Shown here: piece by piece, positions 1 through 64,000 of the stretch
Layout: the number at the start of each line of letters is the position of its first letter
Position numbering within the stretch: the stretch's first letter is position 1
DNA from: Natronosalvus amylolyticus
GTDB taxonomy: Archaea; Halobacteriota; Halobacteria; Halobacteriales; Natrialbaceae
Reading direction: 5' to 3'
Assembly (NCBI RefSeq): GCF_024298845.1
Contig: NZ_CP101160.1
Coordinates: 124,001 to 188,000, forward strand
DNA length: 64,000 nucleotides
Program-made: the position numbers and the translations under genes
The notes under the pieces: model-generated
Told to the model about the DNA's origin: nothing
Databases searched by the model: none
The model's input: only the letters and a program-made list of their open reading frames with translations

Positions 1-792
1 GACGGCGTCGTGTGCGTTCTGGGAGTTTAGCCCAGTTCTGAGGTTGATGCCGTACACCGTGTGATCGGTGATCGTATTTTCGCTGATTACTGCATTGGGC
101 GTCCAGACGGAGAGCCCCCCGTCGTGGTTCGCGATCGTGTTCCCTTCGATCGTGACTTCCTCACCACCGGCCCCGCCTCGAATGTAGATCCCGAGTCCCG
201 TGCCGGATGCCGAGTTACCGTTCGCCTCGAGGTGGTTCCCGGTGATCTGGACGCGATCGCTTCCCTGGATAGAGACGCCCCGAATCGGATTGTGTTCGAT
301 GACGTTGTCGACGATCACCATATCGTGTGAGGTGGTATCGAAGTCGCGAATCGCCTGATCGTTCTCGGTGATCGTATTCGATGCGATGGTCGCGTTCGGA
401 CTGTTCTCGATCCGGACCCCGGTAGCGTACCCGCGGATCTCGAGGCCCTCGACGGTGACGTTGGATGCACCGTCGATGTGGACACCCGTCCCTGAAGAAC
501 CCTGCAACACCGGGTTGGCTCCCGATGTCGCCGCAATGGTGACCCCCTCAGTCGTCACCTGCAGGTTCTCGTCGTACGTTCCCGTCCCCACGCAAATCGT
601 GTCCCAGGGGTCTGCCGCGTCGATGGCGTCCTGGATACTCTCACCCGGACCCACGACAAGACAGTCCTCTGTGATGTTGGCAGAACCAGTAATAGATACG
701 AAAGGAACGACGATAGAGCCGACCATGAGAACCGAAAATACGATGGCAAAAATCCGGATCAGTAATGGGGTTTGCTTCTCCTGATAATACAT
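1..792 (-). CDS. Secreted right-handed beta-helix (NosD-like) protein, C-terminus cut off by window edge
   Basis: The frame stays open from an ATG at 792 down to base 1, giving 264 codons with no stop, so the C-terminus lies outside the window. Residues 10-35 form a hydrophobic signal or anchor segment. After that come short repeats of the kind found in parallel beta-helix proteins (NosD, pectate-lyase-like): runs such as ITENDQAI and VIVDNVIEHNP with regularly spaced Asn and Ile/Val. The family is extracellular; here the ligand or substrate is unknown. Upstream, GTAAC-type hexamers at 838-866 resemble those upstream of the neighbouring PQQ protein. Surface location is well supported; any enzymatic role is not. 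Confidence 0.8.
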   Translation of the reverse strand, partial: MYYQEKQTPLLIRIFAIVFSVLMVGSIVVPFVSITGSANITEDCLVVGPGESIQDAIDAADPWDTICVGTGTYDENLQVTTEGVTIAATSGANPVLQGSSGTGVHIDGASNVTVEGLEIRGYATGVRIENSPNATIASNTITENDQAIRDFDTTSHDMVIVDNVIEHNPIRGVSIQGSDRVQITGNHLEANGNSASGTGLGIYIRGGAGGEEVTIEGNTIANHDGGLSVWTPNAVISENTITDHTVYGINLRTGLNSQNAHDAV

Positions 793-928
793 GCTGGGAT
801 AACTCTCTCAAAAGATATAGCTTCACGCTAACCAGGAAGTAACTGACACAGTCACCACATGGTAACTGTCCCGCCTCGAGTGTGGTTAATCGTCATACGT
901 TGACGACGGGGGTTCCCAGTCCTCATCT

Positions 929-1010
929 ATAGTAGCCAGTGAAAGTCATTGCACACCCTATCGCAAGCGGGTGTCGCGGTAGGTGTGCAAATCGTTTCAC
1001 TGGCTACTAT
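929..1010. repeat. 82-bp palindromic repeat, family A copy 1
   Basis: Perfect 16-bp terminal arms, ATAGTAGCCAGTGAAA at 929-944 and its complement at 995-1010. An inner nested pair (TTGCACACC and GGTGTGCAA) would make one long hairpin. It sits between two minus-strand surface-protein genes, just beyond the 3' end of the PQQ protein. Related copies lie at 7262, 11320 (degenerate), 12292 and 23291. It has no coding capacity. It looks like a MITE or REP-type element rather than a terminator, because copies also lie between genes that are not convergent. Confidence 0.85.
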
Positions 1011-1058
1011 ATTTGCACCCACTCCCTCGAGTCCAGACTCCCTTTGAACAATCTCTCG

Positions 1059-2450
1059 TTACTCGGAATCGTTGTTGAACCGTCGTCTCATCATGTAGGC
1101 AGCGCCGCCCAGTCCGGCGAATGCGCTACCGATACCGAATCCTGGGAGTCCATCGTCTGGCTCACTGTCATCGGTCACTCCGTTTCCATCACGGTCACTA
1201 CCGGCTGTTTCTCCGTCGTCTGTGTCGTCGCCACTCGGTGTACTCTCGTCGGAACCATCGGAATCAGTTTCCGTTTCGGCAGTAGCGGCGACACTGGCCC
1301 ATTCGTCGTGGTGTCCCAGGGAACCCTGTGCTACTCGAGAGCACTCACTCGAGCCCGAGACACCCGCGTCCAGTGCGTACACGTTGCCGTCGCGACTGCC
1401 GACGTAAAGTACTCCGTCGGCCACTGTCGGTGACGAATCGACCTGACCGCCGGTTTCGAACGACCAGACCTCCGCTCCGTCTGTTGCATCGAGTGCGTAC
1501 ACGTGGCGATCGTGACTACCGATGAAGACCGTTCCATCTGCTACCGTTGGCGACGAATAAACCCAGCGGCCGGTTTCGAAGGACCAGACCTTTGCTCCAT
1601 CGCTGGCGTCCAGCGCGTACACATTGGCGTCTGTACTCCCGACGTAGACTGTCCCGTCTGCCACCGTCGGCGAGGAATCTAATGGACCGTCGATCTGGAA
1701 CGACCATAGCTCTTCACCCGCAGTTACGTCAGCCGCATAAACATGGTCAAAGAATCCGAAATAGACAGTTTCACCGACTACTGTTGGTGTGCTGGGTATT
1801 CCACTCTCGAGTTCGAACGACCAGTTTTCGTCGCCAGTGGTTGTATCCAGGGCGTACAGTGTATGATCGTTAGAGGCGACGAACACTGTCTCGTCCACGA
1901 CCACGGGGGCATCGGAAAACCAACTATCGGTTTCGAACGACCAGTCCTCATCGCCGGTTGTCGAATCCATGGCGTACGCGTTACCATCCTGGCTAGTGAC
2001 GTAGACGACGCCGTCGAACACCGACGGAGAAGATCCCACGCTGTCGCCCGTTTCGAACGACCAGACTTCCTCACCAGTTGCCGCTTCCAACGCGTAGACG
2101 TTGTGGTCACCACTGCCAACGTACACCCTCCCGTCGACGACGTTGGGTGACGACCAGACGGTGTCACCGGTTTCGAACGACCAGACTTCTTCGCCGCTGG
2201 TTGTATCGACCGCGTAGACGTTGTGATCGCTACTGCCAACGTAAACCGTCCCGTCGACGACCGTCGGAGAGCCAGTGACCAAATCATCGGTCTGGAACGA
2301 CCACAGTTCGTTTCCGCTGGCTCGGACGGTGCCGACGCTCGAGAGCCCTACTATCGACCCAGCGCTGATGCTTGCCGTGGTTGCGAGAAATCGTCGTCTG
2401 CCGACCGATGTGCCGTTTACTCCTTTTGTCCCTGCTGCAGACTGTTGCAT
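1059..2450 (-). CDS. Tat-exported PQQ-repeat beta-propeller protein with PGF-CTERM-like anchor
   Basis: 463 residues from the ATG at 2450. I prefer this to the ATG at 2465 because a TATA-like TTTATT near 2477 would start a leaderless transcript at 2450. A twin-Arg signal (RRRF, about residue 18) precedes eight ~39-residue blades, each with WSF(E/Q) followed by SSPTVxDGTVYVGS and VYALDA motifs, which is the PQQ/quinoprotein-like propeller pattern. A Ser/Asp/Thr-rich linker then leads to LPGFGIG, a hydrophobic helix and a basic tail, the archaeosortase (PGF-CTERM) layout. The protein is therefore probably anchored to the outer surface. Binding of PQQ itself is not shown; many such propellers are scaffolds. 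Confidence 0.88.
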   Translation of the reverse strand: MQQSAAGTKGVNGTSVGRRRFLATTASISAGSIVGLSSVGTVRASGNELWSFQTDDLVTGSPTVVDGTVYVGSSDHNVYAVDTTSGEEVWSFETGDTVWSSPNVVDGRVYVGSGDHNVYALEAATGEEVWSFETGDSVGSSPSVFDGVVYVTSQDGNAYAMDSTTGDEDWSFETDSWFSDAPVVVDETVFVASNDHTLYALDTTTGDENWSFELESGIPSTPTVVGETVYFGFFDHVYAADVTAGEELWSFQIDGPLDSSPTVADGTVYVGSTDANVYALDASDGAKVWSFETGRWVYSSPTVADGTVFIGSHDRHVYALDATDGAEVWSFETGGQVDSSPTVADGVLYVGSRDGNVYALDAGVSGSSECSRVAQGSLGHHDEWASVAATAETETDSDGSDESTPSGDDTDDGETAGSDRDGNGVTDDSEPDDGLPGFGIGSAFAGLGGAAYMMRRRFNNDSE

Positions 2451-2507
2451 GCATACCGAAGACATACGCCCACAATAAAGTTACCGGAAATATTACACTT
2501 ACTGGAG

Positions 2508-2525
2508 GGTAACTACAAAGTTACC
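2508..2525. promoter_or_regulatory. Inverted repeat GGTAAC-N6-GTTACC upstream of the PQQ protein
   Basis: GGTAAC at 2508-2513 and GTTACC at 2520-2525 form a perfect dyad with a 6-bp spacer. A further GTTACC lies at 2480-2485, next to the TATA region. Similar GTAAC units occur at 838-866 upstream of the other surface protein. Position and symmetry suggest a regulator site; no regulator is identified. Confidence 0.4.
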
Positions 2526-2670
2526 TGAAAGTAGCCTATCCTGTCACGGAAAAGTATGTCAGAGTTATGATTATTAATCGGAAATAGAACGCTAGAAAAT
2601 ATACCGGAGCCCTCACCATTCGTGAGTGCTACCAATTTGCGATTGAAACTATGCTATTCATACTAGCTTA

Positions 2671-4305
2671 CTACATATTGGCTATTAATTTTTGTATATC
2701 GCTCGAGACACCCCGGATCGAGTGCGTGACCGTAGCTGGATGGGGCAATCCGAGTCGGTATCGGATCTGATCCTGGCGTTTGAACGGTTCGAAGACGGCC
2801 GGTTCCTCGAGCGACCAGACCTGCGCCCGCTCATAACGTCCGTGGCGTTCGAAGATCGCATTTGCTGCTCGCCGGCCCGCTTCGTTGGCCGACTCCATCG
2901 ACGCGAGGTCACTGTTGGTGCGGACGTAATCGCTGGCGAGTGTGAGGTTTTCGATCCCAACGTCTGCGGGTGGACGGTTCCGGAGTGACCCAACCGTGTT
3001 GATCAACAGCGGTGAGCGGTTCTCGACCCCGTCGTCGGTTTCGACCAGTGCCGGGTCGAGGAACCAGTCGACGAGAATTTCGTCGCTCAGGGTCGTTTCG
3101 GCGGTGTTCAGGTGGGCTTTGAGCTGTGCCCAAATTTCCATGGCTATCTCCTCACGGGTACAGTGTCTGGCGGGTTTGTCGTACAGGATTCCGGGCGTAT
3201 CCCAATCGGAGGCGATGACCGAAAGCACGCCGTTGACGCCGTCGGGGCCGCGGGTTTCGACGTCGAACTCGGGCCAGAACTGGCGCTGTGAAATCGAGGT
3301 CAACGCCCACGGGGCGTCGGCGTACACTTGGTGGCCGCGAGTGATTTCGACGTCCTCGGTGAGGAAGTACTGGATGCCGTTCATCCAGGCCGTATCGAGC
3401 TGGTCGATTCGACCGAGCGCGGGAGCCGCTCGCGTGAGTTCGGAGGTGAAAAACGACGGAGCGACCTCGACGGGAACGGCGAGGACGTACTCGTCGCCGA
3501 CCACGGTCTCGCCGGTGGCGAGGGAAACGCCAGTCACCCGGCGACCGTCGAACAATAGCTCCTGTGCTGGTGTTTCTGCACGGAGCGCAACGTCGAGTGA
3601 CTCGAGGTACGTCGTCCAGGGGTCGATCCAGGCCTCGCTCGTGGGGGCGTTGAGAATTCGCTCGGCCGGTCTCCGGGGATCGAGTTGTCCGAACAGCAGT
3701 TGCAAGTAGATCGTCCCGATGGTCCGGGCACTTCCGAGTTGTGGCCGCAAAGCAACCAACGACTGGACGGCAAAGGCCAGTCGCTCTCGGAACTCCTGGG
3801 AGCGGTTGTCGGCGTCGATAAACTCCCACCAGGAGATATCATCGAGTTCGTGTTCACGTCGTTCCTCACAGGCGGTCAGGACGTACAGCAGGCGCTCGAC
3901 CAGGAATCTGACGTCCGCTGGCGGGAGGTCTTCAGCGAAAGCGGGTCTGAGTGCCTCGAGCCACTCGGAAACCGTTGCAGGCGTTCGCGTGTTCGCGACG
4001 ATATCGGGCCGATGGGTGCTCGCGATGAGGGTTGCTTCCGTTTCGACCAGATTGTCCTCGACGGTTCCGGTTCCGTCCGGGATTCGGGTCATCGTGTCGA
4101 TGACGTGGCGATAGAAGGCTGGAAAGAACCGGAATCCGTGTTCCCCGTGCAGTGGCGCTTCCCCATCATCGACTGGGACTGATCGAGCTTTGCCACCGAA
4201 GCGGTCGGCCGCCTCGAGGACCGTCACGTCGAATCCGCGTTCGGCGAGTTCGTGTGCGGCAGAGAGTCCGCCGATACCGCCGCCAACGACGACTACGTCT
4301 GTCAT
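2671..4305 (-). CDS. FAD-dependent amine-oxidase/phytoene-desaturase-like oxidoreductase
   Basis: 544 residues starting at the ATG at 4305. The N-terminus has the dinucleotide-binding GGGIGGLSAA motif and an acidic strand end (VTVLEA), followed by the FGGKARS segment typical of the phytoene desaturase/amine oxidase fold. Near the C-terminus, LTLASDYVRTN and an Ala-rich helix match the second FAD contact. Proteins of this type are often annotated as hydroxysqualene dehydroxylase (HpnE-like) or carotenoid-type desaturases; the substrate cannot be read here. It is divergent from the metal ATPase, with 190 bp between starts. Flavoprotein class is confident, substrate is not. Confidence 0.85.
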   Translation of the reverse strand: MTDVVVVGGGIGGLSAAHELAERGFDVTVLEAADRFGGKARSVPVDDGEAPLHGEHGFRFFPAFYRHVIDTMTRIPDGTGTVEDNLVETEATLIASTHRPDIVANTRTPATVSEWLEALRPAFAEDLPPADVRFLVERLLYVLTACEERREHELDDISWWEFIDADNRSQEFRERLAFAVQSLVALRPQLGSARTIGTIYLQLLFGQLDPRRPAERILNAPTSEAWIDPWTTYLESLDVALRAETPAQELLFDGRRVTGVSLATGETVVGDEYVLAVPVEVAPSFFTSELTRAAPALGRIDQLDTAWMNGIQYFLTEDVEITRGHQVYADAPWALTSISQRQFWPEFDVETRGPDGVNGVLSVIASDWDTPGILYDKPARHCTREEIAMEIWAQLKAHLNTAETTLSDEILVDWFLDPALVETDDGVENRSPLLINTVGSLRNRPPADVGIENLTLASDYVRTNSDLASMESANEAGRRAANAIFERHGRYERAQVWSLEEPAVFEPFKRQDQIRYRLGLPHPATVTHSIRGVSSDIQKLIANM

Positions 4306-4460
4306 GTCCCACTAGAAGATTCCCAACGAAAAAGCTCGAGACCCTAACAAACGAAATCGACTCTCGACGGCATGGTTCGGGCCACTCGAGACGGAAAGCG
4401 TTTCACAGACCGTTTCACTAGTCCCGTGTATTTTCCCGAACGACTTCGCTCGAGTGTACG

Positions 4461-4501
4461 CAAATGCTTATCAGAACAAACTCCATATCCAAAATATGGA
4501 G
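4461..4501 (+). promoter_or_regulatory. Leaderless promoter and perfect operator-like palindrome over the P1B-ATPase start
   Basis: A TATA-like element (GCTTATCA, 4466-4473) lies about 27 bp before the ATG at 4496. Between it and the gene is a perfect inverted repeat, CTCCATAT at 4481-4488 and ATATGGAG at 4494-4501 with a 5-bp spacer. The right arm contains the start codon. A dyad over the expected transcription start is a classic repressor site, so metal-dependent repression is likely. The repressor is not identifiable. Confidence 0.6.
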
Positions 4502-6529
4502 ACGGCTTCCGGACCGACAGCGAAATCCGTCGGGAAATTGCTGCCGCTTGCAGAGCGACCGATGCTGAGACGTCAAGCGGTATTTGTCATTTTGACGTTC
4601 GTCGGGATGATGGTCGGCTTGCTCGGAAGCTGGTTTGGACTCTCGTCGACAGTCGTCTGGGGAAGCTACACCGTTGCGTACGTGTTTGGCGGCTGGTACG
4701 GACTCAAAGCGAGCATTCATGCCATACGGGAACCAGTCGTCGAAATCGACCTGCTGATGATTCTCGCCGCCCTCGGCGCGCTGTTTATTGGGGCGCCGTT
4801 CGAGGGAGCGATGTTGTTGTTTTTGTTCTCGCTCTCTGGAGTCCTCGAGGAGTACGCTATCGGTCGGTCACGAACGGCGATCAAATCGCTCATCGAGATG
4901 CGCCCGGAATCCGCTCGCGTCCGACGTGACGGCGAGACGGTGACCGTTCACATCGACGACGTCGAAATCGGGGACGTGTTCGTCGTCAAACCCGGTGACA
5001 GGTTGCCACTCGACGGCGTCGTCGAATCGGGTGAGAGCACGATCGATCAGTCGTCGCTCACCGGCGAATCCGTTCCCGTGCCCAAAGAACCGGGAGACGA
5101 GGTGTTCGGCGGCACGATCAACGAGACTGGTAGCCTCGAGGTCAGGGTCACCCGCGAAGCACAGGAGTCTGCGATTTCGCGGCTTATCCACATGGTCGAA
5201 GAGGCCCAGAGCAAGCGAGCCCCAACCCAGCAACTCATCGATCGGTTCGAACAACCGTACGTACTGAGCGTGTTTGCGCTGACGGCGGTTGCCATCGCGT
5301 TACCGATCACGCTGCTCGACCATCCGTTCGAACCGACGTTCTACCGGGCGATGACGCTCATGGTCGCCGCGTCGCCGTGTGCGGTCATTATTTCGACGCC
5401 GGCAGCCGTCCTGTCGGCTATCGCAGCCGGTGGTCGTCAGGGCGTCCTGTTCAAGGGTGGCGAACACATCGAAACTGCGGGCAACGTCGATGCCGTCGCG
5501 TTCGACAAAACGGGGACGTTGACCGAAGGGAACACGCGATTGACGGACGTCGCTGTGCTCGAGCAGCCAACACTCGAGGCTCCGGCACACGATGGTGATG
5601 AACGAGTAACTGAACTCGAAGGGTACACGCCGGGCAGCCAATTTACCGAAGACAGTCTCCTGGCGCTCGCGGCTGCCGTCCAGTCGCGTTCCGAACATCA
5701 TCTGGCCGAGGCCACGGTCGAGGCGGCAGCTGAACGCAACCTTGCGATTCCGGATTCGACCGAGTTCGATGCGGTGGTTGGCAAGGGTGTCCACGGGAAG
5801 GTAGACGGGAAGACGGTTCACATCGGCAACCCACGCTACTTCGAGACGGTCACTGGCGACCGAGAGATCGACGGACTCGAGCGGGGTCTCGAGGCGGTTC
5901 GTGAACTCGAGTCGCAGGGCAAGACCAGCGTGCTCGTCGTTAGCGAGACCGACGATCGACTGTGCGTCTGTGGCTGGCTGGCGTTTACCGATACGATTCG
6001 GACTGATGCTGCGAGCATGATCGAGGAACTCCGTGAACGGGGCGTCGAACAGATCGTCATGCTGACTGGAGATAACGAACGCGTCGCTCAGTATATCGCC
6101 GACGAACTCGGGATCGACGAGGTCTACGCTGAGTTACTACCGGAAGAAAAAGTGACCCATATCGAGGAGTTACAGCAAACCCACGAGGCCGTCGCGATGG
6201 TCGGCGACGGCGTCAACGATGCGCCGGCACTCGCGACGGCAGACATCAGCGTCGGCATGGGTGGTGCAGGCACGGACGTTGCCCTCGAGACGGCTGACAT
6301 TATCCTGATGTCGGATAAACTCGATCGGCTTCCCTACGTGTTCGCCCTGAGCCGTGAAACCCGGCGGACGCTGTATATCAACTTCGCTATTGCGTTCGGC
6401 GCGATTGCAATTATGGTGGTCGCGATCCTCACGGCTGGCATCCCGCTTCCGGTAGCCGTTATCGGTCACGAAGGGTCGACGGTTCTTGTCAGCCTGATCG
6501 GCTTACGGTTGCTCGGCTTCGATGCGTGA
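4496..6529 (+). CDS. P1B-type heavy-metal translocating ATPase (P1B-4-like, Co/Zn/Fe class)
   Basis: 678 residues from the ATG at 4496; an in-frame ATG at 4454 lies upstream of the promoter and was rejected. In order: two membrane helix pairs, the actuator loop with TGES, the metal-site motif SPC (residues 293-295) in the helix before the P-domain, the phosphorylation site DKTGTLTEG (Asp337), and the hinge GDGVNDAPAL. A final helix pair carries HEGST (from His658). SPC with HEGST and no N-terminal heavy-metal domain is the signature of the P1B-4 (CoaT/CtpD) group, which exports Co(II), Zn(II) or Fe(II). It stands alone with its own operator-like palindrome, fitting an inducible metal-efflux gene. 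Confidence 0.9.
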   Translation: METASGPTAKSVGKLLPLAERPMLRRQAVFVILTFVGMMVGLLGSWFGLSSTVVWGSYTVAYVFGGWYGLKASIHAIREPVVEIDLLMILAALGALFIGAPFEGAMLLFLFSLSGVLEEYAIGRSRTAIKSLIEMRPESARVRRDGETVTVHIDDVEIGDVFVVKPGDRLPLDGVVESGESTIDQSSLTGESVPVPKEPGDEVFGGTINETGSLEVRVTREAQESAISRLIHMVEEAQSKRAPTQQLIDRFEQPYVLSVFALTAVAIALPITLLDHPFEPTFYRAMTLMVAASPCAVIISTPAAVLSAIAAGGRQGVLFKGGEHIETAGNVDAVAFDKTGTLTEGNTRLTDVAVLEQPTLEAPAHDGDERVTELEGYTPGSQFTEDSLLALAAAVQSRSEHHLAEATVEAAAERNLAIPDSTEFDAVVGKGVHGKVDGKTVHIGNPRYFETVTGDREIDGLERGLEAVRELESQGKTSVLVVSETDDRLCVCGWLAFTDTIRTDAASMIEELRERGVEQIVMLTGDNERVAQYIADELGIDEVYAELLPEEKVTHIEELQQTHEAVAMVGDGVNDAPALATADISVGMGGAGTDVALETADIILMSDKLDRLPYVFALSRETRRTLYINFAIAFGAIAIMVVAILTAGIPLPVAVIGHEGSTVLVSLIGLRLLGFDA

Positions 6530-6634
6530 CTTCGGTTCGTGCTGGTGCCACAGACGCCGTGGATACGTGTTGGCAATGCATACAGCTACTATCAACGGGC
6601 GAAGCGGGCTGAGTACTCCGTCAAGCGTCGACCT

Positions 6635-6700
6635 GTGAGCCGAACCTGACAACCGCTATCGGTTCGGCCCACACGTTCAGGCGTGACGAACCACTGAGTG
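6635..6700. repeat. Interspersed repeat, family B copy 1
   Basis: Shares GTGAGCCGAACC and CTATCGG, then GGCGTGACGAA and CACTG, with 39357-39419. It shares ATCGGTTCGGC, then CGTTCAGGCGTGA and GAACCACT, with 54512-54560. All three copies are intergenic. CCGAACC...GGTTCGG inside this copy can form a stem. Function unknown. Confidence 0.6.
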
Positions 6701-7261
6701 CCTCAGGACGGTGGATATCCTCGATTTCCGTGAACTATGAAAGCGTACGGCTTTTTGATTCCCTGTAACATGCGTCGGTTTGCGTTACGGACGTGAGCTG
6801 AAAATGGAATTTACAATCCGTGTCTGGAGTCTTCTCACGAGCGTTTGTATCGACGGAATTTTTACGGAGAGTTGGACATTCGTAATGTCGCAGTTTCTAA
6901 CCGATGCAGCCGTCTAGCTGAAACCAGCACTCAACCGCCGTTTCCGCAAGAAGTTGTCCGAAGAACCATCAAAAATATAGTTGCTATAGTGACGTGTCAT
7001 ATATTCATGCATGTCAAAAAATAGGTGGCTAATGCATTTTTCTATACCGTCATTTCATCGTTATAACGAAAAATCTCGTCTGATCGGCGCAGTGTTGCTG
7101 CCTATGAGCCGTTCCACATCAGTAGCGATAGCAGCTTACATATTAGCGTCTTTCAGTTCCGCCGATAGTCAGAGGAGACTGCGGTAGATTGGCCTGTGAA
7201 CTGCTTGATGTCACCATAGGCAAAATCAACCCGTTCGGATTAGGTCTCGTTCTTTCTCTAA

Positions 7262-7338
7262 AGTAGCCAGTGAAACGATCACACACCTACCGCCGTGCCG
7301 TCTAGCGGTTGGGTGGACAATGAATTTCACTGGCTACT
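7262..7338. repeat. 77-bp palindromic repeat, family A copy 2
   Basis: Arms AGTAGCCAGTGAAA (7262-7275) and the exact complement at 7325-7338. The interior differs from copy 1, but it keeps the CACACC-type inner stem in weakened form. It lies in the AT-rich spacer at the left edge of the sulfide island. Confidence 0.8.
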
Positions 7339-7522
7339 ATAACATTTATTTGAGTCAATTCGATATCAATAGCCAGTTTCTGGCTCCTCTTTGAGGCGGA
7401 ATGACCGTCCTGGCCACAAATATTTCATTAAACTCTTCCTTACACAAAGAGACTACCAACTCACATCTGTATCTATTAAAACTGATAGGTGATGGGTCAT
7501 ATCAGTATTTATAGTAATCGAG

Positions 7523-7708
7523 ATGCTTATTCCGATCGTACTTTCAGTGTCTATAGTGACAAGCGACGTTCCACGAGGAACTCGGACCGTCGTCGTTCAC
7601 ATTTGGGCAATGATCTGTCCCGTGGACTTGATTATCTTCCCCTACTTGTTTCCCCGCCCAAAATTATTCTCTATAGTATCTTGTCGGTTGAGGGTAAAAT
7701 TGGCATAA
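7523..7708 (+). CDS. Doubtful short membrane-protein frame
   Basis: A 61-residue frame with two hydrophobic stretches separated by TSDVPRGTRT and followed by PYLFPRP. The pattern loosely resembles small two-helix haloarchaeal membrane proteins. There is no clear promoter or ribosome site, and an overlapping frame of similar length exists. It may be a fragment of a decayed gene or chance. Confidence 0.2.
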   Translation: MLIPIVLSVSIVTSDVPRGTRTVVVHIWAMICPVDLIIFPYLFPRPKLFSIVSCRLRVKLA

Positions 7709-7896
7709 ATTTTGCAGAATATGCGTGGGTACAACCCGTGTTACTCACCAACGGTATGGTACAAATATTGTGCCTATCTCTGTAACCATGACTAACATAT
7801 GGTTGTAATAAGGAGCAATATTTTTCTAATCCGCTCGGTAGCATACCGCATATCAACACCGAAAGGGCTGTATAGCTAACGAGACAAGAACAAAGC

Positions 7897-8994
7897 ATGG
7901 CAGAAAACAAAGCGAATGACTCTCTCGAAGATCTGCCGCCAAGCTCCAAATTCATTTATAAGACATTATCTGACGTCGGTCCGATGACACTCAAGACATT
8001 GACCGAGGAAACCTTGCTTTCATCACGGACTGTAAGATATGGGCTTGACCAGCTCGATGATGCCGGTTTTATCGAGTCTTCCCCGGCTCTTCATGACGGC
8101 CGCCAAACGTGTTATCGGCTGATAAAAAGTGAAACCGACTCCTTGGATAACGGGATTCCAGCACTAGTTTCGCCGGATTGGGTTGACGAACGACTTCAAC
8201 AATTCGAGCGAGATGATCCTGATATGTGTCTCGTAGAAGCCGATGATGAGTACGACATCGGTCACTTGCCTGGTGCTGTTCATATAAATATCCTCAACGA
8301 TCTCATCGATGTAGATGGTTGTGGGATCGCTGACAAACGCTGCTTCGAAAAATACGTCGGTGCCCGCGGGATCACCGAGAATAGTACAGTTGTGATCTAT
8401 AGCGCCCACGAGAACCAGTATGCGGCGTACTTGTATTGGCTGTTTAAATACTACCGTCATACCGACGTTAGACTTCTTGATGGGGGAAAGCAATACTGGA
8501 AGGACATCGGCGGGGAAATCACCACTGATGAACCAAAAATCTCTAAACAGGAGTACAATGCACAACCCCCATACGAACGAATTCGTGCATACAGAAGTGA
8601 TGTCGAGGCTGCGCTTGCACAGGATGTTACTATCGTTGATGTCCGTTCATCAGCGGAATATCACGGGCATCGGGCACGTCCACCAAAACAAAACCTGCCT
8701 AAAGCACGCACATCGGGTCACATTCCCGGTACTGCACATATGACATGGTCCGAGATCATCGATGACGAGGGAAAATTCAAGGATACAACGGATCTCAAAC
8801 GTGTATTCCGTGAGCGAGGAATCCTCCCAGATACGGAGACTATAGTCTATTGCCACGTCGGTGAACGATCTTCCATCGTGTGGTTTGTCCTCTCGGAACT
8901 TCTCGAGTACGATTCAGTTTCAAACTACGATGGCTCCTGGATCGAGTGGGGTAACCTTATTGACATGCCGGTCGAAAGCAGTAACGAGAAGTGA
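7897..8994 (+). CDS. Winged-helix DNA-binding domain fused to a tandem-rhodanese sulfurtransferase
   Basis: 365 residues. Residues ~12-76 form a MarR/TrmB-like winged helix (SSRTVRYGLDQLDDAGFIE is the recognition region). The rest matches an SseA-type thiosulfate sulfurtransferase. Its first rhodanese domain (about 90-205) is non-catalytic, with Ser169-Ala170 at the active loop. Its second (about 230-355) has catalytic Cys319 in CHVGERS followed by SIVWFVL and YDGSWIEWGN. SseA-like enzymes normally lack a DNA-binding domain. It opens the sulfide cluster, 275 bp before sqr, so a role as a sulfane-sulfur-responsive regulator of the neighbours is a reasonable inference. Both activities are unproven. 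Confidence 0.88.
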   Translation: MAENKANDSLEDLPPSSKFIYKTLSDVGPMTLKTLTEETLLSSRTVRYGLDQLDDAGFIESSPALHDGRQTCYRLIKSETDSLDNGIPALVSPDWVDERLQQFERDDPDMCLVEADDEYDIGHLPGAVHINILNDLIDVDGCGIADKRCFEKYVGARGITENSTVVIYSAHENQYAAYLYWLFKYYRHTDVRLLDGGKQYWKDIGGEITTDEPKISKQEYNAQPPYERIRAYRSDVEAALAQDVTIVDVRSSAEYHGHRARPPKQNLPKARTSGHIPGTAHMTWSEIIDDEGKFKDTTDLKRVFRERGILPDTETIVYCHVGERSSIVWFVLSELLEYDSVSNYDGSWIEWGNLIDMPVESSNEK

Positions 8995-9269
8995 TACACG
9001 CTCGTCCGTAGGGCGCATTAATTCTCTTGTGATATTATTGATGTGAAGAGATTGTCGAACACTGCTCTCCGACATTTGCGGAGTTACGTTGCCACGTATC
9101 TGGTAGTGAGGTTTCGAGGCACTCCCCGTCGATTACGTCTCGAAGGGTCACTGTGACTACGCCACTAATCCTGCAATATTTTCATCTACTGTGATCGGAG
9201 GTGAGTCTATCCACAAATGTGTTCTGGAACAATCCCTTTAGATAATAATAGTCCTTAACCTGGGAGTAT

Positions 9270-10442
9270 ATGGTAAAAATCGCCATATTAGGCGCCGGTT
9301 CAGGAGGAGCAATGACGGCGAATCTTCTCCGACGTAAATTAAACACAGATGAGGCGGATATCACCGTCGTGGATAAGAGCACTGATCATTATTACCAGCC
9401 TTCATTTTACCTCATTCCGTTTGGGTATCTTGAGCCAGATCAATCCCGCGACATCGACGAACTCCTTAAGCCAGACGTTGAATTTGTCCAAGATGCTGTG
9501 GTCGGTATCGATCCGGATGAGCGAATCGTTACGCTCGATGAGAGCACGAACATCGAGTACGACTATCTTGTGGTTGCGACTGGACATCGACTCGATCCAA
9601 CTGCAATGCCCGGTCTCGTTGAGGCGTGGCAAGAAACGGATGCGGTATATCCGTTCTATCACTACGAGGCGGCTCTCGAGATGCGGGAGGCCTTACAGAA
9701 CTTCGAGGGAGGAACCTTCCTTGTCACGCAGCCAGATACGCCGATAAAGTGTCCGGGTGCGCCACTGAAATTGACGATGCTGGCTGAGGACTACTTCCGC
9801 CGAAAAGGTGTTCGGGAAGACGTCGATATCATCATGACTCGAAATGCCGAACACCACTTTGGTGTTCAGCCATATCGGGACAAACTCTACGAGATTTGGG
9901 ATGATCGTGGTATCGAGTTCTGGGAAAATTTCTCCGTCAGTGAGGTTGACCCGGACGCCGGCGTCGTATACGGCGCTGATGGTGAGAAGATTGACTATGA
10001 CCTCTATGCGCCTGTGACACCGCAGTTTGGTCAAAAGGCTATCACCGACGGCTCGCCGCTGGCTAACGGCTCCGAGAATGGTGAGTACGTCACTATCGAC
10101 AAACACAGTTGTCAGCATGACGAATATGAGGAGATCTTCGCATTGGGTGACTGTGAGAACGCTCCTCACTCAAAAACAGCTGCTGCCGCACGCAAACAGG
10201 CACACGTTGTCAGCAAGAACGTAACATCGTTAATCCGGGGCCAGCCGATGCTCGCCGAATATGACGGCTATGCTGCCTGCCCGTTACTCACCGGTAAGGG
10301 GAAGGCGATGGTCGCGGAGTTCGACTACGATGGACCGATCTCTGCTCCCGTCGAAAGCAAAATGAACTGGATAATGGATGTCAATGTTCTCCCGTCGGTC
10401 TACTGGGATGCCTGGATGAAAGGTTACGACCCACTCCCATAA
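9270..10442 (+). CDS. sqr: Sulfide:quinone oxidoreductase-like flavoprotein
   Basis: 390 residues. The N-terminus has the FAD motif GAGSGGAMTA, later VVATGHRLDP, and FALGDCENAP in the C-terminal FAD contact. Two cysteines in SQR context, Cys161 (KCPGAP) and Cys337 (ACPLLTGKG), are spaced as the redox-active pair that takes sulfide to polysulfide or persulfide. The C-terminus has Trp/Tyr-rich amphipathic segments that could sit in the membrane face. A TATA-rich stretch at 9238-9250 gives a near-leaderless start. It is followed after one base by a DUF1641 gene. A second SQR-DUF1641 pair is at 21.0-22.8 kb. The SQR superfamily is clear; the exact electron donor is inferred from context. Confidence 0.88.
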   Translation: MVKIAILGAGSGGAMTANLLRRKLNTDEADITVVDKSTDHYYQPSFYLIPFGYLEPDQSRDIDELLKPDVEFVQDAVVGIDPDERIVTLDESTNIEYDYLVVATGHRLDPTAMPGLVEAWQETDAVYPFYHYEAALEMREALQNFEGGTFLVTQPDTPIKCPGAPLKLTMLAEDYFRRKGVREDVDIIMTRNAEHHFGVQPYRDKLYEIWDDRGIEFWENFSVSEVDPDAGVVYGADGEKIDYDLYAPVTPQFGQKAITDGSPLANGSENGEYVTIDKHSCQHDEYEEIFALGDCENAPHSKTAAAARKQAHVVSKNVTSLIRGQPMLAEYDGYAACPLLTGKGKAMVAEFDYDGPISAPVESKMNWIMDVNVLPSVYWDAWMKGYDPLP

Positions 10443-10443
10443 T

Positions 10444-11295
10444 ATGGCTCAGAAAGACCAACCCGTAGAAAACGAATTCGAGCGCGCTCCAATCGAAATT
10501 GATGATGTCGACGCACCTGAACTCGCTCGCACCCTCGAAGACTACGACGAGGAACTGGCCGAACTTCTTGAGATGTTGGTGGTCGTCGAAGAACTCTCGA
10601 CTGAACTTGCACCCGGACTCCGCGGGACCGTCCACGAGTCCCGTGAGCCCATTGCGGCGCTACGAACGGCGCTCGAACATGAAGATACGCTCGTACTCGT
10701 TCAGCGAGTTGGAGAGAACGCTGATACACTTATCGAACTCCTAGAGGCGCTGGAAGTCGTCGACAGCCTCGTTGGTGACCTGATTCCAGAACTCAAGTTG
10801 GTCATCCGCGATAATCGCGAGACCTTTGCACGGATCAGGATGGCACTGGAACGCGAAGAGACGATCATTCTGCTCGAGCGACTGGGTGAGAACGAAGAGA
10901 CGTTGATCGAACTGCTCGATTTACTCGAGGTAACGTACGATCTCGCGGAAGGCCTGATACCCGAGGCAGTCACGGTAGTCCAGCAGAATCGAAAGCCAAT
11001 CACCGAATTTAGGATGATGATTGCCGGTATGACGTCTGCGTATTCTGACGCGGATATCGAGCCCCATCAGCTTGGCCAGAACCTCGGCAACATGCTCGTG
11101 TTGGGCTCTCGGCTTGGTGACGAGAAGCTTATTAACTCTGTCGAGGCAGGCCTCGGTGCCTTCACCGAAGACGAATCGCCGAAGAACGTCGGTCTCATTG
11201 GTATGCTCGCTGCGCTTTTCGATGATGACGTTCGACAGGGGCTTGGCATACTCGTTGAGTTCCTCCGTCGAATGGGTGCATCGTACTCAAGTTAG
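10444..11295 (+). CDS. DUF1641-type SQR partner protein with internal repeats
   Basis: 283 residues, starting one base after the sqr stop, so translation is probably coupled. The C-terminal segment (GLIGMLAALFDDDVRQGLG, then FLRRMG) is the DUF1641 signature. The first ~180 residues contain about three related ~57-residue helical units, each with ExxxTLxxLxRxGENxxTLIELLxxLEV. It is highly acidic with no membrane helix. In many prokaryotes DUF1641 proteins sit beside SQR genes; the biochemical role is not established. A shorter paralogue is encoded at 21006-21596. Confidence 0.85.
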   Translation: MAQKDQPVENEFERAPIEIDDVDAPELARTLEDYDEELAELLEMLVVVEELSTELAPGLRGTVHESREPIAALRTALEHEDTLVLVQRVGENADTLIELLEALEVVDSLVGDLIPELKLVIRDNRETFARIRMALEREETIILLERLGENEETLIELLDLLEVTYDLAEGLIPEAVTVVQQNRKPITEFRMMIAGMTSAYSDADIEPHQLGQNLGNMLVLGSRLGDEKLINSVEAGLGAFTEDESPKNVGLIGMLAALFDDDVRQGLGILVEFLRRMGASYSS

Positions 11296-11319
11296 CTTGA
11301 TCATTTTTCAAGGCATCTC

Positions 11320-11402
11320 TATCGTAACCGTCGATTTAACACGCCTCTATCGCAAGATGGCATTGCTACCGGTGTGTAATTCGTCTCAATTGCCATTTTC
11401 TA
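11320..11402. repeat. Degenerate family A palindromic repeat, copy 3
   Basis: Keeps CTATCGCAAG, GGTGTG and a TCGTCTCA-type right arm in the same order as copy 1, and ends near a TCTAC. The left arm (GTAACC) is eroded. It lies between the DUF1641 and peroxiredoxin genes. Confidence 0.45.
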
Positions 11403-11533
11403 CCTCTCCGCGTCACGACCGTGTACCGGATAGACGAAATTATTTCCCGAATCACACTGTCTATCTTTAGAAATCCGAAAAAATATCTGCTTAGACAGGA
11501 GTTATAATACTGTGGTGCGTATGCCCAAATGCA

Positions 11534-12214
11534 ATGACTGCCGAAGAAACTAACAGCAGTGGATTTCCGTTACTCGGTGATCAGTTCCCCGAACTGCAAG
11601 TCGAGACGACACACGGATCGAAGACGCTCCCAGAAGAGTATGAAGGCCAGTGGTTCATCCTCTTCAGTCACCCTGGTGACTTTACGCCGGTCTGTACGAC
11701 TGAATTCATCAGCTTCGAACAGCGCCGCCAGGAGTTCGAGGAATTGAATGCGAAACTGATCGGCCTCTCCATCGACCGCGTTCACTCCCACATCAAGTGG
11801 ACCGAGTGGATCAACGACGAGATTGGCGAGGATATCGCTTTCCCAATAATTGCCGACGAAGGAGGCGATGTTGCGGAAGCCCTCGGAATGGTTCACCCTG
11901 GACAGGGTTCCTCGACTGTTCGTGCGGTATTCATCGTCGATCCTGATGGGATTACTCGATTGGTACTGTATTATCCAAAAGAGATTGGACGAAACATTGA
12001 CGAGGTGCTTCGCTCGCTGAAAGCCCTTCAGACCCACGAGGAGGAGGGTGTTGCACTTCCTGCTGACTGGCCCGACAACAAGAACTTTGGAAGCAAGGCG
12101 TTACTTTCGCCACCGGGAACCGTTGACGAAGTCAAAGCGCGAACTGCCGAGGCCAACGAAGAGGGCTACGAATCCTACGATTGGTGGTTTACCCTGAAAG
12201 AACTCGAAGGTTGA
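11534..12214 (+). CDS. Peroxiredoxin, Prx6/AhpC-like with a single conserved cysteine
   Basis: 226 residues. The peroxidatic site is HPGDFTPVCTTEF with Pro47, Thr51 and Cys54, the conserved P-x3-T-x2-C arrangement; Arg in STVRAVFIVD completes it. Archaeal homologues often end with a CxDWWxC-type motif that supplies resolving cysteines. Here the same place reads SYDWWFT, so both are lost and the enzyme would act as a 1-Cys peroxiredoxin needing an external thiol. TTATAATA at 11502-11509 sits ~28 bp before the ATG, giving a leaderless transcript. A role against peroxide or persulfide stress is inferred from the location. Confidence 0.92.
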   Translation: MTAEETNSSGFPLLGDQFPELQVETTHGSKTLPEEYEGQWFILFSHPGDFTPVCTTEFISFEQRRQEFEELNAKLIGLSIDRVHSHIKWTEWINDEIGEDIAFPIIADEGGDVAEALGMVHPGQGSSTVRAVFIVDPDGITRLVLYYPKEIGRNIDEVLRSLKALQTHEEEGVALPADWPDNKNFGSKALLSPPGTVDEVKARTAEANEEGYESYDWWFTLKELEG

Positions 12215-12291
12215 TATACCCGCACCACGCTGTGGAAGGCGTGATTTAATCCGATCGTCACTATTTTGCTAGCCATCGATTATCTACTATC

Positions 12292-12370
12292 GTAGCCAAT
12301 GAACGTCAGAGCATACCCGCTCACAAGCTTGCGGTGCGGTCGGTGTGAAAATCGTTTCACTTCCGACTAC
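12292..12370. repeat. Family A palindromic repeat, copy 4 (diverged)
   Basis: Left arm GTAGCCAATGAA, right arm TTTCACTTCCGACTAC. The inner GCATACC / GGTGTG stem and AAATCG match copy 1. It lies just upstream of the promoter of the small gene at 12466. Confidence 0.65.
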
Positions 12371-12465
12371 AGATATAATGCGTTTCAATGGATATTGTCG
12401 TGAGTTGAAATATCACATTTCGCTTGTCGAAAGATTATAAATACTTTCGATACGTACACCGTCGT

Positions 12466-12765
12466 ATGGGCAAATCTGTCGAAAGCAGAGAGACTGCTGA
12501 GCTAGTCGAGCGAATCAACCAACTGGCGTCCGACGATCAGTCTGATAGCGACGAACCCCCATCGATCGAACGGCTTGCTTTCGATCTCGTTCGAAGATGT
12601 CACGATCGAATCAACGAACTCTACTACGAATACAATCTTTCGGATGCGGAAGCAGAAGCACGTATGCTCAAAGAGATCGGTCTCTCAGTGGAAGGTATCG
12701 CATTAGTTATGGGCGCGACGCGGGACGATATTTCCCTACGCAAAATAAACGACTATCTTCTGTAA
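12466..12765 (+). CDS. Small helical protein of unknown function
   Basis: 99 residues from the ATG at 12466. An ATG at 12424 in frame is rejected because a TATA element (TTATAAATA, about 12435-12443) lies between, placing a leaderless start at 12466. The protein is charged and helical, with ELVERINQL, a Tyr-rich patch (NELYYEYNL) and a C-terminal segment (MLKEIGLSVEGIALVMGATRDDI) that reads like a degenerate helix-turn-helix. No cysteines or membrane segment apart from one Cys in RRCHDRI. It might be a small DNA-binding or accessory protein of the sulfide cluster. Not recognised. Confidence 0.65.
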   Translation: MGKSVESRETAELVERINQLASDDQSDSDEPPSIERLAFDLVRRCHDRINELYYEYNLSDAEAEARMLKEIGLSVEGIALVMGATRDDISLRKINDYLL

Positions 12766-12864
12766 TCTGGCTCTCTACTGTAATGTAGTCGTCTGCTGGC
12801 TGGTCAGGTAACGACGCAGTTGAAGATACTTTTTTATCCATTGGCCGACACTCCTCACTCACTC

Positions 12865-13902
12865 ATGTATACAGACGATGGGTTCGAGTATGATGTTGCA
12901 GTTGTCGGTGGGGGTCCCGCCGGATTGACGAGCGCGTTGTACACAACACGTCTCGGACTGGACACGTTGGTGCTTGACCGGGGTGGTGGGCGGGCAGCCA
13001 TGATGCGCGAAACGCACAACGTAATCGGAGTCACGGAGGAAACGTCCGGCAATGAATTACTACAAACTGCGCGTGAACAGGTGCAGGAATATGGGGCCGA
13101 CTACGAACGTAGATTTGTGGAAGGGGTGACAGAGATCGGTGACACGCCCGACGAAGGCTTTCGTGTTGTAACCGCTGAGAAGTCATATCACGTTTGCCGA
13201 GTCGTACTCGCGATGGGTTTTACGGATGAACGTCCTGCGCCACCGCTTCCGCCAACTGGACGAGGACTGCACTACTGTCTCCACTGTGATGCGTACATGT
13301 TCGTTGATGAACCGGTATACGTTATGGGGGCGGGTGATGCTGCTGCCCACGTTGCGATGATCATGCTAAATTACACCGACGATGTCGACATCCTCACCCG
13401 TGGCCAGTATCCAACTTGGAGCGATGACACTGGGACGATGCTCGGTCAACACCCGGTCGATGTCGTCACTGCGGAAATTACCAGTATGAACAAAAGCAAC
13501 GATGGGTGGCTCGAATCGTTTGCTTTCGAGGACGGAAAAGTCCGCTCTTACAGCGGCGGGTTTCCGATGTACGGTTCCGACTACAACGACGATATCGTCG
13601 ACGGATTGAACCTCGAACGCACGGAAGACGGTGCCGTCGCCGTCGATGATCACGGTCGAACATCTCTCGACGGTGTCTATGCAGTCGGTGACCTTACGCC
13701 TGGACACAATCAGATCCCTGTTGCGATGGGTGAAGGTGCGAACGCTGGGATCGCCATCTCGAAAGAACTGCGGGCATTTCCGCGGTCGCTCGAGGCAATC
13801 GATCTACAAGGGGCAGTCACGAGCGACGATGTTCCGTCGATCTCGGATTCGCTTGCGTCGACCGCGACCGATCATCGTGGTCACGCCCCTCGACGTAGGT
13901 GA
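12865..13902 (+). CDS. Thioredoxin-reductase-like FAD oxidoreductase (CLHC dithiol)
   Basis: 345 residues from the ATG at 12865; TTTTTTAT at 12830-12836 lies 29 bp upstream, so the in-frame ATG at 12820 is unlikely. It has the N-terminal GGGPAGLTSALY motif, the redox pair Cys138-Leu-His-Cys141, a second nucleotide motif GAGDAAAHVAM, and VYAVGDLTPG near the C-terminus. This is the domain order of low-molecular-weight TrxR. The usual HRR/R NADPH-phosphate contact is not apparent after GAGDAA, so the electron donor may not be NADPH. The ~40-residue Arg/Ser-rich tail is unusual. It may reduce persulfides or the nearby peroxiredoxin, by location only. Confidence 0.85.
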   Translation: MYTDDGFEYDVAVVGGGPAGLTSALYTTRLGLDTLVLDRGGGRAAMMRETHNVIGVTEETSGNELLQTAREQVQEYGADYERRFVEGVTEIGDTPDEGFRVVTAEKSYHVCRVVLAMGFTDERPAPPLPPTGRGLHYCLHCDAYMFVDEPVYVMGAGDAAAHVAMIMLNYTDDVDILTRGQYPTWSDDTGTMLGQHPVDVVTAEITSMNKSNDGWLESFAFEDGKVRSYSGGFPMYGSDYNDDIVDGLNLERTEDGAVAVDDHGRTSLDGVYAVGDLTPGHNQIPVAMGEGANAGIAISKELRAFPRSLEAIDLQGAVTSDDVPSISDSLASTATDHRGHAPRRR

Positions 13903-14031
13903 TCGATCGACAGGTGGAATAGCGGCAACTTCTGTCGATTGTTTACGGTAATCCGTGGTTCCCATCGAAAAAGAGCTAATAATTTCAGATGGTCTAACCC
14001 TTAATAACGGACGGTTCGATACCTCTATTGT

Positions 14032-15201
14032 ATGGTTGAGACTATTTCAGCAGCAGAACTTCGAGACCGCATCGAAGCCAACGATCTGGACGTACTTTTT
14101 GATACAAGAGCACCGGAGGACTACGAGGATTGGCACATTGCCGAGGCAAAGAACGTCGAGTACTCGGGCTCTGATGACGAACTCGTCGGCGACTTCAATC
14201 CAAACACCTACGACGACCCCAATATCGTCACTACCTGTGCGACCGGTCGCTCTGCGGAAAAGTTCGCAAAGTACCTGGAAGAGCGGGGTTTCGAGAACGT
14301 CGCTCACGTTGAGAACGGGATGGAAGCGTGGAGTCTAGTTTACGATGTCGTACCGATCGTGACGGAGCGAGATAATCTCGAAATTCTTCAACTTCAGCGG
14401 CGTGCGAAAGGTTGTTTAGGGTATCTGGTAGGCTCAAAGCGGACGGGCAAAGCGGCACTTATCGACGTTACGCGTGCGACAGGTACCTTCGAGAACGCTG
14501 CCGCCGAACGCGGCTACGAAATCGCTCGCGTCTTCGACACCCATATTCACGCTGACCACATTTCTGCGGGTCGAGAACTTGCTGATAAACACGGCGTACC
14601 ATACCACCTTGGGGCTTCTGCTAACTCACGCGATCCACAATTCGAGTTCGACGCTCTCCAGCCCAATGAAACAGTGGCCGTCGGCGACATCGATATCAAA
14701 GCGGTTCATACGCCCGGTCATACCACGGGAATGACTTCATATCTGGTCGAGGATGAAGCTCTGTTAACGGGCGACACGCTATTTGTCGAGTCGATTGGTC
14801 GGACTGAACTTCAGTTTGCAGGTGAAGACGCGAAATCTGGTGCTCGGATCCAGTACGAGACACTCCATCACAAGATTGGGACCAACGCCGATCATATCAA
14901 AATCCTTCCTGGGCACTTTTCGCTAACTAACTGCGGCGAGTACATCGATGTTGAACCTGGAATGCCGATGTTTTCAACCGTCGGCGAGATCTGGGCGAAA
15001 AACGAGATTATACAGCTCGGGGAAGACGATTTCGTCGAGCACATGTTCGACAATCTTCCGTCAAAGCCGCCGAACTACCAGAAAGTTATCGAGACGAATC
15101 TTGGCATCTATAAACCAGAAGATGAGGACGAACGCAACGAACTCGAACTTGGCCCCAACCGTTGTGCAGCGACTCAAGACAGCGCCGTCGCAGACGACTA
15201 A
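14032..15201 (+). CDS. Rhodanese-persulfide dioxygenase (ETHE1-like) fusion
   Basis: 389 residues. Residues 1-105 form a rhodanese domain with catalytic Cys69 in TTCATGRSA. Residues ~110-350 form a metallo-beta-lactamase domain with THIHADH (170-176), HTPGHTTG, and GDTLF plus the ILPGH metal ligands, which is the ETHE1/persulfide dioxygenase pattern. Known rhodanese-dioxygenase (PRF/CstB-like) fusions turn glutathione or other low-molecular-weight persulfide into sulfite or thiosulfate. TTAATAA at 14001-14007 gives a leaderless start. It is followed by a tiny membrane protein and a TSUP permease, which would export the product. Confidence 0.92.
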   Translation: MVETISAAELRDRIEANDLDVLFDTRAPEDYEDWHIAEAKNVEYSGSDDELVGDFNPNTYDDPNIVTTCATGRSAEKFAKYLEERGFENVAHVENGMEAWSLVYDVVPIVTERDNLEILQLQRRAKGCLGYLVGSKRTGKAALIDVTRATGTFENAAAERGYEIARVFDTHIHADHISAGRELADKHGVPYHLGASANSRDPQFEFDALQPNETVAVGDIDIKAVHTPGHTTGMTSYLVEDEALLTGDTLFVESIGRTELQFAGEDAKSGARIQYETLHHKIGTNADHIKILPGHFSLTNCGEYIDVEPGMPMFSTVGEIWAKNEIIQLGEDDFVEHMFDNLPSKPPNYQKVIETNLGIYKPEDEDERNELELGPNRCAATQDSAVADD

Positions 15202-15223
15202 CGTCATACCATAGTTTGATATA

Positions 15224-15367
15224 ATGTTTGGAATAGAAGGTGGAACGATCGGGGCTGCTACGATGGTCGGGGTCGTTCTCGTACAGGCAATCGTCCTCTA
15301 CGTCGGTTACGGCTGGCTCGAGGCGTTCGTACGGAGAGCAGTTGGGAGCTACACGCGGAGGCGCTAA
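15224..15367 (+). CDS. 47-residue membrane microprotein between dioxygenase and TSUP permease
   Basis: ATG at 15224, TAA at 15365-15367. The protein begins MFGIEGGTIG, has one ~25-residue hydrophobic helix (ATMVGVVLVQAIVLYVGYG) and ends in an Arg-rich tail (FVRRAVGSYTRRR). Only 3 bp separate its stop from the TSUP start and 22 bp separate it from the dioxygenase, so the three genes look like one operon. I recall a DUF7512-type family of such proteins beside haloarchaeal TSUP genes, not checked here. The positive-inside rule puts the C-terminus in the cytoplasm. It probably assists the permease. Confidence 0.75.
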   Translation: MFGIEGGTIGAATMVGVVLVQAIVLYVGYGWLEAFVRRAVGSYTRRR

Positions 15368-15370
15368 CGG

Positions 15371-16411
15371 ATGGAACTACTTGGAATTGGAGTCGAACTG
15401 TTCGGCTTCTTTGTAACTTTTGGCCTCCTCGTAGGTATTCTCTTTGGCTTCTTTGGCATGGGAGGCTCGTTCCTCATCACCCCAGCATTGCTGGTGATGG
15501 GGTATCCGACCCCCGTTGCTGTTGGGAGCGGAATGGCATTCGTCTTTGGGACGGCTGTCATCGCAACGTTAAAACACCACGATCTAGGCCAGGTTGATTA
15601 CAAACTTGGTGTAATCATGATCGCTGGCACGACCCTTGGAATCGAGGTTGGTCGAATTCTCGTCTACTATCTCGAGGATCTTGGACTAGCTGGTGGGATT
15701 ATTAGCACTACGTACGTGGTGTTACTTGGTGGCATCGGACTCTTTGTTGTAAAAGAGTCTCTTGGTGGAAATGACGATGAAACCGAACCCGCACATGGTG
15801 GTTACGACGGCAACGACTCGTCGTTCGAGAATTTTGAACCGCCAGAGTTCGCCAAAAAGATGCAAGCAATCCGCCTGTGGCCGATGGTAACCCTCCGTGG
15901 CGACGTAACGATCTCTGCGTGGATCATTACGGCGATCGCATTTATAACCGGTCTGCTTTCGGGATTCCTCGGTGTTGGTGGTGGCTTCATCCGGATGCCA
16001 GCGATGATGTACGCTATCGGTGTTCCGGTGCCCGTCGCAGTCGGTACAGACCTTTTCGAAATCGTCTTTTCGGGTGGTCTCGGGTCGTTCCTCTACGCAC
16101 GAGAAGGTGGTGTCGACCTTTCGATAGTCGTTCCGTTATTGCTCGGCAGCGCCCTGGGCGCACGCGTCGGCTCCGCGTCGACCGAAATCGTCGATAGCGG
16201 TGGAATAAAGATCTATTTTGGCATTATGCTGTTGCTCGGTAGTATTGCCGTTGCGGTTGGCGAGATTGGCGAATATCTCGGAAACGAGGCACTCGAGATG
16301 TCCGGCTTATTGCTAATCGTTGGCTCGGCATTTCTTGTCAGTGGTGCGATTATCTACAGTACGATCCGATCGATGCGGTCCGAGGATCGTCTGTCAACAT
16401 CGGCCGATTGA
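15371..16411 (+). CDS. TauE/SafE (TSUP) family permease, probable sulfite/sulfur-anion exporter
   Basis: 346 residues, about 8-9 hydrophobic helices in two halves. Each half carries the family's Gly-rich repeat (FGFFGMGGSFL and SGFLGVGGGFIRMPAM). A hydrophilic Asp/Glu-rich loop (about residues 133-165) separates them. TSUP proteins export sulfite, sulfoacetate or related anions, or take up sulfane sulfur. Next to a persulfide dioxygenase, sulfite or thiosulfate is the likely cargo. The gene follows the microprotein after 3 bp. Confidence 0.9.
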   Translation: MELLGIGVELFGFFVTFGLLVGILFGFFGMGGSFLITPALLVMGYPTPVAVGSGMAFVFGTAVIATLKHHDLGQVDYKLGVIMIAGTTLGIEVGRILVYYLEDLGLAGGIISTTYVVLLGGIGLFVVKESLGGNDDETEPAHGGYDGNDSSFENFEPPEFAKKMQAIRLWPMVTLRGDVTISAWIITAIAFITGLLSGFLGVGGGFIRMPAMMYAIGVPVPVAVGTDLFEIVFSGGLGSFLYAREGGVDLSIVVPLLLGSALGARVGSASTEIVDSGGIKIYFGIMLLLGSIAVAVGEIGEYLGNEALEMSGLLLIVGSAFLVSGAIIYSTIRSMRSEDRLSTSAD

Positions 16412-16454
16412 GGGAATGGCACGAAGATAATTCTCTGTGTTTCGTGACAGTAGG

Positions 16455-16462
16455 GGTCGGCC
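16455..16462. repeat. 8-bp target-site duplication, left copy
   Basis: GGTCGGCC directly abuts the left inverted repeat of the IS6 element and is repeated exactly at 17205-17212. Eight bases is the normal IS6 target duplication. Confidence 0.85.
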
Positions 16463-17204
16463 GGCACTGTCTAGTTTAGCACCTCCGCTGGCGTCTGTCC
16501 GTTGAGTGATTGGTGCGGTCGTTGTGTGTTATAGTAGTGTACGAATTGTTCAAGCCAACCTCTAGCGCTCGCCCGACTGCCCACCCATGAATTATGAAAG
16601 CGGTTGACCCGCATCTTCAGCGTTTGAAACCACTTTTCGATCAGGTTTCGGTCAACGTAGTTGAGGTGACCGCCCAATCCTAACCGAGAGAGGGCAGTCA
16701 GATATCCGTAGCCATCGACGAGAAACTCGGTGTCGGAGAGATCGTGTTTCTCGGTCAATCGATGCAGGAACGCGGCAGCTGGATCGGTGCCGCGTCGTCC
16801 GAACACTTCGACATCAAGAATCAACCGTGAGTCGAGATCGATTGCAGCATACACCCAAGACCAGTCGCCGTTTATCTTGACAGCAGTCTCATCAACTGCG
16901 ACCCGCGACGGCTTCGCCGTCGGCGGGTCTGGAACGCTGTCAGCCAGCCGATGCACCCACTGCCAGATCGCTTGATGAGAGCGTTCAACGCCGATTAAGC
17001 GAAGAATTGCTTGTGTCTCTCGGAGCGAACATCCTGTCGTGTGGAGCCGGACGGCGAACACCCTGATGGGCGTCGCCGTCCGCTCACGCTCCCAACATTC
17101 ATCAAATTCCGCTGCGTAGGACTCGTTGAGCAGGTCTACGAGCATTATTCCAAATTCTCTCCACGACCTGCTCATTCCTCAAACTGGCCTAACTAGACAC
17201 TGCC
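16463..17204. mobile_element. IS6-family insertion sequence, complete, 742 bp
   Basis: Fourteen-base terminal inverted repeats, GGCACTGTCTAGTT at 16463-16476 and the complement of GGCAGTGTCTAGTT at 17191-17204 (one mismatch), are flanked by identical 8-bp duplications. One transposase gene fills the element, and its stop codon lies inside the left repeat. The intact ends and duplication indicate a recent insertion. It landed between the TSUP gene and an HTH_10 regulator without disrupting either. Confidence 0.9.
16471..17175 (-). CDS. IS6-family DDE transposase
   Basis: 234 residues. The N-terminal part carries a helix-turn-helix (SLRETQAILRLIGVERSHQAIWQWVH). The catalytic residues read as Asp95 (AVDETAVKI), Asp154 (LVDGYGYL) and Glu180 (NLIEKWFQTLK), followed by the family's C-terminal HNSWVGS and NTQRPHQSLNGQTP. 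The length is full for haloarchaeal IS6 enzymes. The stop overlaps the element's inverted repeat. The frame is intact, so the element may be active. Confidence 0.92.
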   Translation of the reverse strand: MSRSWREFGIMLVDLLNESYAAEFDECWERERTATPIRVFAVRLHTTGCSLRETQAILRLIGVERSHQAIWQWVHRLADSVPDPPTAKPSRVAVDETAVKINGDWSWVYAAIDLDSRLILDVEVFGRRGTDPAAAFLHRLTEKHDLSDTEFLVDGYGYLTALSRLGLGGHLNYVDRNLIEKWFQTLKMRVNRFHNSWVGSRASARGWLEQFVHYYNTQRPHQSLNGQTPAEVLN

Positions 17205-17212
17205 GGTCGGCC
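17205..17212. repeat. 8-bp target-site duplication, right copy
   Basis: Exact repeat of GGTCGGCC from 16455-16462, on the other side of the IS6 element. Confidence 0.85.
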
Positions 17213-17472
17213 TTACTGCTTCTAATTTTGTGAAATCGGCCCTGGGCAACCATTTAGGCTTCACAACAGAATCTTTTATCGACAATATTTTCCGCTATCT
17301 TCGGTGTCACTCTGCTATCGCACGAAAATCGTCCTGTCCGACTACTTTAGGATTTACCAGGCCGTAATATCTAATTGAATGGTCTCCATTGACCCCTCTG
17401 AGAACCTGTCGTATCGATCGTCACAAGAGATTACGTATTGTATCCAATCAGGCTATCTGTCTGCTTTCCACT

Positions 17473-18240
17473 ATGAATGAGACGGACCGTCTCCGCGAGT
17501 TTAGGTTTACGTTGAGGTATAAAAAAGGGGAAGACCTAGTTTCTGACATGTTTCACAACCACTCTAATCTCCGTGCCCTGACAATCGACCTCACGACTGG
17601 CAAAAGATCATTTGTGCGACTCGTTCAACTTACGGGTCCGCCAGAAGTGACTGATCGTCTCCAAACGATGCTCGAGGACCGTGACTACCTTCCGCGAGAG
17701 ATTGGATCACAAGAATGCTGTGGGTCGAGCACCTCCTATCGGCTCGAGTGTGCTCCGAGGAAGCGATTGATATACGTCTACGTCGAAGACATCTGTGACT
17801 GTGAGTGTATTTATAATATTGCTTCGGAACATCTCCAACGGGGTACGATTATGGAACGAAGGCAATACGCTAGCCGGGAACAATGGCGTCTATTGATGCG
17901 GTCCGATGAGGGGGTCGGTACAATGTTCGAGCACATCGACGCTTCCTGTCGTGACGGTGTCACCGTTGAAGCTAATCAACTCGGAGAGGTAACGGAGTGG
18001 CACGGAAATGCCTTTGTCGATGATGAATTGACCGGTTCACAACGTGAGGCAATCACACAGGCAGCAGCCAGAGGATACTACGAAAGACCTCGTCAAGTTA
18101 CGGTTGAAGAACTCTCCACCGAACTAGGTGTCCCAAAGTCGACGCTCTCATATCGGCTTCGAATGGCCGGATCCAAACTCGTTAAACGATATCTGGATCG
18201 GCACTCAGAAGTTGATAGTGACGAGGCATTGGGTAATTGA
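17473..18240 (+). CDS. HTH_10 (bacterio-opsin-activator type) transcription regulator
   Basis: 255 residues from the ATG at 17473; a longer TTG-started frame from 17389 has no support. The C-terminal ~55 residues (LTGSQREAITQAAARGYYERPR, then ELSTELGVPKSTLSYRLR) are the HTH_10 domain. The N-terminal ~150 residues are a ligand-type region with a Cys cluster: CC in SQECCGSST and C-C-C in DICDCECIY. Such a cysteine group beside sulfide-oxidation genes suggests sulfur or redox sensing. It stands between the IS6 element and the convergent cydB, so it may control the cyd/sqr cluster or the dioxygenase operon. Confidence 0.85.
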   Translation: MNETDRLREFRFTLRYKKGEDLVSDMFHNHSNLRALTIDLTTGKRSFVRLVQLTGPPEVTDRLQTMLEDRDYLPREIGSQECCGSSTSYRLECAPRKRLIYVYVEDICDCECIYNIASEHLQRGTIMERRQYASREQWRLLMRSDEGVGTMFEHIDASCRDGVTVEANQLGEVTEWHGNAFVDDELTGSQREAITQAAARGYYERPRQVTVEELSTELGVPKSTLSYRLRMAGSKLVKRYLDRHSEVDSDEALGN

Positions 18241-18411
18241 TCATATCATCCAATGACGTGTTTGGACAGGTGCCAAATGTGATCAGTTGCTCTGGTTGGC
18301 GGCACTGAAATGTTGTGGCCATTCTGATATATGGTGCGAGTGCATACCCGAACCTTCAGGCACGGGTCGAGCGGCAGGAATTCTGTTGCAGCGTTTCAAT
18401 GGTGGTGTCCA

Positions 18412-19467
18412 TCAGTCAGGGGTCCCATATCCTTCATCGTCTTCAATTGGTCCCGAGAACACCGAGTACAGATATTTAAAATATATCAGTACGAGGGCAA
18501 GCACAGGTACGACAACGATCGTTAGCACATTGAGCGCGAGTGGTGAGATGATAGCTTCGCGAACGGTCTGTCCGGTTGCAGGGTAGATAACCGGGTACAA
18601 GAGGATGGCCACGAGTATCATAAGTGCAGCGGCAACTCCAGCAGTGGCTGCAAACCACCTAACGACCTCGCCTCTCTCAGCAGCAACTACTCCAGCTACC
18701 AGCAGCACCACTGTTGCGACGACGACTACTACAACGGGGATCGAAACCAGCGTTTCACGAACGCCGAGTGGATCGGTGACGATGACGATTGTGAGCAACA
18801 GGACTATAGCACTTAGATACCCCAGACTCGCGTAAATCCCATACGAGGCCATCTCCCTGCGAAGATCATTGGTCGTCTTCATCCCGAGGTAGGCTGCACC
18901 GGACGACAGCGACAGGAACACGATCGCTACACCGGTCATTACACTCGGCAAGCTGATCATTCCCGTCCCGAACACCCAGCTTCCAGTGAGAGTGCCGATG
19001 AAAAACGGGGATGCGATGCTACCGATGACGAACCCACGGTCACACGCACGTTGCCAGGACGGGTCATCGCGTTGTTCTCGGAGTTCCGGCGTGACGCCAC
19101 GTAGCAGCAATGAGAACACGATTGCAAAAATCAGTAAGTAATGGTCACTCAACAACGACGCATATACCGATGGAAACGCCGCAAACAGTATTGTTCCGAA
19201 CGCGACGAGCCATACCTCGTTAGCGTCCCAGACAGGACCGAACGCGGCGAGTAATGTCTCGCGATCTTGAACTTCTTTACGTGTTGCGTAGAGTATCCCG
19301 ATTCCAAAGTCAAACCCGTCGAGGAACACATACATAGTCAGTGTGAACAACAGGATACCGAACCAGAATTCGGGAAGCCACGGTAGCAAATATCTGTCGA
19401 TTGGTACGACTGGTCCAAACAGTACGTGGCCGTCAAAACTCGACCCGTGTACCAGAGTGCTCATCAT
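18412..19467 (-). CDS. cydB: Cytochrome bd-type quinol oxidase subunit II (second set)
   Basis: About 352 residues from the ATG at 19467; a longer frame from 19569 overlaps cydA and is not favoured. It has many hydrophobic helices and the CydB hallmarks near the start: GFDFGIGILY, AAFGPVWDANEVWLV and LLRGVTPELR. Four bases separate it from the upstream cydA. The product would form the heterodimer with CydA, which reduces O2 with quinol. This is the last gene of the minus-strand series sqr, DUF1641, cydA, cydB. Confidence 0.9.
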   Translation of the reverse strand: MMSTLVHGSSFDGHVLFGPVVPIDRYLLPWLPEFWFGILLFTLTMYVFLDGFDFGIGILYATRKEVQDRETLLAAFGPVWDANEVWLVAFGTILFAAFPSVYASLLSDHYLLIFAIVFSLLLRGVTPELREQRDDPSWQRACDRGFVIGSIASPFFIGTLTGSWVFGTGMISLPSVMTGVAIVFLSLSSGAAYLGMKTTNDLRREMASYGIYASLGYLSAIVLLLTIVIVTDPLGVRETLVSIPVVVVVVATVVLLVAGVVAAERGEVVRWFAATAGVAAALMILVAILLYPVIYPATGQTVREAIISPLALNVLTIVVVPVLALVLIYFKYLYSVFSGPIEDDEGYGTPD

Positions 19468-19471
19468 TGTA

Positions 19472-20914
19472 TTAGACCTCCCCGGAGCCACCTGCTGTTG
19501 ACTCAGTTGACTTCTCACTAGCAGTGCGCTCGAGTTCGTCTCGCTGGACTCGCTCGAGTTCATCATCAATTATCCATTTCATCACATGAAGAAAAACGAC
19601 CACGAGTATCGTATACACGATCGCAAATGCGGTCAACGAGACTGTCACCTGTGTCGATGTTAGCGTCTGGGAGACCCCCTCGCTGGTCAGTTGAACGTCC
19701 TGGATAATCCATGGCTGACGGCCGATTTCGGTGACGTACCAGCCAACGATGGTCGCGACAAAACCAAGCGGAATCGATGCCATCAGCGCTTTCAAATGCC
19801 AGCTACGTTCGTAGAGTCCCCCCTTTCGAATTCGGTAGACACTCCACAGTCCGAGCGCAATAAACCAGAATCCAAGAAATACCATCGTCCGGAAAGACCA
19901 AAAGACGTACGCGACAGGTGGATTCTTCACATCGAACTCCTCGAGGCCGTAGACCACACCTGTTGGATCAGCCTCGGCCAGAATCGATGTCAGATACGGA
20001 ATACTGATCGTAAACAAATCTTCGGCCCGCGGGTCCGTGATATCCGCAAGGTTCCGTGGAAATGCTAGCAGATGCAAGGGTGCCCCCTCTTTCGTTTCGT
20101 AGAGTGCCTCCATCGCGGCGAATTTCATCGGTTGTGTCTGGACGACGTGGCGGGTATACATGTCGCCATGGATTACCTGGAATATCGAGGTGATCGCGAG
20201 GACGCCGACCGAGAGTTTGAGTGTCCCGCGCCAGGGCTCGCTCTCGGGATTCGCCCATACGAAGTAGGCTGCAACACCGGCGACCAACAGCGTCACCGAT
20301 ATGATTGCGGCATTTTGCATGTGGACGTACATCCAGAACAATCGCGGCGGGAAGTAGGCCGCGAGTGGATCCGTGAGTACGACTCCTGCCACGCCGTTGT
20401 CTTCGACGAGTTCGTATCCCTGTGGTGTTTGCATCCAGGAGTTGACAATGAGTATCCAGAACGCTGACAGCCATGCGCCGATCATCACCAGCACTGACGA
20501 GAGAACGTAGACCCGGTCGCTGACTCGGTCACGTCCGAACAACAGGATGCCGAGAAAAACGGCCTCGAGGAAGAAGGCCATTGTCGACTCGAATGCGAGT
20601 GGGCCGCCGATCAACTCGCCAGCAAACTCGGAGAACTCCGGAAAGTTGGTCCCGAACTGGAAGCTCATCGGAATCCCCGTTGCGGTCCCCATAACGAAAC
20701 CAATCGCGAATACTTTTGTCCAGAACGAGCGTAACCGTTTGTACTTTTTTTCACCGGTCGAAACCTCCTTCCAGGTAAAATAGACGATGTAGGGTGCAAG
20801 CCCGACCGAAAGGGCTGCAAAGACGATATGGACCGACAATGTGCCGCCGAATTGAATACGACTGCCTACCTCGGGGTCGATCAAGAGTGGGTCGATTATG
20901 AGTGAATCGAACAT
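19472..20914 (-). CDS. cydA: Cytochrome bd-type quinol oxidase subunit I (second set)
   Basis: 480 residues, starting at the ATG at 20914. Family markers include the N-terminal RIQFGGTLSVHIVFAA (His29 as a candidate haem ligand), GIPMSFQFGTN, WMYVHMQNAA with a second His, and GRQPWIIQ. The Q-loop is short (KFAAMEALYET), as in the short-loop bd oxidases. A charged Glu/Ser-rich C-terminal tail lies in the cytoplasm. It follows the DUF1641 gene by 91 bp. bd oxidases are known to resist sulfide, which fits their pairing here with SQR. Confidence 0.92.
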   Translation of the reverse strand: MFDSLIIDPLLIDPEVGSRIQFGGTLSVHIVFAALSVGLAPYIVYFTWKEVSTGEKKYKRLRSFWTKVFAIGFVMGTATGIPMSFQFGTNFPEFSEFAGELIGGPLAFESTMAFFLEAVFLGILLFGRDRVSDRVYVLSSVLVMIGAWLSAFWILIVNSWMQTPQGYELVEDNGVAGVVLTDPLAAYFPPRLFWMYVHMQNAAIISVTLLVAGVAAYFVWANPESEPWRGTLKLSVGVLAITSIFQVIHGDMYTRHVVQTQPMKFAAMEALYETKEGAPLHLLAFPRNLADITDPRAEDLFTISIPYLTSILAEADPTGVVYGLEEFDVKNPPVAYVFWSFRTMVFLGFWFIALGLWSVYRIRKGGLYERSWHLKALMASIPLGFVATIVGWYVTEIGRQPWIIQDVQLTSEGVSQTLTSTQVTVSLTAFAIVYTILVVVFLHVMKWIIDDELERVQRDELERTASEKSTESTAGGSGEV

Positions 20915-21005
20915 CTAACGTTGTCACCTCACTGTGTCTATGCGTTCTCGCTTGACAACTATCTGTTCTCGTCTCATTTTCCGTTGGTTGATCGTGTTCT
21001 CGAAT

Positions 21006-21596
21006 TCATTCGATCCCCTCGTACTGCTGTTGTAGGTCCTCACCTGTCGAACGGGTGACTGCGATGAGAAAACCGAGGCCCCGTTGGACGTTCGGGTCGC
21101 GAAGTGCACGGACGAGTCCGATGATGCCCATCCGTCCCGTCGAGCCGTTCGCACCTTCACCGATTCCGTTCATTAGCGCCTGGATGCCGACGACCGTGTC
21201 CGGATTCGCCGTCGTATCTGCAATCTCGCCAAGCGAACTCCCCAACTCACTAACGGACATGATGATATCGTCATCGACCGCGGCGGCGAGCAAGGATACC
21301 GTGTTGGCAAGACCGACAAGCGTCTCCAGGTCACCGTCTCTTTCGAGTTGCACAACCCGCTCGAGGCCGTTGGCCAGTTCGCCGGTGTTGTCTTCGACCA
21401 CCTGATTCAGTCGGTCCTTCTCGCCCGTTATGTCTTTAGCGGCCGTGGTGTCACTGGATGTCGTTGTCCTGTCGAGTAACTTCTCAGTGTGCCCATGCTG
21501 GTGAACGAACGTGGCTACCGCCTCGGGATCTGACTTGATGGCATCGATGAGACGCCGTTCGGTCGCTTCTCTCTCGGTGACTGTGTCGTCTGTCAT
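21006..21596 (-). CDS. DUF1641-type SQR partner protein (second set)
   Basis: 196 residues. The signature GRMGIIGLVRALRDPNVQRG near the C-terminus matches the end of the protein at 10444-11295. The N-terminal repeat region is reduced to one unit (LANGLERVVQLERDGDLETL). It starts 2 bp after the stop of the upstream sqr, so the two are coupled. A Thr/Asp-rich linker (DRTTTSSDTTAAKD) precedes the domain. Same role as the larger paralogue, presumably helping SQR; mechanism unknown. Confidence 0.85.
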   Translation of the reverse strand: MTDDTVTEREATERRLIDAIKSDPEAVATFVHQHGHTEKLLDRTTTSSDTTAAKDITGEKDRLNQVVEDNTGELANGLERVVQLERDGDLETLVGLANTVSLLAAAVDDDIIMSVSELGSSLGEIADTTANPDTVVGIQALMNGIGEGANGSTGRMGIIGLVRALRDPNVQRGLGFLIAVTRSTGEDLQQQYEGIE

Positions 21597-21598
21597 AT

Positions 21599-22759
21599 TC
21601 AGAGTAACCCTCGAGCAGTTAGCCAGTAGGATTCGTTGTACGCGAGCTTTGCCAGGTGCACGAACTGTGAGGGTGGCCGGACAACTGGTTCCTCGTCGTA
21701 GCCAAACGAGACGAACGTAGCCTTTTCAAGACCGGTTTCGACGAAACAGAGCGTCTTGCCGTCGTATGTCGCTGTTGGCGGCTGACCATGGACCTCACTC
21801 CGGATTCTCTCGGCGACGACTCCGGCCTGATAATGTGCAGCGCTCCCGGCTTTGCTTGTCGGGACGTCGGTGATGTCCCCGAGTGCATATACGTGGTCTG
21901 CATGTGTCGCCTCGAGCGTGTGCTTGTCGACCTCGATCCACTGGTGGCCGAGCTCTGCTCGCTCGACGAGAGGACCACCAGCGTGTGGCGGTATCGTCAC
22001 GAGGAGGTCATAATTGAGGGTCCGGCCGTTCCCTGCAACGAGTTGTTTTTCATCTGACTCGGCTGATTCGACTTCGAACGACGTCTCGACTGCGATGTCT
22101 CGCTCCTCGAACAGTGGCCTCACCCAGTCAGCGATAGCCTGTTTGCCGTGAACATCTTCGAGTGGGTACGTGTAGGTGATTTCGATGTCGTCCCGATACC
22201 CTCGATCGCGGAACCACTCGTCGGCGATAAGAACGAACTCAATCGGTGCTGCGGGGCACATGTGTGGCATTCCAGCGGTACTCGAGACCAGGTGTCCCGA
22301 CGTGAACGTGGCGAGTTCGTCACGGAGCGCTTCGGCTGCCGTTGCACTATAGAAGTGATGTACACTATCCTCCAGTCCGTCGATCGTCTCCGGAACGAGC
22401 CTTGCACCGATCGCGATGACGAGGTAGTCGTACCTGAGCGGTTCACTGCCACTCTCAAATGTGAGCCGTTTCGAGTCAGTATCGATATCCGAGACGTGCT
22501 CTAGTCGAACCTCGACCTGTCTGTCGAGTAACTCCTGGTGTGGCCGACGGCTGTTGGCCACTTTTTTCCTATTGAACGCGACGTATAAGAAGAGTGGCTT
22601 GTACACGTGTTCGAGGGTATCGGTGACGAGGGCCAATTCGATGTTCCCATCCGCCAGTCCGTCCTCTAACGCTGTTGAGAGTTTGTTCAAGACGACCGTG
22701 CCACCAGTTCCACCACCGATGACGACGACTCGTTGAACACCTGTTGGATCCGTCACCAT
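21599..22759 (-). CDS. sqr: Sulfide:quinone oxidoreductase-like flavoprotein (second set)
   Basis: 386 residues from the ATG at 22759; an ATG at 22795 in frame would add 12 residues. It has the FAD motif GGGTGGTVVLNKL, LVIAIGARLVPE and VYALGDITDVPTSK. The redox cysteines are Cys168 (HMCPAAP) and a second in KTLCFVETG. It aligns in layout with the protein at 9270-10442 but is clearly divergent, so the two are not a recent duplication. The C-terminus is amphipathic (VHLAKLAYNESYWL). It heads the minus-strand series leading to cydAB. Confidence 0.87.
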   Translation of the reverse strand: MVTDPTGVQRVVVIGGGTGGTVVLNKLSTALEDGLADGNIELALVTDTLEHVYKPLFLYVAFNRKKVANSRRPHQELLDRQVEVRLEHVSDIDTDSKRLTFESGSEPLRYDYLVIAIGARLVPETIDGLEDSVHHFYSATAAEALRDELATFTSGHLVSSTAGMPHMCPAAPIEFVLIADEWFRDRGYRDDIEITYTYPLEDVHGKQAIADWVRPLFEERDIAVETSFEVESAESDEKQLVAGNGRTLNYDLLVTIPPHAGGPLVERAELGHQWIEVDKHTLEATHADHVYALGDITDVPTSKAGSAAHYQAGVVAERIRSEVHGQPPTATYDGKTLCFVETGLEKATFVSFGYDEEPVVRPPSQFVHLAKLAYNESYWLTARGLL

Positions 22760-23023
22760 CTGTATCAGGCGAAGAACTGACCGGGTTTTGAGCAATTAGT
22801 CATTCGAGTAATCGAAAACCTGTTGCGTTCCATGGTACTGTCCCCCACTCCGAATCTAATAAAGATGGCACAATAATAGCATATGTCCTGAAAATCGGCT
22901 TTTCAGATATGCCTCCATTCAGGCCCCTTCTACAGGAGAGCAGGTCAAGTCTCTCGGGATTTGATTCCGATGCGAATCAAATTGGGGCTAACGGTTAATA
23001 CTCTCCAGGGTGTTCCAGCCAGC

Positions 23024-23281
23024 ATGGAAACAGAGCAAGCGACCTCGTGTAAGTCCTGTGGCGAACCCCTCGAGGCGAGAGCAAGCGCGTGTCTAGAATG
23101 CGGGAATGCGCCCAAGCGAGTAGTGAGAAAGCGTGGAGCGTTAGTTCTCTTTGGTGGGGTTCCGTTATTTTTCATTAACCCACCAGTTGGGTTCATTCTG
23201 GCCATTACGGGTATTTTCATTGTATTTGGCTCGTGGTTCGTCTCAGCGACGACTCACAGTGCGGCCACACCATCGGAATGA
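23024..23281 (+). CDS. Zinc-ribbon membrane protein, two helices
   Basis: 85 residues from the ATG at 23024, with TTAATAC-type TATA at about 22995. Residues ~8-27 carry CxxC...CxxC (CKSCGEP then CLECGN), a zinc ribbon. After a basic stretch (KRVVRKRG) come two hydrophobic helices. Small zinc-ribbon/two-helix proteins are common in haloarchaea and usually uncharacterised. The long upstream frame from 22961 is not supported by the promoter. Confidence 0.7.
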   Translation: METEQATSCKSCGEPLEARASACLECGNAPKRVVRKRGALVLFGGVPLFFINPPVGFILAITGIFIVFGSWFVSATTHSAATPSE

Positions 23282-23290
23282 CGAATATAC

Positions 23291-23368
23291 AGTAACCAGT
23301 GATACGATTCACACACCGACCACGACGCTGTCATACGATAGTATGTACACTGAATTTCACTGGCTAAT
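23291..23368. repeat. Family A palindromic repeat, copy 5
   Basis: Arms AGTAACCAGTGATA (23291-23304) and TTTCACTGGCTAAT (23355-23368), two or three mismatches from copy 1. It begins 10 bp after the stop of the zinc-ribbon gene. Confidence 0.7.
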
Positions 23369-23685
23369 GAGTTCGGTAAACCTCTAATCGTGCATCTATT
23401 TCGCTCATTCCTCCGCAATTAAGCCCTTGCCTGAAGACGCGGAAAGCTTGCACTATATGTCAATAAAGTATAAGCATCTATATTATGAGTTGGCTACCAT
23501 AGAATTATTCACAGTGAATATCTCACTGTTGATCTTCGAAAAAGATAGTGTATTTTTTCGAGACTATTATCGAACACCGGCCAGTGAATAATAGATGTAT
23601 TGGTTTGATGGTCGAAACTTGGACATAGACGAAGTGCTCCTTACCTTCGCTGAAACCCATCTCTGCATATATCTGGTGACAATAG
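23369..23685. other. AT-rich promoter region upstream of cydA
   Basis: Contains ATTCA-cag-TGAAT (23508-23520) and other short dyads, and a TATA-like ATATATC at 23666-23672. The TATA position would put the transcription start at about 23692-23698, just after the first ATG. No gene seen. Confidence 0.45.
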
Positions 23686-25161
23686 ATGCACCTTAGTGAA
23701 ACGCTGCCAACAATTGATGCCGTACTGATGGTTTTGATAACCGAACTATGGCCGATACTCACATTTCTCTCACCTGAACTCGCCAGTCGTATTCAGTTTG
23801 GATGGGCAATCACAATTCACATCATTTTTGCGTCGCTCTCTGTCGGACTTGCGCCGTTTCTGGTTTATTTCACCGTCCAAGAAGTTCGAACTGGCGAGCA
23901 ACGATACGCACGACTCCGAGCGTTCTGGACAAAGATCTTCGCGGTCGGTTTCATCATGGGGACCGTGACCGGCATTCCGATGGGATTTATGTTCGGGACC
24001 AATTTCGCCGCGTTTTCCAAGACTGCTGGGGAACTGATTGGGGGCCCGCTCTCATTCGAAGCCAAGATGGCCTTCTTCCTCGAGGCGGTTTTTCTCGGCG
24101 TCCTGTTGTTTGGTCGTGAACGGGTGTCAGATCGGTTTTACGCCTTCTCATCGTTTATGGTTGCACTCGGTGCCTGGCTCTCGGCGTTCTGGATCTTGGT
24201 CGTCAACTCCTGGATGCAGACACCGCGCGGCTACGAAATCGTAATGGAAGAGGGCGTCCCGATCGCTGAACTCACCGATCCGCTGGCGGCATTTTTCAAT
24301 CCACGCTTCCCGTGGATGTACGTCCACATGCAGAACGCTGCTGTCATCTCTGTTACGTTGCTAATTGCGGGCATTGCAGCCTATTTCGTCTGGAAGAATC
24401 GTGACAGTGATGTTTGGAAAACTGCACTTCGGGTGGCCGTTGTCGTCCTCTTCTTGACGTCGATGTTCCAGGCCGTTCATGGTGACATGTATGGTCGCCA
24501 CGTTGCCGAAACCCAGCCTCACAAGTTCGCTGCGATGGAGGCGCATTACGAGACAGGAGCTGCGGACTTACACATCGTTGCCATTCCAATGGATTTTGAA
24601 GCGATTACTGACCCTCGAGCCGACAACCTTTACACAATAAGCATTCCCCACTTCGCCTCGTTCCTTGCTAGCGGTGGTGATCCGAACGCTGAAGTAATTG
24701 GACTCAACGATTTTGAGTACGATTCCCCACCAGTAGCCTGGGTGTTCTGGTCGTTTCGGGCGATGGTTGGACTTGGCTTTTGGTTCATCGCACTCGGTGG
24801 CTGGGGGACTTATCGCTTATGGAAGGGAGGTATCGCTCACGATGATCGACTTCTGAAAGCACTAATGATCTCCTCACCGCTTGGTTTTGTTGCCCTGATC
24901 ACTGGCTGGTACGTCGCCGAAATCGGCCGTCAGCCCTGGATTATTCAAGGTGTCCTCAAAACGTCTGACGGTGTCTCTCCACCATTGACAGGGACTGAAG
25001 CAACACTGACACTAATCGCGTTCGTCGTTGGATACATCTTATTAATCGGTGTTTTCCTTCACATATTGAGACGGATTGTCAACGAGGAGGCTCAACGACA
25101 CGAAGTTGGCATTGACGAGGACGATCAAATCGATTCACCTGGGGTGCCCGCAGATGACTGA
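23686..25161 (+). CDS. cydA: Cytochrome bd-type quinol oxidase subunit I (first set)
   Basis: 491 residues from the first ATG. Because the TATA box lies only ~17 bp upstream, the ATG at 23728 may be the true start (477 residues, matching the paralogue's N-terminus). It shows RIQFGWAITIHIIFAS, GIPMGFMFGTNF, WMYVHMQNAA, HKFAAMEAHYET and GRQPWIIQ, the subunit I markers with a short Q-loop. It is close to the minus-strand paralogue over its whole length. Its stop overlaps the cydB start, so the two are co-translated. Confidence 0.92.
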   Translation: MHLSETLPTIDAVLMVLITELWPILTFLSPELASRIQFGWAITIHIIFASLSVGLAPFLVYFTVQEVRTGEQRYARLRAFWTKIFAVGFIMGTVTGIPMGFMFGTNFAAFSKTAGELIGGPLSFEAKMAFFLEAVFLGVLLFGRERVSDRFYAFSSFMVALGAWLSAFWILVVNSWMQTPRGYEIVMEEGVPIAELTDPLAAFFNPRFPWMYVHMQNAAVISVTLLIAGIAAYFVWKNRDSDVWKTALRVAVVVLFLTSMFQAVHGDMYGRHVAETQPHKFAAMEAHYETGAADLHIVAIPMDFEAITDPRADNLYTISIPHFASFLASGGDPNAEVIGLNDFEYDSPPVAWVFWSFRAMVGLGFWFIALGGWGTYRLWKGGIAHDDRLLKALMISSPLGFVALITGWYVAEIGRQPWIIQGVLKTSDGVSPPLTGTEATLTLIAFVVGYILLIGVFLHILRRIVNEEAQRHEVGIDEDDQIDSPGVPADD

Positions 25162-26149
25162 TATGTTTTCAGACACGGCATACATCCTCGATTCGCTCCC
25201 AGAACTGTGGTTCGGACTTGTCGTTTTCTCTCTAGGTGTCTATATCCTGCTCGATGGGTTTGATTTCGGGCTCGGTATCCTGTACGCTGAAGCTGACGAA
25301 TCAGAACGAGTTCTCATGCTCGCCGCGTTTGGCCCATTGTGGAAAGCAAACGAGGTGTGGCTCGTCCTCTTCGGGACGGTCTTGTTCGCCAGTTTTCCGG
25401 CTGTCTATGCCAACATACTCTCACGACATTACTTGTTGGTGTTCGCGATAATATTCGCACTCTCGCTCCGTGGGCTCGGTTCGAAACTCAGGGAGGAACG
25501 AGACGACGAGCTGTGGGTTACGTTCTGGGACGGCTGTTTCGTTGCTGGGAGTGCGTTTTCGCCGTTTCTCCTTGGTATGTTTGTCGCTAGCTGGATCCTC
25601 GGTGAACAGTCGGCACTCGCGGCGGGTCCGATGGTAGTCGGACTGACTGTCGTGGCGCTTACTGTCGTTCTTGGAAGTGCTTTCCTCGGCGTCAAAACTC
25701 GAGAAACTCTTCGTGATAGAGTCGTCAAGCGCGGACAGTTGGCTACAGGGGCTTACGTTCTCTTGTTTGTGACAACGGCAATCGTATTGTTCAGTCAATA
25801 CCCTGATATACGGGCTGACCTGTTATCTAAATCGACAGCGATGATCGTTCTAGTAACATTGTTCTTCGCCATCGCTAACATTGTTACAACGTTACGAGAA
25901 CGCTATCATGGGTCTTTCCTAGCGGCATCTGGTCTTGCTGCTACGTTAGTCGTCTTCATTGCGACCTTGTTGTACCCATGGATTGATCCTGCTGCGGGCT
26001 TGATGATTAATGATGCCATCGTCTCTCCGCTCCCACTCAATATAACGTCCATATTTGCGGTAATCTTTATACCGATCATCATCGGCTATTTCGTCTTTCT
26101 ATACTCGTTGTTTAGCGGACCAGCTACTTCGGACCAACATTACAGCTAA
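25154..26149 (+). CDS. cydB: Cytochrome bd-type quinol oxidase subunit II (first set)
   Basis: 331 residues from the ATG at 25154, which overlaps the cydA stop by 8 bp. The longer frame from 25076 lies inside cydA and is rejected. Markers: LLDGFDFGLGILY, AAFGPLWKANEVWLVLFG, SLRGLGSKLREERDD. It has about eight to nine membrane helices. Downstream is a long AT-rich gene-poor stretch, so this ends the island. Confidence 0.9.
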   Translation: MTDMFSDTAYILDSLPELWFGLVVFSLGVYILLDGFDFGLGILYAEADESERVLMLAAFGPLWKANEVWLVLFGTVLFASFPAVYANILSRHYLLVFAIIFALSLRGLGSKLREERDDELWVTFWDGCFVAGSAFSPFLLGMFVASWILGEQSALAAGPMVVGLTVVALTVVLGSAFLGVKTRETLRDRVVKRGQLATGAYVLLFVTTAIVLFSQYPDIRADLLSKSTAMIVLVTLFFAIANIVTTLRERYHGSFLAASGLAATLVVFIATLLYPWIDPAAGLMINDAIVSPLPLNITSIFAVIFIPIIIGYFVFLYSLFSGPATSDQHYS

Positions 26150-27724
26150 CATCTCTGGCGAGTCACCAGGCTGCAATGGTTTGTGGTGTTCTGCTGTCTT
26201 TCTGTGACTGGTCAATCGCTACGTCTCCGACTAATCCCTCGAAGGTGTCTTCACGATCGTTCCAGCGTTGTACCTCGAGAGCCGGATTTTCACTGAAGGC
26301 CGTCGTTTAATGGCTTTCCAATCCTGCACCTATGGTGAAACCGATGGCTAGTATCCGTTTTCGTCCACCAGTTATGGGATGAACAGGCGCAAAACCTCGC
26401 CCTTCACAATGTTGCCGATCCAACGCGTAGGGCGAGCAAAGCTAGTCGTTCAACCATTTGGATTGCAGCCCTCAAACGATCTATGCGAGAGAGGGAGTGA
26501 AAAAACGCCGTCAGCAGTGGCGTTTCTTCGCTTCTAGTCTCTTTTTCTCCCCAGATTGTCGTTGCCTCGGAATCCATGTTGTCGGATCAACCACCGTCGC
26601 TTGGTCGTCCGCGTTGGATCGGCAACTACTATTCAACGCGGGGAGGAAGGCAACGATTGCGGTCGTAGCGATTCACCAGCACCCCGCTACCGAGTCGATT
26701 TGGCCGTGGCAAATGATACATGCAACTGTTTAATGTTGCTGACATTCGTTTGCCAAATACCGGAGGAAGTGCCAACAAATTAAACATAACTGCGGGAATT
26801 TTTGTTTTTGTAACTCTTGGGGAAAACTTAGATAAATGATGCCAGCACCCCTCTAAGTTGATTGACACCTTGCGACTATACCATGTCTTGGTTGACAAAA
26901 ACGCACTTTATTCGTCTGGGGGACGGAAATATGACTTACTCCTACAAACATTCATTTCCAAACAGGTATTATATTATAGGTATATTAGAAACAGACAGAT
27001 AATTTTGACTTACTATTAGTTAGGAAAAGTCACTTTTCCTCCAATTTTGGTTCATCAGATCCGGTCCTTATTGAACTCAATTCATTTCGTAAAAACCACC
27101 GATTGCTGTACAAGGCTTGCATTATCTTAATTGCCGAACACAAGATTGAATTGCCTGGAGTGAAGCGTTTTCAGCCACCAGCAGTTTACATATGTAATAT
27201 AATTATTCCCTCTACTTAGTGTAAAAATCCAACAATAGGTTTGATTAGCTTCGGTGGATAAAACAGAGGGGCGGGTAAAACCTTACATTGAGGACAAGTA
27301 ATAAAATCGAAATACCTATCAATATGGTAGGTTCAATAAAACTGGTCTGCTATCATCGACCCTGCGGCTGGACACTGCTGGGTATGGCTCGATATCGCTG
27401 GCCTTTCGTATCACTCTGCCGAGTTGCCTTCAAAGGGAATATAGCGAGGGTGCACCGACGATTGACCCTCGTTATTTCCTATAAGATACTGCAATCAATA
27501 AACATTTTAGTATTAACTACTCTTCAGACTGGGGGAAACGTGTGTCGGCAGGCAAATATAATAGTCTCGATCAGTGGAACCGTCCGAGATCGACTCGGGT
27601 GCAATGACAATTGATTCATCACCTACAACTACCAGCTGGACCCAATTTTCAATTTATTATATTTTTCTGTGAGGGATTGTCCTATCAGGCCGGCAATCAC
27701 CAGCAAATAGTGTCAGTAACTGTC
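26150..27724. other. AT-rich gene-poor region, right flank of sulfide island
   Basis: About 1.6 kb without a convincing gene. Base composition drops to strongly AT-rich around 26740-27330. Between about 26370 and 26500 one frame reads LWDEQAQNLALHNVAD and then TIWIAALKRSMRE before a stop, which could be a decayed gene, but I do not recognise it. Short frames at 27288-27614 and 27611-28066 have no supporting signals, and the latter runs into the IclR gene on the other strand. It mirrors the AT-rich stretch at 6.5-7.9 kb. Confidence 0.5.
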
Positions 27725-28516
27725 TCACCGACGGTCGTTGAAATCCTTGGTTGCGAGATTGATCTCGATGACGTTCGCCGTTCGCATCACCATCGCTGGA
27801 ATCTCTTCGTTGAATCGGTCTCCAGAGAGGCGACTCGTGGGCGCGGTCACGCTGACTGCACCTCTAACCCCGCCATCCGGTCCGCGGATTGGTGCACCCA
27901 CGGCCCGAATGCCGCGCATTTCCTCTTCGTCGTTCTGTGCATACCCCTGTTCTCGGACGGTCTCGAGTGTCCGCTTGAGTTCATCGGGGTCGGTGATCGT
28001 ATTTGGCGTCGATGCTTGCAGTCCCTTTTGTTTGATAATCTCGTCGACGCGGTACTCCGGAAGTGATGCGAGAATCGCTTTTCCGGCTGAACTGTTGTGA
28101 AGTAATTGTGGATCTTCTCGGAGTTGAATGTGGTAGTCGGTCGCGATTGCCTGATCGCCGCGTGATTCGTACAGCGCAATCTCGTGGCCGTCGTCCTCGA
28201 CGATGAGGTGGGCGTATTCACCACACTCTTCTGCGAAGGCGTCGATTTCGTCTTTGGCAGCCATGTAGACCGGAATGTGGTTGCGGACGTACTCTCCCAT
28301 CATGACGAAGCGAAGACCCAGTTTGTACTCGTCGCCGTCCTGGGTAACGAAGCCGCTTTCACAGAGTGTTGCAAGGTGGGTGTGAAGGGACCCTTTCGAT
28401 AGATCAACGTGTGTATCGAGTTCGCGAATCGGTGCACTATCCAGTTCCTTGAGCACCTCGATAATCTCGAATGCCTTCAAAACTGTCTGGATTCGGCGCC
28501 CCTCTGACGCAGTCAT
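27725..28516 (-). CDS. IclR-family transcriptional regulator
   Basis: 263 residues from the ATG at 28516. Extending to 28714 would cross the promoter, where AATATTAAAC near 28545 is a good TATA element. Residues ~5-70 form the winged helix (LSKGSLHTHLATLCESGFV). The remainder is the IclR effector domain, with HNSSAGKAILASLPEYRVDEI, MRGIRAVGAPI and GAVSVTAPTSRL. The ligand is unknown. The nearest genes are the UspA tandem (divergent) and the AT-rich stretch, so the target is not evident. Confidence 0.92.
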   Translation of the reverse strand: MTASEGRRIQTVLKAFEIIEVLKELDSAPIRELDTHVDLSKGSLHTHLATLCESGFVTQDGDEYKLGLRFVMMGEYVRNHIPVYMAAKDEIDAFAEECGEYAHLIVEDDGHEIALYESRGDQAIATDYHIQLREDPQLLHNSSAGKAILASLPEYRVDEIIKQKGLQASTPNTITDPDELKRTLETVREQGYAQNDEEEMRGIRAVGAPIRGPDGGVRGAVSVTAPTSRLSGDRFNEEIPAMVMRTANVIEINLATKDFNDRR

Positions 28517-28825
28517 TGCTGGCCTATCACAGCCACTCGGTTTAATATTTGGGTATATCAAACGACCATGGGCTGTTCTGTGGGCCGATAGTCGACTGAC
28601 TCTTCGAATCGTCTCGTTCGAACAGCTGACGACTCGAGGGTGTGATTCCGGCTCGAAGGATTGGTCACGTCTCGAGACAGGAATCTGGACCTCCCGTTCA
28701 TTTCGAACACCCACTGCGAGATACCCTGCTTCGATCCTTCGGATAAAGGGTCTGTGCTTTATTTACCTGGATGGTGTCGATTCTCTATCTCTCATCGGGA
28801 ATCACCGATGTGAGGTCCCCACACC

Positions 28826-29716
28826 ATGACCCGACATATCCTCGTTCCGGTCGACGGCTCCTCGCATTCGAGTGCTGGCCTTACGTACGCCTTCGTTTCG
28901 TTTCCGGACGCCACGTTCACCGCTATTTACGTCATCGATACGGATCGTGATTCGTATCGAAGTGCTGGATCGTCCCAGACGAACGAAGAGCGGTGGCGAG
29001 ATCAGGGCGAACGGATTCTCGAGGACGCGCTCGAGGTAGCCGACGACGCTGGCGTCGACCTCGAGACGATCCTCGAGCACGGCACCCCGCATTCGACGAT
29101 CCTCGAGTACATCGTGGACCAGGACGTCGATCACGTTGTAATGGGGAGTCACGGCGAATCACCGATCGTACGGCCGTTTCTCGGGCACGTGAGCGAAGCT
29201 GTCGTCAGGCGCGCTTCCGTCTCGACGACGATCGTGCCCGAACCCGACTCGGCCTTACGTGAGCGTGATCTTCCGGGCCGAATCCTCGTTCCCGTGGACG
29301 GCTCCGAGCAATCGCTCGCCGCCCTCGAGTACGCGACAACGCTGTTTCCGGACGGCAGATTCACCCTCTTGCACACGATCACGTTCCCCTTCGACACCGA
29401 GCCAGGGGCTATCGAAGGCACCTATCTCGAACCGTTGGTCGACGACCTGACCGAGCAAGGTGAAGGAATACTCGAGGACGCGCTCGAGGTCGTCGCTGAC
29501 GAGTCGCTCGTCGTCGAGACCGAACTCCAGTTTGGTGAACCCGCCCGAACGATCGAGAAGCTGGCCCAGCAGGCGGATTTCGATCAGATTATCATGGGTA
29601 GTCACGGGCGGTCGCTTCCCTCGAGGATCATTACCGGTAGTGTCGCCGAAACGGTTTCGAGGCGCGCAACCAACCCGGTGACCTTGGTACGTGGTGCGTT
29701 CACCGAGGGTGAGTAA
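28826..29716 (+). CDS. Tandem UspA-domain universal stress protein
   Basis: 296 residues, two UspA domains (about 1-145 and 150-292). Each starts with ILVPVDGS and ends with an ATP-type loop: GSHGESPIVRPFLGHVSE and GSHGRSLPSRIITGSVAE. Both keep the GxxG...GSxxE pattern of nucleotide-binding members. A TATA-like TTTATTTA near 28757 implies a ~40-nt leader. It is followed by a DUF2267 gene. Confidence 0.92.
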   Translation: MTRHILVPVDGSSHSSAGLTYAFVSFPDATFTAIYVIDTDRDSYRSAGSSQTNEERWRDQGERILEDALEVADDAGVDLETILEHGTPHSTILEYIVDQDVDHVVMGSHGESPIVRPFLGHVSEAVVRRASVSTTIVPEPDSALRERDLPGRILVPVDGSEQSLAALEYATTLFPDGRFTLLHTITFPFDTEPGAIEGTYLEPLVDDLTEQGEGILEDALEVVADESLVVETELQFGEPARTIEKLAQQADFDQIIMGSHGRSLPSRIITGSVAETVSRRATNPVTLVRGAFTEGE

Positions 29717-29851
29717 CGCTCGAGGATGCGTTCTACCTGGTGGCTGCGCCCCAGTGTCGACCAACGGGGAACAGCCTCGAGTCCGTAGGCCGCAGACACC
29801 TTCTGAACCCGGGGTTTATACCACCGCTCGTGGTCGAACCCATGAACCGAT

Positions 29852-30307
29852 ATGAACTTCGATGAGTTTACCGGACAGATCCAGCATCGTCTCGAGTTTT
29901 CGGGGACTGGGGAAACGGTCCGTGCAATTCGGGCTACACTCATGACGCTCGGCCAGCGAATCCCCGAGGGAGCGGCGAACGACCTTGCGGCGTCGTTACC
30001 CATGGAAATCCAGTGGTATATGACCGGTGCTGTCCACGATCACGGTCAGCGATTCGACTGGAAAGAGTTCATCTCGAGAGTCAGCGAAATCGAGCGAACT
30101 GATCCAGCGGACGCGGCCTATCACGCACGAGTAATCGTCGACCTCGTTCACACACAGGTCCCGGAGTCCGATTTCCGACAGCTACGCGAACAACTGCCCG
30201 AAAGCCAGGACGACGAGAACTGGCGCAAACTGTTCGAAGTCGTCGATGCTGGCGGCTGGGGCGAGGCTGAAGAGGCCCAAACGGGTGGCGGGCCACAATC
30301 GTCGTAA
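29852..30307 (+). CDS. DUF2267-type protein
   Basis: 151 residues. It begins MNFDEFTGQIQHRLEFSG and continues ATLMTLGQRIPEGAANDLAASLP, which is the DUF2267 pattern. A central WKEFISRVSE and a C-terminal LREQLPES segment form a second related helical unit, so the domain is probably duplicated. The tail is Gly/Glu-rich. It sits 135 bp after the UspA gene, and the two may share stress regulation. No enzymatic function is known for the family. Confidence 0.85.
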   Translation: MNFDEFTGQIQHRLEFSGTGETVRAIRATLMTLGQRIPEGAANDLAASLPMEIQWYMTGAVHDHGQRFDWKEFISRVSEIERTDPADAAYHARVIVDLVHTQVPESDFRQLREQLPESQDDENWRKLFEVVDAGGWGEAEEAQTGGGPQSS

Positions 30308-30476
30308 CGAGAGCCGAGCGTGGGCACATGGAACATCCCCGTTTGTGACCGACACGACTTGCCAATTTGAGGTGAAATTGAAGTGTTCTCGAGCGTTAGT
30401 TCAATCGAGACGGTGCGGCGGTAGGTGCGGCGCTTCATTTTACCCAATAGCAAAGTCTGTACAATGTATGTGTTCT

Positions 30477-30490
30477 AATAGTATACTATT
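30477..30490. promoter_or_regulatory. Perfect 14-bp palindrome AATAGTATACTATT upstream of the RND exporter
   Basis: Located just before a TATA-like ATTTATG (30496-30502), which in turn is ~27 bp before the short frame at 30528. An exact palindrome touching the TFB/TATA region suggests a dimeric regulator. The regulator is not known. Confidence 0.5.
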
Positions 30491-30527
30491 GAAACATTTA
30501 TGTGACATGCCACGATCAGGTTAGCCT

Positions 30528-30596
30528 ATGATGAGGGACTGGGGTCTCGCAGTAGAAATAATCGACTGGGGCAAACCAATGAGGGGTGGTCGATGA
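30528..30596 (+). CDS. Possible 22-residue leader peptide overlapping the RND exporter start
   Basis: ATG at 30528 directly follows the expected transcription start of the TATA element at 30496-30502. The frame encodes MMRDWGLAVEIIDWGKPMRGGR and ends TGA at 30594-30596, sharing ATGA with the exporter start at 30593. That overlap is the usual arrangement for coupled translation. A GAGGGGTGG ribosome site inside the leader (30580-30588) precedes the exporter ATG. Expression of the peptide is inferred only. Confidence 0.45.
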   Translation: MMRDWGLAVEIIDWGKPMRGGR

Positions 30597-33157
30597 CTCG
30601 AGACGTAGCACGCCAATTCACGGATTTCGTGACGACGCACAATCGCCTGGTCATCGTCGTCATGATCGTGTTGACGGCTGGTGTTGGCTTTGGTATCGTG
30701 CAGGATCAGGGGGACGTCGACGAGGGAATCGACGACGATTCCATGGGGAACACCGACGTCTACGGTGCTCTCGAGTACATCGAAGCTAGCTATGGAGCAG
30801 CAGAGAGTGATGCCGATTCTACGGTCACGACGGACGTGTACGTCATCGCCGATGACGGAGACGCACTCGAGCGAGAGGCGCTTTTGACGGCTCTCGAGTA
30901 TCAAAAACAGGTCCTGGAGTCGGAGACGGTAGACGAGCCACTCGTTGCTGATGGGGTCGACGGCGTCCAAAACCGAGTCGCGATGACACTCCTCGAGGAT
31001 CCGGACGCGGACCTCGGGGCACAGTACGAAGCGCTCGAGTCAGCCAGCGACGAGGAACTCGGTGCGGCGATAGCTGACGTGCTCGCGAACGAAGAGTTCG
31101 CGGCCTTTTACTTGCCGGCCACGGCCGATCCCGGGGAAGCAAACGCCGAGGCATTTCGGATGACGTTCGAATTCGAGGAATCGGCCGGTAATCCGGAAAC
31201 CGGAAGCCCGGCGTTCGAAATCGAACAGGAACTGTTCGAGACGGCTGAGGCGTACGACTCGCCGGCGATTTACGTCGACGGACAGCCAGTGTGGGCCGAG
31301 TTGAACCAACAGCTGTTGAGCGAAATCGCCTGGCTCGTTATCCCCGCGGTCCTTGCCCTATTGCTCGTGATACTCGGTTTCGCCTATCGTGATCTCACCG
31401 ACGTCGTGATCGGGTTTACCGGCACTGTGGTCGCTCTCATCTGGACGGCTGGCCTCATGGGGTGGATGGGACTGTTGAATCAGACGACGGCTATCATCGC
31501 ACCCATTCTCGTCGCAGCATTGAGTATCGACTTCGGTTTCCACGTCTTCATGCGATACAGGGAGCGCCGCGGGCCCGAAGATCCGATTCGAGATTCGTTG
31601 CGTCGGTCGACGGCCGCTGTAGCGGTCGCGTTCGTCCTCGTCACAGTGACGGCGGCAATCGGATTCCTCTCGAATCAGTTCAGCCCCGTCGCGCTCATCC
31701 GTGACCTGGGTGTTGCGATCACGCTTGGCGTGGTTGCGTCGCTGGTCATCTTCACCACGCTGGTTCCCGCATTGAAAGTCAGTGCTGACGGACTCTGGGA
31801 ACGCTTTGGCTACGACCGACGGAAAACGGCGCTCGGCAAAGGCCGACATCTCAGCGGCGTGCTTGAAATTGGTGTGACACTCGCTCGGCGGGCCCCCGTC
31901 GCCGTTATCGCTCTCGTCCTGGTTGCTGGCCTGGCCGGTGGACTGGCGTTCAGCGACCTCGACCGTGAGGCCTGGCAGCAGTTCGACCCCGACGACGTTC
32001 CGGACTGGCAGACCGAGCTTCCGGGGCCGATGGCAGTTGAAAGCCACGAGTCACCACTCGTCGAACAGATGGAGTACGTGCAAACGTCGTTCCAGACCGA
32101 CCAGGAGGGTCTCGCTGCCGGTGGAACTGGCTATACGACGATGCTCGTGACCAGTGACGACGCTGGTGTCGCAACTGCTGAAGGGATGACGGCGCTCGAG
32201 CGCGGCCACGAACGTGCAAGCGAGGAGGACGAGACCATCGTTCTCTCGCAGAACGGTGAGGTCCGCGTGATCTCGGTACTCACCGTGATGGAGATGGCGG
32301 CTGCCGAAAACGAGTCGTTCGCGGCGACGCTCGAGGCTGCAGACACGAACGACGATGGAGTTCCCGACCGAGATGTCGATGCGGTCTTCGACGAACTCTA
32401 CGAGGTCGAACCTGAAGCGGCCGATGCGGTCCTCGAGCGAACCGATGACGGGCAGTACGAATCGATGTTGGTGCAGGTGCCGGCAACGCAAACCTATGGG
32501 TCTGATCGGGCAGCCGTCATGAACGATATCGCTGGCGATATGGCTGCTGGTTCCGACCTCGAGGTCACAGCCGTTGGACCCGGAACACTCAACGAAGCGG
32601 AGATGGGCGAAATCGCAGACGGTATCGTCTGGACGTTATTGCTCGCTCTGGCTGGCGTATTGGTCGCGTTGTCGATCGTTTACCGGCTCGTGCACGGGAG
32701 TTTTACCCTCGGTGCGATTACCGTGATTCCCATCGCTTTGGCGCTTGGGTTCGTTTTTGGCGGGATGTATCTCGTCGGTCAGCCGTTGACGATGGTGACT
32801 GCATTGCTCGTCAGCATTACGATCGGCCTGGGTATTGACTACAACATTCACCTCAGCGACCGATTTTGCCAGGAACTGGAGCGAGGTCAGGACACCGTTA
32901 CTGCACTCCGAGAGGCGGTCACTGGCACCGGTGGTGCCTTGCTCGGCAGCGCTATCACCTCTGGCGGTGCGTTCTCGTTACTGATACTCGTCCCCGAGCC
33001 ACAACTCACGTCGTTCGGCGTCATCGTCGCACTTGCCCTGGGCGTTTCGTTCCTGCTGAGCGTCTTTGTCCTTCCAAGTTTGCTTATTCTGTGGGCACAA
33101 CGGGCTGAGTATGGTGTCTCGAGTGATTCGTCACCGACGACCGACGGTGGTGGTTGA
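30593..33157 (+). CDS. RND-superfamily exporter (MMPL/HpnN-like)
   Basis: 854 residues. It shows the RND duplication: one helix (about 20-38), a large external loop (40-240), five to six helices (about 245-400), another helix near 440, a second loop (460-670), then the final helix bundle to ~840. The conserved intramembrane acidic motif appears as SIDFGFHVFMRYRER in the first half and GIGLGIDYNIHLSDRF in the second, the MMPL/patched pattern. Loops are acidic. Possible cargo includes lipids or hydrophobic compounds; not determined. It is probably translated from a transcript with the small leader frame at 30528. Confidence 0.87.
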   Translation: MTRDVARQFTDFVTTHNRLVIVVMIVLTAGVGFGIVQDQGDVDEGIDDDSMGNTDVYGALEYIEASYGAAESDADSTVTTDVYVIADDGDALEREALLTALEYQKQVLESETVDEPLVADGVDGVQNRVAMTLLEDPDADLGAQYEALESASDEELGAAIADVLANEEFAAFYLPATADPGEANAEAFRMTFEFEESAGNPETGSPAFEIEQELFETAEAYDSPAIYVDGQPVWAELNQQLLSEIAWLVIPAVLALLLVILGFAYRDLTDVVIGFTGTVVALIWTAGLMGWMGLLNQTTAIIAPILVAALSIDFGFHVFMRYRERRGPEDPIRDSLRRSTAAVAVAFVLVTVTAAIGFLSNQFSPVALIRDLGVAITLGVVASLVIFTTLVPALKVSADGLWERFGYDRRKTALGKGRHLSGVLEIGVTLARRAPVAVIALVLVAGLAGGLAFSDLDREAWQQFDPDDVPDWQTELPGPMAVESHESPLVEQMEYVQTSFQTDQEGLAAGGTGYTTMLVTSDDAGVATAEGMTALERGHERASEEDETIVLSQNGEVRVISVLTVMEMAAAENESFAATLEAADTNDDGVPDRDVDAVFDELYEVEPEAADAVLERTDDGQYESMLVQVPATQTYGSDRAAVMNDIAGDMAAGSDLEVTAVGPGTLNEAEMGEIADGIVWTLLLALAGVLVALSIVYRLVHGSFTLGAITVIPIALALGFVFGGMYLVGQPLTMVTALLVSITIGLGIDYNIHLSDRFCQELERGQDTVTALREAVTGTGGALLGSAITSGGAFSLLILVPEPQLTSFGVIVALALGVSFLLSVFVLPSLLILWAQRAEYGVSSDSSPTTDGGG

Positions 33158-33173
33158 TCATGCTCGAGCCAAC

Positions 33174-33731
33174 CTAACTCCCCAGCCTTCCCTCGACGAA
33201 CGCCGAGACATCGGCTGCGAACGCCTCGACCTCGTTCCAGTCAGTGAATTCTATGTCGCCGGCCGCATCCGCCTTTGGCATTTCGCTGACGGCTCGTTTG
33301 GCGATCTGTTTCATCATCAATCGCTTCAGAAAGCCGTACTTCGAGTATCGTAACGCGCCGCCGAACAGTCCGATTCGGTCGGGGTTCCAGTCGGTTTCCT
33401 CGAGGAACCCCTCCACGTATTCTGCTGCTTTTGTCTCACCGGCTTCGTCTGCGGACGATAGCGACACCTGGAAGAACGCAGTCGGCTTCCGCTCGAGGGC
33501 CTCACGATGATCGACGACGAATTCTCGAACCGAGGATTGATGCGCGCCAGCGTGAATCGACGCGCCGACGATGACTGCTTCGAAATCATCGATAGACAGT
33601 GCTGCCGGAACGTCCCCACCATCCACCAGCCGTACGTCGTGACCACGGTTGTCGATGAGTTCTGCGATTCGAGTGGCAATTTTCGATGTCTGGCCTTCGC
33701 CAGTACCATAGAGGACGAGGAACGTTGTCAT
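33174..33731 (-). CDS. Flavodoxin-domain protein (HemG-like)
   Basis: 185 residues, starting at the ATG at 33731. The N-terminal LVLYGTGEGQTSKIA is the FMN-phosphate loop of flavodoxins. EAVIVGASIHAGAHQSSVREFV and FGGALRYSKYGFLKR are typical of the HemG/menaquinone-dependent protoporphyrinogen oxidase group, which is wider than haem synthesis in archaea. The substrate is therefore not assured. It converges on the RND gene, with 16 bp between stops. Confidence 0.85.
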   Translation of the reverse strand: MTTFLVLYGTGEGQTSKIATRIAELIDNRGHDVRLVDGGDVPAALSIDDFEAVIVGASIHAGAHQSSVREFVVDHREALERKPTAFFQVSLSSADEAGETKAAEYVEGFLEETDWNPDRIGLFGGALRYSKYGFLKRLMMKQIAKRAVSEMPKADAAGDIEFTDWNEVEAFAADVSAFVEGRLGS

Positions 33732-33930
33732 AGTCGATCTCGAGTGACTTCCACCCCGAGACGGTTAAACGTGTGACACGAACTGCCTCATGCCGTGACA
33801 TCGCAACGAAATCCCTTTGGATACATGCTCTTCTGATGGTATCACCATTAACAATACTGGAGGCTAACCGCTCCCGAAAAGGAATATCGGTCGATACGTT
33901 TATAGTAAATTATATTGAATGTCAGGTTGA

Positions 33931-34635
33931 ATGGACCGACACGAGGAAGCGTTTGTTCGGGGTGAGTCCCCAACAGAATGCACGCCAGGGTTTTTACAAT
34001 CTCGTTTAGAGCTGATGAAAGGGACTGGGTGTAACCTTCTCGTGACCGGATCCGTCGCTCCTGAAGTGACGTTTCACGCCACGAGAAACCTGTTTGGGGC
34101 GGACCAGGCGAAGACTCCACGACAGCGACTCCTCGCGTGTACCGACCTCGAGCCACCGGCAAATCACTATCTGTTGACTGGCTACGAGCAACCGCCCGAG
34201 CGAGTCACGACAAGCGGCATCGAACGTGGGGTGACGACCGTCGACTCACCGATCGATCACACGCTCACGTCCCAATCGAGCTGGCTTCGATCGTATCAAC
34301 GGAATCTCTGTGAGTCGATCGCCGATATCGATGCCAGCGTGGATGGCCTCGAGCCATCGCAGTTCCGTCTGGCCTTTCTGACACTACGCCCTATTCTCGA
34401 GAACGACTGTTCGTACGAGGCGGGCCAGTTTTTGCGGGTGGTGACCGACGTCGTCGAGGGCGTTTCCGGAATGGCACACTATCATCTTCCGGTTGCGAAC
34501 GAATCGCCGTTGGTCGAGGAGTGTATCGACCACTTCGACGTACAGATTCAACTTCGGAATCCTGACGGTGGGTCAGCCGAAACCCGATGGCGGTTTCCAG
34601 ACGCGGATACGATCACACCATGGCACAAACTATGA
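33931..34635 (+). CDS. RecA-like protein without Walker A (DUF7504-type), first gene of the CHAT pair
   Basis: 234 residues; TTTATAG at 33899-33905 is 26 bp upstream, so it is leaderless. The NLLVTGSVAPEV start, RRRLLACTD-like strand (here QRLLACTDLE) and FLTLRPILENDC resemble the haloarchaeal DUF7504 group, which has a RecA/KaiC core. The phosphate-binding loop is absent: after the first strand it reads GSVAPEVTFH rather than GxxxxGK(S/T). It would bind rather than hydrolyse nucleotide, if at all. It is followed after 9 bp by a CHAT-domain gene with its own ribosome site (GAGGGGG), so the two are one operon. Confidence 0.75.
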   Translation: MDRHEEAFVRGESPTECTPGFLQSRLELMKGTGCNLLVTGSVAPEVTFHATRNLFGADQAKTPRQRLLACTDLEPPANHYLLTGYEQPPERVTTSGIERGVTTVDSPIDHTLTSQSSWLRSYQRNLCESIADIDASVDGLEPSQFRLAFLTLRPILENDCSYEAGQFLRVVTDVVEGVSGMAHYHLPVANESPLVEECIDHFDVQIQLRNPDGGSAETRWRFPDADTITPWHKL

Positions 34636-34644
34636 GGGGGAAAC

Positions 34645-36741
34645 ATGAGTAACCAGTTCAATCACCCGGAGATTCGTGGACGGGGGGCGAAAATCGACCT
34701 GTGGGACCCGATCGAACGGTCCTCGATGGGGTTTACCGTTCCCGACCCGGTATCCCTCGAGCCAGTCGATCCCGAGGCGATGGCGTTCCCCGTCGATGCT
34801 GCTGTCGAATTTCAGACCGCAGAGATCCAATGCGATGGGTTACACGACGTGCACGTCTGGACGCTGAACGGCGACTTTGTCGCAGAATCGACCAACGGCG
34901 ACCCGCTGTTTCTCCCACCCGGTGAGTATATCTTCGATATCACCGGCCCGATCAAGACGTATTTCCAGGTCGGGACGACTCTCCAGGTCGTATCGAACGA
35001 GGCCGAAACGTCGATTTTCTTCGGTGGGACGAACACCGTCACGCTCGGCGTCCGCTCGTTTCACACTCATCCAGCCGGTGAGATTCCGGTCAGTGACGAC
35101 CCCTATTCGTTGCTCGAGGCGATTCCCTTCCTCGCCTCCTCGCTGAAAACGCTCTCCCCCGAACGGTCGTTCCCCACGTTTCGTGGTCATCCACCCCAAC
35201 TCGTGCGAACCGAGGACGAGGCCGAACTCGAGAACGCGACGGCGGGATTGGAAAAACCCGATACCGACATTTATCTCGAGGTGCCGCCGGACTTTCAACA
35301 TCTGTACCCCATTGCGCCGTTAGCGTTCTATCTCGGGGCTGACGTGTTGCCCAGTCGAACGCCACAGTTGCGAACGCCATCGAAACGGACGCCGTTTTCC
35401 AGTATCGACGAGCCCTACGACAGTGCGGTTTCACAGTTACTCCAGCAGGTTTTCTTCCTCGATTGTATTACCCGAACTGAGGGGTACTTCCAGGTACCGC
35501 TCCACGAACGAGAGGAGTTTGAACGGGCGCTCGCCGGCCACGATGCGGGTCCGGACGCGCTCGATTTCGCCGCGTTGTACGAGGCACCGATTGCCGAACG
35601 CATCGAGCGCTATCTCGAGGTTCCCTTCGAGGCGTTCGAACACCTGTTGCCGGAGTGGAGACTCACCGCAGACGTCCAGCCGGACGCTGACTACCTCGAG
35701 AGTTTGCCGTTTTTGGTCGCTGACCTCGCGACGATTCGGTGTCCCGATCCAACACCTGTCGAGAACGTTCGTGAAACACCTCAGCCACTACAGGATTTCT
35801 TCAGGGATGGATCGCTCGAGCACCCGAACATGGAGTTCATCGATACACCGCGAGCGGATTCGCTCGAGCAGACCTTCGTCGGCGATTCCAACCCGCTCGA
35901 TGCCTCGAAGGCGACGCTCGAGTCGTTCGAATCGAGGTTCGACCGCTCGTTGAAACAACCCGAGGACATGGAGGTGGTTGTCGTCGTGAACAACGAGGAA
36001 ATGAGCGCCGAGGGTGATATCGTCTCGGACGCCTATCGCCGGTTCGAAGAGACCGGGGCGAGTGTGCGTTTTGTCGAGGATATCACCAGCGATCGGTTAC
36101 GTTCCATCTTCCAGTCGAATCTGGATTTCGTCCACTACATCGGGCACGTCGATGGTCGCGGCCTCGAGTGTGCCGATTCGTATTTCGATGCGACTGATTG
36201 CGGGGACTATGACGTTGATGCGTTTATTTTGAACAGTTGTCAGTCGTATTCACAGGGTGAAGCGCTAATTCAGGGCGGATGTATTGGTGGAGTTGTGACA
36301 GCGTCACCTGTATTAAATGAACCTGCCGTCGAGATCGGTGGTACCTTCGCACGGTTGCTGTCTGATGGTTTTTCGCTTCGAGCAGCGACAAACATCGCCA
36401 CTGAAGAGCGATTAATCGGCAATCAGTATCTGGTGATCGGAGATGGTGAGGTACGGATTGTGGATGGAGAGGACGCCACACCAAACGTTTGTTCAATCAT
36501 GGAGCGTGGTGATGGCCTCTATGACATTGAGATTGAAACGTACCCCAATAATACGCTGGATATGGGTTGTCTCTTCACACCGTATATACCTGGTGTGAAT
36601 AAAAGATATCTAACCTCGGGGAGCATCAAAGATATTGTTATAGACAAATCTGATTTACAAAACTATCTAACAATGAGCGATATGCCTGTGAAATATGCCG
36701 GTGAACTTCTATGGAGTTCGACGTTACTCGAGCGTTTGTGA
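34645..36741 (+). CDS. CHAT-domain caspase-like protein
   Basis: 698 residues. The N-terminal ~130 residues are beta-rich (AVEFQTAEI, DVHVWTLNGDF, PPGEYIFDITG). A helical middle (about 150-400) follows. Residues ~440-640 match the CHAT peptidase layout: a strand (MEVVVVVNNEE), then FVHYIGHVDGRG with His501, then FILNSCQSYSQGEALIQGG with Cys532, then GGVVTASPVLNEPAVEIGGTFAR. His501 and Cys532 are the candidate catalytic dyad. From about 36230 the DNA is noticeably AT-richer than before, which suggests a different history for the C-terminal part. CHAT proteases act in archaeal and bacterial cell-death or defence responses. Target unknown. Confidence 0.8.
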   Translation: MSNQFNHPEIRGRGAKIDLWDPIERSSMGFTVPDPVSLEPVDPEAMAFPVDAAVEFQTAEIQCDGLHDVHVWTLNGDFVAESTNGDPLFLPPGEYIFDITGPIKTYFQVGTTLQVVSNEAETSIFFGGTNTVTLGVRSFHTHPAGEIPVSDDPYSLLEAIPFLASSLKTLSPERSFPTFRGHPPQLVRTEDEAELENATAGLEKPDTDIYLEVPPDFQHLYPIAPLAFYLGADVLPSRTPQLRTPSKRTPFSSIDEPYDSAVSQLLQQVFFLDCITRTEGYFQVPLHEREEFERALAGHDAGPDALDFAALYEAPIAERIERYLEVPFEAFEHLLPEWRLTADVQPDADYLESLPFLVADLATIRCPDPTPVENVRETPQPLQDFFRDGSLEHPNMEFIDTPRADSLEQTFVGDSNPLDASKATLESFESRFDRSLKQPEDMEVVVVVNNEEMSAEGDIVSDAYRRFEETGASVRFVEDITSDRLRSIFQSNLDFVHYIGHVDGRGLECADSYFDATDCGDYDVDAFILNSCQSYSQGEALIQGGCIGGVVTASPVLNEPAVEIGGTFARLLSDGFSLRAATNIATEERLIGNQYLVIGDGEVRIVDGEDATPNVCSIMERGDGLYDIEIETYPNNTLDMGCLFTPYIPGVNKRYLTSGSIKDIVIDKSDLQNYLTMSDMPVKYAGELLWSSTLLERL

Positions 36742-36752
36742 ACGATTCGGTA

Positions 36753-36899
36753 TTAGATACCGCCTGTTGTACCAGATCGACCGCCAGCGACAACTGTCCC
36801 CACCTGTGAGAGCAGGATCATCGCTGCGAACATCATGCCAATGAGCCGGGGGTGGTTCTTGAGGAATTCTGCCGTCTTTGAGGTGTCCGTTTGGGACAT
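36753..36899 (-). CDS. 48-residue membrane microprotein (DUF7503-type) convergent with the CHAT gene
   Basis: ATG at 36899, TAA at 36753-36755. It starts MSQTDTSKTAEFLKNHPRLIG, has one helix (MMFAAMILLSQVGTVVAGG) and ends RSGTTGGI. The convergent stop is only 11 bp from the CHAT stop. A strong AT-rich TATA region (TTATTTAAAATATT, about 36928-36942) lies upstream. I recall small haloarchaeal proteins of this kind beside DUF7504 and CHAT genes, not checked here. The helix and amphipathic start make a small membrane effector or toxin one possibility; a regulatory role is equally open. Confidence 0.72.
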   Translation of the reverse strand: MSQTDTSKTAEFLKNHPRLIGMMFAAMILLSQVGTVVAGGRSGTTGGI

Positions 36900-37206
36900 A
36901 TCGTGACCTGGGAGCGCGATTGTTATTATATTATTTAAAATATTCTTACTATAAGATTAAAGGAACAATGTGATTGGTCTGTGAAGTATTGCGTGAGCGG
37001 CTGTCTCAGAACCTCTACTCTCGATTTAGCTTTGTGTCATAGTACCAAACACACCCTATCCGCTATCTCGAGGACCTCCCTTCGCATTCGAAACGCATGT
37101 GCGAAAACGCACGGATACTACATACCGAAATGGCGTTCTCGAGTGGGATGATCGTTCAGTCACGAAAAATCCGTCAACTCGAGGACGTATTGCGCAGGAA
37201 TCCCTA
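36900..37206. other. Intergenic region between the CHAT cluster and the amine oxidase
   Basis: Left third is AT-rich (36915-36970) and serves as promoter for the 48-residue gene. The rest shows nothing beyond the 3' side of the amine oxidase gene. No further gene seen. Confidence 0.45.
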
Positions 37207-39225
37207 TCAGTCGTCCTCAGCGTCCACGTGACAACTTCCATGCCCCGGCACGTCCTGCCCGTCGATGGCGTGCTGTGGCGGGACGTCTATAGCCGGACTC
37301 TCGTCGAAGAAGTTCACGGGCTGAAGCTTGAAGCTGTAGACCTGTGCGGGGAGGATTGGCCAATCCTCCGGTCGAGTCACGTGATTGACCCCGAGGGTGT
37401 ACCAGAGCACGAGGTCTTCTTCCTCGAGATTTCGATCCGCTTCGGTCCAGGCAGGTAGACCGGCACCGCCGGGATGCTGATTCGGGAACGTGCCGGCCGG
37501 GAACCGTTCGTTCTCCCGATAGGGGGTCGCCCAGAGGTGGTATTTGATGAAGCCGGAACGCTCGAGGACGCTCGAACCCGGTTGCATCGCCGCTTCGACG
37601 TTGCCACCGGGCAGCAGTCGGTAGCCCGTCGACTTCCCGAGCGAATTTTCGGCGCTGGGGTTGACGACCTGCCAGTATCGGCCCTTGAGCGGGTCGATGA
37701 GGTCTTTGGCCTGTGATTCACTTGAGAGTTTCGTCCGGTCGGCATAGAACGCTTGCCCGCCGGGGTTCGTCGTCCGCTCGTCAGCATCACCCATCGGATC
37801 GAGTCCGCCCGGTCCAACGGGCACCTGCTGGTTCTGCACGCGATAGAGTGAATTTGGCCCGTCGTCGACGTTCATATCGAGCCGGAAATTGAAGAAGTGC
37901 TGGTGGATGGGGCCGTTGAGTTGCGGTGCGAGCAGTTCGCCGTAGCCTTCGGGATCCTCGTCCGGGCCGACGGCGGAGACGCTGTCGATCCCAGTTAGCC
38001 GGACCTCGACCTCCATGGACGCATCCTGGTAGAAATACCAGTTGAAGATATAATCGTAGTTTCCGACGGCTGCGACGAACGAGACGACGAGTCGGCGTCG
38101 TCGTCGAACTTCGTCGGACTGGGTACGCCAGTCGCTTCGCTCCCAGAGCGTGCCGTTGTCTTCCTCGTGGAGACAGATGGCGTTCTCGAGGCGGTTAACC
38201 TCTCCCTCGGCCGTGTTCATCACGGCGTCCCAGTAATGCATGTGGCCCAGACAGTCACAGCCGTTTGTCAGGGACTTGGCGAGTCGACCGATGTTGTACT
38301 CGCCGACGTCCATGGCGTTTTTGAACCGGTCGTTGATGTTCTGGTCGCCGTAGGGAACCGACATCTCGACGCAGGAGGCCCGGTCGATGATTGAGCGAAC
38401 CTCGCCGTCGTCTTCGTAGCCGATTTCGTGGAGGACGAGCCCTTCGCGCTGGGTCCAGCCGACGCGCATGTGCCAGTTTTGCCACTCGAGTTTGCGTCCC
38501 TCGACGCTCCAACTCGGACCGTCGGGCTGATCGACGTTGTACGGAGCCAGATCGTCCCGGAGATCGACCTCCCCCTCGCGATAGGCCATTCCCTTTGGTG
38601 GGATGGGATTCTCCGCATCCGGTGGGCCGTAGTCGACGATTTCGACGACCTCCATGCGGTCGAGGTCGACGAACGTGTGTAGTCCTGAGATGGGGTGAGC
38701 ATATCCCTCGTCCCCGACGTCCTCACTGGGTCGGAGGAACGTCAAGCCGTGGGCCAACCGTTTCGACCGATCGACGCTTTCAGGGATAAACTCGTGGCCG
38801 ACCGACCAGGGATCGACCATCGCCCGATCAGTGTTCTCGACACCACGGGCTTTTACTGCCTGTTGCCATTCTTCGTGGGCTTTGACGGTTTCCTCGCACT
38901 CGATGAACTCCTCGATGGCAATCGAGGGCTGTCCGTCGACGTGCTCGAGGGTGACGACCGACTCGGCATCGAGGTCAACGATGGCAGAGATGGTTTCCCG
39001 GTCGGCGCTTTTCCGGATGACGATTCTGGCGCGCCGGGTTGGGCTTTCACCTCCGTCATCGTAGGCCTGCATGGCTTCTTTCGACGGCTCATCGAGTTCG
39101 ACTTTGATGCAGAGGCTCGCCTTGCCAAGGTCGTGTTCGGTGACGAGGACGTCATACGCGGCTTCGATCTCCGATGGCTGTAGCGGATCGAGTGGATGAC
39201 CGATCATCTTGGTGGATGATACCAT
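37207..39225 (-). CDS. Copper-containing primary-amine oxidase
   Basis: 672 residues from the ATG at 39225; TTTAAG about 30 bp upstream supports it over the ATG at 39273. The cofactor motif VGNYDYIFNWYF (codons near 38055) provides the Tyr that becomes topaquinone. The copper ligands lie in LNGPIHQHFFNF and LGVNHVTRPEDWPILP. The length is normal for the family. The enzyme converts a primary amine and O2 to aldehyde, ammonia and H2O2. It is divergent from an acetamidase-type gene and may belong to one nitrogen-scavenging set. The substrate amine is not readable. Confidence 0.95.
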   Translation of the reverse strand: MVSSTKMIGHPLDPLQPSEIEAAYDVLVTEHDLGKASLCIKVELDEPSKEAMQAYDDGGESPTRRARIVIRKSADRETISAIVDLDAESVVTLEHVDGQPSIAIEEFIECEETVKAHEEWQQAVKARGVENTDRAMVDPWSVGHEFIPESVDRSKRLAHGLTFLRPSEDVGDEGYAHPISGLHTFVDLDRMEVVEIVDYGPPDAENPIPPKGMAYREGEVDLRDDLAPYNVDQPDGPSWSVEGRKLEWQNWHMRVGWTQREGLVLHEIGYEDDGEVRSIIDRASCVEMSVPYGDQNINDRFKNAMDVGEYNIGRLAKSLTNGCDCLGHMHYWDAVMNTAEGEVNRLENAICLHEEDNGTLWERSDWRTQSDEVRRRRRLVVSFVAAVGNYDYIFNWYFYQDASMEVEVRLTGIDSVSAVGPDEDPEGYGELLAPQLNGPIHQHFFNFRLDMNVDDGPNSLYRVQNQQVPVGPGGLDPMGDADERTTNPGGQAFYADRTKLSSESQAKDLIDPLKGRYWQVVNPSAENSLGKSTGYRLLPGGNVEAAMQPGSSVLERSGFIKYHLWATPYRENERFPAGTFPNQHPGGAGLPAWTEADRNLEEEDLVLWYTLGVNHVTRPEDWPILPAQVYSFKLQPVNFFDESPAIDVPPQHAIDGQDVPGHGSCHVDAEDD

Positions 39226-39356
39226 GGAACAAGTTCCGGCGCATATTGACTTAAACCTCCGGTGCGAAGACATGTTTTCATCCAGCCTCGGTACCGGTCG
39301 CTCGAGCGCGATCTCGAGGCTTCCAACCCGAATAGTGGCTCCGCAAGCCCGAACGT

Positions 39357-39419
39357 GTGAGCCGAACCCGACAATCGCTATCGGCTCGTTTTACAGTTGA
39401 GGCGTGACGAATCACTGGC
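39357..39419. repeat. Interspersed repeat, family B copy 2
   Basis: GTGAGCCGAACCCGACAA, CTATCGGCTCG and GAGGCGTGACGAATCACTG align with 6635-6700 with several mismatches. It lies in the promoter spacer between the amine oxidase and acetamidase genes. Confidence 0.55.
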
Positions 39420-39581
39420 CCCGCCCACACGTCGACCCATGCCTGAAACCCGATACACACAATCGATTCCACGCAGGCGTTCAGATTTGGGAATCCACTT
39501 GAGAAACGCTCTCCAGTGATTGACAATCACGTTGGCCTGAGAAGCCGTTTTACGTTCTGCAGCATCGTACCCTGCCATGGT

Positions 39582-40889
39582 ATGGCACAACACGAAATTC
39601 AACAACGCTTGTCCGTCGACCAGTATACGCTAGGCCTCGTCGGACCGGATCAGGACTGGGCGGGGACCGTCGCAGACGGCGGTACGATAGAGACGTACAC
39701 GCCACCGGCGTGCTGGGGACCGATGATCACGCCGGAGTTCCGCGGCGGTCACGAGGTCACTCGACCAATCCGCGTCGAAAACGCAGCAGTCGGGGACGCG
39801 ATAGCCCTGAAAATCAGGGACGTCGAGGTGACGAGCATGGCGACGAGTACTGGCACCATGCGCGAGCGTGAGGGCGCGTTCGGCGATGACCCGTTCGTCG
39901 ACCACCGGTGTCCCGGCTGTGGCACCGAATGGCCCGACTCTGTCGTCGAAGGAACTGGAGAAGGTGCGATTCGCTGCCGTGAATGTGGCGAGAACGCCTC
40001 CGCATTCGGCTTCGAGTACGGTTACACCGTTGTCTTCGATGACGAACGAAGCGTTGGCCTCACGATGGATGCCGACGGCGCTCACGAACTCGCGACGGAA
40101 GCCCGGTCTGTGATGGATATTCCCCCGAACTCGAGGCAACATCCAATCCTCCTGTACGAGCCATCGGAGATGCCCGGCACGCTCGGGCGACTCCGCCCGT
40201 TCATCGGCAACGTGGGGACGACCCCGCCCATCGAGCTTCCGGACTCCCACAACGCTGGTGACTTCGGTCAGTTCCTCATCGGTGCCGACCACGAGTGGGG
40301 TCTCTCGAGTGAGGCAGAACTCGAAGAACGAACTGATGGGCACATGGACGTTCCGGAGGTGCGCGCCGGTGCCACGTTGCTCTGCCCAGTCAAGGTCGAC
40401 GGTGGCGGGGTGTACGTTGGCGACCTCCACGCCAATCAGGGCGATGGCGAGCTATCGCTGCACACGACGGACGTCAGTGGGACGGTGACGATGGATGTCG
40501 AAGTGATCAAGGGACTCGATATCGACGGGCCGGTATTGCTCCCGAACGAGGAAGACCTGCCCTTCATTAGCAAGCCCTACAGCGAGGAGGAACGCCAGGC
40601 GGGTCGAGACCTGGCTGCAACTCACGGTGTCGACCTCGAGGCGGACATGGGCCCGATTCAGGTGATCGGCTCGGGTGGGACGATCAACGATGCGACTGAC
40701 AACGCATTCGAGCGTGCAGGGTCACTGCTGGACATGACAGAGGGCGAAGTGAGAGCACGGTGTACCTTCACCGGTGGCGTCCAGATCGGACGGCTTCCTG
40801 GCGTCGTGCAACTCGATATGCTGGCACCGATGGACCGGCTCGAAGCGAGAAACATCGACCATCTCGTTCGTGAGCAGTACGGTCTCTAG
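39582..40889 (+). CDS. Acetamidase/formamidase-family protein with zinc-ribbon insertion
   Basis: 435 residues from the ATG at 39582. The FmdA/AmdA fold shows in NAAVGDAIALKI, DSHNAGDFG, VYVGDLHANQGDGE and CTFTGGVQIGRL. Residues 110-135 carry Cys110-x2-Cys113 and Cys132-x2-Cys135, a zinc ribbon that classical amidases do not need. The family hydrolyses short amides to ammonia; here the substrate could differ. It is divergent from the copper amine oxidase, so both may supply ammonium. The upstream frame from 39516 has no start signal and is dropped. Confidence 0.88.
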   Translation: MAQHEIQQRLSVDQYTLGLVGPDQDWAGTVADGGTIETYTPPACWGPMITPEFRGGHEVTRPIRVENAAVGDAIALKIRDVEVTSMATSTGTMREREGAFGDDPFVDHRCPGCGTEWPDSVVEGTGEGAIRCRECGENASAFGFEYGYTVVFDDERSVGLTMDADGAHELATEARSVMDIPPNSRQHPILLYEPSEMPGTLGRLRPFIGNVGTTPPIELPDSHNAGDFGQFLIGADHEWGLSSEAELEERTDGHMDVPEVRAGATLLCPVKVDGGGVYVGDLHANQGDGELSLHTTDVSGTVTMDVEVIKGLDIDGPVLLPNEEDLPFISKPYSEEERQAGRDLAATHGVDLEADMGPIQVIGSGGTINDATDNAFERAGSLLDMTEGEVRARCTFTGGVQIGRLPGVVQLDMLAPMDRLEARNIDHLVREQYGL

Positions 40890-41029
40890 TGGCTTCCCAA
40901 ACCCGAACTGTTGTAGACAGGTAAAGCGCCAGAAGCGCGTTGACCTGCATTTTACAATACTCGACGACGATCGTCTTCGCCGCCGCTCGAGGTGCACGTT
41001 TAAATGCGCTGTACGTGGTTTTGGAGGCC

Positions 41030-42355
41030 ATGTCCGAACCCCCGCTTCGTGTTGGTGTCCTGAGTTTTCACGACAGCAAAGAATCGAAGGCGATTCTCAA
41101 CGCTGTCGAAAACCTCGGTCACGAGCCAGTCTGGCTTCGCGAACACAACGTCTTACTCCATTTTCTCGAGGACGCGTTCGTCATGGAACCGGACGTCGAC
41201 GTCGTTATCAACCGTCTGCTACTCTCGACGACGAAACAACCCGTCGAAGCCGTCGGCATTGCCAACGCTATTGCCCAGTTTCGCCCGATCGTGAACCATC
41301 CCGACGCTGCTGCACTCGCGTCACACAAAATCGGTGCTGCGGCTGCGTTGGTCGAACAGGGTGTCCCGATTCCGGAAACGGCGCTTCCACTCGGCGCGAC
41401 GACGCTTTCTCGGATCCGCCCGGAGTTCGGTGACCAATTTGTCTACAAAACGATCGTCGGCACGCACGGAGGCGGGGCCTGGAAGGTTCACCAGCACGAT
41501 TTACTCACCGGAACGGTCGGCAGACGTCGCGCGTTTCTCCAGGTGCTCGTGGGGGCCTGCCGTGAGCGACCGAGGGACCTTCGCGTCTACGTCGTCGACA
41601 GGTCGGTCGTCGGGGCAATGTATCGATACGCGGCTGACGACGACTGGCGAACGAACGTCGCACGCGGGGGCGAGGTCGAAGACGTGACTGACGAACTTCC
41701 CACAGGTGTGGAGTCTATTGCTCTCCAGGCAACAGAGGCGGTCGGTCTCGACTGTGCCGGTGTCGACCTCATCGAAGGGCCTGACGGATGGGTTGTTCTC
41801 GAGGTCAATCCCACGGCGGGATTTAAGGGGCTGTTCGCGGCGACGGGGCGCAGTCCGGCACCCTACATCGCAAAACTCGCAATAGAGCGCGCCGGCGGGT
41901 CAGTCGACCACGAGCGCGTCAGCGCGCTAGCAGCGACGTTTGATGATTCGGTTCCTTCGAGTGCACCGAGTCGTGTGGAACCGATCGACCTCGAATCACC
42001 TGTCGTCGGTCGGACTGAGCGTGTCGTCGTCAGCGGGACGACAGACACGAGAGCCGTCATCGGTCGCGCCGACCCGACAAGCGCGAGGACCCGAATCGAT
42101 CTTCAACTTGCGGCAGCAATCGGTGCTGGGCCGATTCAGGCGGGTGGGCAGAGTGTTGACGAGAGCGAGAAACGTCAGCCAGTCGTCGACGTCGTTATCG
42201 GCATTGCCGGCATCGAACGGACGATCAGTGCCACCGTCGAAGATCGGCCCGGTAGTAGATATCCACTGTTGCTTGGACGGGACGTTCTCGCGGATTTCCG
42301 GATCGACGTTGCCACAAAATACGAGGATCGCGAACGGGAACGACTCGAGGAGTAA
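41030..42355 (+). CDS. RimK-type ATP-grasp ligase fused to RimB-like aspartic-protease domain
   Basis: 441 residues from the ATG at 41030; TTTAAAT near 41000 gives a leaderless start, and an in-frame start at 40940 is rejected. The N-terminus (VGVLSFHDSKESKAI, then VINRLL) and central KTIVGTHGGGAWKV, DLRVYVV and VLEVNPTAGFKGL are the RimK/LysX ATP-grasp domain. The last ~110 residues (VVDVVIGIAGIERTIS and PLLLGRDVLADFRIDV) match the RimB/retropepsin-like domain. In bacteria the RimK, RimA and RimB genes adjust poly-glutamate on S6; here the ligase and protease-like part are one chain. The protein substrate is unknown. Confidence 0.82.
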   Translation: MSEPPLRVGVLSFHDSKESKAILNAVENLGHEPVWLREHNVLLHFLEDAFVMEPDVDVVINRLLLSTTKQPVEAVGIANAIAQFRPIVNHPDAAALASHKIGAAAALVEQGVPIPETALPLGATTLSRIRPEFGDQFVYKTIVGTHGGGAWKVHQHDLLTGTVGRRRAFLQVLVGACRERPRDLRVYVVDRSVVGAMYRYAADDDWRTNVARGGEVEDVTDELPTGVESIALQATEAVGLDCAGVDLIEGPDGWVVLEVNPTAGFKGLFAATGRSPAPYIAKLAIERAGGSVDHERVSALAATFDDSVPSSAPSRVEPIDLESPVVGRTERVVVSGTTDTRAVIGRADPTSARTRIDLQLAAAIGAGPIQAGGQSVDESEKRQPVVDVVIGIAGIERTISATVEDRPGSRYPLLLGRDVLADFRIDVATKYEDRERERLEE

Positions 42356-42468
42356 GCTGCAAGCGCCGTTTCGGTTGTAGCCGAATGTCGGTTCGGACAC
42401 GACGTTTCCACAATCACCTCTCGAGTTTGGGTCAACGATTATGTACTGGAATCGTGTTTGTTAGATTC

Positions 42469-45400
42469 ATGGGTAACCCTATCCGTGTTTTACATGTCCA
42501 GACGGAGACCGAATTCGCCGATAGGGTTTCGACTACCCTCGAGCAGGCACACGAGGCACTCACTGTCGAAACGGCGGGCAGCGTGGAAGAAGGTCTCTCA
42601 GCCGTCTCCGAACGTACTATTCACTGTGTACTTTCGGCTGCCGAACTTTCCGAACGCAACGGTCTCGATTTATATTCGGATATTTGTCGAGAGGACGAAT
42701 CGATGCCATTTATCCTCTATGCGAAAGAAGGAACGAAACAACCCCTCCGCGATGCCGTCTCGGCTAATATCTCCGAGTACGTTCCCAGAAATCGCCTCCT
42801 CGAGGCTCCCGAAAGGGTCACAGCGACCATCGAAGCAATCGTCGTACAATCGCGTCAACAACGTAAGAAACAGCACCTGCTCGATGCACTCGAGGCGGCC
42901 AACGAGGGCATTTGTCTCGTCGACGAATCGGACGAGTTCGCCTACGTTAACGAGGCGTACGCTGATCTGTACCGATACGAAGCTGAATCGATGGTCGGCG
43001 AATCCTGGGGACTGGTTCATCCGGAAGCCGATACCGAGGAACTGCACGAATCGATCCTCCCGACTGTCGAGGCGAACGGTGACTGGCAGGGGGAGACGAC
43101 CGGGCTCCGAGCAGACGGCACGACGTTCGTTGGCGCACAAACGATTGAGAAGAGCGAAGACGGGTACGTGTGTACGGTGCAGGATGTTTCCGATACGAAA
43201 CAGCGAAAGCGACGGTTCGAAGCCATTTTCAATAACACCTATACGTTCGTCGGGCTGATGGAGCCCGATGGAACGTTGCTCGAAGCGAACGAAGCAGCCC
43301 TGTCGTTCGGCGGCGTCGATCGGGAATCGGTCGTCGATCGGCCGCTCTGGGAGACCTACTGGTTCAGGGGGACGGAGGCGACACAGCGGGCTGCTCGAGC
43401 GGCGATACAGCAGGCGAGAAACGGGACGATGTACCGCGACGAAATCACGGTACGGGGTGCTGACCGCGAAATCGTTATCGACTTTTCCGTACGGCCGGTG
43501 ACGAACGACGAGGGAGAAGTTACCTTACTCATCCCGGAGGGTCGAAATATCAGCGAGCGAAAGCAGTATCTCCGACAACTCGAGACGCTTGTCGATAATC
43601 TCCCAGGTATCGCTTATCGGTCACTGAACGAGAGAGGATGGGCGATGGAAAATGTGGGCGGCGAGGTCGAGACGTTAACGGGGTATACCGCGTCAGAACT
43701 GACGAGTAATAGTGGACTGTACGGCAAGGAACTTATCCACGAGGCTGATCGAGATATGGTGTGGGAAACGGTTCAAAGTGCTCTCCAGGAGCGTGAATCG
43801 TTCGAGCTCACGTACCGAATCAGAACGAAGGACGGGAAGTTAAAATGGGTCTGGGAACAGGGGCAGGGAATCTATTCGTCCGCTGGAGAAATCGAAGCCA
43901 TTGAGGGGTTTATTACGGACATCACCGAACGAAAGCGTATTACCGACGAACTCCGGGAAGAGCGCGTATTCATCGACCAGGCTCTCGATGCGCTCGATGA
44001 CGTGTTTTACGTGTTCGACAGGGATGGGGAGATACGTCGATGGAACTCGAAGCTTTCGTCTGTCACCGGGTATCGTGACGAGGATATAGACGAGATGTCG
44101 GTCGCGGATTTCGTTCCGCCGGAGGAACAGGAACGGATACTGTCTGCCTTCAGTGATGCACTGGAAACGGGTTCTGCCGTCATCGAGTCGGCGTTATGTA
44201 CCGCTGATGGTGACAGCATTCCCTACGAGTTCACCGGCGCGAGGTTGACTGATTCTGAAGGGGCGACCGATGGACTCGTTGGGGTCGGCCGGGATATCAC
44301 CGAACGACGACGGTACGAAGTGATGTTGAAGACGCTGCACGAGCGAACACGGGAGATGACTCGAGCGGACCAGACGGACACGATTGCCGACATTGCTGTG
44401 GAGGCGACTGACGACCTGCTCGATCTGGAACAGGCAGTGGTTTTCGAATTCGACGGCGGCAACTCGCTCGTTCCGCTCGCAGGGCCGACGCCACTCGACG
44501 GGACACAGTCTGACCGTCCTGCCGTAGATACAAACGAGAGTGACCTGTGGGAAGCCTTCGCCGATGGAGAATCGCGCTTTCTCGAGGAAACCGAAGGGAC
44601 CGTATTACAGACTTTTTCGATCGAAACTGCGCTGGTTCTTCCGGTCGGAAATCACGGCGTGTTCGTGATCGGATCGGCTGACGAGTTGTCACTCGATCGG
44701 ACACAACGTGAGTTTGCACACCTGATGAAAGAGAATTTGGCGGCGGCGTTCGACCACGCCAAACGGGAACGTGACCTCGGAAGACGTGACAGGCAGCTAC
44801 AACGACAGAACGAATCGCTCGAGCAACTGAATCGGCTCAACGAACTGATTCGAGACATCAATCAGGCGCTCATCCGATCCGCATCACGGGCACAGATCAG
44901 CGAACGTGTCTGTAAGGGTCTGTCCGGCGCTGACGAGTACGCATTCGCCTGGCTGTGTACCCGTGACACTGCCGGTGAAGGATTCGAGCCAGTGGCCTGG
45001 AGCGGTGTGGATTCCGAATACATTGCCCATCTCGAGGAGACAGCACCCGAAACGCCGTTAGCAGAACTGATCGATCAGGCGTTTCGTTCGGCCGAAAGCG
45101 TCATCGCCAAGCAAGTTCTGGGACAACCCGAGTGGGAGCTTTATCGCCGAGACGCGCTGAATCAGGGATTCCGTGCTGTGGCGGCGATTCCGATCTCGAG
45201 AAATGGGCGTACCGACGGCGTCATCGTTATTCACGCGACTGCGGACGATATCTTCGACGACGAGGAGGTCCGGGTCCTCGAAGAACTTGGTGAAACGATC
45301 GGTTACGCCTTCGGTAACGTCGAGCGATTGCACGGGTTGCAGACGAACGAACACACCGAGATCGAGATCGAAATCACCGACGAACGCTTGTTCACGAATC

Positions 45401-46005
45401 GACTCGCTCAGCGGTTGGATGCAACTGTCGAATTTGTCGGCGCCGTCGATGTCGAAAGCGACGCGGCTCGAGTTTTCGTCCAATTTCAGGGCTTCGATGG
45501 CGGCGCGATCACAGACCGACTCTCCGAACTGGAGGCTGTATCCGAAAGTCGGCAGCTCTTTGCCGAAGACGGGACGCACCTTTGTCACCTCACCATCACC
45601 ACTCCACAGCTGTTCTCGATTGTACAGGGTAGTGGACGTATTCAGTCACTCGAGAGTGCCGGAACTACGACGACCGCTACTATCGCGCTCATCCAGACGG
45701 TCGACGTTCGGTCGATAATCGAACAGCTTCAGGGTGCCTATTCACAGACCGAGCTCGTCGCCCGGCGCGAAAAGGAAGTTCCTGTCGGGACGCGTGAGAC
45801 GTTCCGTGAACAGCTACTAAACGAACTGACCGAAAAACAATTCGATGCGTTGCAATCGGCGTACTACGGTGGTGGATATGAGTGGCCACGACGGAGTACG
45901 AACGAGGAACTTGCCGCGACCAAAGACATCGCTCCGTCGACGTTCCAGTATCATCTACGCGCGGCAGAACGCAAAATCATCTCGATGATCCTGTCGCCGT
46001 CGTAA
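42469..46005 (+). CDS. Very large receiver-like/PAS/GAF regulator with HTH_10 domain
   Basis: 1178 residues from the ATG at 42469. Order: a receiver-like domain (5-115) without the phospho-acceptor Asp, where the acceptor strand reads CVLSAAELSERNG; four PAS-type units (about 130-605); a GAF-like region (615-760); a coiled linker and second GAF (780-960); a bacterio-opsin-activator N-region (965-1115); and C-terminal HTH_10 (EKQFDALQSAYYGGGYEWPR). There is no kinase domain, so it acts as a direct sensor-regulator, not a histidine kinase. Signals bound by the PAS/GAF units are unknown. A short membrane protein and a HalOD1 protein follow. Confidence 0.88.
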   Translation: MGNPIRVLHVQTETEFADRVSTTLEQAHEALTVETAGSVEEGLSAVSERTIHCVLSAAELSERNGLDLYSDICREDESMPFILYAKEGTKQPLRDAVSANISEYVPRNRLLEAPERVTATIEAIVVQSRQQRKKQHLLDALEAANEGICLVDESDEFAYVNEAYADLYRYEAESMVGESWGLVHPEADTEELHESILPTVEANGDWQGETTGLRADGTTFVGAQTIEKSEDGYVCTVQDVSDTKQRKRRFEAIFNNTYTFVGLMEPDGTLLEANEAALSFGGVDRESVVDRPLWETYWFRGTEATQRAARAAIQQARNGTMYRDEITVRGADREIVIDFSVRPVTNDEGEVTLLIPEGRNISERKQYLRQLETLVDNLPGIAYRSLNERGWAMENVGGEVETLTGYTASELTSNSGLYGKELIHEADRDMVWETVQSALQERESFELTYRIRTKDGKLKWVWEQGQGIYSSAGEIEAIEGFITDITERKRITDELREERVFIDQALDALDDVFYVFDRDGEIRRWNSKLSSVTGYRDEDIDEMSVADFVPPEEQERILSAFSDALETGSAVIESALCTADGDSIPYEFTGARLTDSEGATDGLVGVGRDITERRRYEVMLKTLHERTREMTRADQTDTIADIAVEATDDLLDLEQAVVFEFDGGNSLVPLAGPTPLDGTQSDRPAVDTNESDLWEAFADGESRFLEETEGTVLQTFSIETALVLPVGNHGVFVIGSADELSLDRTQREFAHLMKENLAAAFDHAKRERDLGRRDRQLQRQNESLEQLNRLNELIRDINQALIRSASRAQISERVCKGLSGADEYAFAWLCTRDTAGEGFEPVAWSGVDSEYIAHLEETAPETPLAELIDQAFRSAESVIAKQVLGQPEWELYRRDALNQGFRAVAAIPISRNGRTDGVIVIHATADDIFDDEEVRVLEELGETIGYAFGNVERLHGLQTNEHTEIEIEITDERLFTNRLAQRLDATVEFVGAVDVESDAARVFVQFQGFDGGAITDRLSELEAVSESRQLFAEDGTHLCHLTITTPQLFSIVQGSGRIQSLESAGTTTTATIALIQTVDVRSIIEQLQGAYSQTELVARREKEVPVGTRETFREQLLNELTEKQFDALQSAYYGGGYEWPRRSTNEELAATKDIAPSTFQYHLRAAERKIISMILSPS

Positions 46006-46060
46006 CCGGGTGACCGGGTTTCTTATGCACGCTTATATTGTATCAAACTAACAACTAAAT

Positions 46061-46231
46061 ATGATCCTGACACTATCGATGGGGTTTCTCATTGTCGTAA
46101 TCGGCACGTATATCGGCGCAAAGTTGGCGCTTCGGTCTTTCTTTGGCCGGGACTTCGTCGATCCTGAGACGGGTGAGTTCACCTTGCCCGAGTCTTCCTT
46201 TGACGATTCGGTAGGGGAGAAAGGTCGGTAA
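46061..46231 (+). CDS. 56-residue single-helix membrane protein of unknown function
   Basis: ATG at 46061, TAA at 46229-46231. A TATA-like CTTATATTG (46032-46040) is ~25 bp upstream, giving a leaderless start. Residues 1-28 form one hydrophobic helix (MILTLSMGFLIVVIGTYIGA); the rest is acidic with DPETGEFTLPESSF. The stop is in place and codon use is ordinary. Not recognised by me; haloarchaea encode many similar small membrane proteins. Confidence 0.6.
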   Translation: MILTLSMGFLIVVIGTYIGAKLALRSFFGRDFVDPETGEFTLPESSFDDSVGEKGR

Positions 46232-46413
46232 GTCTCGAGTAAGTGGCCACGTCCGTTCAGGTTTGGAAAGCCACCCGACCCTCTTTTGAACGGAGACGGC
46301 GCGAGTCGGACTAGACTATTTTGTATTCGATTCCGAGCGACTATGCACGTAGATAGTGATGATTTCTTTGTGAGTGTGTCTGTTTTGATTAGGTACCCCT
46401 CCAGGTGATATTC

Positions 46414-47061
46414 ATGGATCATGACCTCCCCGACCATAGTGAGCTAGATACTGCCGGGCATGTGACCGATGGCTATCGAACACGATACGACGAGTCGCCG
46501 AGTGGTGCCGTGAGTCGACTGCTCTCTGTGTTGTATCGTGATACACGGCCTCCGATGCTCTACGACGCTATCGATCCGGAAGCATTGGATACCCTCTTTG
46601 GGGCACAACCGACTCGAGCAGCACGTACGCTTTCGTTCAGGTGTGACGCCTACGTTATCACGGTCGAACGAGGAGGCAGTATCTTCGCGACGCCACGGCC
46701 GGCGGAATCCCGGGTAGCTGATGATGACGTGACCACCTCGAGTTCGTTCCCCATCCCGAGCCTATACCCGCGGTCGGAAGCCCGAGACTCCGCGACGAGC
46801 AATCGACGTTCGAGGACTGATCGGATCTCGAGCGGACAATCGTCCGCCGAACCTTCGCTCAGTATGCGGGTGATACAGGCGGTTGCCGATCGTAATGGGG
46901 TAGATCCGCTCGAGTTGTCGACGCCGTTGTATTACAGTCTCGACCCGGAAGCACTGGATTCGGTGTTTCAGGACACGACCGGACACCTGGCGTTCGAATA
47001 CGACGGCTACACCGTGACCGTCGACAGTGGTGGCGCGATCGATCTCGATCAACTTCGATAG
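46414..47061 (+). CDS. Tandem HalOD1 output-domain protein
   Basis: 215 residues from the ATG at 46414; an AGGTGAT site lies just before. Two HalOD1 units: residues ~25-95 (LLSVLYRDTRPPMLYDAIDP, FRCDAYVITVERGGSI) and ~150-213 (MRVIQAVADRNGVDPLELST, FEYDGYTVTVDSGGAI). A low-complexity Ser/Arg linker joins them. HalOD1 domains are haloarchaeal outputs normally attached to receivers, but no receiver is present here. Binding partners are unknown; the large regulator upstream is the nearest candidate. Confidence 0.82.
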   Translation: MDHDLPDHSELDTAGHVTDGYRTRYDESPSGAVSRLLSVLYRDTRPPMLYDAIDPEALDTLFGAQPTRAARTLSFRCDAYVITVERGGSIFATPRPAESRVADDDVTTSSSFPIPSLYPRSEARDSATSNRRSRTDRISSGQSSAEPSLSMRVIQAVADRNGVDPLELSTPLYYSLDPEALDSVFQDTTGHLAFEYDGYTVTVDSGGAIDLDQLR

Positions 47062-47118
47062 CGAGACCCCTCCCGGCTTGCGTTCGTGGCGGTGGGATTT
47101 GGGCCCGTTCAATACGTT

Positions 47119-47991
47119 TCAAATCGCGATTAGCGTGACGCCGACTACCGCAAGGACTGCGGCGACGAGTCGGATTCGGAAGTAGCGTTCACCCAGCAAG
47201 ACCCCGCCGAGGATGACGGCGATGATCGCCTGCGTGTTGATGATCGGTGAGGCGATGCTTGCGGGCAAGACCGCGAAGGCGAGCGTCGTGACGTGTTCGC
47301 CGGCGGCGACGATCCCGCCAGCCAGGGCGAATTTCGGCAGGTCGGCTCGAGTGATCGACGGTGGATTACGTATCGCACTCGGCAACAACACGAGTGTCAC
47401 GCCGAACAACAAGAGGGGAACCCAGAGGGTTTCGGGAATCGCGAGTTCCTGGAGTGCGATTCGCTTCCCGAGGTCGCTCACGGCGTAACACATGGCACTC
47501 AGCAGGGCGAACTGGGCCGGGCGTGATCGGGCGGCCTTGACGAACGGCCGAAACAACCCGCCCGGATCGTAATTGGCGACGTAGACGGCGAACGTGGCGA
47601 CGACGACGCCCAGTACCTCGAGTGGGGTCAATATCTGGCCAAGCAATAGAATCTCGAGCGGCAGCACGAACATGGGAACGATCTTGTTGATCGGGGTGAC
47701 GTAGGAGACGTCGCCCTCAGCGATGGCCCACAGGAACAGGACGAACGCAGCGGCGGTCATTACCGACGTCAACGTGACGATTCCCAGTTCACCGAGTCCA
47801 AACTCCGCCAGCAGCCCGCTCGAGAAGTCGGTTCTGGTGAGCGCGACTGGCAGGTACCACGTGAGCGCGAACGTGTTGATCAGGACGGTCAGCGCTGCTG
47901 GTGGATAGCCCGAAAACGAGCGTTTCAACAGGTAGATGTAAAATCCCCAGATAAACGCTGCCGTAATCGCGAAACCGAATCCGGGGTCCAT
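47119..47991 (-). CDS. EamA/DMT-superfamily permease
   Basis: 290 residues with about ten hydrophobic helices in two EamA halves (start GFGFAITAAFIWGFYIYLL; second half begins near ALLSAMCYAVSDLG). The final helices end GVTLIAI. DMT proteins move amino acids, sugars or metabolites; substrate not assignable. It is divergent from arsR, with 113 bp between starts, so the operator dyads at 48075-48104 may or may not affect it. Confidence 0.88.
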   Translation of the reverse strand: MDPGFGFAITAAFIWGFYIYLLKRSFSGYPPAALTVLINTFALTWYLPVALTRTDFSSGLLAEFGLGELGIVTLTSVMTAAAFVLFLWAIAEGDVSYVTPINKIVPMFVLPLEILLLGQILTPLEVLGVVVATFAVYVANYDPGGLFRPFVKAARSRPAQFALLSAMCYAVSDLGKRIALQELAIPETLWVPLLLFGVTLVLLPSAIRNPPSITRADLPKFALAGGIVAAGEHVTTLAFAVLPASIASPIINTQAIIAVILGGVLLGERYFRIRLVAAVLAVVGVTLIAI

Positions 47992-48074
47992 TACTCGAGC
48001 CGAGGGGAATGCGGTTCAAGAGTGGTTCGATTACCGGCCCAGGGCGGTTCGCGGTCTATCCACCAGACTTATAT

Positions 48075-48104
48075 TAGCGAACTCTAATATTAGAAACTGC
48101 TAAA
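48075..48104 (+). promoter_or_regulatory. Twin operator dyads TTAG-N6-CTAA over the arsR promoter
   Basis: TTAG-CGAACT-CTAA at 48075-48088 and TTAG-AAACTG-CTAA at 48091-48104, each symmetric, 16 bp centre to centre. The first overlaps the TATA region (CTTATATTAG, 48069-48078) and extends to ATATTAG/CTAATAT. The second ends one base before the ATG at 48105. Two dyads in this position are a strong case for ArsR self-repression. Confidence 0.7.
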
Positions 48105-48479
48105 ATGAATACTCGTCAATCGAACGGAATCGATACCCAATCCGACATCGAGGAGGCGTCGTGTTGTACGCCAGTCTCGTCGCCACTTTCCGAACGGGAG
48201 CTGGCTACCGACGTTCGGGCGCTGTCCGCAATAGGCAACGATACCCGGTACGAAGCCCTTCGAATTGTGGCCGCGGCTGAAAACGGCGTCTGTGTCTGTG
48301 AACTCGAGCCAGCACTCGGTGTGACGCAAGGAGCTATCAGCCAGGCCCTCTCGCGACTGTACGGCGCTGGTCTGGTCACCCGCCGCAAGGAAGGTCGATG
48401 GCGATACTACAGCGTGACGCCTCGAGCCGAACGGTTACTCGATGTGCTCGATGACACCAGAGAGGTCGACGATGAGTGA
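48105..48479 (+). CDS. arsR: ArsR-family metalloregulator
   Basis: 124 residues. The winged helix is at ~30-110 (LGVTQGAISQALSRLYGAGLV then RRKEGRWRYYSV). Metal-type cysteines are Cys63 and Cys65 in CVCEL on the recognition-helix side, the As(III)-sensing arrangement, plus Cys20-Cys21 in the N-terminal arm. It overlaps the methyltransferase start by 8 bp, so both are co-translated. The twin dyads before it are its likely operator. As(III) or Sb(III) is the expected inducer by family. Confidence 0.92.
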   Translation: MNTRQSNGIDTQSDIEEASCCTPVSSPLSERELATDVRALSAIGNDTRYEALRIVAAAENGVCVCELEPALGVTQGAISQALSRLYGAGLVTRRKEGRWRYYSVTPRAERLLDVLDDTREVDDE

Positions 48480-49440
48480 CGACGAAGGCTCTCGAGCGGC
48501 GGTAGACGACGACCTCGAGGCGACGGAACAGCGACGAGTCGTCAGAGAACGGTACGCCAGCGTCGCGACCGACTCGAGTGCTGATGCCGGCGATACCGTT
48601 ACGTCCTGTTGTAGCAGCTCCGATACTGACGCGTCTGCCGGAGACACCGATTCTGGCGCGTCTGCGAGGAACAGCAACACGGCGTCGTCTGCCGGCAATA
48701 CCGACTCTGGGTCGTCGGCGGACGATTCCTGCTGTAGCGGTGCTGATGGCAGTACGAACGCGTTCGATGCCACAGCTCTAAAGATGGGATACTCCGAGGC
48801 GGCGCTAGAGGCCGTCGAACCCGGGGCTAATCTCGGTCTCGGCTGTGGCAACCCGACGGCAATCGCGAGCCTCGAGGCGGGAGAAACCGTTCTTGATCTC
48901 GGTTCCGGAGCTGGTTTCGACTGTTTCCTCGCGGCTCGGGAAGTCGGCGACGATGGGCGTGTCATCGGCGTCGATATGACGCCGGCAATGGTCGAGAAAG
49001 CTCGCGAGAACGCCGTGAAAAACGAAGCCGAGAACACGTCGTTTCGACTCGGCGAAATCGAACACCTGCCGGTTGCCGACGGGACCGTCGACGTGATTAT
49101 CTCGAACTGCGTGGTAAACCTCTCGCCAGACAAGCCACAGGTGTTTCGCGAAGCGTTTCGCGTGCTTCGACCGGGTGGCCGGCTTGCTATTGCCGATGTC
49201 GTCCGGACCGCCGAGTTCCCCGAGAGCGTTCGACTCGATTCGGCCGCCATCGCTGGCTGTATTGCTGGGGCAGAACGGATATCCACGCTCGAGTCGATGC
49301 TTGACGCCGCCGGGTTCGAGGCGATTTCACTCGAACCCAAAGCAGAGAGTGAGTCGTTTATCCGCGAGTGGGACGACGAACGGGACGTTAGCGAGTACAT
49401 CGTTTCGGCGCGGATCGAAGCTCGGAAACCGGAGCAGTGA
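48472..49440 (+). CDS. arsM: Arsenite S-adenosylmethionine methyltransferase
   Basis: 322 residues from the ATG at 48472, which lies inside the arsR end. Markers are GLGCGNPTA (Cys125), VLDLGSGAGFDC for SAM, and ISNCVVNLSPDKP with Cys213, the ArsM catalytic cysteine set. CC pairs at 46-47 and 87-88 flank a ~40-residue Ser/Asp/Gly/Ala-rich insertion with DTDSG and NTDSG near-repeats, not part of the usual enzyme. The product methylates arsenite. Coupled arsR-arsM without an arsenite pump nearby implies detoxification by methylation. Confidence 0.92.
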   Translation: MSDDEGSRAAVDDDLEATEQRRVVRERYASVATDSSADAGDTVTSCCSSSDTDASAGDTDSGASARNSNTASSAGNTDSGSSADDSCCSGADGSTNAFDATALKMGYSEAALEAVEPGANLGLGCGNPTAIASLEAGETVLDLGSGAGFDCFLAAREVGDDGRVIGVDMTPAMVEKARENAVKNEAENTSFRLGEIEHLPVADGTVDVIISNCVVNLSPDKPQVFREAFRVLRPGGRLAIADVVRTAEFPESVRLDSAAIAGCIAGAERISTLESMLDAAGFEAISLEPKAESESFIREWDDERDVSEYIVSARIEARKPEQ

Positions 49441-49454
49441 ATCTTGACATCCTC

Positions 49455-49812
49455 CGCACGACTGAAGTCGTGGGATTCCCCGCGCTTGGGGTCGGGCGTT
49501 CCGACGCCAACGGAGACAACTTCCCATCCTCGGTGGACGGTCTCGGTTTGCAGACAGTGCGTCAGGGGCGGTGGGCGTGTGGTGACGCCAGCCCATACAG
49601 GCTACCCTGCTAACACCCTGCGGGCCGTGCCATCGGCCCGACTCGGACTTGCGTCCGAGTCTCACTTGGGCAGGGTTGCTTTTTGATAGTGGAGACCCCA
49701 ATCCAACTCCAATTTTCCCGAGCGAGTTGTACTCTCGGACGACCTTGTCTGACCTAAGCGTTGTGGGTTTGAAGGAACTCGTCGGATTCATCCGCACGAC
49801 TGAAGTCGTGGG
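49455..49812 (-). mobile_element. IS200/IS605-derived remnant with terminal palindromes and structured-RNA candidate
   Basis: The same 16-bp palindrome, CACGACTgaAGTCGTG, occurs at 49457-49472 and 49795-49810 in identical orientation, about 338 bp apart. Between them is no gene but two perfect strong hairpins, GGGCCG...CGGCCC at 49622-49639 and GACTCGGAC...GTCCGAGTC at 49640-49661. The composition resembles the 3' untranslated end of haloarchaeal tnpB (IS1341-type) elements, read on the minus strand. No tnpA or tnpB remains. It is probably a non-autonomous PATE-like copy or a deletion remnant with a stranded guide-RNA-type segment. Confidence 0.6.
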
Positions 49813-49840
49813 CTTTCTCCTCGACTTCGTGTAACACGCG

Positions 49841-50677
49841 TTAGCTGAATACCGCCCGAAGGGCGAACAGGACGTTCCCTTTGCGTTCGCGAAGTCGTCT
49901 GTAAAAGTAGGATAGCCACTTGTTCCCGTACGGAATGTACTGATAGACGGTCACGCCTTCGGCAGCGAGTTCGTACTGGCGCTCGTCTCGGACGCCCATT
50001 AGCATCTGTACCTCGTACGGCGTGCCGTACTCCTCGTGCAATCGTCGTGCGTGGGCGATCATCGCCGGATCGTGACTGCCGACGGCGATGCCGTCATCGA
50101 AGTGCTCGAACATGTACTCGAGTAACTCCCGATACCGATCGTCGATCCGTGATTTTTCTCGAATTGAGACGTCCTTCGGCTCGTTGTACGCCCCTTTGAC
50201 GAGTCGGATTTTTCCCGGGGCGTCGGCCAGTCGCTCGAGGTCCGCACGGGTTCGGTTGAGGTTCACCTGCAGGCACAACCCCATCCCACCCTCGTGGGAA
50301 CGGACGAGCGATTCGTAAGCATCGAGGGTTACGTCCGTTGTCGTGTAATCTTCCATATCGACCCAGACGAAGACGTCGTTGTCCGCACCGGTCTGGGCGA
50401 TCTCCTCGAGATTTTTCTTGAAGACGTCATCGCCCACGTCGAGGCCGACCTGTGACGGTTTGACCGAGACGCACGCCTCGAGGTCACGCTCGTCGATGTA
50501 TTCGATCAACTCGAGGTATTCGGCCGTGTCCTCGGCTGCCTCGGCAGGGTCGTCGTAGTGTTCACCGAGCAGGTTACAGATGCCGGCGACGCCTTTCCCG
50601 TTGAGCCGTTCGACGTGTGCGAGGGCCTCGGTAGCTGATTCACCTGCGACGAAGTTACTGGCGACCGGCGGTATCAT
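49841..50677 (-). CDS. Proline dehydrogenase (PutA-like, single domain)
   Basis: 278 residues. The barrel motifs include CVSVKPSQVGLDVG, VFVWVDMEDYTTTD, LVKGAYNEPKDV, GSHDPAMIAHA, VQMLMGVRDERQYEL and the C-terminal YGNKWLSYFYRRLRERKGN, all proline dehydrogenase features around the FAD and substrate pocket. It is the short monofunctional type. It would oxidise proline to pyrroline-5-carboxylate with electrons to quinone. The aldehyde dehydrogenase at 51600 is the natural next enzyme. An HTH_10 regulator lies directly upstream on the same strand. Confidence 0.93.
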   Translation of the reverse strand: MIPPVASNFVAGESATEALAHVERLNGKGVAGICNLLGEHYDDPAEAAEDTAEYLELIEYIDERDLEACVSVKPSQVGLDVGDDVFKKNLEEIAQTGADNDVFVWVDMEDYTTTDVTLDAYESLVRSHEGGMGLCLQVNLNRTRADLERLADAPGKIRLVKGAYNEPKDVSIREKSRIDDRYRELLEYMFEHFDDGIAVGSHDPAMIAHARRLHEEYGTPYEVQMLMGVRDERQYELAAEGVTVYQYIPYGNKWLSYFYRRLRERKGNVLFALRAVFS

Positions 50678-50767
50678 TGGCTACGTAAGTAGCGGTAGAG
50701 AACCCGTATAAACGCTACCCCGACCAAAACTTGTGGCGGTAATTTCGGAGGAATAAATGCGTCATTC

Positions 50768-51511
50768 TCACAACGAGCGAGGTGAGTCGACGGGTTCGGG
50801 GTTGAGAAGTTTGGCTTCGGCTTTTCGCAGGTGCTCGAGCAGCGTCGTCTTCGCGATGCCCGCTGCATCGGCAAGTTCCCGAGTCGTGCATTCTCGAGGC
50901 CAGGTATAATAGCCCTGCTCGCAGGCGAGTTCGTAGATTTCGCGTTGGCGCTCTGAGAGCGCATCGACACGGCGTGGCACGTCCTGTGTGCGGGTTTCGT
51001 GTGAGTAAATCTTTGTCACGGAGATGTCGGCGTCGTACTCCTCGCGGATGACGTTGAGTCTGTCGTGGAGTTCGTCTCTGTTTGCCTGTTCGACGAACAC
51101 AGACCAGTACTCGAGGCCATCCCGGACGCGAACGGGTGCATCCTGAATGAATCCCTGGCCGAGCAGCCCGTCGCTGATCGTATTGCTCGGGTCGTATTCG
51201 ACGAACAATTCTTTCGTCGTATAGCCCGAGGTCAGGCCGTGATGTTCGAACTCGTATCGTCGTTGCATCTCCGAGACCGAGGAGGTCAGTGGAGACTGCC
51301 GCGTAGCTTCGACGAGTGATTCGACGGCTGCTGCTGATTCTCCATATGCGGTAAAATGCCCCTTTACCCGCCCGTCAGTCCCGTTCGAGACGGTGTGGGC
51401 GATCAATCCCGTGTCCTCGCCTTCGGTCACCTCGAGAGTCCAGCAGTCAGGATGCCAGATCTCGAGCGTCAGGCGGGCACTTTTCGACCCCTGTTCATCG
51501 AGCGTTTCCAT
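50768..51511 (-). CDS. HTH_10 transcription regulator of the proline/amine cluster
   Basis: 247 residues from the ATG at 51511; the longer frame from 51598 runs past the promoter. The C-terminal ~55 residues (ALSERQREIYELACEQGYYTWPR, TTRELADAAGIAKTTLLEHLRK) are HTH_10. The N-terminal ~180 residues form the bacterio-opsin-activator effector region (LTLEIWHPDCWTLEV, VKGHFTAYGESAAAVE). It lies between the proline dehydrogenase and the divergent aldehyde dehydrogenase, 88 bp from the latter, so it probably controls both. Confidence 0.88.
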   Translation of the reverse strand: METLDEQGSKSARLTLEIWHPDCWTLEVTEGEDTGLIAHTVSNGTDGRVKGHFTAYGESAAAVESLVEATRQSPLTSSVSEMQRRYEFEHHGLTSGYTTKELFVEYDPSNTISDGLLGQGFIQDAPVRVRDGLEYWSVFVEQANRDELHDRLNVIREEYDADISVTKIYSHETRTQDVPRRVDALSERQREIYELACEQGYYTWPRECTTRELADAAGIAKTTLLEHLRKAEAKLLNPEPVDSPRSL

Positions 51512-51523
51512 GTACAGTGTACA
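51511..51523. promoter_or_regulatory. TGTACAGTGTACA near-palindrome at the HTH_10 start
   Basis: Two TGTACA half-sites one base apart, symmetric except for the centre, overlap the start codon of the HTH_10 gene at 51511. This could be an autoregulatory site or a site shared with the divergent dehydrogenase. Confidence 0.35.
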
Positions 51524-51599
51524 CGGGGGTATGTATTCAAAGTTCACACCCGACCATGGGAGGGTTCGAATACAGGGTAATTCTTTCCCAGTCACCACT

Positions 51600-53153
51600 A
51601 TGAGCCGAGACGCAGCAACTGACCGATACCAACACTACATCGACGGTGCGTGGACTGACGGTACTGGCGGCGAAACCTTCGAAAGCAAAAATCCGGCGAC
51701 TGGAGACCTGCTCGCAACGTTCGAGCGCGGAACCGAAGCCGATGTCGATACAGCCCTCGAGGCCGCTGACGACGCCTTCGAGGAGTGGCGCTCGTTGTCC
51801 TACATCGACCGTGCCGAGTACCTCTGGGACATCTATCACGAACTGCGCGATCGCACGGACGAACTAGGTGAAATCGTTTCGAGAGAGTGTGGCAAGGAAA
51901 TCTCCGAGGGTCGCGCGGACGTTATCGAGGCCTACCACATGGTCGAGTGGGCGGCCGCGAACGCCCGCCATCCACACGGCGACGTCATCCCGAGCGAGAT
52001 TCCCTCGAAAGACGCCTACATGCGCCGGAAACCACGCGGTGTGATCGGCTGTGTCACGCCCTGGAACTTCCCGGTCGCGATCCCGTTCTGGCACATGGCG
52101 ATTGCACTCGTCGAAGGGAATACCGTCGTCTGGAAGCCAGCCGAACAGACACCGTGGTGTGGACAGATCATCGCCGAAATGATGGACGATGCTGGCGTTC
52201 CCGACGGCGTGTTCAACATGGTGCAGGGCTTTGGCGACGCTGGCGCATCTATCGTCGACGACTCGCGCGTCGATACCGTCCTCTTCACCGGCTCAGCCGA
52301 AGTTGGCCACGAAATTGCCGGCAAGGTCGGCGGCGAACCCGGCAAACTCGCGGCCTGTGAGATGGGTGGCAAAAACGGCATTATCGTCGCCGAAGACGCC
52401 GACCTCGATATCGCCGTCCACTCGGCCGTCATGTCGAGCTTCAAAACCACCGGCCAGCGCTGTGTCTCGAGCGAGCGCCTGATCGTTCACGAGGACGTCT
52501 ACGACGAGTTCAAAGCCCGCTACGTCGAGGCCGCCGAGAACGTCGCCGTGGGCGACCCGCTCGACGAAAACACGTTCATGGGGCCGGCCATCGAACCCGA
52601 GCACGTCGAAAAGATCCACAAACACAACGAACTCGCGAAAAAGGAAGGTGCCGAGGTGCTGGTCGACCGTGCTGACCTCAACGAAGGCGAGATTCCGGAC
52701 GGGCACGCTAACGGCAACTGGGTCGGCCCGTTCGTCTACGAAATCGAGTACGATTCCGACCTTCGCTGTCTCCAGGAGGAGTGTTTCGGTCCACACGTCG
52801 CTCTCATCGAGTACAGCGGCGGGATGGACCGCGCCCTCGAGATTCACAACGACACCCATTACGGATTGGCGGGAGCAATCATCTCCGAAGACTACCGCAA
52901 GATCCATCGCTTCCGCGATGAGGCAGAAATCGGCCTCGCCTACGCGAACCTGCCGTGTATCGGCGCGGAGGTCCACCTGCCCTTTGGCGGCGTGAAAAAG
53001 TCCGGCAACGGCTATCCGAGCGCGAGAGAAGTTATCGAAGCGGTCACCGAACGCACGGCCTTTACCCTCAACAACTCGAGCGATATCGAGATGGCACAGG
53101 GGCTCTCGGCTGATATCACGACCCAGGACGATACCGACCCGACCCTCGAGTAG
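51600..53153 (+). CDS. Aldehyde dehydrogenase, probably pyrroline-5-carboxylate dehydrogenase
   Basis: 517 residues from the ATG at 51600; earlier in-frame starts lie within the opposite gene. NAD-site motifs are VTPWNFPVAIPFW and VVWKPAEQTPWCG, then LFTGSAEVGHEIA. The catalytic Glu is in ACEMGGKNG, the catalytic Cys in TTGQRCVSSERL, and the end carries LPFGGVKKSGNG. The length is right for the superfamily. It faces proline dehydrogenase across a shared regulator, so oxidation of P5C semialdehyde to glutamate is the best guess; other aldehydes are possible. Confidence 0.9.
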   Translation: MSRDAATDRYQHYIDGAWTDGTGGETFESKNPATGDLLATFERGTEADVDTALEAADDAFEEWRSLSYIDRAEYLWDIYHELRDRTDELGEIVSRECGKEISEGRADVIEAYHMVEWAAANARHPHGDVIPSEIPSKDAYMRRKPRGVIGCVTPWNFPVAIPFWHMAIALVEGNTVVWKPAEQTPWCGQIIAEMMDDAGVPDGVFNMVQGFGDAGASIVDDSRVDTVLFTGSAEVGHEIAGKVGGEPGKLAACEMGGKNGIIVAEDADLDIAVHSAVMSSFKTTGQRCVSSERLIVHEDVYDEFKARYVEAAENVAVGDPLDENTFMGPAIEPEHVEKIHKHNELAKKEGAEVLVDRADLNEGEIPDGHANGNWVGPFVYEIEYDSDLRCLQEECFGPHVALIEYSGGMDRALEIHNDTHYGLAGAIISEDYRKIHRFRDEAEIGLAYANLPCIGAEVHLPFGGVKKSGNGYPSAREVIEAVTERTAFTLNNSSDIEMAQGLSADITTQDDTDPTLE

Positions 53154-53220
53154 GGGCTTCGTCTTGATCGCAGGACGCACAGACTTCATACCGACGACCG
53201 TCGATAGCACTCTATACACG

Positions 53221-54420
53221 ATGACAGACGACGACATTCCAACGCAGACTGACATCCTCGTCATCGGCGGGGGCGTGATGGGCACGAGTACCGCCTACTT
53301 CCTCGCGACGATGACCGACCGCTCGGTGACGCTCCTCGAGAAGTCTCAACTCGCGTCCGGTTCGACTGGCGACTCCTCGGCCATCTTGCGCCATCACTAC
53401 GGCGACGAGGACATCTACACCGAAATGGCCTGGTGGAGCCATCAGTTCTTCCGCGCCTTCGACGAGAAACTGGATGCAGCGCTTTCGTACGAAGAATCGC
53501 CCCTGGTTCGCTTCGCCGACGAGGGGACGACCGGCGGCGACTACGCTCGAGCGGGCTACGAGGCCCTTCGCGAACGCGACATTCCGGTATCGGCGTACAC
53601 GGGCGAGGAAATCACCGAACAGTATCCGATGTTCGACGTGGACGAGCGCTACGACCTCGCCGTCAGCGACGACAGTGCCGCCTACTCCGACGGGACCGAT
53701 GCCGCGCTTGGCTTCGCTCGCGGGGCTCGAGACGCCGGTGCAGGCATCGTCACGGGCGTCGAGGTGCAGATCCTCGAGGCTGAGAGTGGAAAAATAACCG
53801 GCGCCCAGACCGATCAGGGCACAATCGCCTGCGAGACGGCCATCGTGGCTGCCGGCCCCTGGACGCCTCGCCTCGCTGAGACGGTCGGTGTGGACGTGCC
53901 GATCACACCCGTGCGCGAACAGATCGTCTTGCTCGACCCGCCGGCCGACTACGCCGAGGCGTTTCCGTCTTTGACGCCGACGACGAGTTTCCCCGGCGGC
54001 GAGTGGTACATTCGGCCGGATTTCGGCGACGGCATTCTGGTCGCGACCCACCGACACACTGAGGAGACGGACCCGGACGCCTACGATAACACGCCCGACG
54101 AGGAAACCATCCTGGAACTCGTCGACGAGTTCGCCAATCACGTCCCGGAACTACGGGATGCTGGACTCAAAGGCCAGTACTGTGGCGTCTACTCGACGAC
54201 CCCTGACCACGATTTCATCATCGATCAGGCCGGCCCCGAGGGCTGTTATCTCTGCTGTGGCTTTTCCGGCCACGGCTTCAAACACGGCCCCGCGGTAGGC
54301 AAACTGACCGCCGACCTGGTGCTCGAGGGCGGGAGCGATATGGTCGACCTCGAGTACTTCTCGCTCGAGCGGTTTGCCGACGACCCGGACGGACACGGGT
54401 TACCGATGGACAATATCTGA
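53221..54420 (+). CDS. FAD-dependent DAO-type amino-acid/amine oxidase
   Basis: 399 residues from the ATG at 53221; the upstream extension to 53164 has no signal. The FAD motif is ILVIGGGVMGTSTAYFL, followed by the DAO contact LASGSTGDSSAILRHHYG. Later come AGPWTPRLAETVGVDVPI, DHDFIIDQAGPEGCYLCCGFSGHGFKHGPAVG, the last of these the usual FAD pyrophosphate/ring contact near the C-terminus. The family covers sarcosine, dimethylglycine, glycine and D-amino acid oxidases. Following the P5C-type dehydrogenase, a proline-betaine or N-methyl amino acid is plausible. Not provable here. Confidence 0.87.
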   Translation: MTDDDIPTQTDILVIGGGVMGTSTAYFLATMTDRSVTLLEKSQLASGSTGDSSAILRHHYGDEDIYTEMAWWSHQFFRAFDEKLDAALSYEESPLVRFADEGTTGGDYARAGYEALRERDIPVSAYTGEEITEQYPMFDVDERYDLAVSDDSAAYSDGTDAALGFARGARDAGAGIVTGVEVQILEAESGKITGAQTDQGTIACETAIVAAGPWTPRLAETVGVDVPITPVREQIVLLDPPADYAEAFPSLTPTTSFPGGEWYIRPDFGDGILVATHRHTEETDPDAYDNTPDEETILELVDEFANHVPELRDAGLKGQYCGVYSTTPDHDFIIDQAGPEGCYLCCGFSGHGFKHGPAVGKLTADLVLEGGSDMVDLEYFSLERFADDPDGHGLPMDNI

Positions 54421-54511
54421 GAACGGTTTTGACCGTCTGGTCGTTTGATTCAACTAAACTCTCAATTCGATATCGTATAACTATTAAAAATGCAGCGTTA
54501 ACGATTCTTTG

Positions 54512-54560
54512 TACTATCGGTTCGGCGTTCGCGTTCAGGCGTGATGAACCACTCGGTGGC
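54512..54560. repeat. Interspersed repeat, family B copy 3
   Basis: Contains ACTATCGGTTCGGC and CGTTCAGGCGTGATGAACCA, close to 6656-6693, without the GTGAGCCGAACC left part. It lies between the DAO gene and the convergent REC-HTH_10 gene. Confidence 0.55.
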
Positions 54561-54706
54561 TTCCCAACCCCGATCGGTTGCGTGAAAGCGATGACTGTTG
54601 TCCGGTTTCACGCACTGATCGACGTTTTGGAGGTGACCAAGAGCACGACGTTTTTGATAAATGCGTGTATAGTCCTCCACGAAATACTATCGGAACTGCA
54701 AGTTCG

Positions 54707-56317
54707 TCAGCGGTGAATCTCCGCTGCGAACAACTTCCGTTGGGCAGCCCGCAGGTGCTGCGTGAAGGTCGCCCGCGAAATGTCGAGGGCGTCGGCGAGT
54801 TCTCCCGTGTTGTTGTGGCGCGGTCGCTCGAAGTAGCCCGCCTCGACGGCGAGTTCGAGAACCTGTCGCTGGCGGTCGGTCAGGTCGTCGATCAGTTCGG
54901 CCCTCGAGGTAGTAGACTCGTCTGCGGTCCAGAGCGTTTTCACCGAACCCTCTCCGTAGCGGTCTGTGAGGGCGTCGACACACGTGCTGACGGTACTGTC
55001 ACCACCGAGGCCGACCGAAATCCGTGCTTGTCTGCTATTGACAACGGTTTTCGATAGCGAAACCCCGGCGTCGACGAGCCGTGTTTCGGGAGCCGACGAT
55101 TCGACGACGAGTCCACACGTGATGGCGTCGTCGGTGCGATAATAGTCGACCGAGAGGACAGTTTCGGTCGAGTCGACTCCGGCCGAGAGGTCGGCTCGTG
55201 TGACTTCCCGAACGGTCGTCACGTAGAGTACCTCGTCATCGTTTCGGGGGATAACCGTTGCGACGCGGAGCGTCACTCCCTCGGGGAGTGCTGTCGCAAG
55301 TTCGAGGAGCGGGTGGCACCCCTCGCTGAGTATGAAATCGACGGTCGTGGTGGCAGATGAGAGAAGTGTTCGTTTCCACGCGGTCGTCTGAAAGGCGTAA
55401 CCGACCGTTTCGGCGTACTCGGTGAGCAACGCCTGTTCACGGTCGTCGATCTGTGGCATCCGGCTATAGACCGTTAGTACACCGAAATAGACTCCGTTGT
55501 GACTGATCGGGATCGCAGCCACTACGCTAAACCCATGGTCGACGGCAACTCGCTCCCAGTCGGTCGACTCGTTTGTCGTTCCCTCGGTATCTGTCACCGC
55601 GTGGACGACCGGTTCGGTTTTCTCGAGTGCGCGGAACGCGGGTTCGGTGCAGTCGGCAGGCTGCGTTCCGGGCGTGATTACGGCTTCGAGATAGTCGGTG
55701 TCACCAGCCGTCGCCAGCGGGACAACCCCGTGGTCATCGTCGAGAACAGCAATCCACGCACAGGCGTAGCCGCTGTCGACCAGCTGCTCGCAGATGTTCC
55801 TGCCGAGCTCCGAACGGGTGGCTGAGGCGGTTACGGTCTCGAGGAGGGACTCCTTCTGGCGACGCTCGCGGGCCAACGCTCGGCGGCTCCGGTCAGCCTC
55901 CACAGCCGTTTCGATCCGGCGGACCAACCCGGTGGGTTGCTGGCCGAGATCCAGCTTTCGGACGTAGTCGGTAACCCGCTCGCCGATCGCATCGCTGGCA
56001 ACCGTCTCGTCACCCTCTCCGGTTACCAGGATAAACGGCAGATCCGGTTCGGTGGCACGAACCTCGGCCAACAGTTCGACACCGGTACCGTCACCGAGCT
56101 GGTAGTCACAGACGACACAGTCCGGTTCGGTGGCTGCGAGTGCATCTCGGGCCGCCTCGAAACTGGTCGCCGTCGATACACTGAGTCGCTCGTTGGAGCG
56201 CTCGAGCAGTCGACGCTGCGTCCGAGCCCACGTCTCGTCGTCGTCGATCAGGAGCACCGAAATCGGTCTGGGAGAAGTGGCTGGCGAAACTGCGTCTGCC
56301 GTATCGGTCACGGACAC
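54707..56317 (-). CDS. Receiver-GAF-HTH_10 response regulator
   Basis: 536 residues from a GTG at 56317; no in-frame ATG fits, and a CTATAAT-type TATA near 56375 gives a short leader. Residues 18-135 are a receiver with acidic DDD (25-27) and phospho-acceptor Asp71 (CVVCDYQLGDGTG). A GAF-like domain follows (about 165-310), then the bacterio-opsin-activator region (about 315-470) and C-terminal HTH_10 (LTDRQRQVLELAVEAGYFERPR). The kinase gene next to it, 135 bp upstream on the same strand, is the natural partner. Confidence 0.9.
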   Translation of the reverse strand: MSVTDTADAVSPATSPRPISVLLIDDDETWARTQRRLLERSNERLSVSTATSFEAARDALAATEPDCVVCDYQLGDGTGVELLAEVRATEPDLPFILVTGEGDETVASDAIGERVTDYVRKLDLGQQPTGLVRRIETAVEADRSRRALARERRQKESLLETVTASATRSELGRNICEQLVDSGYACAWIAVLDDDHGVVPLATAGDTDYLEAVITPGTQPADCTEPAFRALEKTEPVVHAVTDTEGTTNESTDWERVAVDHGFSVVAAIPISHNGVYFGVLTVYSRMPQIDDREQALLTEYAETVGYAFQTTAWKRTLLSSATTTVDFILSEGCHPLLELATALPEGVTLRVATVIPRNDDEVLYVTTVREVTRADLSAGVDSTETVLSVDYYRTDDAITCGLVVESSAPETRLVDAGVSLSKTVVNSRQARISVGLGGDSTVSTCVDALTDRYGEGSVKTLWTADESTTSRAELIDDLTDRQRQVLELAVEAGYFERPRHNNTGELADALDISRATFTQHLRAAQRKLFAAEIHR

Positions 56318-56451
56318 GCTCCACGTATTCCTCGAGTGCGACCGAAGCCGACCTCATCACGTCGGACACAATCCATTATAGGAGATATTCTCGTGAGAGC
56401 GTATTAAAACGTATGCCACCCTATGGTGGTGTCTCGCCGGGTGCGACCGGT

Positions 56452-58155
56452 TCATCGAGCGTGTGGGACCGTCTCGATTTCGAAGCGTGCACCACCATCA
56501 GCGCCATCGGTGACCGATAGTGACCAGCCGTGCGCCTCGACAATCGTCCGAACGATCGCCAGTCCGTAGCCGGCTCCACTCCCGGTCGATACCCCAAACG
56601 CCAGGAGATCCTCGCGTCGACCCGCCGGAATTCCTGGGCCGTCGTCCTCGATATAAAACCCCGAAGTGGTGGACAGTCGCCCGATTCGGACAGTTGTCGC
56701 TCCCCTCTGCCCGTCGACCGCATGCTCGGCGACGTTCGAAAACAGGTTCTCAAACGCCTGCTGAAGCCGACTCGCGTCCGCACGCAGCGTGTCGCTCGAG
56801 TCGATCAACAGGTACAGATCGCCAGTGTCGACCACCTCCCACGCCCCTCTGGCGACCGTTTCGAGATCGCAGTCGGTCGGCGTCTCCACGTCGGTGCTTT
56901 CGCGGGCGAGCGCGGGGAGCCCCTCCGCAAAGGCCCGGAGGCGACGGTGGACGGCTTCGAGATCCGCCAACGACTGGTCGATCTCGGCCGAGGGTGACTC
57001 GAGGTCCGCCCGAACGAGATGGAGGAGGCCTTCGCCGGTCGCCAACGGCGTCGCCAGATCGTGGGAGACGACGCCCGCGAGGCGCTCGAGCTGTTCGTTT
57101 TTGGCCTCGAGGCTCTCCTGTTGGCGCTTCTGGACCGTGATGTCGGTCAGTGAGAGGATACGGCCACGGGGGTCGGCCTGGGTGGTCCGCTCGGTGCCTC
57201 GAAGCCGTGCGATAAATTGGTGCGGGGTGCCGTCGACCTCGATCACACACTCAATGCTCTCACGGAGTCCCGGATGGAGATCGCCGTCTTCGAGCAGCGG
57301 TTCTGGGAGAATCGTGTTGAGATCGCTCCCCTCGATCCGGTCGCCGTCGGCATCCACCAATCGTCGTGCGGCTCGGTTGGCATCCAGCACTCGGTTCGAC
57401 GTGGTGACGACGAACACGGGATCGTCGAGGGTGTGAAACACTCGTTCGTGGGCGATCGGGACGAACCCCGTGAGTTCGGCGCGTTGGACGATCACCGCCA
57501 ACGGGATGCCGACGATGACGAAGACGACGGGTGTGAGATCCGCCGTCGGAATCGGCTGGAAGCCGAGATGAAACACGCCGTTGGCGAACCACGGCGCGCT
57601 CAGACAGGCAAACAGGACCAGCGACTGGCGTCTGTACAGTCGGTTGTTCGTGACGGTCTCGCCGACGATGAGGCCCGTCCCGATCAGGAGCAGGCCGTAT
57701 GAGTAGACGATATTGATCCGGTGACCGATCGCGGGCGGGGTCTCGAGCAGGGCGACGCCGTCGACCGTTCGGACGAACATTTCCGCATAGAACCACGTGT
57801 GATACGAGGCGGTCCAGACGAGCGCGAGAACGCCGGCGGGGACGACCGACAGGAGCACGAGCCGCCGCCGTGAGAGCCACGCCCCACGGTCGGTGTACTG
57901 GAGGGCGAAGACGACCCAGACGATTGGGGCAGTGACGACGGAGAGATAGGACAGTTGGATGAAAAACAGCAGCCACGCTTCGGTCGAGGCGACGAGATAG
58001 CCGACGTAGGTGGCCGCCCAGAAGCCGATCACCAGGAGAAACAGTCCGAACGTGAAGGCGGGCTGTCGACGGTCGTATTTGGCCAACAGCGAGACGGCGA
58101 GCAATCCGCCGATGACTGCCGACCCCGAATACGCGATCAGCCCGGAAACGTACAT
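56452..58155 (-). CDS. 7TM-sensor PAS histidine kinase
   Basis: 567 residues from the ATG at 58155; 58209 would add 18 charged residues. The first ~235 residues hold seven hydrophobic helices, the 7TM histidine-kinase sensor type. A PAS unit (about 240-360) follows, then HisKA with His in VVSHDLATPL and a HATPase_c with NLFSNVAEHAVDG (N box), DDGPGIP and GSGAGYGLAIVR (G boxes). A complete kinase is present. It lies upstream of the receiver-HTH_10 gene in the same direction, so they likely form one two-component pathway. Confidence 0.9.
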   Translation of the reverse strand: MYVSGLIAYSGSAVIGGLLAVSLLAKYDRRQPAFTFGLFLLVIGFWAATYVGYLVASTEAWLLFFIQLSYLSVVTAPIVWVVFALQYTDRGAWLSRRRLVLLSVVPAGVLALVWTASYHTWFYAEMFVRTVDGVALLETPPAIGHRINIVYSYGLLLIGTGLIVGETVTNNRLYRRQSLVLFACLSAPWFANGVFHLGFQPIPTADLTPVVFVIVGIPLAVIVQRAELTGFVPIAHERVFHTLDDPVFVVTTSNRVLDANRAARRLVDADGDRIEGSDLNTILPEPLLEDGDLHPGLRESIECVIEVDGTPHQFIARLRGTERTTQADPRGRILSLTDITVQKRQQESLEAKNEQLERLAGVVSHDLATPLATGEGLLHLVRADLESPSAEIDQSLADLEAVHRRLRAFAEGLPALARESTDVETPTDCDLETVARGAWEVVDTGDLYLLIDSSDTLRADASRLQQAFENLFSNVAEHAVDGQRGATTVRIGRLSTTSGFYIEDDGPGIPAGRREDLLAFGVSTGSGAGYGLAIVRTIVEAHGWSLSVTDGADGGARFEIETVPHAR

Positions 58156-58473
58156 GAATCTGTGACTCTCTCGAGCGGCAGACAGTACCACTCTGTCGAT
58201 TTTGATCACTGTGGTGGGGTATCTCGGAGATGGCCGACAGGTGACGCCGCAGTACGCGACTCACTGGCATACCACTATCCACTGGTATCTCGGTTAAGAC
58301 AGTTCCAGTAATACTGACTGTCACGCAATGCGATCTAATTCATGGGTGGAATTCGGTGGACACCAGTCGCAGCCTGACTGGGACTCGAGGGGGCCCGTTT
58401 GTCGACCAGGAGCTCTGCGGACGTCGATTGACGGGGCACGCCGAACCAGTGCAGTATCGACCCAGGAGGCACG
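58156..58473. other. Divergent promoter region between the kinase and the large surface protein
   Basis: 318 bp with no gene. It contains an inverted repeat ATACCA / TGGTAT (58269-58274 and 58283-58288, 8-bp spacer) and a TTAAGAC-like TATA near 58292. An AGGAGG ribosome site at 58464-58469 stands 4 bp before the surface protein ATG, which is unusual beside so many leaderless genes. Confidence 0.45.
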
Positions 58474-61400
58474 ATGAGGGGCCTTCGGCTTGCCGCGATT
58501 CTCGTGGTGGTGGCGGTGGGTGTCTTCGGCGGTGTCAGTGGTGCCGAGTTGACTGCTGATGAGATATCCGAACGAACCGTTCAAGCAACCTCGTCTCTGA
58601 CGACCTCAAACGCAGCGGACGCAGATTTATCTCTCAATCTACTGGAAAATCCCGCATGCGCGATTGCTGGACAAGAGCAAGGCGAGCCATTGCACTGGAC
58701 GATCGAACAGGGAGAACTCGAATGTAACGAACCCGAGCCCGATTTTATGCCGGACCCGATTGAAGGGGACTATGTTTTCATCGACTGGGAGGATCTAGAA
58801 CCCACAACAGACGTTTCTATCGCCACGCAGACTGTTCCGGTAACGGGCGGTTCGGAGTATCAGTTCAGCGTGTGGGTCGGGTCGGACGACGTGACCGACG
58901 ACTACGCACAGTTCGAGGTGCAGTTTCTCGACGACGGTACGCTCATTGGTGACGGAATGATAGACAGCGGCGAGTTTCAACCCGAAGATCCCTCAGAACC
59001 CGACCAGTACGTCGAGACAAGGGTCGCCCCAGAGAACGCTGACGAAGCGATCGTTCGAATTAAACTGGTGAACGGCGGGGACTTCGGTCTCGATAGGCCG
59101 CTACTCTGGGCGGACGACGTCCGACTGCAGGAGTTCACCGTTGCACCGACTGCGTTCGATGTCTCCGGTGTCGAGATGGGAACCGGGCAAACGCTCGCTC
59201 CCGAGTGGACGTTGTTCGACGACGACTACGCCGAGGACTCGGACGACTTCGGTGACGAGGCAGAGCTCGGAAGCTTCGGTGGTGGCGACATCGGTGGCGA
59301 CGTGACCGGGAACGACGCTGGAGAGACCGTCTCGATGGCAGGTGGGAGCCTGACCGTCGAAGCTAACGGAGCGATCGAATTCGTCGAGCCCACAGAAGCG
59401 GGAACCTATACGTTCAACTACCGGCTCGAAAACGACGCCGGGCACGACGACGCCTCGGTGACGATCGAAGTAGTGCAATACCGCACGATAGCGGGCCTCG
59501 TCGAGGACACGACCTTCGAGACCGGCGTCTCCGGCGTCGAGGTCACGGTGGAGAACAGTGAGGGGACGTTCACCAGCGAGACCGCTGAAGACGGTTCCTA
59601 CAGCGTCGACGTCCCCGAGACGAGTGAGGCGTACATAGTGAGCGCCAACCTCGAGGGATGGGACGAGAACTCCACGACTCTGACCGTCGACGGTGGGGAC
59701 GCGACCGGCGTCGACCTCGAACTCACCGGTGATGCGCGTGATTCCATTACGCTCAGAGATGGGGTAACGGACGAACCGCTCGAGGGGACGACCGTGAGGA
59801 TCGAAGAGGACACATTGGGTATTGTCGAGAACGCATTCGTGGCCGATGAGGATGGCAAGATGGAGATTGTGGTTCCGGGTGACCTCTCATACAGCTACAC
59901 GTTCTCGCAACCGGGATACGAGAAAGTAGATATCCCATTCCGATCGTTTAACCCTGGTGACACATTGTCGGCAAACTATGTGTTAGGAGGCAACGCCGAG
60001 ATCACCGGCACGGTCACCGACGAGGTAACGGGAGTGGGTATCGAGGAGGCGACCGTCACCGCACAGAACGGAGCGGGAGCCTACACTGCGGAGACGAACG
60101 GAGCGGGAGCCTTCACCATCGAGAACGTTCCCGGCGGCCACGACTACGACCTGACATTCGAGGCGGACGGCTACAACGCAAACTCGAGCTTCGCCGTAAC
60201 TGTCGGTGACGGTGCCACAGCCGAAGTCGACGGGACATTGCTGGCCGAGTCGTTATTCGCCGTTGAGATCACTGAGACGAACTCGCCGGTACCGGTCGGC
60301 AGGACGCTCGCGGTGAACGCGACCGTTACGAATCGAGGCGAGAGTGACACACAGACGGTAACGCTCAATGACACCGGTTTCGACGACCAACAGCGGGACG
60401 ACCGCAAATTGACACTCGAGCCTGGCGAATCCGAGATCGTCACCCTCGAGTGGCAAATCGCCGAGAACTATGTCGGCGAGGGTGCGGTGAGCGTGGCAAC
60501 TGCAAACGAGAGCGTCGACGCGTCGGTGACGATAGAATCGATGTACGCGGGCGGCAACGGTATCGAAGACGACCCCTATCAGATCGAGACCTGGTATCAT
60601 CTCCACAACGTGCGTAAGAATCTGGACAGCGAGTTCGTACTGAATAACGACCTCAACGAGAGCACCGACGGCTACGACGAAGTCGCAAGCGAAACAGCCG
60701 ACAATAGTGCGGGCTTCGATCCGATCGGGACCAACAGCGAACGGTTCGAGGGAACGATCAATGGAAATAGTCACACGGTTTCGAATCTCACAATCAACCG
60801 TAGTGAGAAAACCAACGTAGGCTTGTTTGGAGTAACAGACGGAGATTCGATCGTCGAGAACGTTGGACTCGTAGATGTCGACATCCACGGAGACAATCAA
60901 GTTGGTGGACTGGTCGGCTTCCTCGGCGCCGGAGCGACAGTCAGTGAGTCGTACGTCAGCGGTACTGTCGACGGAAACAGATTTGTCGGCGGGCTGGTCG
61001 GCTACAATTACCGGGGTACAGTCAGCGAGTCGTACGCCATCAGTGCTGTCGAAGGAAATGAAAATGTCGGTGGGCTGGTAGGCGAAAACTTCGAGGGAAC
61101 AGTCAGCGAGTCATACGCCACCGGCACGGTCGACGGTACGGACTATGTCGGCGGACTCGTCGGCTTCAACGATGGTGATGTCGAAAACGCATACTGGGAC
61201 AGCGGAACGACAAACCAGGACGAGGCAATCGGTGATGGGGGCGCTGGTGGGACTACTGGCTTTGGCGACACGAGCGACACCGACCCCGCTCCGGAGATGC
61301 AGCGATTCGCCCCACTGGTCACCATGGACGCGCTCTCCTTCGAGAGCCCCGAGACGTGGACACTCTCCGGGGGCTACCCGCGACTCGAGTGGGAATCGGT

Positions 61401-64000
61401 CGATCCGCTGACCGTCGACAGCCTCGAGGCTCACGACACGACAGCAATCGCCGGAACCGAGACACAGATCACCGTCACTGCCAACGAGGGCGGAACGAAC
61501 ACCGGTGCGGGTGTCACGGTTACACTCGGCGACAACGGTAGCCTCGAGGGACCCCCAGCCGGGACCACTTCGGTCACCGATGCGAACGGGAACGCGACGT
61601 TCGCGTTCAACGAAACGAGTGCCGACGATTACGACCTCGAGTTTGCCTGGGAGGCCGATCCCGCGCTCACCGATTCTGCAACCGTCACGGTCGAATCGGC
61701 CGACGCTGCGTCGATTACTGTCGAGACACAGCCAGCGCAGTCGATCGCGGGCGAGTCCATCGCCGGGCCGCCCGCAGTGACCGCCACCGACGACTTCGGA
61801 AACACCGTCGAGGGCGTTACCGTTGCAGCCGAAGCAAAAGACGGAAACGGGGAACTCACTGGTGGTGGGTTGACCGTTGCGACCGATGAGAACGGCATCG
61901 CGACGTTCGACGACATAGAAATCGAAGTCGCGGGTGAGGGATATCGACTCGAGTTCTCCATCGATGCCGCCGAGGAGAACGTCGTTACGAACGACGCGAT
62001 CGAGACAGACACCTTCGACATCGAGACCGCCGACGCGGACTCGCTGTCGATCGTGGACGCACCGGATTCGATCACCGCTGGCGGGTCAGTTACGCTCACG
62101 ATCCAGGTGGTCGACAGATTCGACAATCCGATAGCAGACCAGACCCTCGCTGATTTCGAGGTCGTTTCCGAGCACGACGGCGAGATGTTCAGCGACGAGT
62201 CGCTCACCCCCGACGGCGACGGGAACGCGACGGTGACGATCGCCGCGGACGGAATAACCAGCGCCGCTATCGATCACACGCTGACTGCGACGGCCGCCGA
62301 CGTCAACGGGGACACCGCAGACATCGACGTCGGTGCAGGCGATGCGGATACACTCGAGATTCTCGACACGCCCGATACGATGACTGCAGGCGACTCGGTC
62401 GACCTGGTGATCGACGTGACCGACCAGTACGAAAATCCGGCGTCAGGACAGCAACTCAGCGGCGTCACCGTGGCTTCCGAGCACGATGACGAGGTGTTCA
62501 GTGTCGTCTCGCTTGCACTCGACGACAGCGGGCAGGCACCCCTCTCTATCGCCGAGGGAGGAGTGACGACAGCCGATGGAAAACACACGCTGACGGTCTC
62601 CACTGATAGCGGAATAACCGATAGCGTCGACCTCGAGGTCCTCCCGACGGACACCGTGGCAGTCGAACTCTATCCGGCAGACGGGCAGACGGTCACAGCC
62701 GGCGGAACGGTCGAATTCGACGCGAGCGCGTTCGACGCGTACGACAACCTCGTCGAGGACGATACGACGGCCTTCACGTGGCGGAACGCCACCAACGGTG
62801 CGGTCGACGAGACGGTGGCCGGCAGCTACAAGGTGACCGCCACACTGGAGGGTGTGAGTTCGGAGACAGTTACTGTCATGGTCGAGCCCGCTACCGTCGA
62901 TTCGATCCAACTCGAGCCCGCCGAGACCCAAACGATCGAGGCGGGCGAGACGGTCGAATTCTCGGCCACTGCCTACGACGAGTTCGATAACCTCGTCGAA
63001 GACGACGACACCGCATTCGGATGGGAAAACGCTGCCGACGGTACCTTCGATGAAACGGCCGCGGATAACTACAACGTGACCGCCACACTCGACGACGTTG
63101 TTTCCGAGCCCGTGACCGTCACTGTCGAAGCAGCAGTCGTCGATACTGTCGAGATCGACGCTGCGGACGACCAGACGATCACTGCTGGCAATGAACTCGA
63201 TTTCTCGGCGACCGCGCTCGACGCCTATGACAACCTGGTCACGGACGAGAACGCCGAGTTTACCTGGCAGAACGCCACTGCTGGTGCGTTCGAGGAAACG
63301 ACCGCTGGGTCGTACGACGTGACTGCGATGCTCGAGGACGTGTCGTCCGAGGTGATGACGGTCACCGTCGACCCGGCGGCAGTTGAGACGGTCGAAATCA
63401 CTCCCGACGCTGAACAGCCGATCGAAGCGGGCGAAGAGGTTGCGTTCGACGCGACGGCCTTCGACGCCTACGACAATATCGTCGAGAATTCGAACGCCGA
63501 ATTCACGTGGACGAACGCCACTGACGGGACGTTCGAACAGACCATCGCGGGAACCTACAGTGTGACCGGGACGATCGACGACGTGACGTCTGAGGCGACG
63601 ACGGTTACCGTCGAACCCGCGGCCGTCGAGACGGTCGAACTCGACCCGGGAGCCGACCAGACAGTCACAGCCGAAGAAACGATCGAATTCAACGCGAGCG
63701 CGTACGACGCTTACAATAACCTCGTCGAAGATTCGAACGCTGCATTCACGTGGACGAACGCGACTATCGCTGGCGTGTTCGAGAACACGACGCCGGGGAC
63801 GTACGCGGTGACAGCAACCGTCGACAGCGTGACGTCGCCGCAGACGAACGTGACCGTGCAGGCGCCGTCGAATTTCAGCATCTCCATCGACGGTTACCCT
63901 ACTGGCGTGGTCGAAGGCGACTCCGTAAACGTCGAGGTGATGATCACCAACGTCGGCGACCTCGAGGGAACCCAGAACGTGAGGCTGTCCGACTTCGACG
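58474..64000 (+). CDS. Very large secreted repeat protein (adhesin/S-layer-like), cut off by window edge
   Basis: Open from the ATG at 58474 to the right edge, at least 1842 codons. A signal peptide (LAAILVVVAVGVFGG) is followed by a beta-rich region and three carboxypeptidase-regulatory-like units (e.g. AGLVEDTTFETGVSGVEVTV, GTVTDEVTGVGIEEATV). A CARDB-like unit comes next, then a GLUG-motif region (GGLVGF, GTVSESY repeats, 60.5-61.2 kb) and Big_1/invasin-like Ig domains. Five ~77-residue repeats of the pattern VETVEL-P-A-QTI-AGE--EF-A-AFDAYDNLV follow (from 62.64 kb), the last entering a CARDB-like end. It is strongly acidic. Surface display or adhesion is the probable role. Confidence 0.85.
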   Translation, partial: MRGLRLAAILVVVAVGVFGGVSGAELTADEISERTVQATSSLTTSNAADADLSLNLLENPACAIAGQEQGEPLHWTIEQGELECNEPEPDFMPDPIEGDYVFIDWEDLEPTTDVSIATQTVPVTGGSEYQFSVWVGSDDVTDDYAQFEVQFLDDGTLIGDGMIDSGEFQPEDPSEPDQYVETRVAPENADEAIVRIKLVNGGDFGLDRPLLWADDVRLQEFTVAPTAFDVSGVEMGTGQTLAPEWTLFDDDYAEDSDDFGDEAELGSFGGGDIGGDVTGNDAGETVSMAGGSLTVEANGAIEFVEPTEAGTYTFNYRLENDAGHDDASVTIEVVQYRTIAGLVEDTTFETGVSGVEVTVENSEGTFTSETAEDGSYSVDVPETSEAYIVSANLEGWDENSTTLTVDGGDATGVDLELTGDARDSITLRDGVTDEPLEGTTVRIEEDTLGIVENAFVADEDGKMEIVVPGDLSYSYTFSQPGYEKVDIPFRSFNPGDTLSANYVLGGNAEITGTVTDEVTGVGIEEATVTAQNGAGAYTAETNGAGAFTIENVPGGHDYDLTFEADGYNANSSFAVTVGDGATAEVDGTLLAESLFAVEITETNSPVPVGRTLAVNATVTNRGESDTQTVTLNDTGFDDQQRDDRKLTLEPGESEIVTLEWQIAENYVGEGAVSVATANESVDASVTIESMYAGGNGIEDDPYQIETWYHLHNVRKNLDSEFVLNNDLNESTDGYDEVASETADNSAGFDPIGTNSERFEGTINGNSHTVSNLTINRSEKTNVGLFGVTDGDSIVENVGLVDVDIHGDNQVGGLVGFLGAGATVSESYVSGTVDGNRFVGGLVGYNYRGTVSESYAISAVEGNENVGGLVGENFEGTVSESYATGTVDGTDYVGGLVGFNDGDVENAYWDSGTTNQDEAIGDGGAGGTTGFGDTSDTDPAPEMQRFAPLVTMDALSFESPETWTLSGGYPRLEWESVDPLTVDSLEAHDTTAIAGTETQITVTANEGGTNTGAGVTVTLGDNGSLEGPPAGTTSVTDANGNATFAFNETSADDYDLEFAWEADPALTDSATVTVESADAASITVETQPAQSIAGESIAGPPAVTATDDFGNTVEGVTVAAEAKDGNGELTGGGLTVATDENGIATFDDIEIEVAGEGYRLEFSIDAAEENVVTNDAIETDTFDIETADADSLSIVDAPDSITAGGSVTLTIQVVDRFDNPIADQTLADFEVVSEHDGEMFSDESLTPDGDGNATVTIAADGITSAAIDHTLTATAADVNGDTADIDVGAGDADTLEILDTPDTMTAGDSVDLVIDVTDQYENPASGQQLSGVTVASEHDDEVFSVVSLALDDSGQAPLSIAEGGVTTADGKHTLTVSTDSGITDSVDLEVLPTDTVAVELYPADGQTVTAGGTVEFDASAFDAYDNLVEDDTTAFTWRNATNGAVDETVAGSYKVTATLEGVSSETVTVMVEPATVDSIQLEPAETQTIEAGETVEFSATAYDEFDNLVEDDDTAFGWENAADGTFDETAADNYNVTATLDDVVSEPVTVTVEAAVVDTVEIDAADDQTITAGNELDFSATALDAYDNLVTDENAEFTWQNATAGAFEETTAGSYDVTAMLEDVSSEVMTVTVDPAAVETVEITPDAEQPIEAGEEVAFDATAFDAYDNIVENSNAEFTWTNATDGTFEQTIAGTYSVTGTIDDVTSEATTVTVEPAAVETVELDPGADQTVTAEETIEFNASAYDAYNNLVEDSNAAFTWTNATIAGVFENTTPGTYAVTATVDSVTSPQTNVTVQAPSNFSISIDGYPTGVVEGDSVNVEVMITNVGDLEGTQNVRLSDFD

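Follow-up and report, generated by a model that had tools for sequence, protein, structure and literature searches.

A haloarchaeal fusion of a MarR-type winged helix with a tandem rhodanese: a candidate sulfane-sulfur-responsive regulator of sulfide genes

The window is the whole stretch of DNA which we have analysed, 64,000 nt from Natronosalvus amylolyticus. At positions 7897..8994 of the + strand it has an intact ORF which codes for a protein of 365 amino acids, a MarR-type winged helix fused to a tandem rhodanese. It is the first gene of a cluster of sulfide genes, all of them on the + strand. A reading of this DNA made from the letters only (the sequence-only reading) had described it as a winged helix on a complete tandem rhodanese with an intact Cys319, leading the sulfide cluster, and this description agrees with what we find. 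The ORF is followed by a sulfide:quinone reductase-like flavoprotein (SQR, type III SQR-like, 9270..10442), its partner DUF1641 protein (10444..11295) and a peroxiredoxin of the 1-Cys Prx/AhpC type (11534..12214). Then come a thioredoxin-reductase-like flavoprotein (TrxR, 12820..13902), a persulfide dioxygenase-like protein with rhodanese and metallo-beta-lactamase parts (rhodanese/MBL, 14032..15201), a sulfite exporter of the TauE/SafE family (15371..16411) and a HVO_2928_N/HTH_10 regulator (17389..18240). Between the peroxiredoxin and TrxR there is a small conserved protein of 113 amino acids (12424..12765), with no match in Pfam, which recurs in related clusters. A transposase-like ORF (16471-17175) lies between the TauE and HTH_10 regulator genes. 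Further on, in 18412-26149, there are a second SQR-like gene, again accompanied by a DUF1641 gene, and two pairs of cytochrome bd oxidase genes (CydAB) on opposite strands.

The winged helix covers residues ~4-80 (7906..8136, + strand) and belongs to a haloarchaeal family of small MarR-like paralogues. When the N-terminal ~80 residues are compared with Pfam, MarR is the best match (E 8e-5), with 22.9 bits, just under the cut-off of 24.6. The AF2 model of this domain (pLDDT 80) has a MarR fold; its top Foldseek matches are MarR proteins with TM ~0.7, some of them in DNA-bound structures. The sequence-only reading had called this region MarR/TrmB-like: the winged helix and its MarR affinity are retained, while the TrmB assignment was dropped, since MarR scores better in both Pfam and Foldseek. 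In MarR regulators the helices on the N- and C-terminal sides of the domain build a dimerisation region; in the model of the fusion the domain is short and is followed by a flexible linker (78-86, of low confidence) and then by the rhodanese part. The latter (residues 89-362; 8161..8982, + strand) was assigned by homology and predicted fold: phmmer matches it to Thermus thermophilus 1uar and to Mycobacterium tuberculosis CysA2/CysA3 with E ~1e-59, and the model compares with PDB structures at a TM-score of ~0.9, normalized by target length. It contains two rhodanese domains, with the catalytic cysteine in the C-terminal one. This is Cys319, found in the loop CHVGERS (codon 8851..8853, + strand). 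A second cysteine, Cys72 (codon 8110..8112, + strand), is part of the sequence RQTCY, which the model places in the second strand of the wing. Both positions stand out in the alignment of fusions described below.

The full-length fusion is present in 28 of the 394 Halobacteria genomes sampled, with identities of up to 75% and in several family codes. Since it recurs in this way, it is neither an artefact nor a peculiarity of the Natronosalvus genome. We also scanned named genomes with two rhodanese peptides as seeds, which returned 80 loci. Among these 80 loci the full-length fusions are solely haloarchaeal, the other matches covering essentially the rhodanese part; distant fusions elsewhere are compatible with such a scan. 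Carriers include Natronorubrum, Natronolimnohabitans, Natrialba, Natribaculum, Natrinema, Haloferax, Halobellus, Halomicrococcus and Natronomonas. An SQR orthologue with at least 60% identity is found in exactly the same 28 genomes, while genomes without the fusion do not exceed 56%. In a set of 61 genomes the rhodanese/MBL homologue is present in nine out of nine with the fusion and in none of the 52 others. As the genomes are related, these counts do not represent independent events and the p-values given below for a promoter motif are nominal.

In nearly all loci the fusion adjoins SQR-DUF1641; peroxiredoxin, rhodanese/MBL and TauE are usually there as well, and many of the loci also have CydAB. 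One genome (G065) has the fusion and SQR ~108 kb apart. Some rhodaneses serve tRNA thiolation, and the sequence-only reading had offered as an alternative a sulfurtransferase brought to DNA for tRNA or base thiolation. We considered this in the wider form of an enzyme which acts on DNA or RNA by thiolation (tRNA, DNA phosphorothioation), and find no support for it. The recurrent neighbours belong instead to sulfide metabolism or respiration, and both the strict link with SQR and a conserved promoter motif also argue against thiolation, which we consider hardly probable at all.

In a tree of the rhodanese part, obtained with a quick method, 73 unfused proteins form one supported group and the fusions fall outside it. 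Two other rows entered as unfused are a fusion truncated by the end of its contig (L064) and a spurious long branch. The tree is compatible with a single origin of the fusion. The close relatives of the winged helix are standalone haloarchaeal proteins, mostly of ~95-130 amino acids, several in each genome. In several of these paralogues (in L170-L194) the C-terminal end has two adjacent cysteines (DACCAE), perhaps a site for metal binding or redox chemistry. In one fusion gene found beside CydAB (L025:237-1370) the second rhodanese domain is interrupted by an in-frame TGA, which probably means that the copy is disrupted or that there is a sequencing error; the same genome has another, intact fusion. 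Several SQR loci which lack the fusion (L135-L140, for example L135:9624-11398 and L137:502-2138) have an unfused tandem rhodanese gene directly adjoining that of a HVO_2928_N/HTH_10 regulator, possibly an unfused counterpart of the pairing found in the fusion.

We compared 41 fusion sequences with 75 unfused tandem-rhodanese homologues. Cys319 is kept in all 41 fusions and Cys72 in 39 of them. Of the two exceptions, L026 has a cysteine about one residue earlier, and L024 is a paralogue with no cluster genes found nearby. Cys72 is the sole cysteine of the winged helix, and the standalone paralogues that we aligned have Leu at this position. No other cysteine of the fusions is near-invariant: conservation of Cys111, Cys142 and Cys149 was not found among the aligned sequences. 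Residue 320, next to the catalytic cysteine, is Arg in 73 of the 75 unfused proteins; all 41 fusions have His, Asn or Gly instead, so that the usual loop CRxGERS is replaced by CHVGERS in the window. The 11 fusions which we aligned first all have R44, T45 and R47 in the recognition helix; in the whole set of 41, R44 and T45 are kept throughout, with His at 47 in clade C and Ser at 48 in L024. The sequence-only reading had stated that a fusion limited to this genome, with a degenerate recognition helix, would speak against it: neither feature is found.

From these alignments we infer that the fusions may work as a two-cysteine sulfane-sulfur switch, formed by Cys72 and Cys319. The earlier proposal placed sensing on Cys319 alone. 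Cys319 is kept in all 41 fusions, but a switch or sulfur relay which involves two cysteines is the better fit, because the wing has a near-invariant Cys72 which is absent from the unfused winged-helix relatives. Ligand sensing is the usual mode of MarR regulators. The rhodanese half could bind or transform another small molecule, such as thiosulfate, sulfite or cyanide, or act as a trigger enzyme, with no exchange of sulfur between Cys319 and Cys72. The missing Arg of the loop does suggest a changed chemistry or substrate. Nevertheless this alternative appears unlikely to us, given the invariance of Cys319, a Cys72 which is specific to the fusions and a genomic context of sulfane-sulfur metabolism.

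The promoters of the cluster have a common feature, the palindrome GCAATwATTGC, which recurs at fixed positions upstream of the SQR, peroxiredoxin and rhodanese/persulfide-dioxygenase genes and of the fusion gene itself. In an alignment of the upstream regions of clade A, GCAATATTTTC precedes SQR as well as the fusion gene. A PWM was trained on the SQR distal (-98) sites only, from 32 promoters, and used to scan the window and related loci. The putative operator of SQR in the window is GCAATATTTTCAT (9173..9185, + strand, starting at -97), with 18.1 bits; the proximal site of this promoter is weak. The fusion gene has the putative operator GCAATATTTTTCT in its own promoter (7815..7827, + strand, 15.1 bits) and a weaker second site (7759..7771, - strand, 11.9 bits). 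Upstream of peroxiredoxin there is a putative operator with the palindrome GAAATAATTTC (11434..11448, either strand, 13.8/15.2 bits), followed by a proximal site (11475..11487, - strand, 11.6 bits). The rhodanese/MBL gene has a weak site (13976..13988, + strand, starting at -56) with 8.2 bits; low scores are common in the rhodanese/MBL promoters of clade A. Of the two promoter regions that the sequence-only reading had singled out, the one at 9.0-9.27 kb has a strong palindrome, while that at 13.9-14.03 kb has this weak site. The HTH_10 regulator gene is preceded by ACAATATTTTCCG (17282..17294, + strand, 17.2 bits) and is a possible further member of the regulon.

In the window five matches reach at least 13 bits, when 1.3 are expected and no more than 4 were found in any of 30 simulated sequences. 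All five are upstream of cluster genes: fusion, SQR, peroxiredoxin (two overlapping) and HTH_10 regulator. In the whole genome of 4.2 Mb the strict palindrome GMAATWATTKCS is found solely in the peroxiredoxin promoter, and the looser pattern RMAATWWTTTYNY is matched 13 times, four of them within the cluster. For the Natronosalvus genome we claim regulon members within the cluster only. Over the related loci the PWM scores of the fusion, rhodanese/MBL and peroxiredoxin promoters and of the SQR-proximal region exceed those of dinucleotide shuffles (MWU p 3e-18 to 4e-12, nominal). The promoters of DUF1641, TauE, TrxR, the small protein and CydA show no excess over the shuffles, and CydAB, which had been considered as a target, is unsupported by the PWM. 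The peroxiredoxin promoter had been entered as a negative control and was made a likely target after scoring, so that the comparison with controls is post hoc.

The motif follows the fusion. The first SQR-type gene of six loci without the fusion has no upstream PWM match at 7 bits, and none of five peroxiredoxin promoters without the fusion has the motif. Nor is it found upstream of four more distant rhodanese/MBL paralogues in genomes with the fusion. It is kept at the unlinked SQR of G065 (L144), 108 kb from the fusion. G022 has a second copy of the peroxiredoxin gene on a different contig, and there too the motif is present, with 20.3 bits. A different transcription factor might bind the motif, the fusion being merely a co-regulated sulfurtransferase whose winged helix has some other use: it is by sequence comparison that we assign the motif to the fusion, and there are HTH_10 regulators near some clusters. 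Against this, of the regulator-like genes only the fusion consistently accompanies the motif, the motif disappears with the fusion and persists at the unlinked SQR and peroxiredoxin genes, and the promoters of the standalone winged-helix paralogues lack it. We find this explanation quite improbable. Taken together, co-occurrence, synteny and the shared palindrome give good comparative support to the fusion as a local regulator of sulfide genes, which was the core idea of the sequence-only reading.

The position of the sites gives an indication of the direction of regulation. In de-duplicated promoters the mean site centres are found at -93/-52 in SQR and peroxiredoxin and at -105/-52 in rhodanese/MBL; -52 is the centre of the proximal site in all three genes. 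The spacings of 41 and 53 bp correspond to about four helical turns and about five. Downstream of the proximal site, before the start codon, there is a TATA-like element; it was recognised by eye, as were all TATA boxes and transcription starts. In the archaeal regulator SurR, sites upstream of TATA activate (PMC12162507). As the putative sites have fixed, helically phased positions upstream of the apparent TATA, by this rule the fusion protein most likely activates the cluster genes under sulfide load. The same sensor could be a repressor which leaves DNA upon persulfidation, as BigR/SqrR do: in BigR, oxidation of the two cysteines by H2S or polysulfide abolishes DNA binding (PMC5823870). This is a variant of our preferred explanation and its probability overlaps with it; we judge it rather unlikely, by the evidence of position alone, since the sites are upstream of the TATA-like element, not over or downstream of it, and the SurR rule favours activation.

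The whole model, a haloarchaeal transcription factor which responds to sulfane sulfur through Cys319 and Cys72, binds the palindrome and acts as a likely activator, is in our opinion the probable explanation. The MarR-type winged helix would bind GCAATwATTGC upstream of SQR-DUF1641, peroxiredoxin, rhodanese/persulfide dioxygenase and its own gene, with the tandem rhodanese as sensor. SQR activity would raise persulfide or polysulfide, which would load Cys319 with sulfane sulfur. From there the sulfur would move to Cys72 of the wing, or form a bridge with it (a persulfide, disulfide or polysulfide link), and operator binding would change as a result. Activation of the sulfide genes under sulfide load would then close a feedback loop. 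We infer the sensing chemistry from the pair of cysteines and their sulfide context, with BigR as a precedent. A narrower statement, possible rather than probable, is that these proteins form an archaeal family of activators in which a rhodanese without the loop Arg senses sulfane sulfur and passes it from Cys319 to Cys72, with the sulfide-oxidation regulon transcribed according to the transfer itself. An enzyme of sulfur transfer would then have become the sensor half of a transcription factor, and the transferred atom would be the signal. The family provides a defined candidate regulon, a specific putative operator and two diagnostic cysteines, which make the sensing chemistry directly testable.

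In the open-access literature we found no description of a MarR-type winged helix combined with a tandem rhodanese and two cysteines, which does not prove its absence; nor did we find there any haloarchaeal regulator described as sensing persulfide. The principle is partly known: there are rhodanese-like domains in regulators, two-cysteine sulfide sensors and the archaeal SurR.

BigR/SqrR place a winged helix over sulfide-oxidation genes (dioxygenase/sulfurtransferase, TauE exporter), as proposed for the fusion, and like it have two conserved cysteines; H2S and polysulfide act on this pair (PMC5823870). In BigR/SqrR both cysteines belong to a small ArsR protein, whereas the fusion has a MarR-type fold, with Cys72 in the wing and Cys319 in the tandem rhodanese. 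BigR is also a bacterial repressor placed at the -10 region, while the fusion is archaeal with putative sites upstream of the apparent TATA. SurR of Thermococcales is archaeal too; it responds to sulfur through a cysteine switch in a winged helix and activates when bound upstream of TATA (PMC12162507). It differs by its ArsR-type wings with CxxC, the lack of a rhodanese, the operator GTTn3AAC and its target genes, which are those of hydrogen metabolism and of the reduction of sulfur. Transcription regulators with a rhodanese-like domain are also reported among ArsR-rhodanese fusions and ChrB (PMC3817168). Their DNA-binding part is ArsR or ChrB and the rhodanese-like module of ChrB has a MST-like loop; in the literature consulted neither an SQR regulon nor a Cys72-type pair was found reported for them; the protein in the window has a MarR-type winged helix and two rhodanese domains. 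The rhodaneses of CysA2/CysA3/SseA type (M. tuberculosis, T. thermophilus 1uar) share the two-domain fold, 38-39% identity and a C-terminal catalytic cysteine. They are enzymes without a DNA-binding domain and their loop CRxGERS keeps the Arg absent from every fusion. Finally, the haloarchaeal small MarR-like proteins, mostly with 40-52% identity to the winged helix of the fusion, share its recognition-helix pattern RTVRYxL; they differ from it by having no rhodanese, Leu in place of Cys72 and promoters without the motif.

What the first reader, a model, noticed from the sequence alone, without database searches (positions are those of the whole stretch)
33931..36899. RecA-like gene, CHAT caspase-like gene and convergent 48-residue membrane gene: candidate undescribed immune or cell-death system
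Seen: a leaderless two-gene operon (234 and 698 residues, 9 bp apart) whose second product has a plausible His501/Cys532 CHAT dyad. A 48-residue single-helix protein ends 11 bp beyond it on the other strand, with its own strong AT-rich promoter. The RecA-like partner has lost the Walker A loop. Known: CHAT peptidases in prokaryotes cut partner proteins during defence and cell death, often with a sensor gene. Inference: the RecA-like protein senses, the CHAT protein cuts, and the small membrane protein is target or effector. Alternatives are a housekeeping protease set or unrelated neighbours.
Basis: partly seen in the sequence, partly recalled or inferred. Interest (0 to 1): 0.8.

Follow-up and report, generated by a model that had tools for sequence, protein, structure and literature searches.

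The report
Archaeal caspase-like protease with peptide partner
In salt-loving archaea a caspase-like protease gene almost always faces, tail to tail, a tiny gene whose product ends in a short Gly-Pro peptide; in some species that tiny gene has become a string of up to 13 or so copies of the peptide, which points to an undescribed peptide-controlled protease rather than a membrane toxin.

Summary
In detail: P0001 is DUF7504 (KaiC/RecA fold, no Walker A), P0002 is a true CHAT/caspase-fold protein with the dyad H501/C532, and P0003 is DUF7503. The set is not a local accident. All 80 DUF7503 loci examined face a CHAT gene, and 150 of 164 distinct CHAT genes have a convergent DUF7503 (median 3 bp between stops). 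The same triad sits again on the main contig of the same genome. DUF7504 is optional (68/164).

The conserved business end of the small protein is its roughly 10-residue C-terminal tail ending in Gly-Pro (137 of 154 partners; dN/dS of the last two codons 0.006), not the membrane helix. In Haloplanus the helix was lost and the tail became a tandem array (2 to about 14 copies); the longer, more diverged arrays show strong purifying selection on the units. Loss of the GP end goes with changes in the CHAT protein's ERSxPTLRGHPP motif (permutation p 0.006). The window's own copy is a divergent one (ends GGI).

I infer a protease gated by, or processing, a dedicated peptide. Near-ubiquity, mostly vertical descent and signalling neighbours speak against a classic defence system; cell death is untested.

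The parts
33898..33919 (+). TATA-like A+T-rich stretch about 20 bp before the operon ATG
   Evidence: read directly; function not tested
33931..34635 (+). DUF7504 protein (P0001), KaiC/RecA fold with Walker A lost; optional partner
   Evidence: Pfam E 7e-32; model pLDDT 86, Foldseek KaiC/RecA 2e-6; upstream of 68/164 CHATs
34645..36741 (+). CHAT/caspase-fold protein (P0002), 698 aa
   Evidence: model pLDDT 87, pTM 0.88; Foldseek gingipain, SAVED-CHAT, separase, Craspase; 463 related places in GTDB
35164..35205 (+). codons 174-187 (RSFPTFRGHPPQLV here; family motif ERSxPTLRGHPP), inferred reader of the partner's tail end
   Evidence: near-invariant in the family; best 14-residue window for co-change with loss of the GP tail, permutation p 0.006
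36145..36147 (+). catalytic His501 codon
   Evidence: H in 86/87 homologues
36238..36240 (+). catalytic Cys532 codon
   Evidence: C in 86/87 homologues
36753..36899 (-). DUF7503 small protein (P0003), 48 aa: HPR + hydrophobic helix + short tail; here the tail ends GGI instead of GP
   Evidence: Pfam E 2e-16; tail comparison
36920..36962 (-). A+T-rich promoter region of the small gene
   Evidence: conserved A+T peak over 146 homologues, absent before the CHAT operon

Best explanation
A class-wide haloarchaeal module: a cytosolic CHAT cysteine protease whose dedicated, probably abundantly made partner is a short peptide unit (about 10 residues, ending in GP), carried once at the end of a roughly 45-residue membrane-helix protein or, in some lineages, as a soluble tandem array. 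The CHAT protein reads the end of this unit through its ERSxPTLRGHPP motif and perhaps residues beside the active site. Most likely the peptide gates the protease: a GP-ended peptide sits in or near the cleft as a product-like ligand and holds the enzyme in check until peptide supply or access changes. In arrays, cleavage after each internal GP would release identical GP-ended units. The convergent overlap of the two genes and the stronger-looking promoter of the small gene would keep the two products in opposition. DUF7504, a KaiC-like protein without Walker A, is an optional regulatory subunit. Shown: linkage, fold, dyad conservation, the tail as the conserved and multiplied unit, its selection, and statistical co-variation with CHAT. 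Inferred: physical docking, cleavage after GP, direction of control (inhibition rather than activation), antisense interference, and the physiological role.
For: DUF7503-centred sample: CHAT convergent in 80/80 loci (79 immediate, 1 about 1 kb away). CHAT-centred sample: DUF7503 in 76/80; of the four exceptions two are Haloplanus tandem forms and two are Halococcus helix-less partners, all ending GP. Over 164 distinct CHATs, 150 with DUF7503, stops overlapping by 4 bp in 27 and abutting in 27. 13 of 20 class genomes without DUF7503 have no CHAT, and two more have only broken or partial CHAT. GP end in 137/154 partners. dN/dS in close pairs: core 0.18, variable tail 0.30, last two codons 0.006. 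Haloplanus arrays: L217 13 units, 13 distinct DNA versions, pS 0.56, pN 0.028, dN/dS 0.028; L235 0.029; L236 13 units pN 0 with pS 0.31; L227 0.081; L233 0.076. Helix and array forms interleave on the Haloplanus CHAT tree. Co-variation: window 174-187, p 2e-6, permutation p 0.006; column 179 changed in 9/17 non-GP against 2/137 GP partners.
Against: No biochemical or expression data. Not every array supports purifying selection: L237 (two units) gives dN/dS 2.98 from very few changes, L234 gives 0.25, and L229 has too little variation to say. The co-variation rests on 7-8 origins of non-GP tails, and several of those lineages keep L179; the single-column permutation value is only 0.079. A sister CHAT group with intact dyad has no recognised partner (L018, L218-L221), and L019 is an intact member without one, so the fold can persist without it. 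The tail of the membrane form would lie outside the cell if the helix inserts N-in, where a CHAT protein without export signal could not read it. Stronger expression of the small gene is inferred from base composition only. Inhibition rather than activation is a choice, not a result.
Confidence: 0.45

Rival explanations
1. Peptide-precursor system: the small gene encodes a short signal peptide (pheromone- or RiPP-like). The helix is a signal peptide cut at an A-x-A site, the tail is the mature peptide, and the CHAT protein matures or perceives it; arrays are multi-copy precursors like yeast alpha-factor.
For: Columns before the tail look like a signal-peptidase site (V/A in 140/150 at -3, A/G in 146/150 at -1). 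Tail length after that site is nearly constant, mostly 8-9 residues. Tandem units have a constrained core and a free first position. GP is exactly C-terminal in the single-copy form and closes each internal unit in arrays.
Against: Array forms have no hydrophobic segment at all. No diversifying selection on the tail (0.30). No dedicated exporter or receptor among recurrent neighbours.
Confidence: 0.27
2. One reading: DUF7504 senses, CHAT cuts, and the membrane peptide is the target that then damages the membrane, as in gasdermin systems.
For: CHAT fold and dyad real; single hydrophobic helix with conserved HP[RK], F, Q and G positions; gasdermin systems pair a caspase-like protease with a membrane effector (PMC9079055).
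Against: Helix lost in Haloplanus and Halococcus while CHAT stays intact. DUF7504 absent upstream of most CHATs. No defence neighbours found and near-universal, mostly vertical distribution.
Confidence: 0.12
3. Intracellular signalling or housekeeping proteolysis: the tail is a degron-like docking tag and the module belongs to two-component signalling of haloarchaea, with no role in death or defence.
For: HalX regulators (12 loci), PAS/histidine kinase and further DUF7504 genes recur next to the module; mostly vertical descent (25 genus changes against 42.5 shuffled); 12 of 12 Haloplanus genomes carry one copy.
Against: Does not by itself explain the convergent overlap or the arrays; some genera lack the module entirely.
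Confidence: 0.14
4. Unrelated neighbours kept together by chance, or a chance antisense reading frame.
For: None found.
Against: Adjacency in 150 of 164 CHATs and purifying selection on the small frame.
Confidence: 0.01

Closest known systems
Bacterial gasdermin systems with caspase-like proteases
   Same: Neighbouring caspase/CHAT-type protease and a membrane-associated partner; the cut site need not be Arg or Asp (Runella protease cuts after Leu247; PMC9079055)
   Different: Partner here is about 45 aa, not a gasdermin; genes convergent; helix dispensable; tail repeated in arrays
Craspase (TPR-CHAT/Csx29 with Csx30) and SAVED-CHAT
   Same: CHAT fold (Foldseek 6e-7 and 1e-3); a dedicated partner protein (Csx30 cut by Csx29, PMC10028731)
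   Different: No CRISPR effector, TPR or SAVED domain seen in the module; partner is a short peptide
Gingipain R and separase (securin as separase inhibitor: own knowledge)
   Same: Among the best structural matches; separase offers a precedent for a dedicated inhibitor
   Different: No shared partner; low overall TM-scores (0.2-0.3 of the query), so only the protease core is alike
Multi-copy peptide precursors such as yeast alpha-factor or cyanobactin-type RiPPs (own knowledge)
   Same: Tandem near-identical short units, with selection on the units in the longer arrays
   Different: No export signal in the arrays, no receptor or modifying enzymes found; protease of the CHAT type

Membership tests
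CHAT / clan CD caspase-like peptidase | caspase/CHAT fold | tested here: met
CHAT / clan CD caspase-like peptidase | His-Cys dyad after adjacent strands | tested here: met
   H501 and C532 in 86/87; strands E493-499 and E524-529; distance not measured
CHAT / clan CD caspase-like peptidase | match to the Pfam CHAT model | tested here: inconclusive
   8 of 32 relatives match weakly, best E 0.0048; P0002 itself none
CHAT / clan CD caspase-like peptidase | peptidase activity | not testable with these tools
   needs an assay
Bacterial gasdermin system | gasdermin partner protein | tested here: not met
   partner 39-54 aa, family DUF7503
CRISPR-associated CHAT (Craspase, SAVED-CHAT) | CRISPR effector, TPR or SAVED domain in the locus | tested here: not met
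   no such family in the triad or among the recurrent neighbours identified
KaiC/RecA ATPase | RecA-type fold | tested here: met
KaiC/RecA ATPase | Walker A loop | tested here: not met
   VTGSVAPEVT at the loop position; also degenerate in aligned partners
Toxin-antitoxin-like pair | toxic gene never kept without its partner | tested here: inconclusive
   nearly always paired, but intact CHATs without a recognised partner exist in a sister group and at L019
Toxin-antitoxin-like pair | toxicity relieved by the partner | not testable with these tools
   needs expression in cells
Defence island system | patchy, mobile, next to defence genes | tested here: not met
   95/117 genomes, mostly vertical; no PADLOC hit in ten flanking window genes; elsewhere only recurrent neighbours were identified

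The most novel reading that the evidence does not exclude
An archaeal ribosomal peptide system in which a CHAT protease processes, or is controlled by, short GP-ended peptides encoded once behind a membrane/signal helix or in tandem multi-copy precursors; nothing like it was found in the papers searched.
Probability: 0.3. Interest if true: 0.88.

Novelty: new variant of a known kind. Interest (0 to 1): 0.7.

Why it matters
No substrate or control for a caspase-like protease in archaea was found in the papers searched. Here the partner is named by sequence, is small enough to synthesise, and is present in about four fifths of the haloarchaeal genomes sampled; the DUF7503 and DUF7504 controls also ring in the model organism Haloferax volcanii. 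The question of what such proteases do in archaea becomes directly testable.

Tried and rejected
Self-recognition by hypervariable tails: tail dN/dS is 0.30, not above 1. Membrane pore as sole function: contradicted by helix-less partners. Virus-borne copies: no relative in phage records or viral contigs. Sequence match to solved structures: none. DUF7503 outside the class: none in a 296-genome phylum sample. Literature on DUF7504, CHAT in haloarchaea and haloarchaeal peptide pheromones gave nothing relevant. The co-variation was looked at in three ways before the permutation test; the 14-residue window length was chosen once and not varied. The L018 antisense frame ending GGP at -4 may be chance; its relatives lack it.

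Full report
The finding's coordinates and products are exact. P0001 belongs to DUF7504, P0003 to DUF7503, and P0002 is unassigned by sequence libraries. Structure prediction with an alignment of 56 sequences (pLDDT 87) and Foldseek place P0002 with gingipain R, SAVED-CHAT, separase, Craspase and caspases; P0001 (pLDDT 86) is a KaiC/RecA fold whose Walker A loop is gone.

Adjacency. The same genome carries a second triad with the same layout on its largest contig (C1: DUF7503 1698063-1698185, CHAT 1698303-1700396, DUF7504 1700589-1701182) and further CHAT or DUF7504 genes alone. DUF7503 occurs in 95 of 117 class genomes and, in a 296-genome phylum sample, only in genomes of the window's order. 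Around 80 DUF7503 places a CHAT gene is always convergent, in one case about 1 kb away. Around 80 CHAT places, fetched without regard to DUF7503, 76 have it. Pooled to 164 distinct CHATs: 150 with DUF7503, median 3 bp between the stops, 27 overlapping by 4 bp; DUF7504 upstream in 68. Of 20 class genomes without DUF7503, 13 have no CHAT; G047 and G071 have only broken or partial ones; G002, G057, G078 and G086 have a sister group with intact dyad and no recognised partner; G080 is a Haloplanus array case.

The small protein. Its core [HN]P[RK]..G..F....LLLSQAG is strongly conserved, followed by an A-x-A-like site and a short, nearly uncharged tail. 133 of 150 DUF7503 partners and the four helix-less partners end in GP. 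Among 36 close pairs dN/dS is 0.18 in the core, 0.30 in the variable tail and 0.006 in the last two codons (one pair was misregistered, which if anything raises the core value). So the end is fixed and the tail is not under diversifying selection.

Arrays. Twelve Haloplanus genomes have one CHAT each. Three keep the helix form (L228, L231, L232). The others, all with the same 4-bp overlap, have lost it and carry tandem tail units: counted by the unit pattern, L217 13, L227 7, L229 3 plus a leading unit, L233 6 plus a leading unit, L234 5, L235 10, L236 13 plus a leading unit, L237 2; L230 is partly masked. Differences between units, per array: L217 dN/dS 0.028 (pS 0.56, 13 distinct DNA versions), L235 0.029, L236 0 (pS 0.31), L227 0.081, L233 0.076, L234 0.251, L229 0 but with pS only 0.06, and L237 2.98, which rests on two units with pS 0.045. 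Strong purifying selection is thus shown for the longer, more diverged arrays; the short ones are uninformative or, in L237, point the other way on very few changes. Nonsynonymous differences within arrays fall at the first two unit positions and one middle position only. On the CHAT tree helix and array forms interleave (L231 with L237; L232 with L229), suggesting more than one conversion, though no support values were examined. DUF7504 is in one frame in most Haloplanus; in L217 it is split in two.

Co-variation. Seven to eight lineages lost the GP end. By parsimony on the CHAT tree the 14-residue window 174-187 (ERSxPTLRGHPP region) is the best of all windows for excess change in those lineages (p 2e-6; 0.006 in 1000 permutations of matched clades). 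The best single column, 179, reaches only 0.079 in the same permutation; it is changed in 9 of 17 non-GP and 2 of 137 GP partners. Columns 506, 531 and 537, near the dyad in sequence, also differ, but mainly in one clade. The window's own protein has F179, H393 and S531 and its partner ends GGI; the N. hydrolyticus copy ends the same way.

Context. Recurrent neighbours are HalX-type regulators (12 loci), PAS/histidine kinase, and further DUF7504. PADLOC finds nothing in the triad or in ten flanking window genes. Descent is mostly vertical (25 genus changes, minimum 20, shuffled 42.5). Some copies lie on plasmids (24 records), most annotated as hypothetical and one or two as caspase family or CHAT domain protein. 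No viral relative was found.

Reading. The tail, not the helix, is what selection keeps; its end changes together with a motif in the CHAT protein; arrays multiply it. GP is exactly C-terminal in single-copy forms, yet internal in arrays, which suggests that cleavage after GP makes equivalent ends. Whether the peptide restrains, activates or is simply made by the protease is open; I rank gating first, a peptide precursor second, and the signalling and membrane-effector models behind them.

Noticed in passing
G000:C1:1698063-1701182 (locus L020): Second complete triad in the same genome, with a canonical GP-ended tail (GNGNAYIGP), unlike the window's GGI.
   Followed up: yes
L018 and L218-L221: Sister CHAT group with intact dyad (GHC...NACGSY) and no DUF7503 partner; partner, if any, unknown.
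   Followed up: partly
L021 (G000:C1:3032542 region): CHAT paralogue that has lost both dyad residues (N and R), a likely dead enzyme.
   Followed up: no
upstream of DUF7503 in 146 loci: Enriched ATAAGATAA-like words in the small gene's promoter region, possibly a regulator site.
   Followed up: no
window 42385-46002 and 54710-56317: Large receiver-PAS-GAF-HTH_10 regulator and a second receiver-GAF-HTH_10 protein lie further along the window.
   Followed up: no
window 37210-39273: Copper amine oxidase gene next to the small gene's promoter side.
   Followed up: no
window 19475-20914 and 23686-25158: Two cytochrome bd subunit I genes within 6 kb of each other.
   Followed up: no
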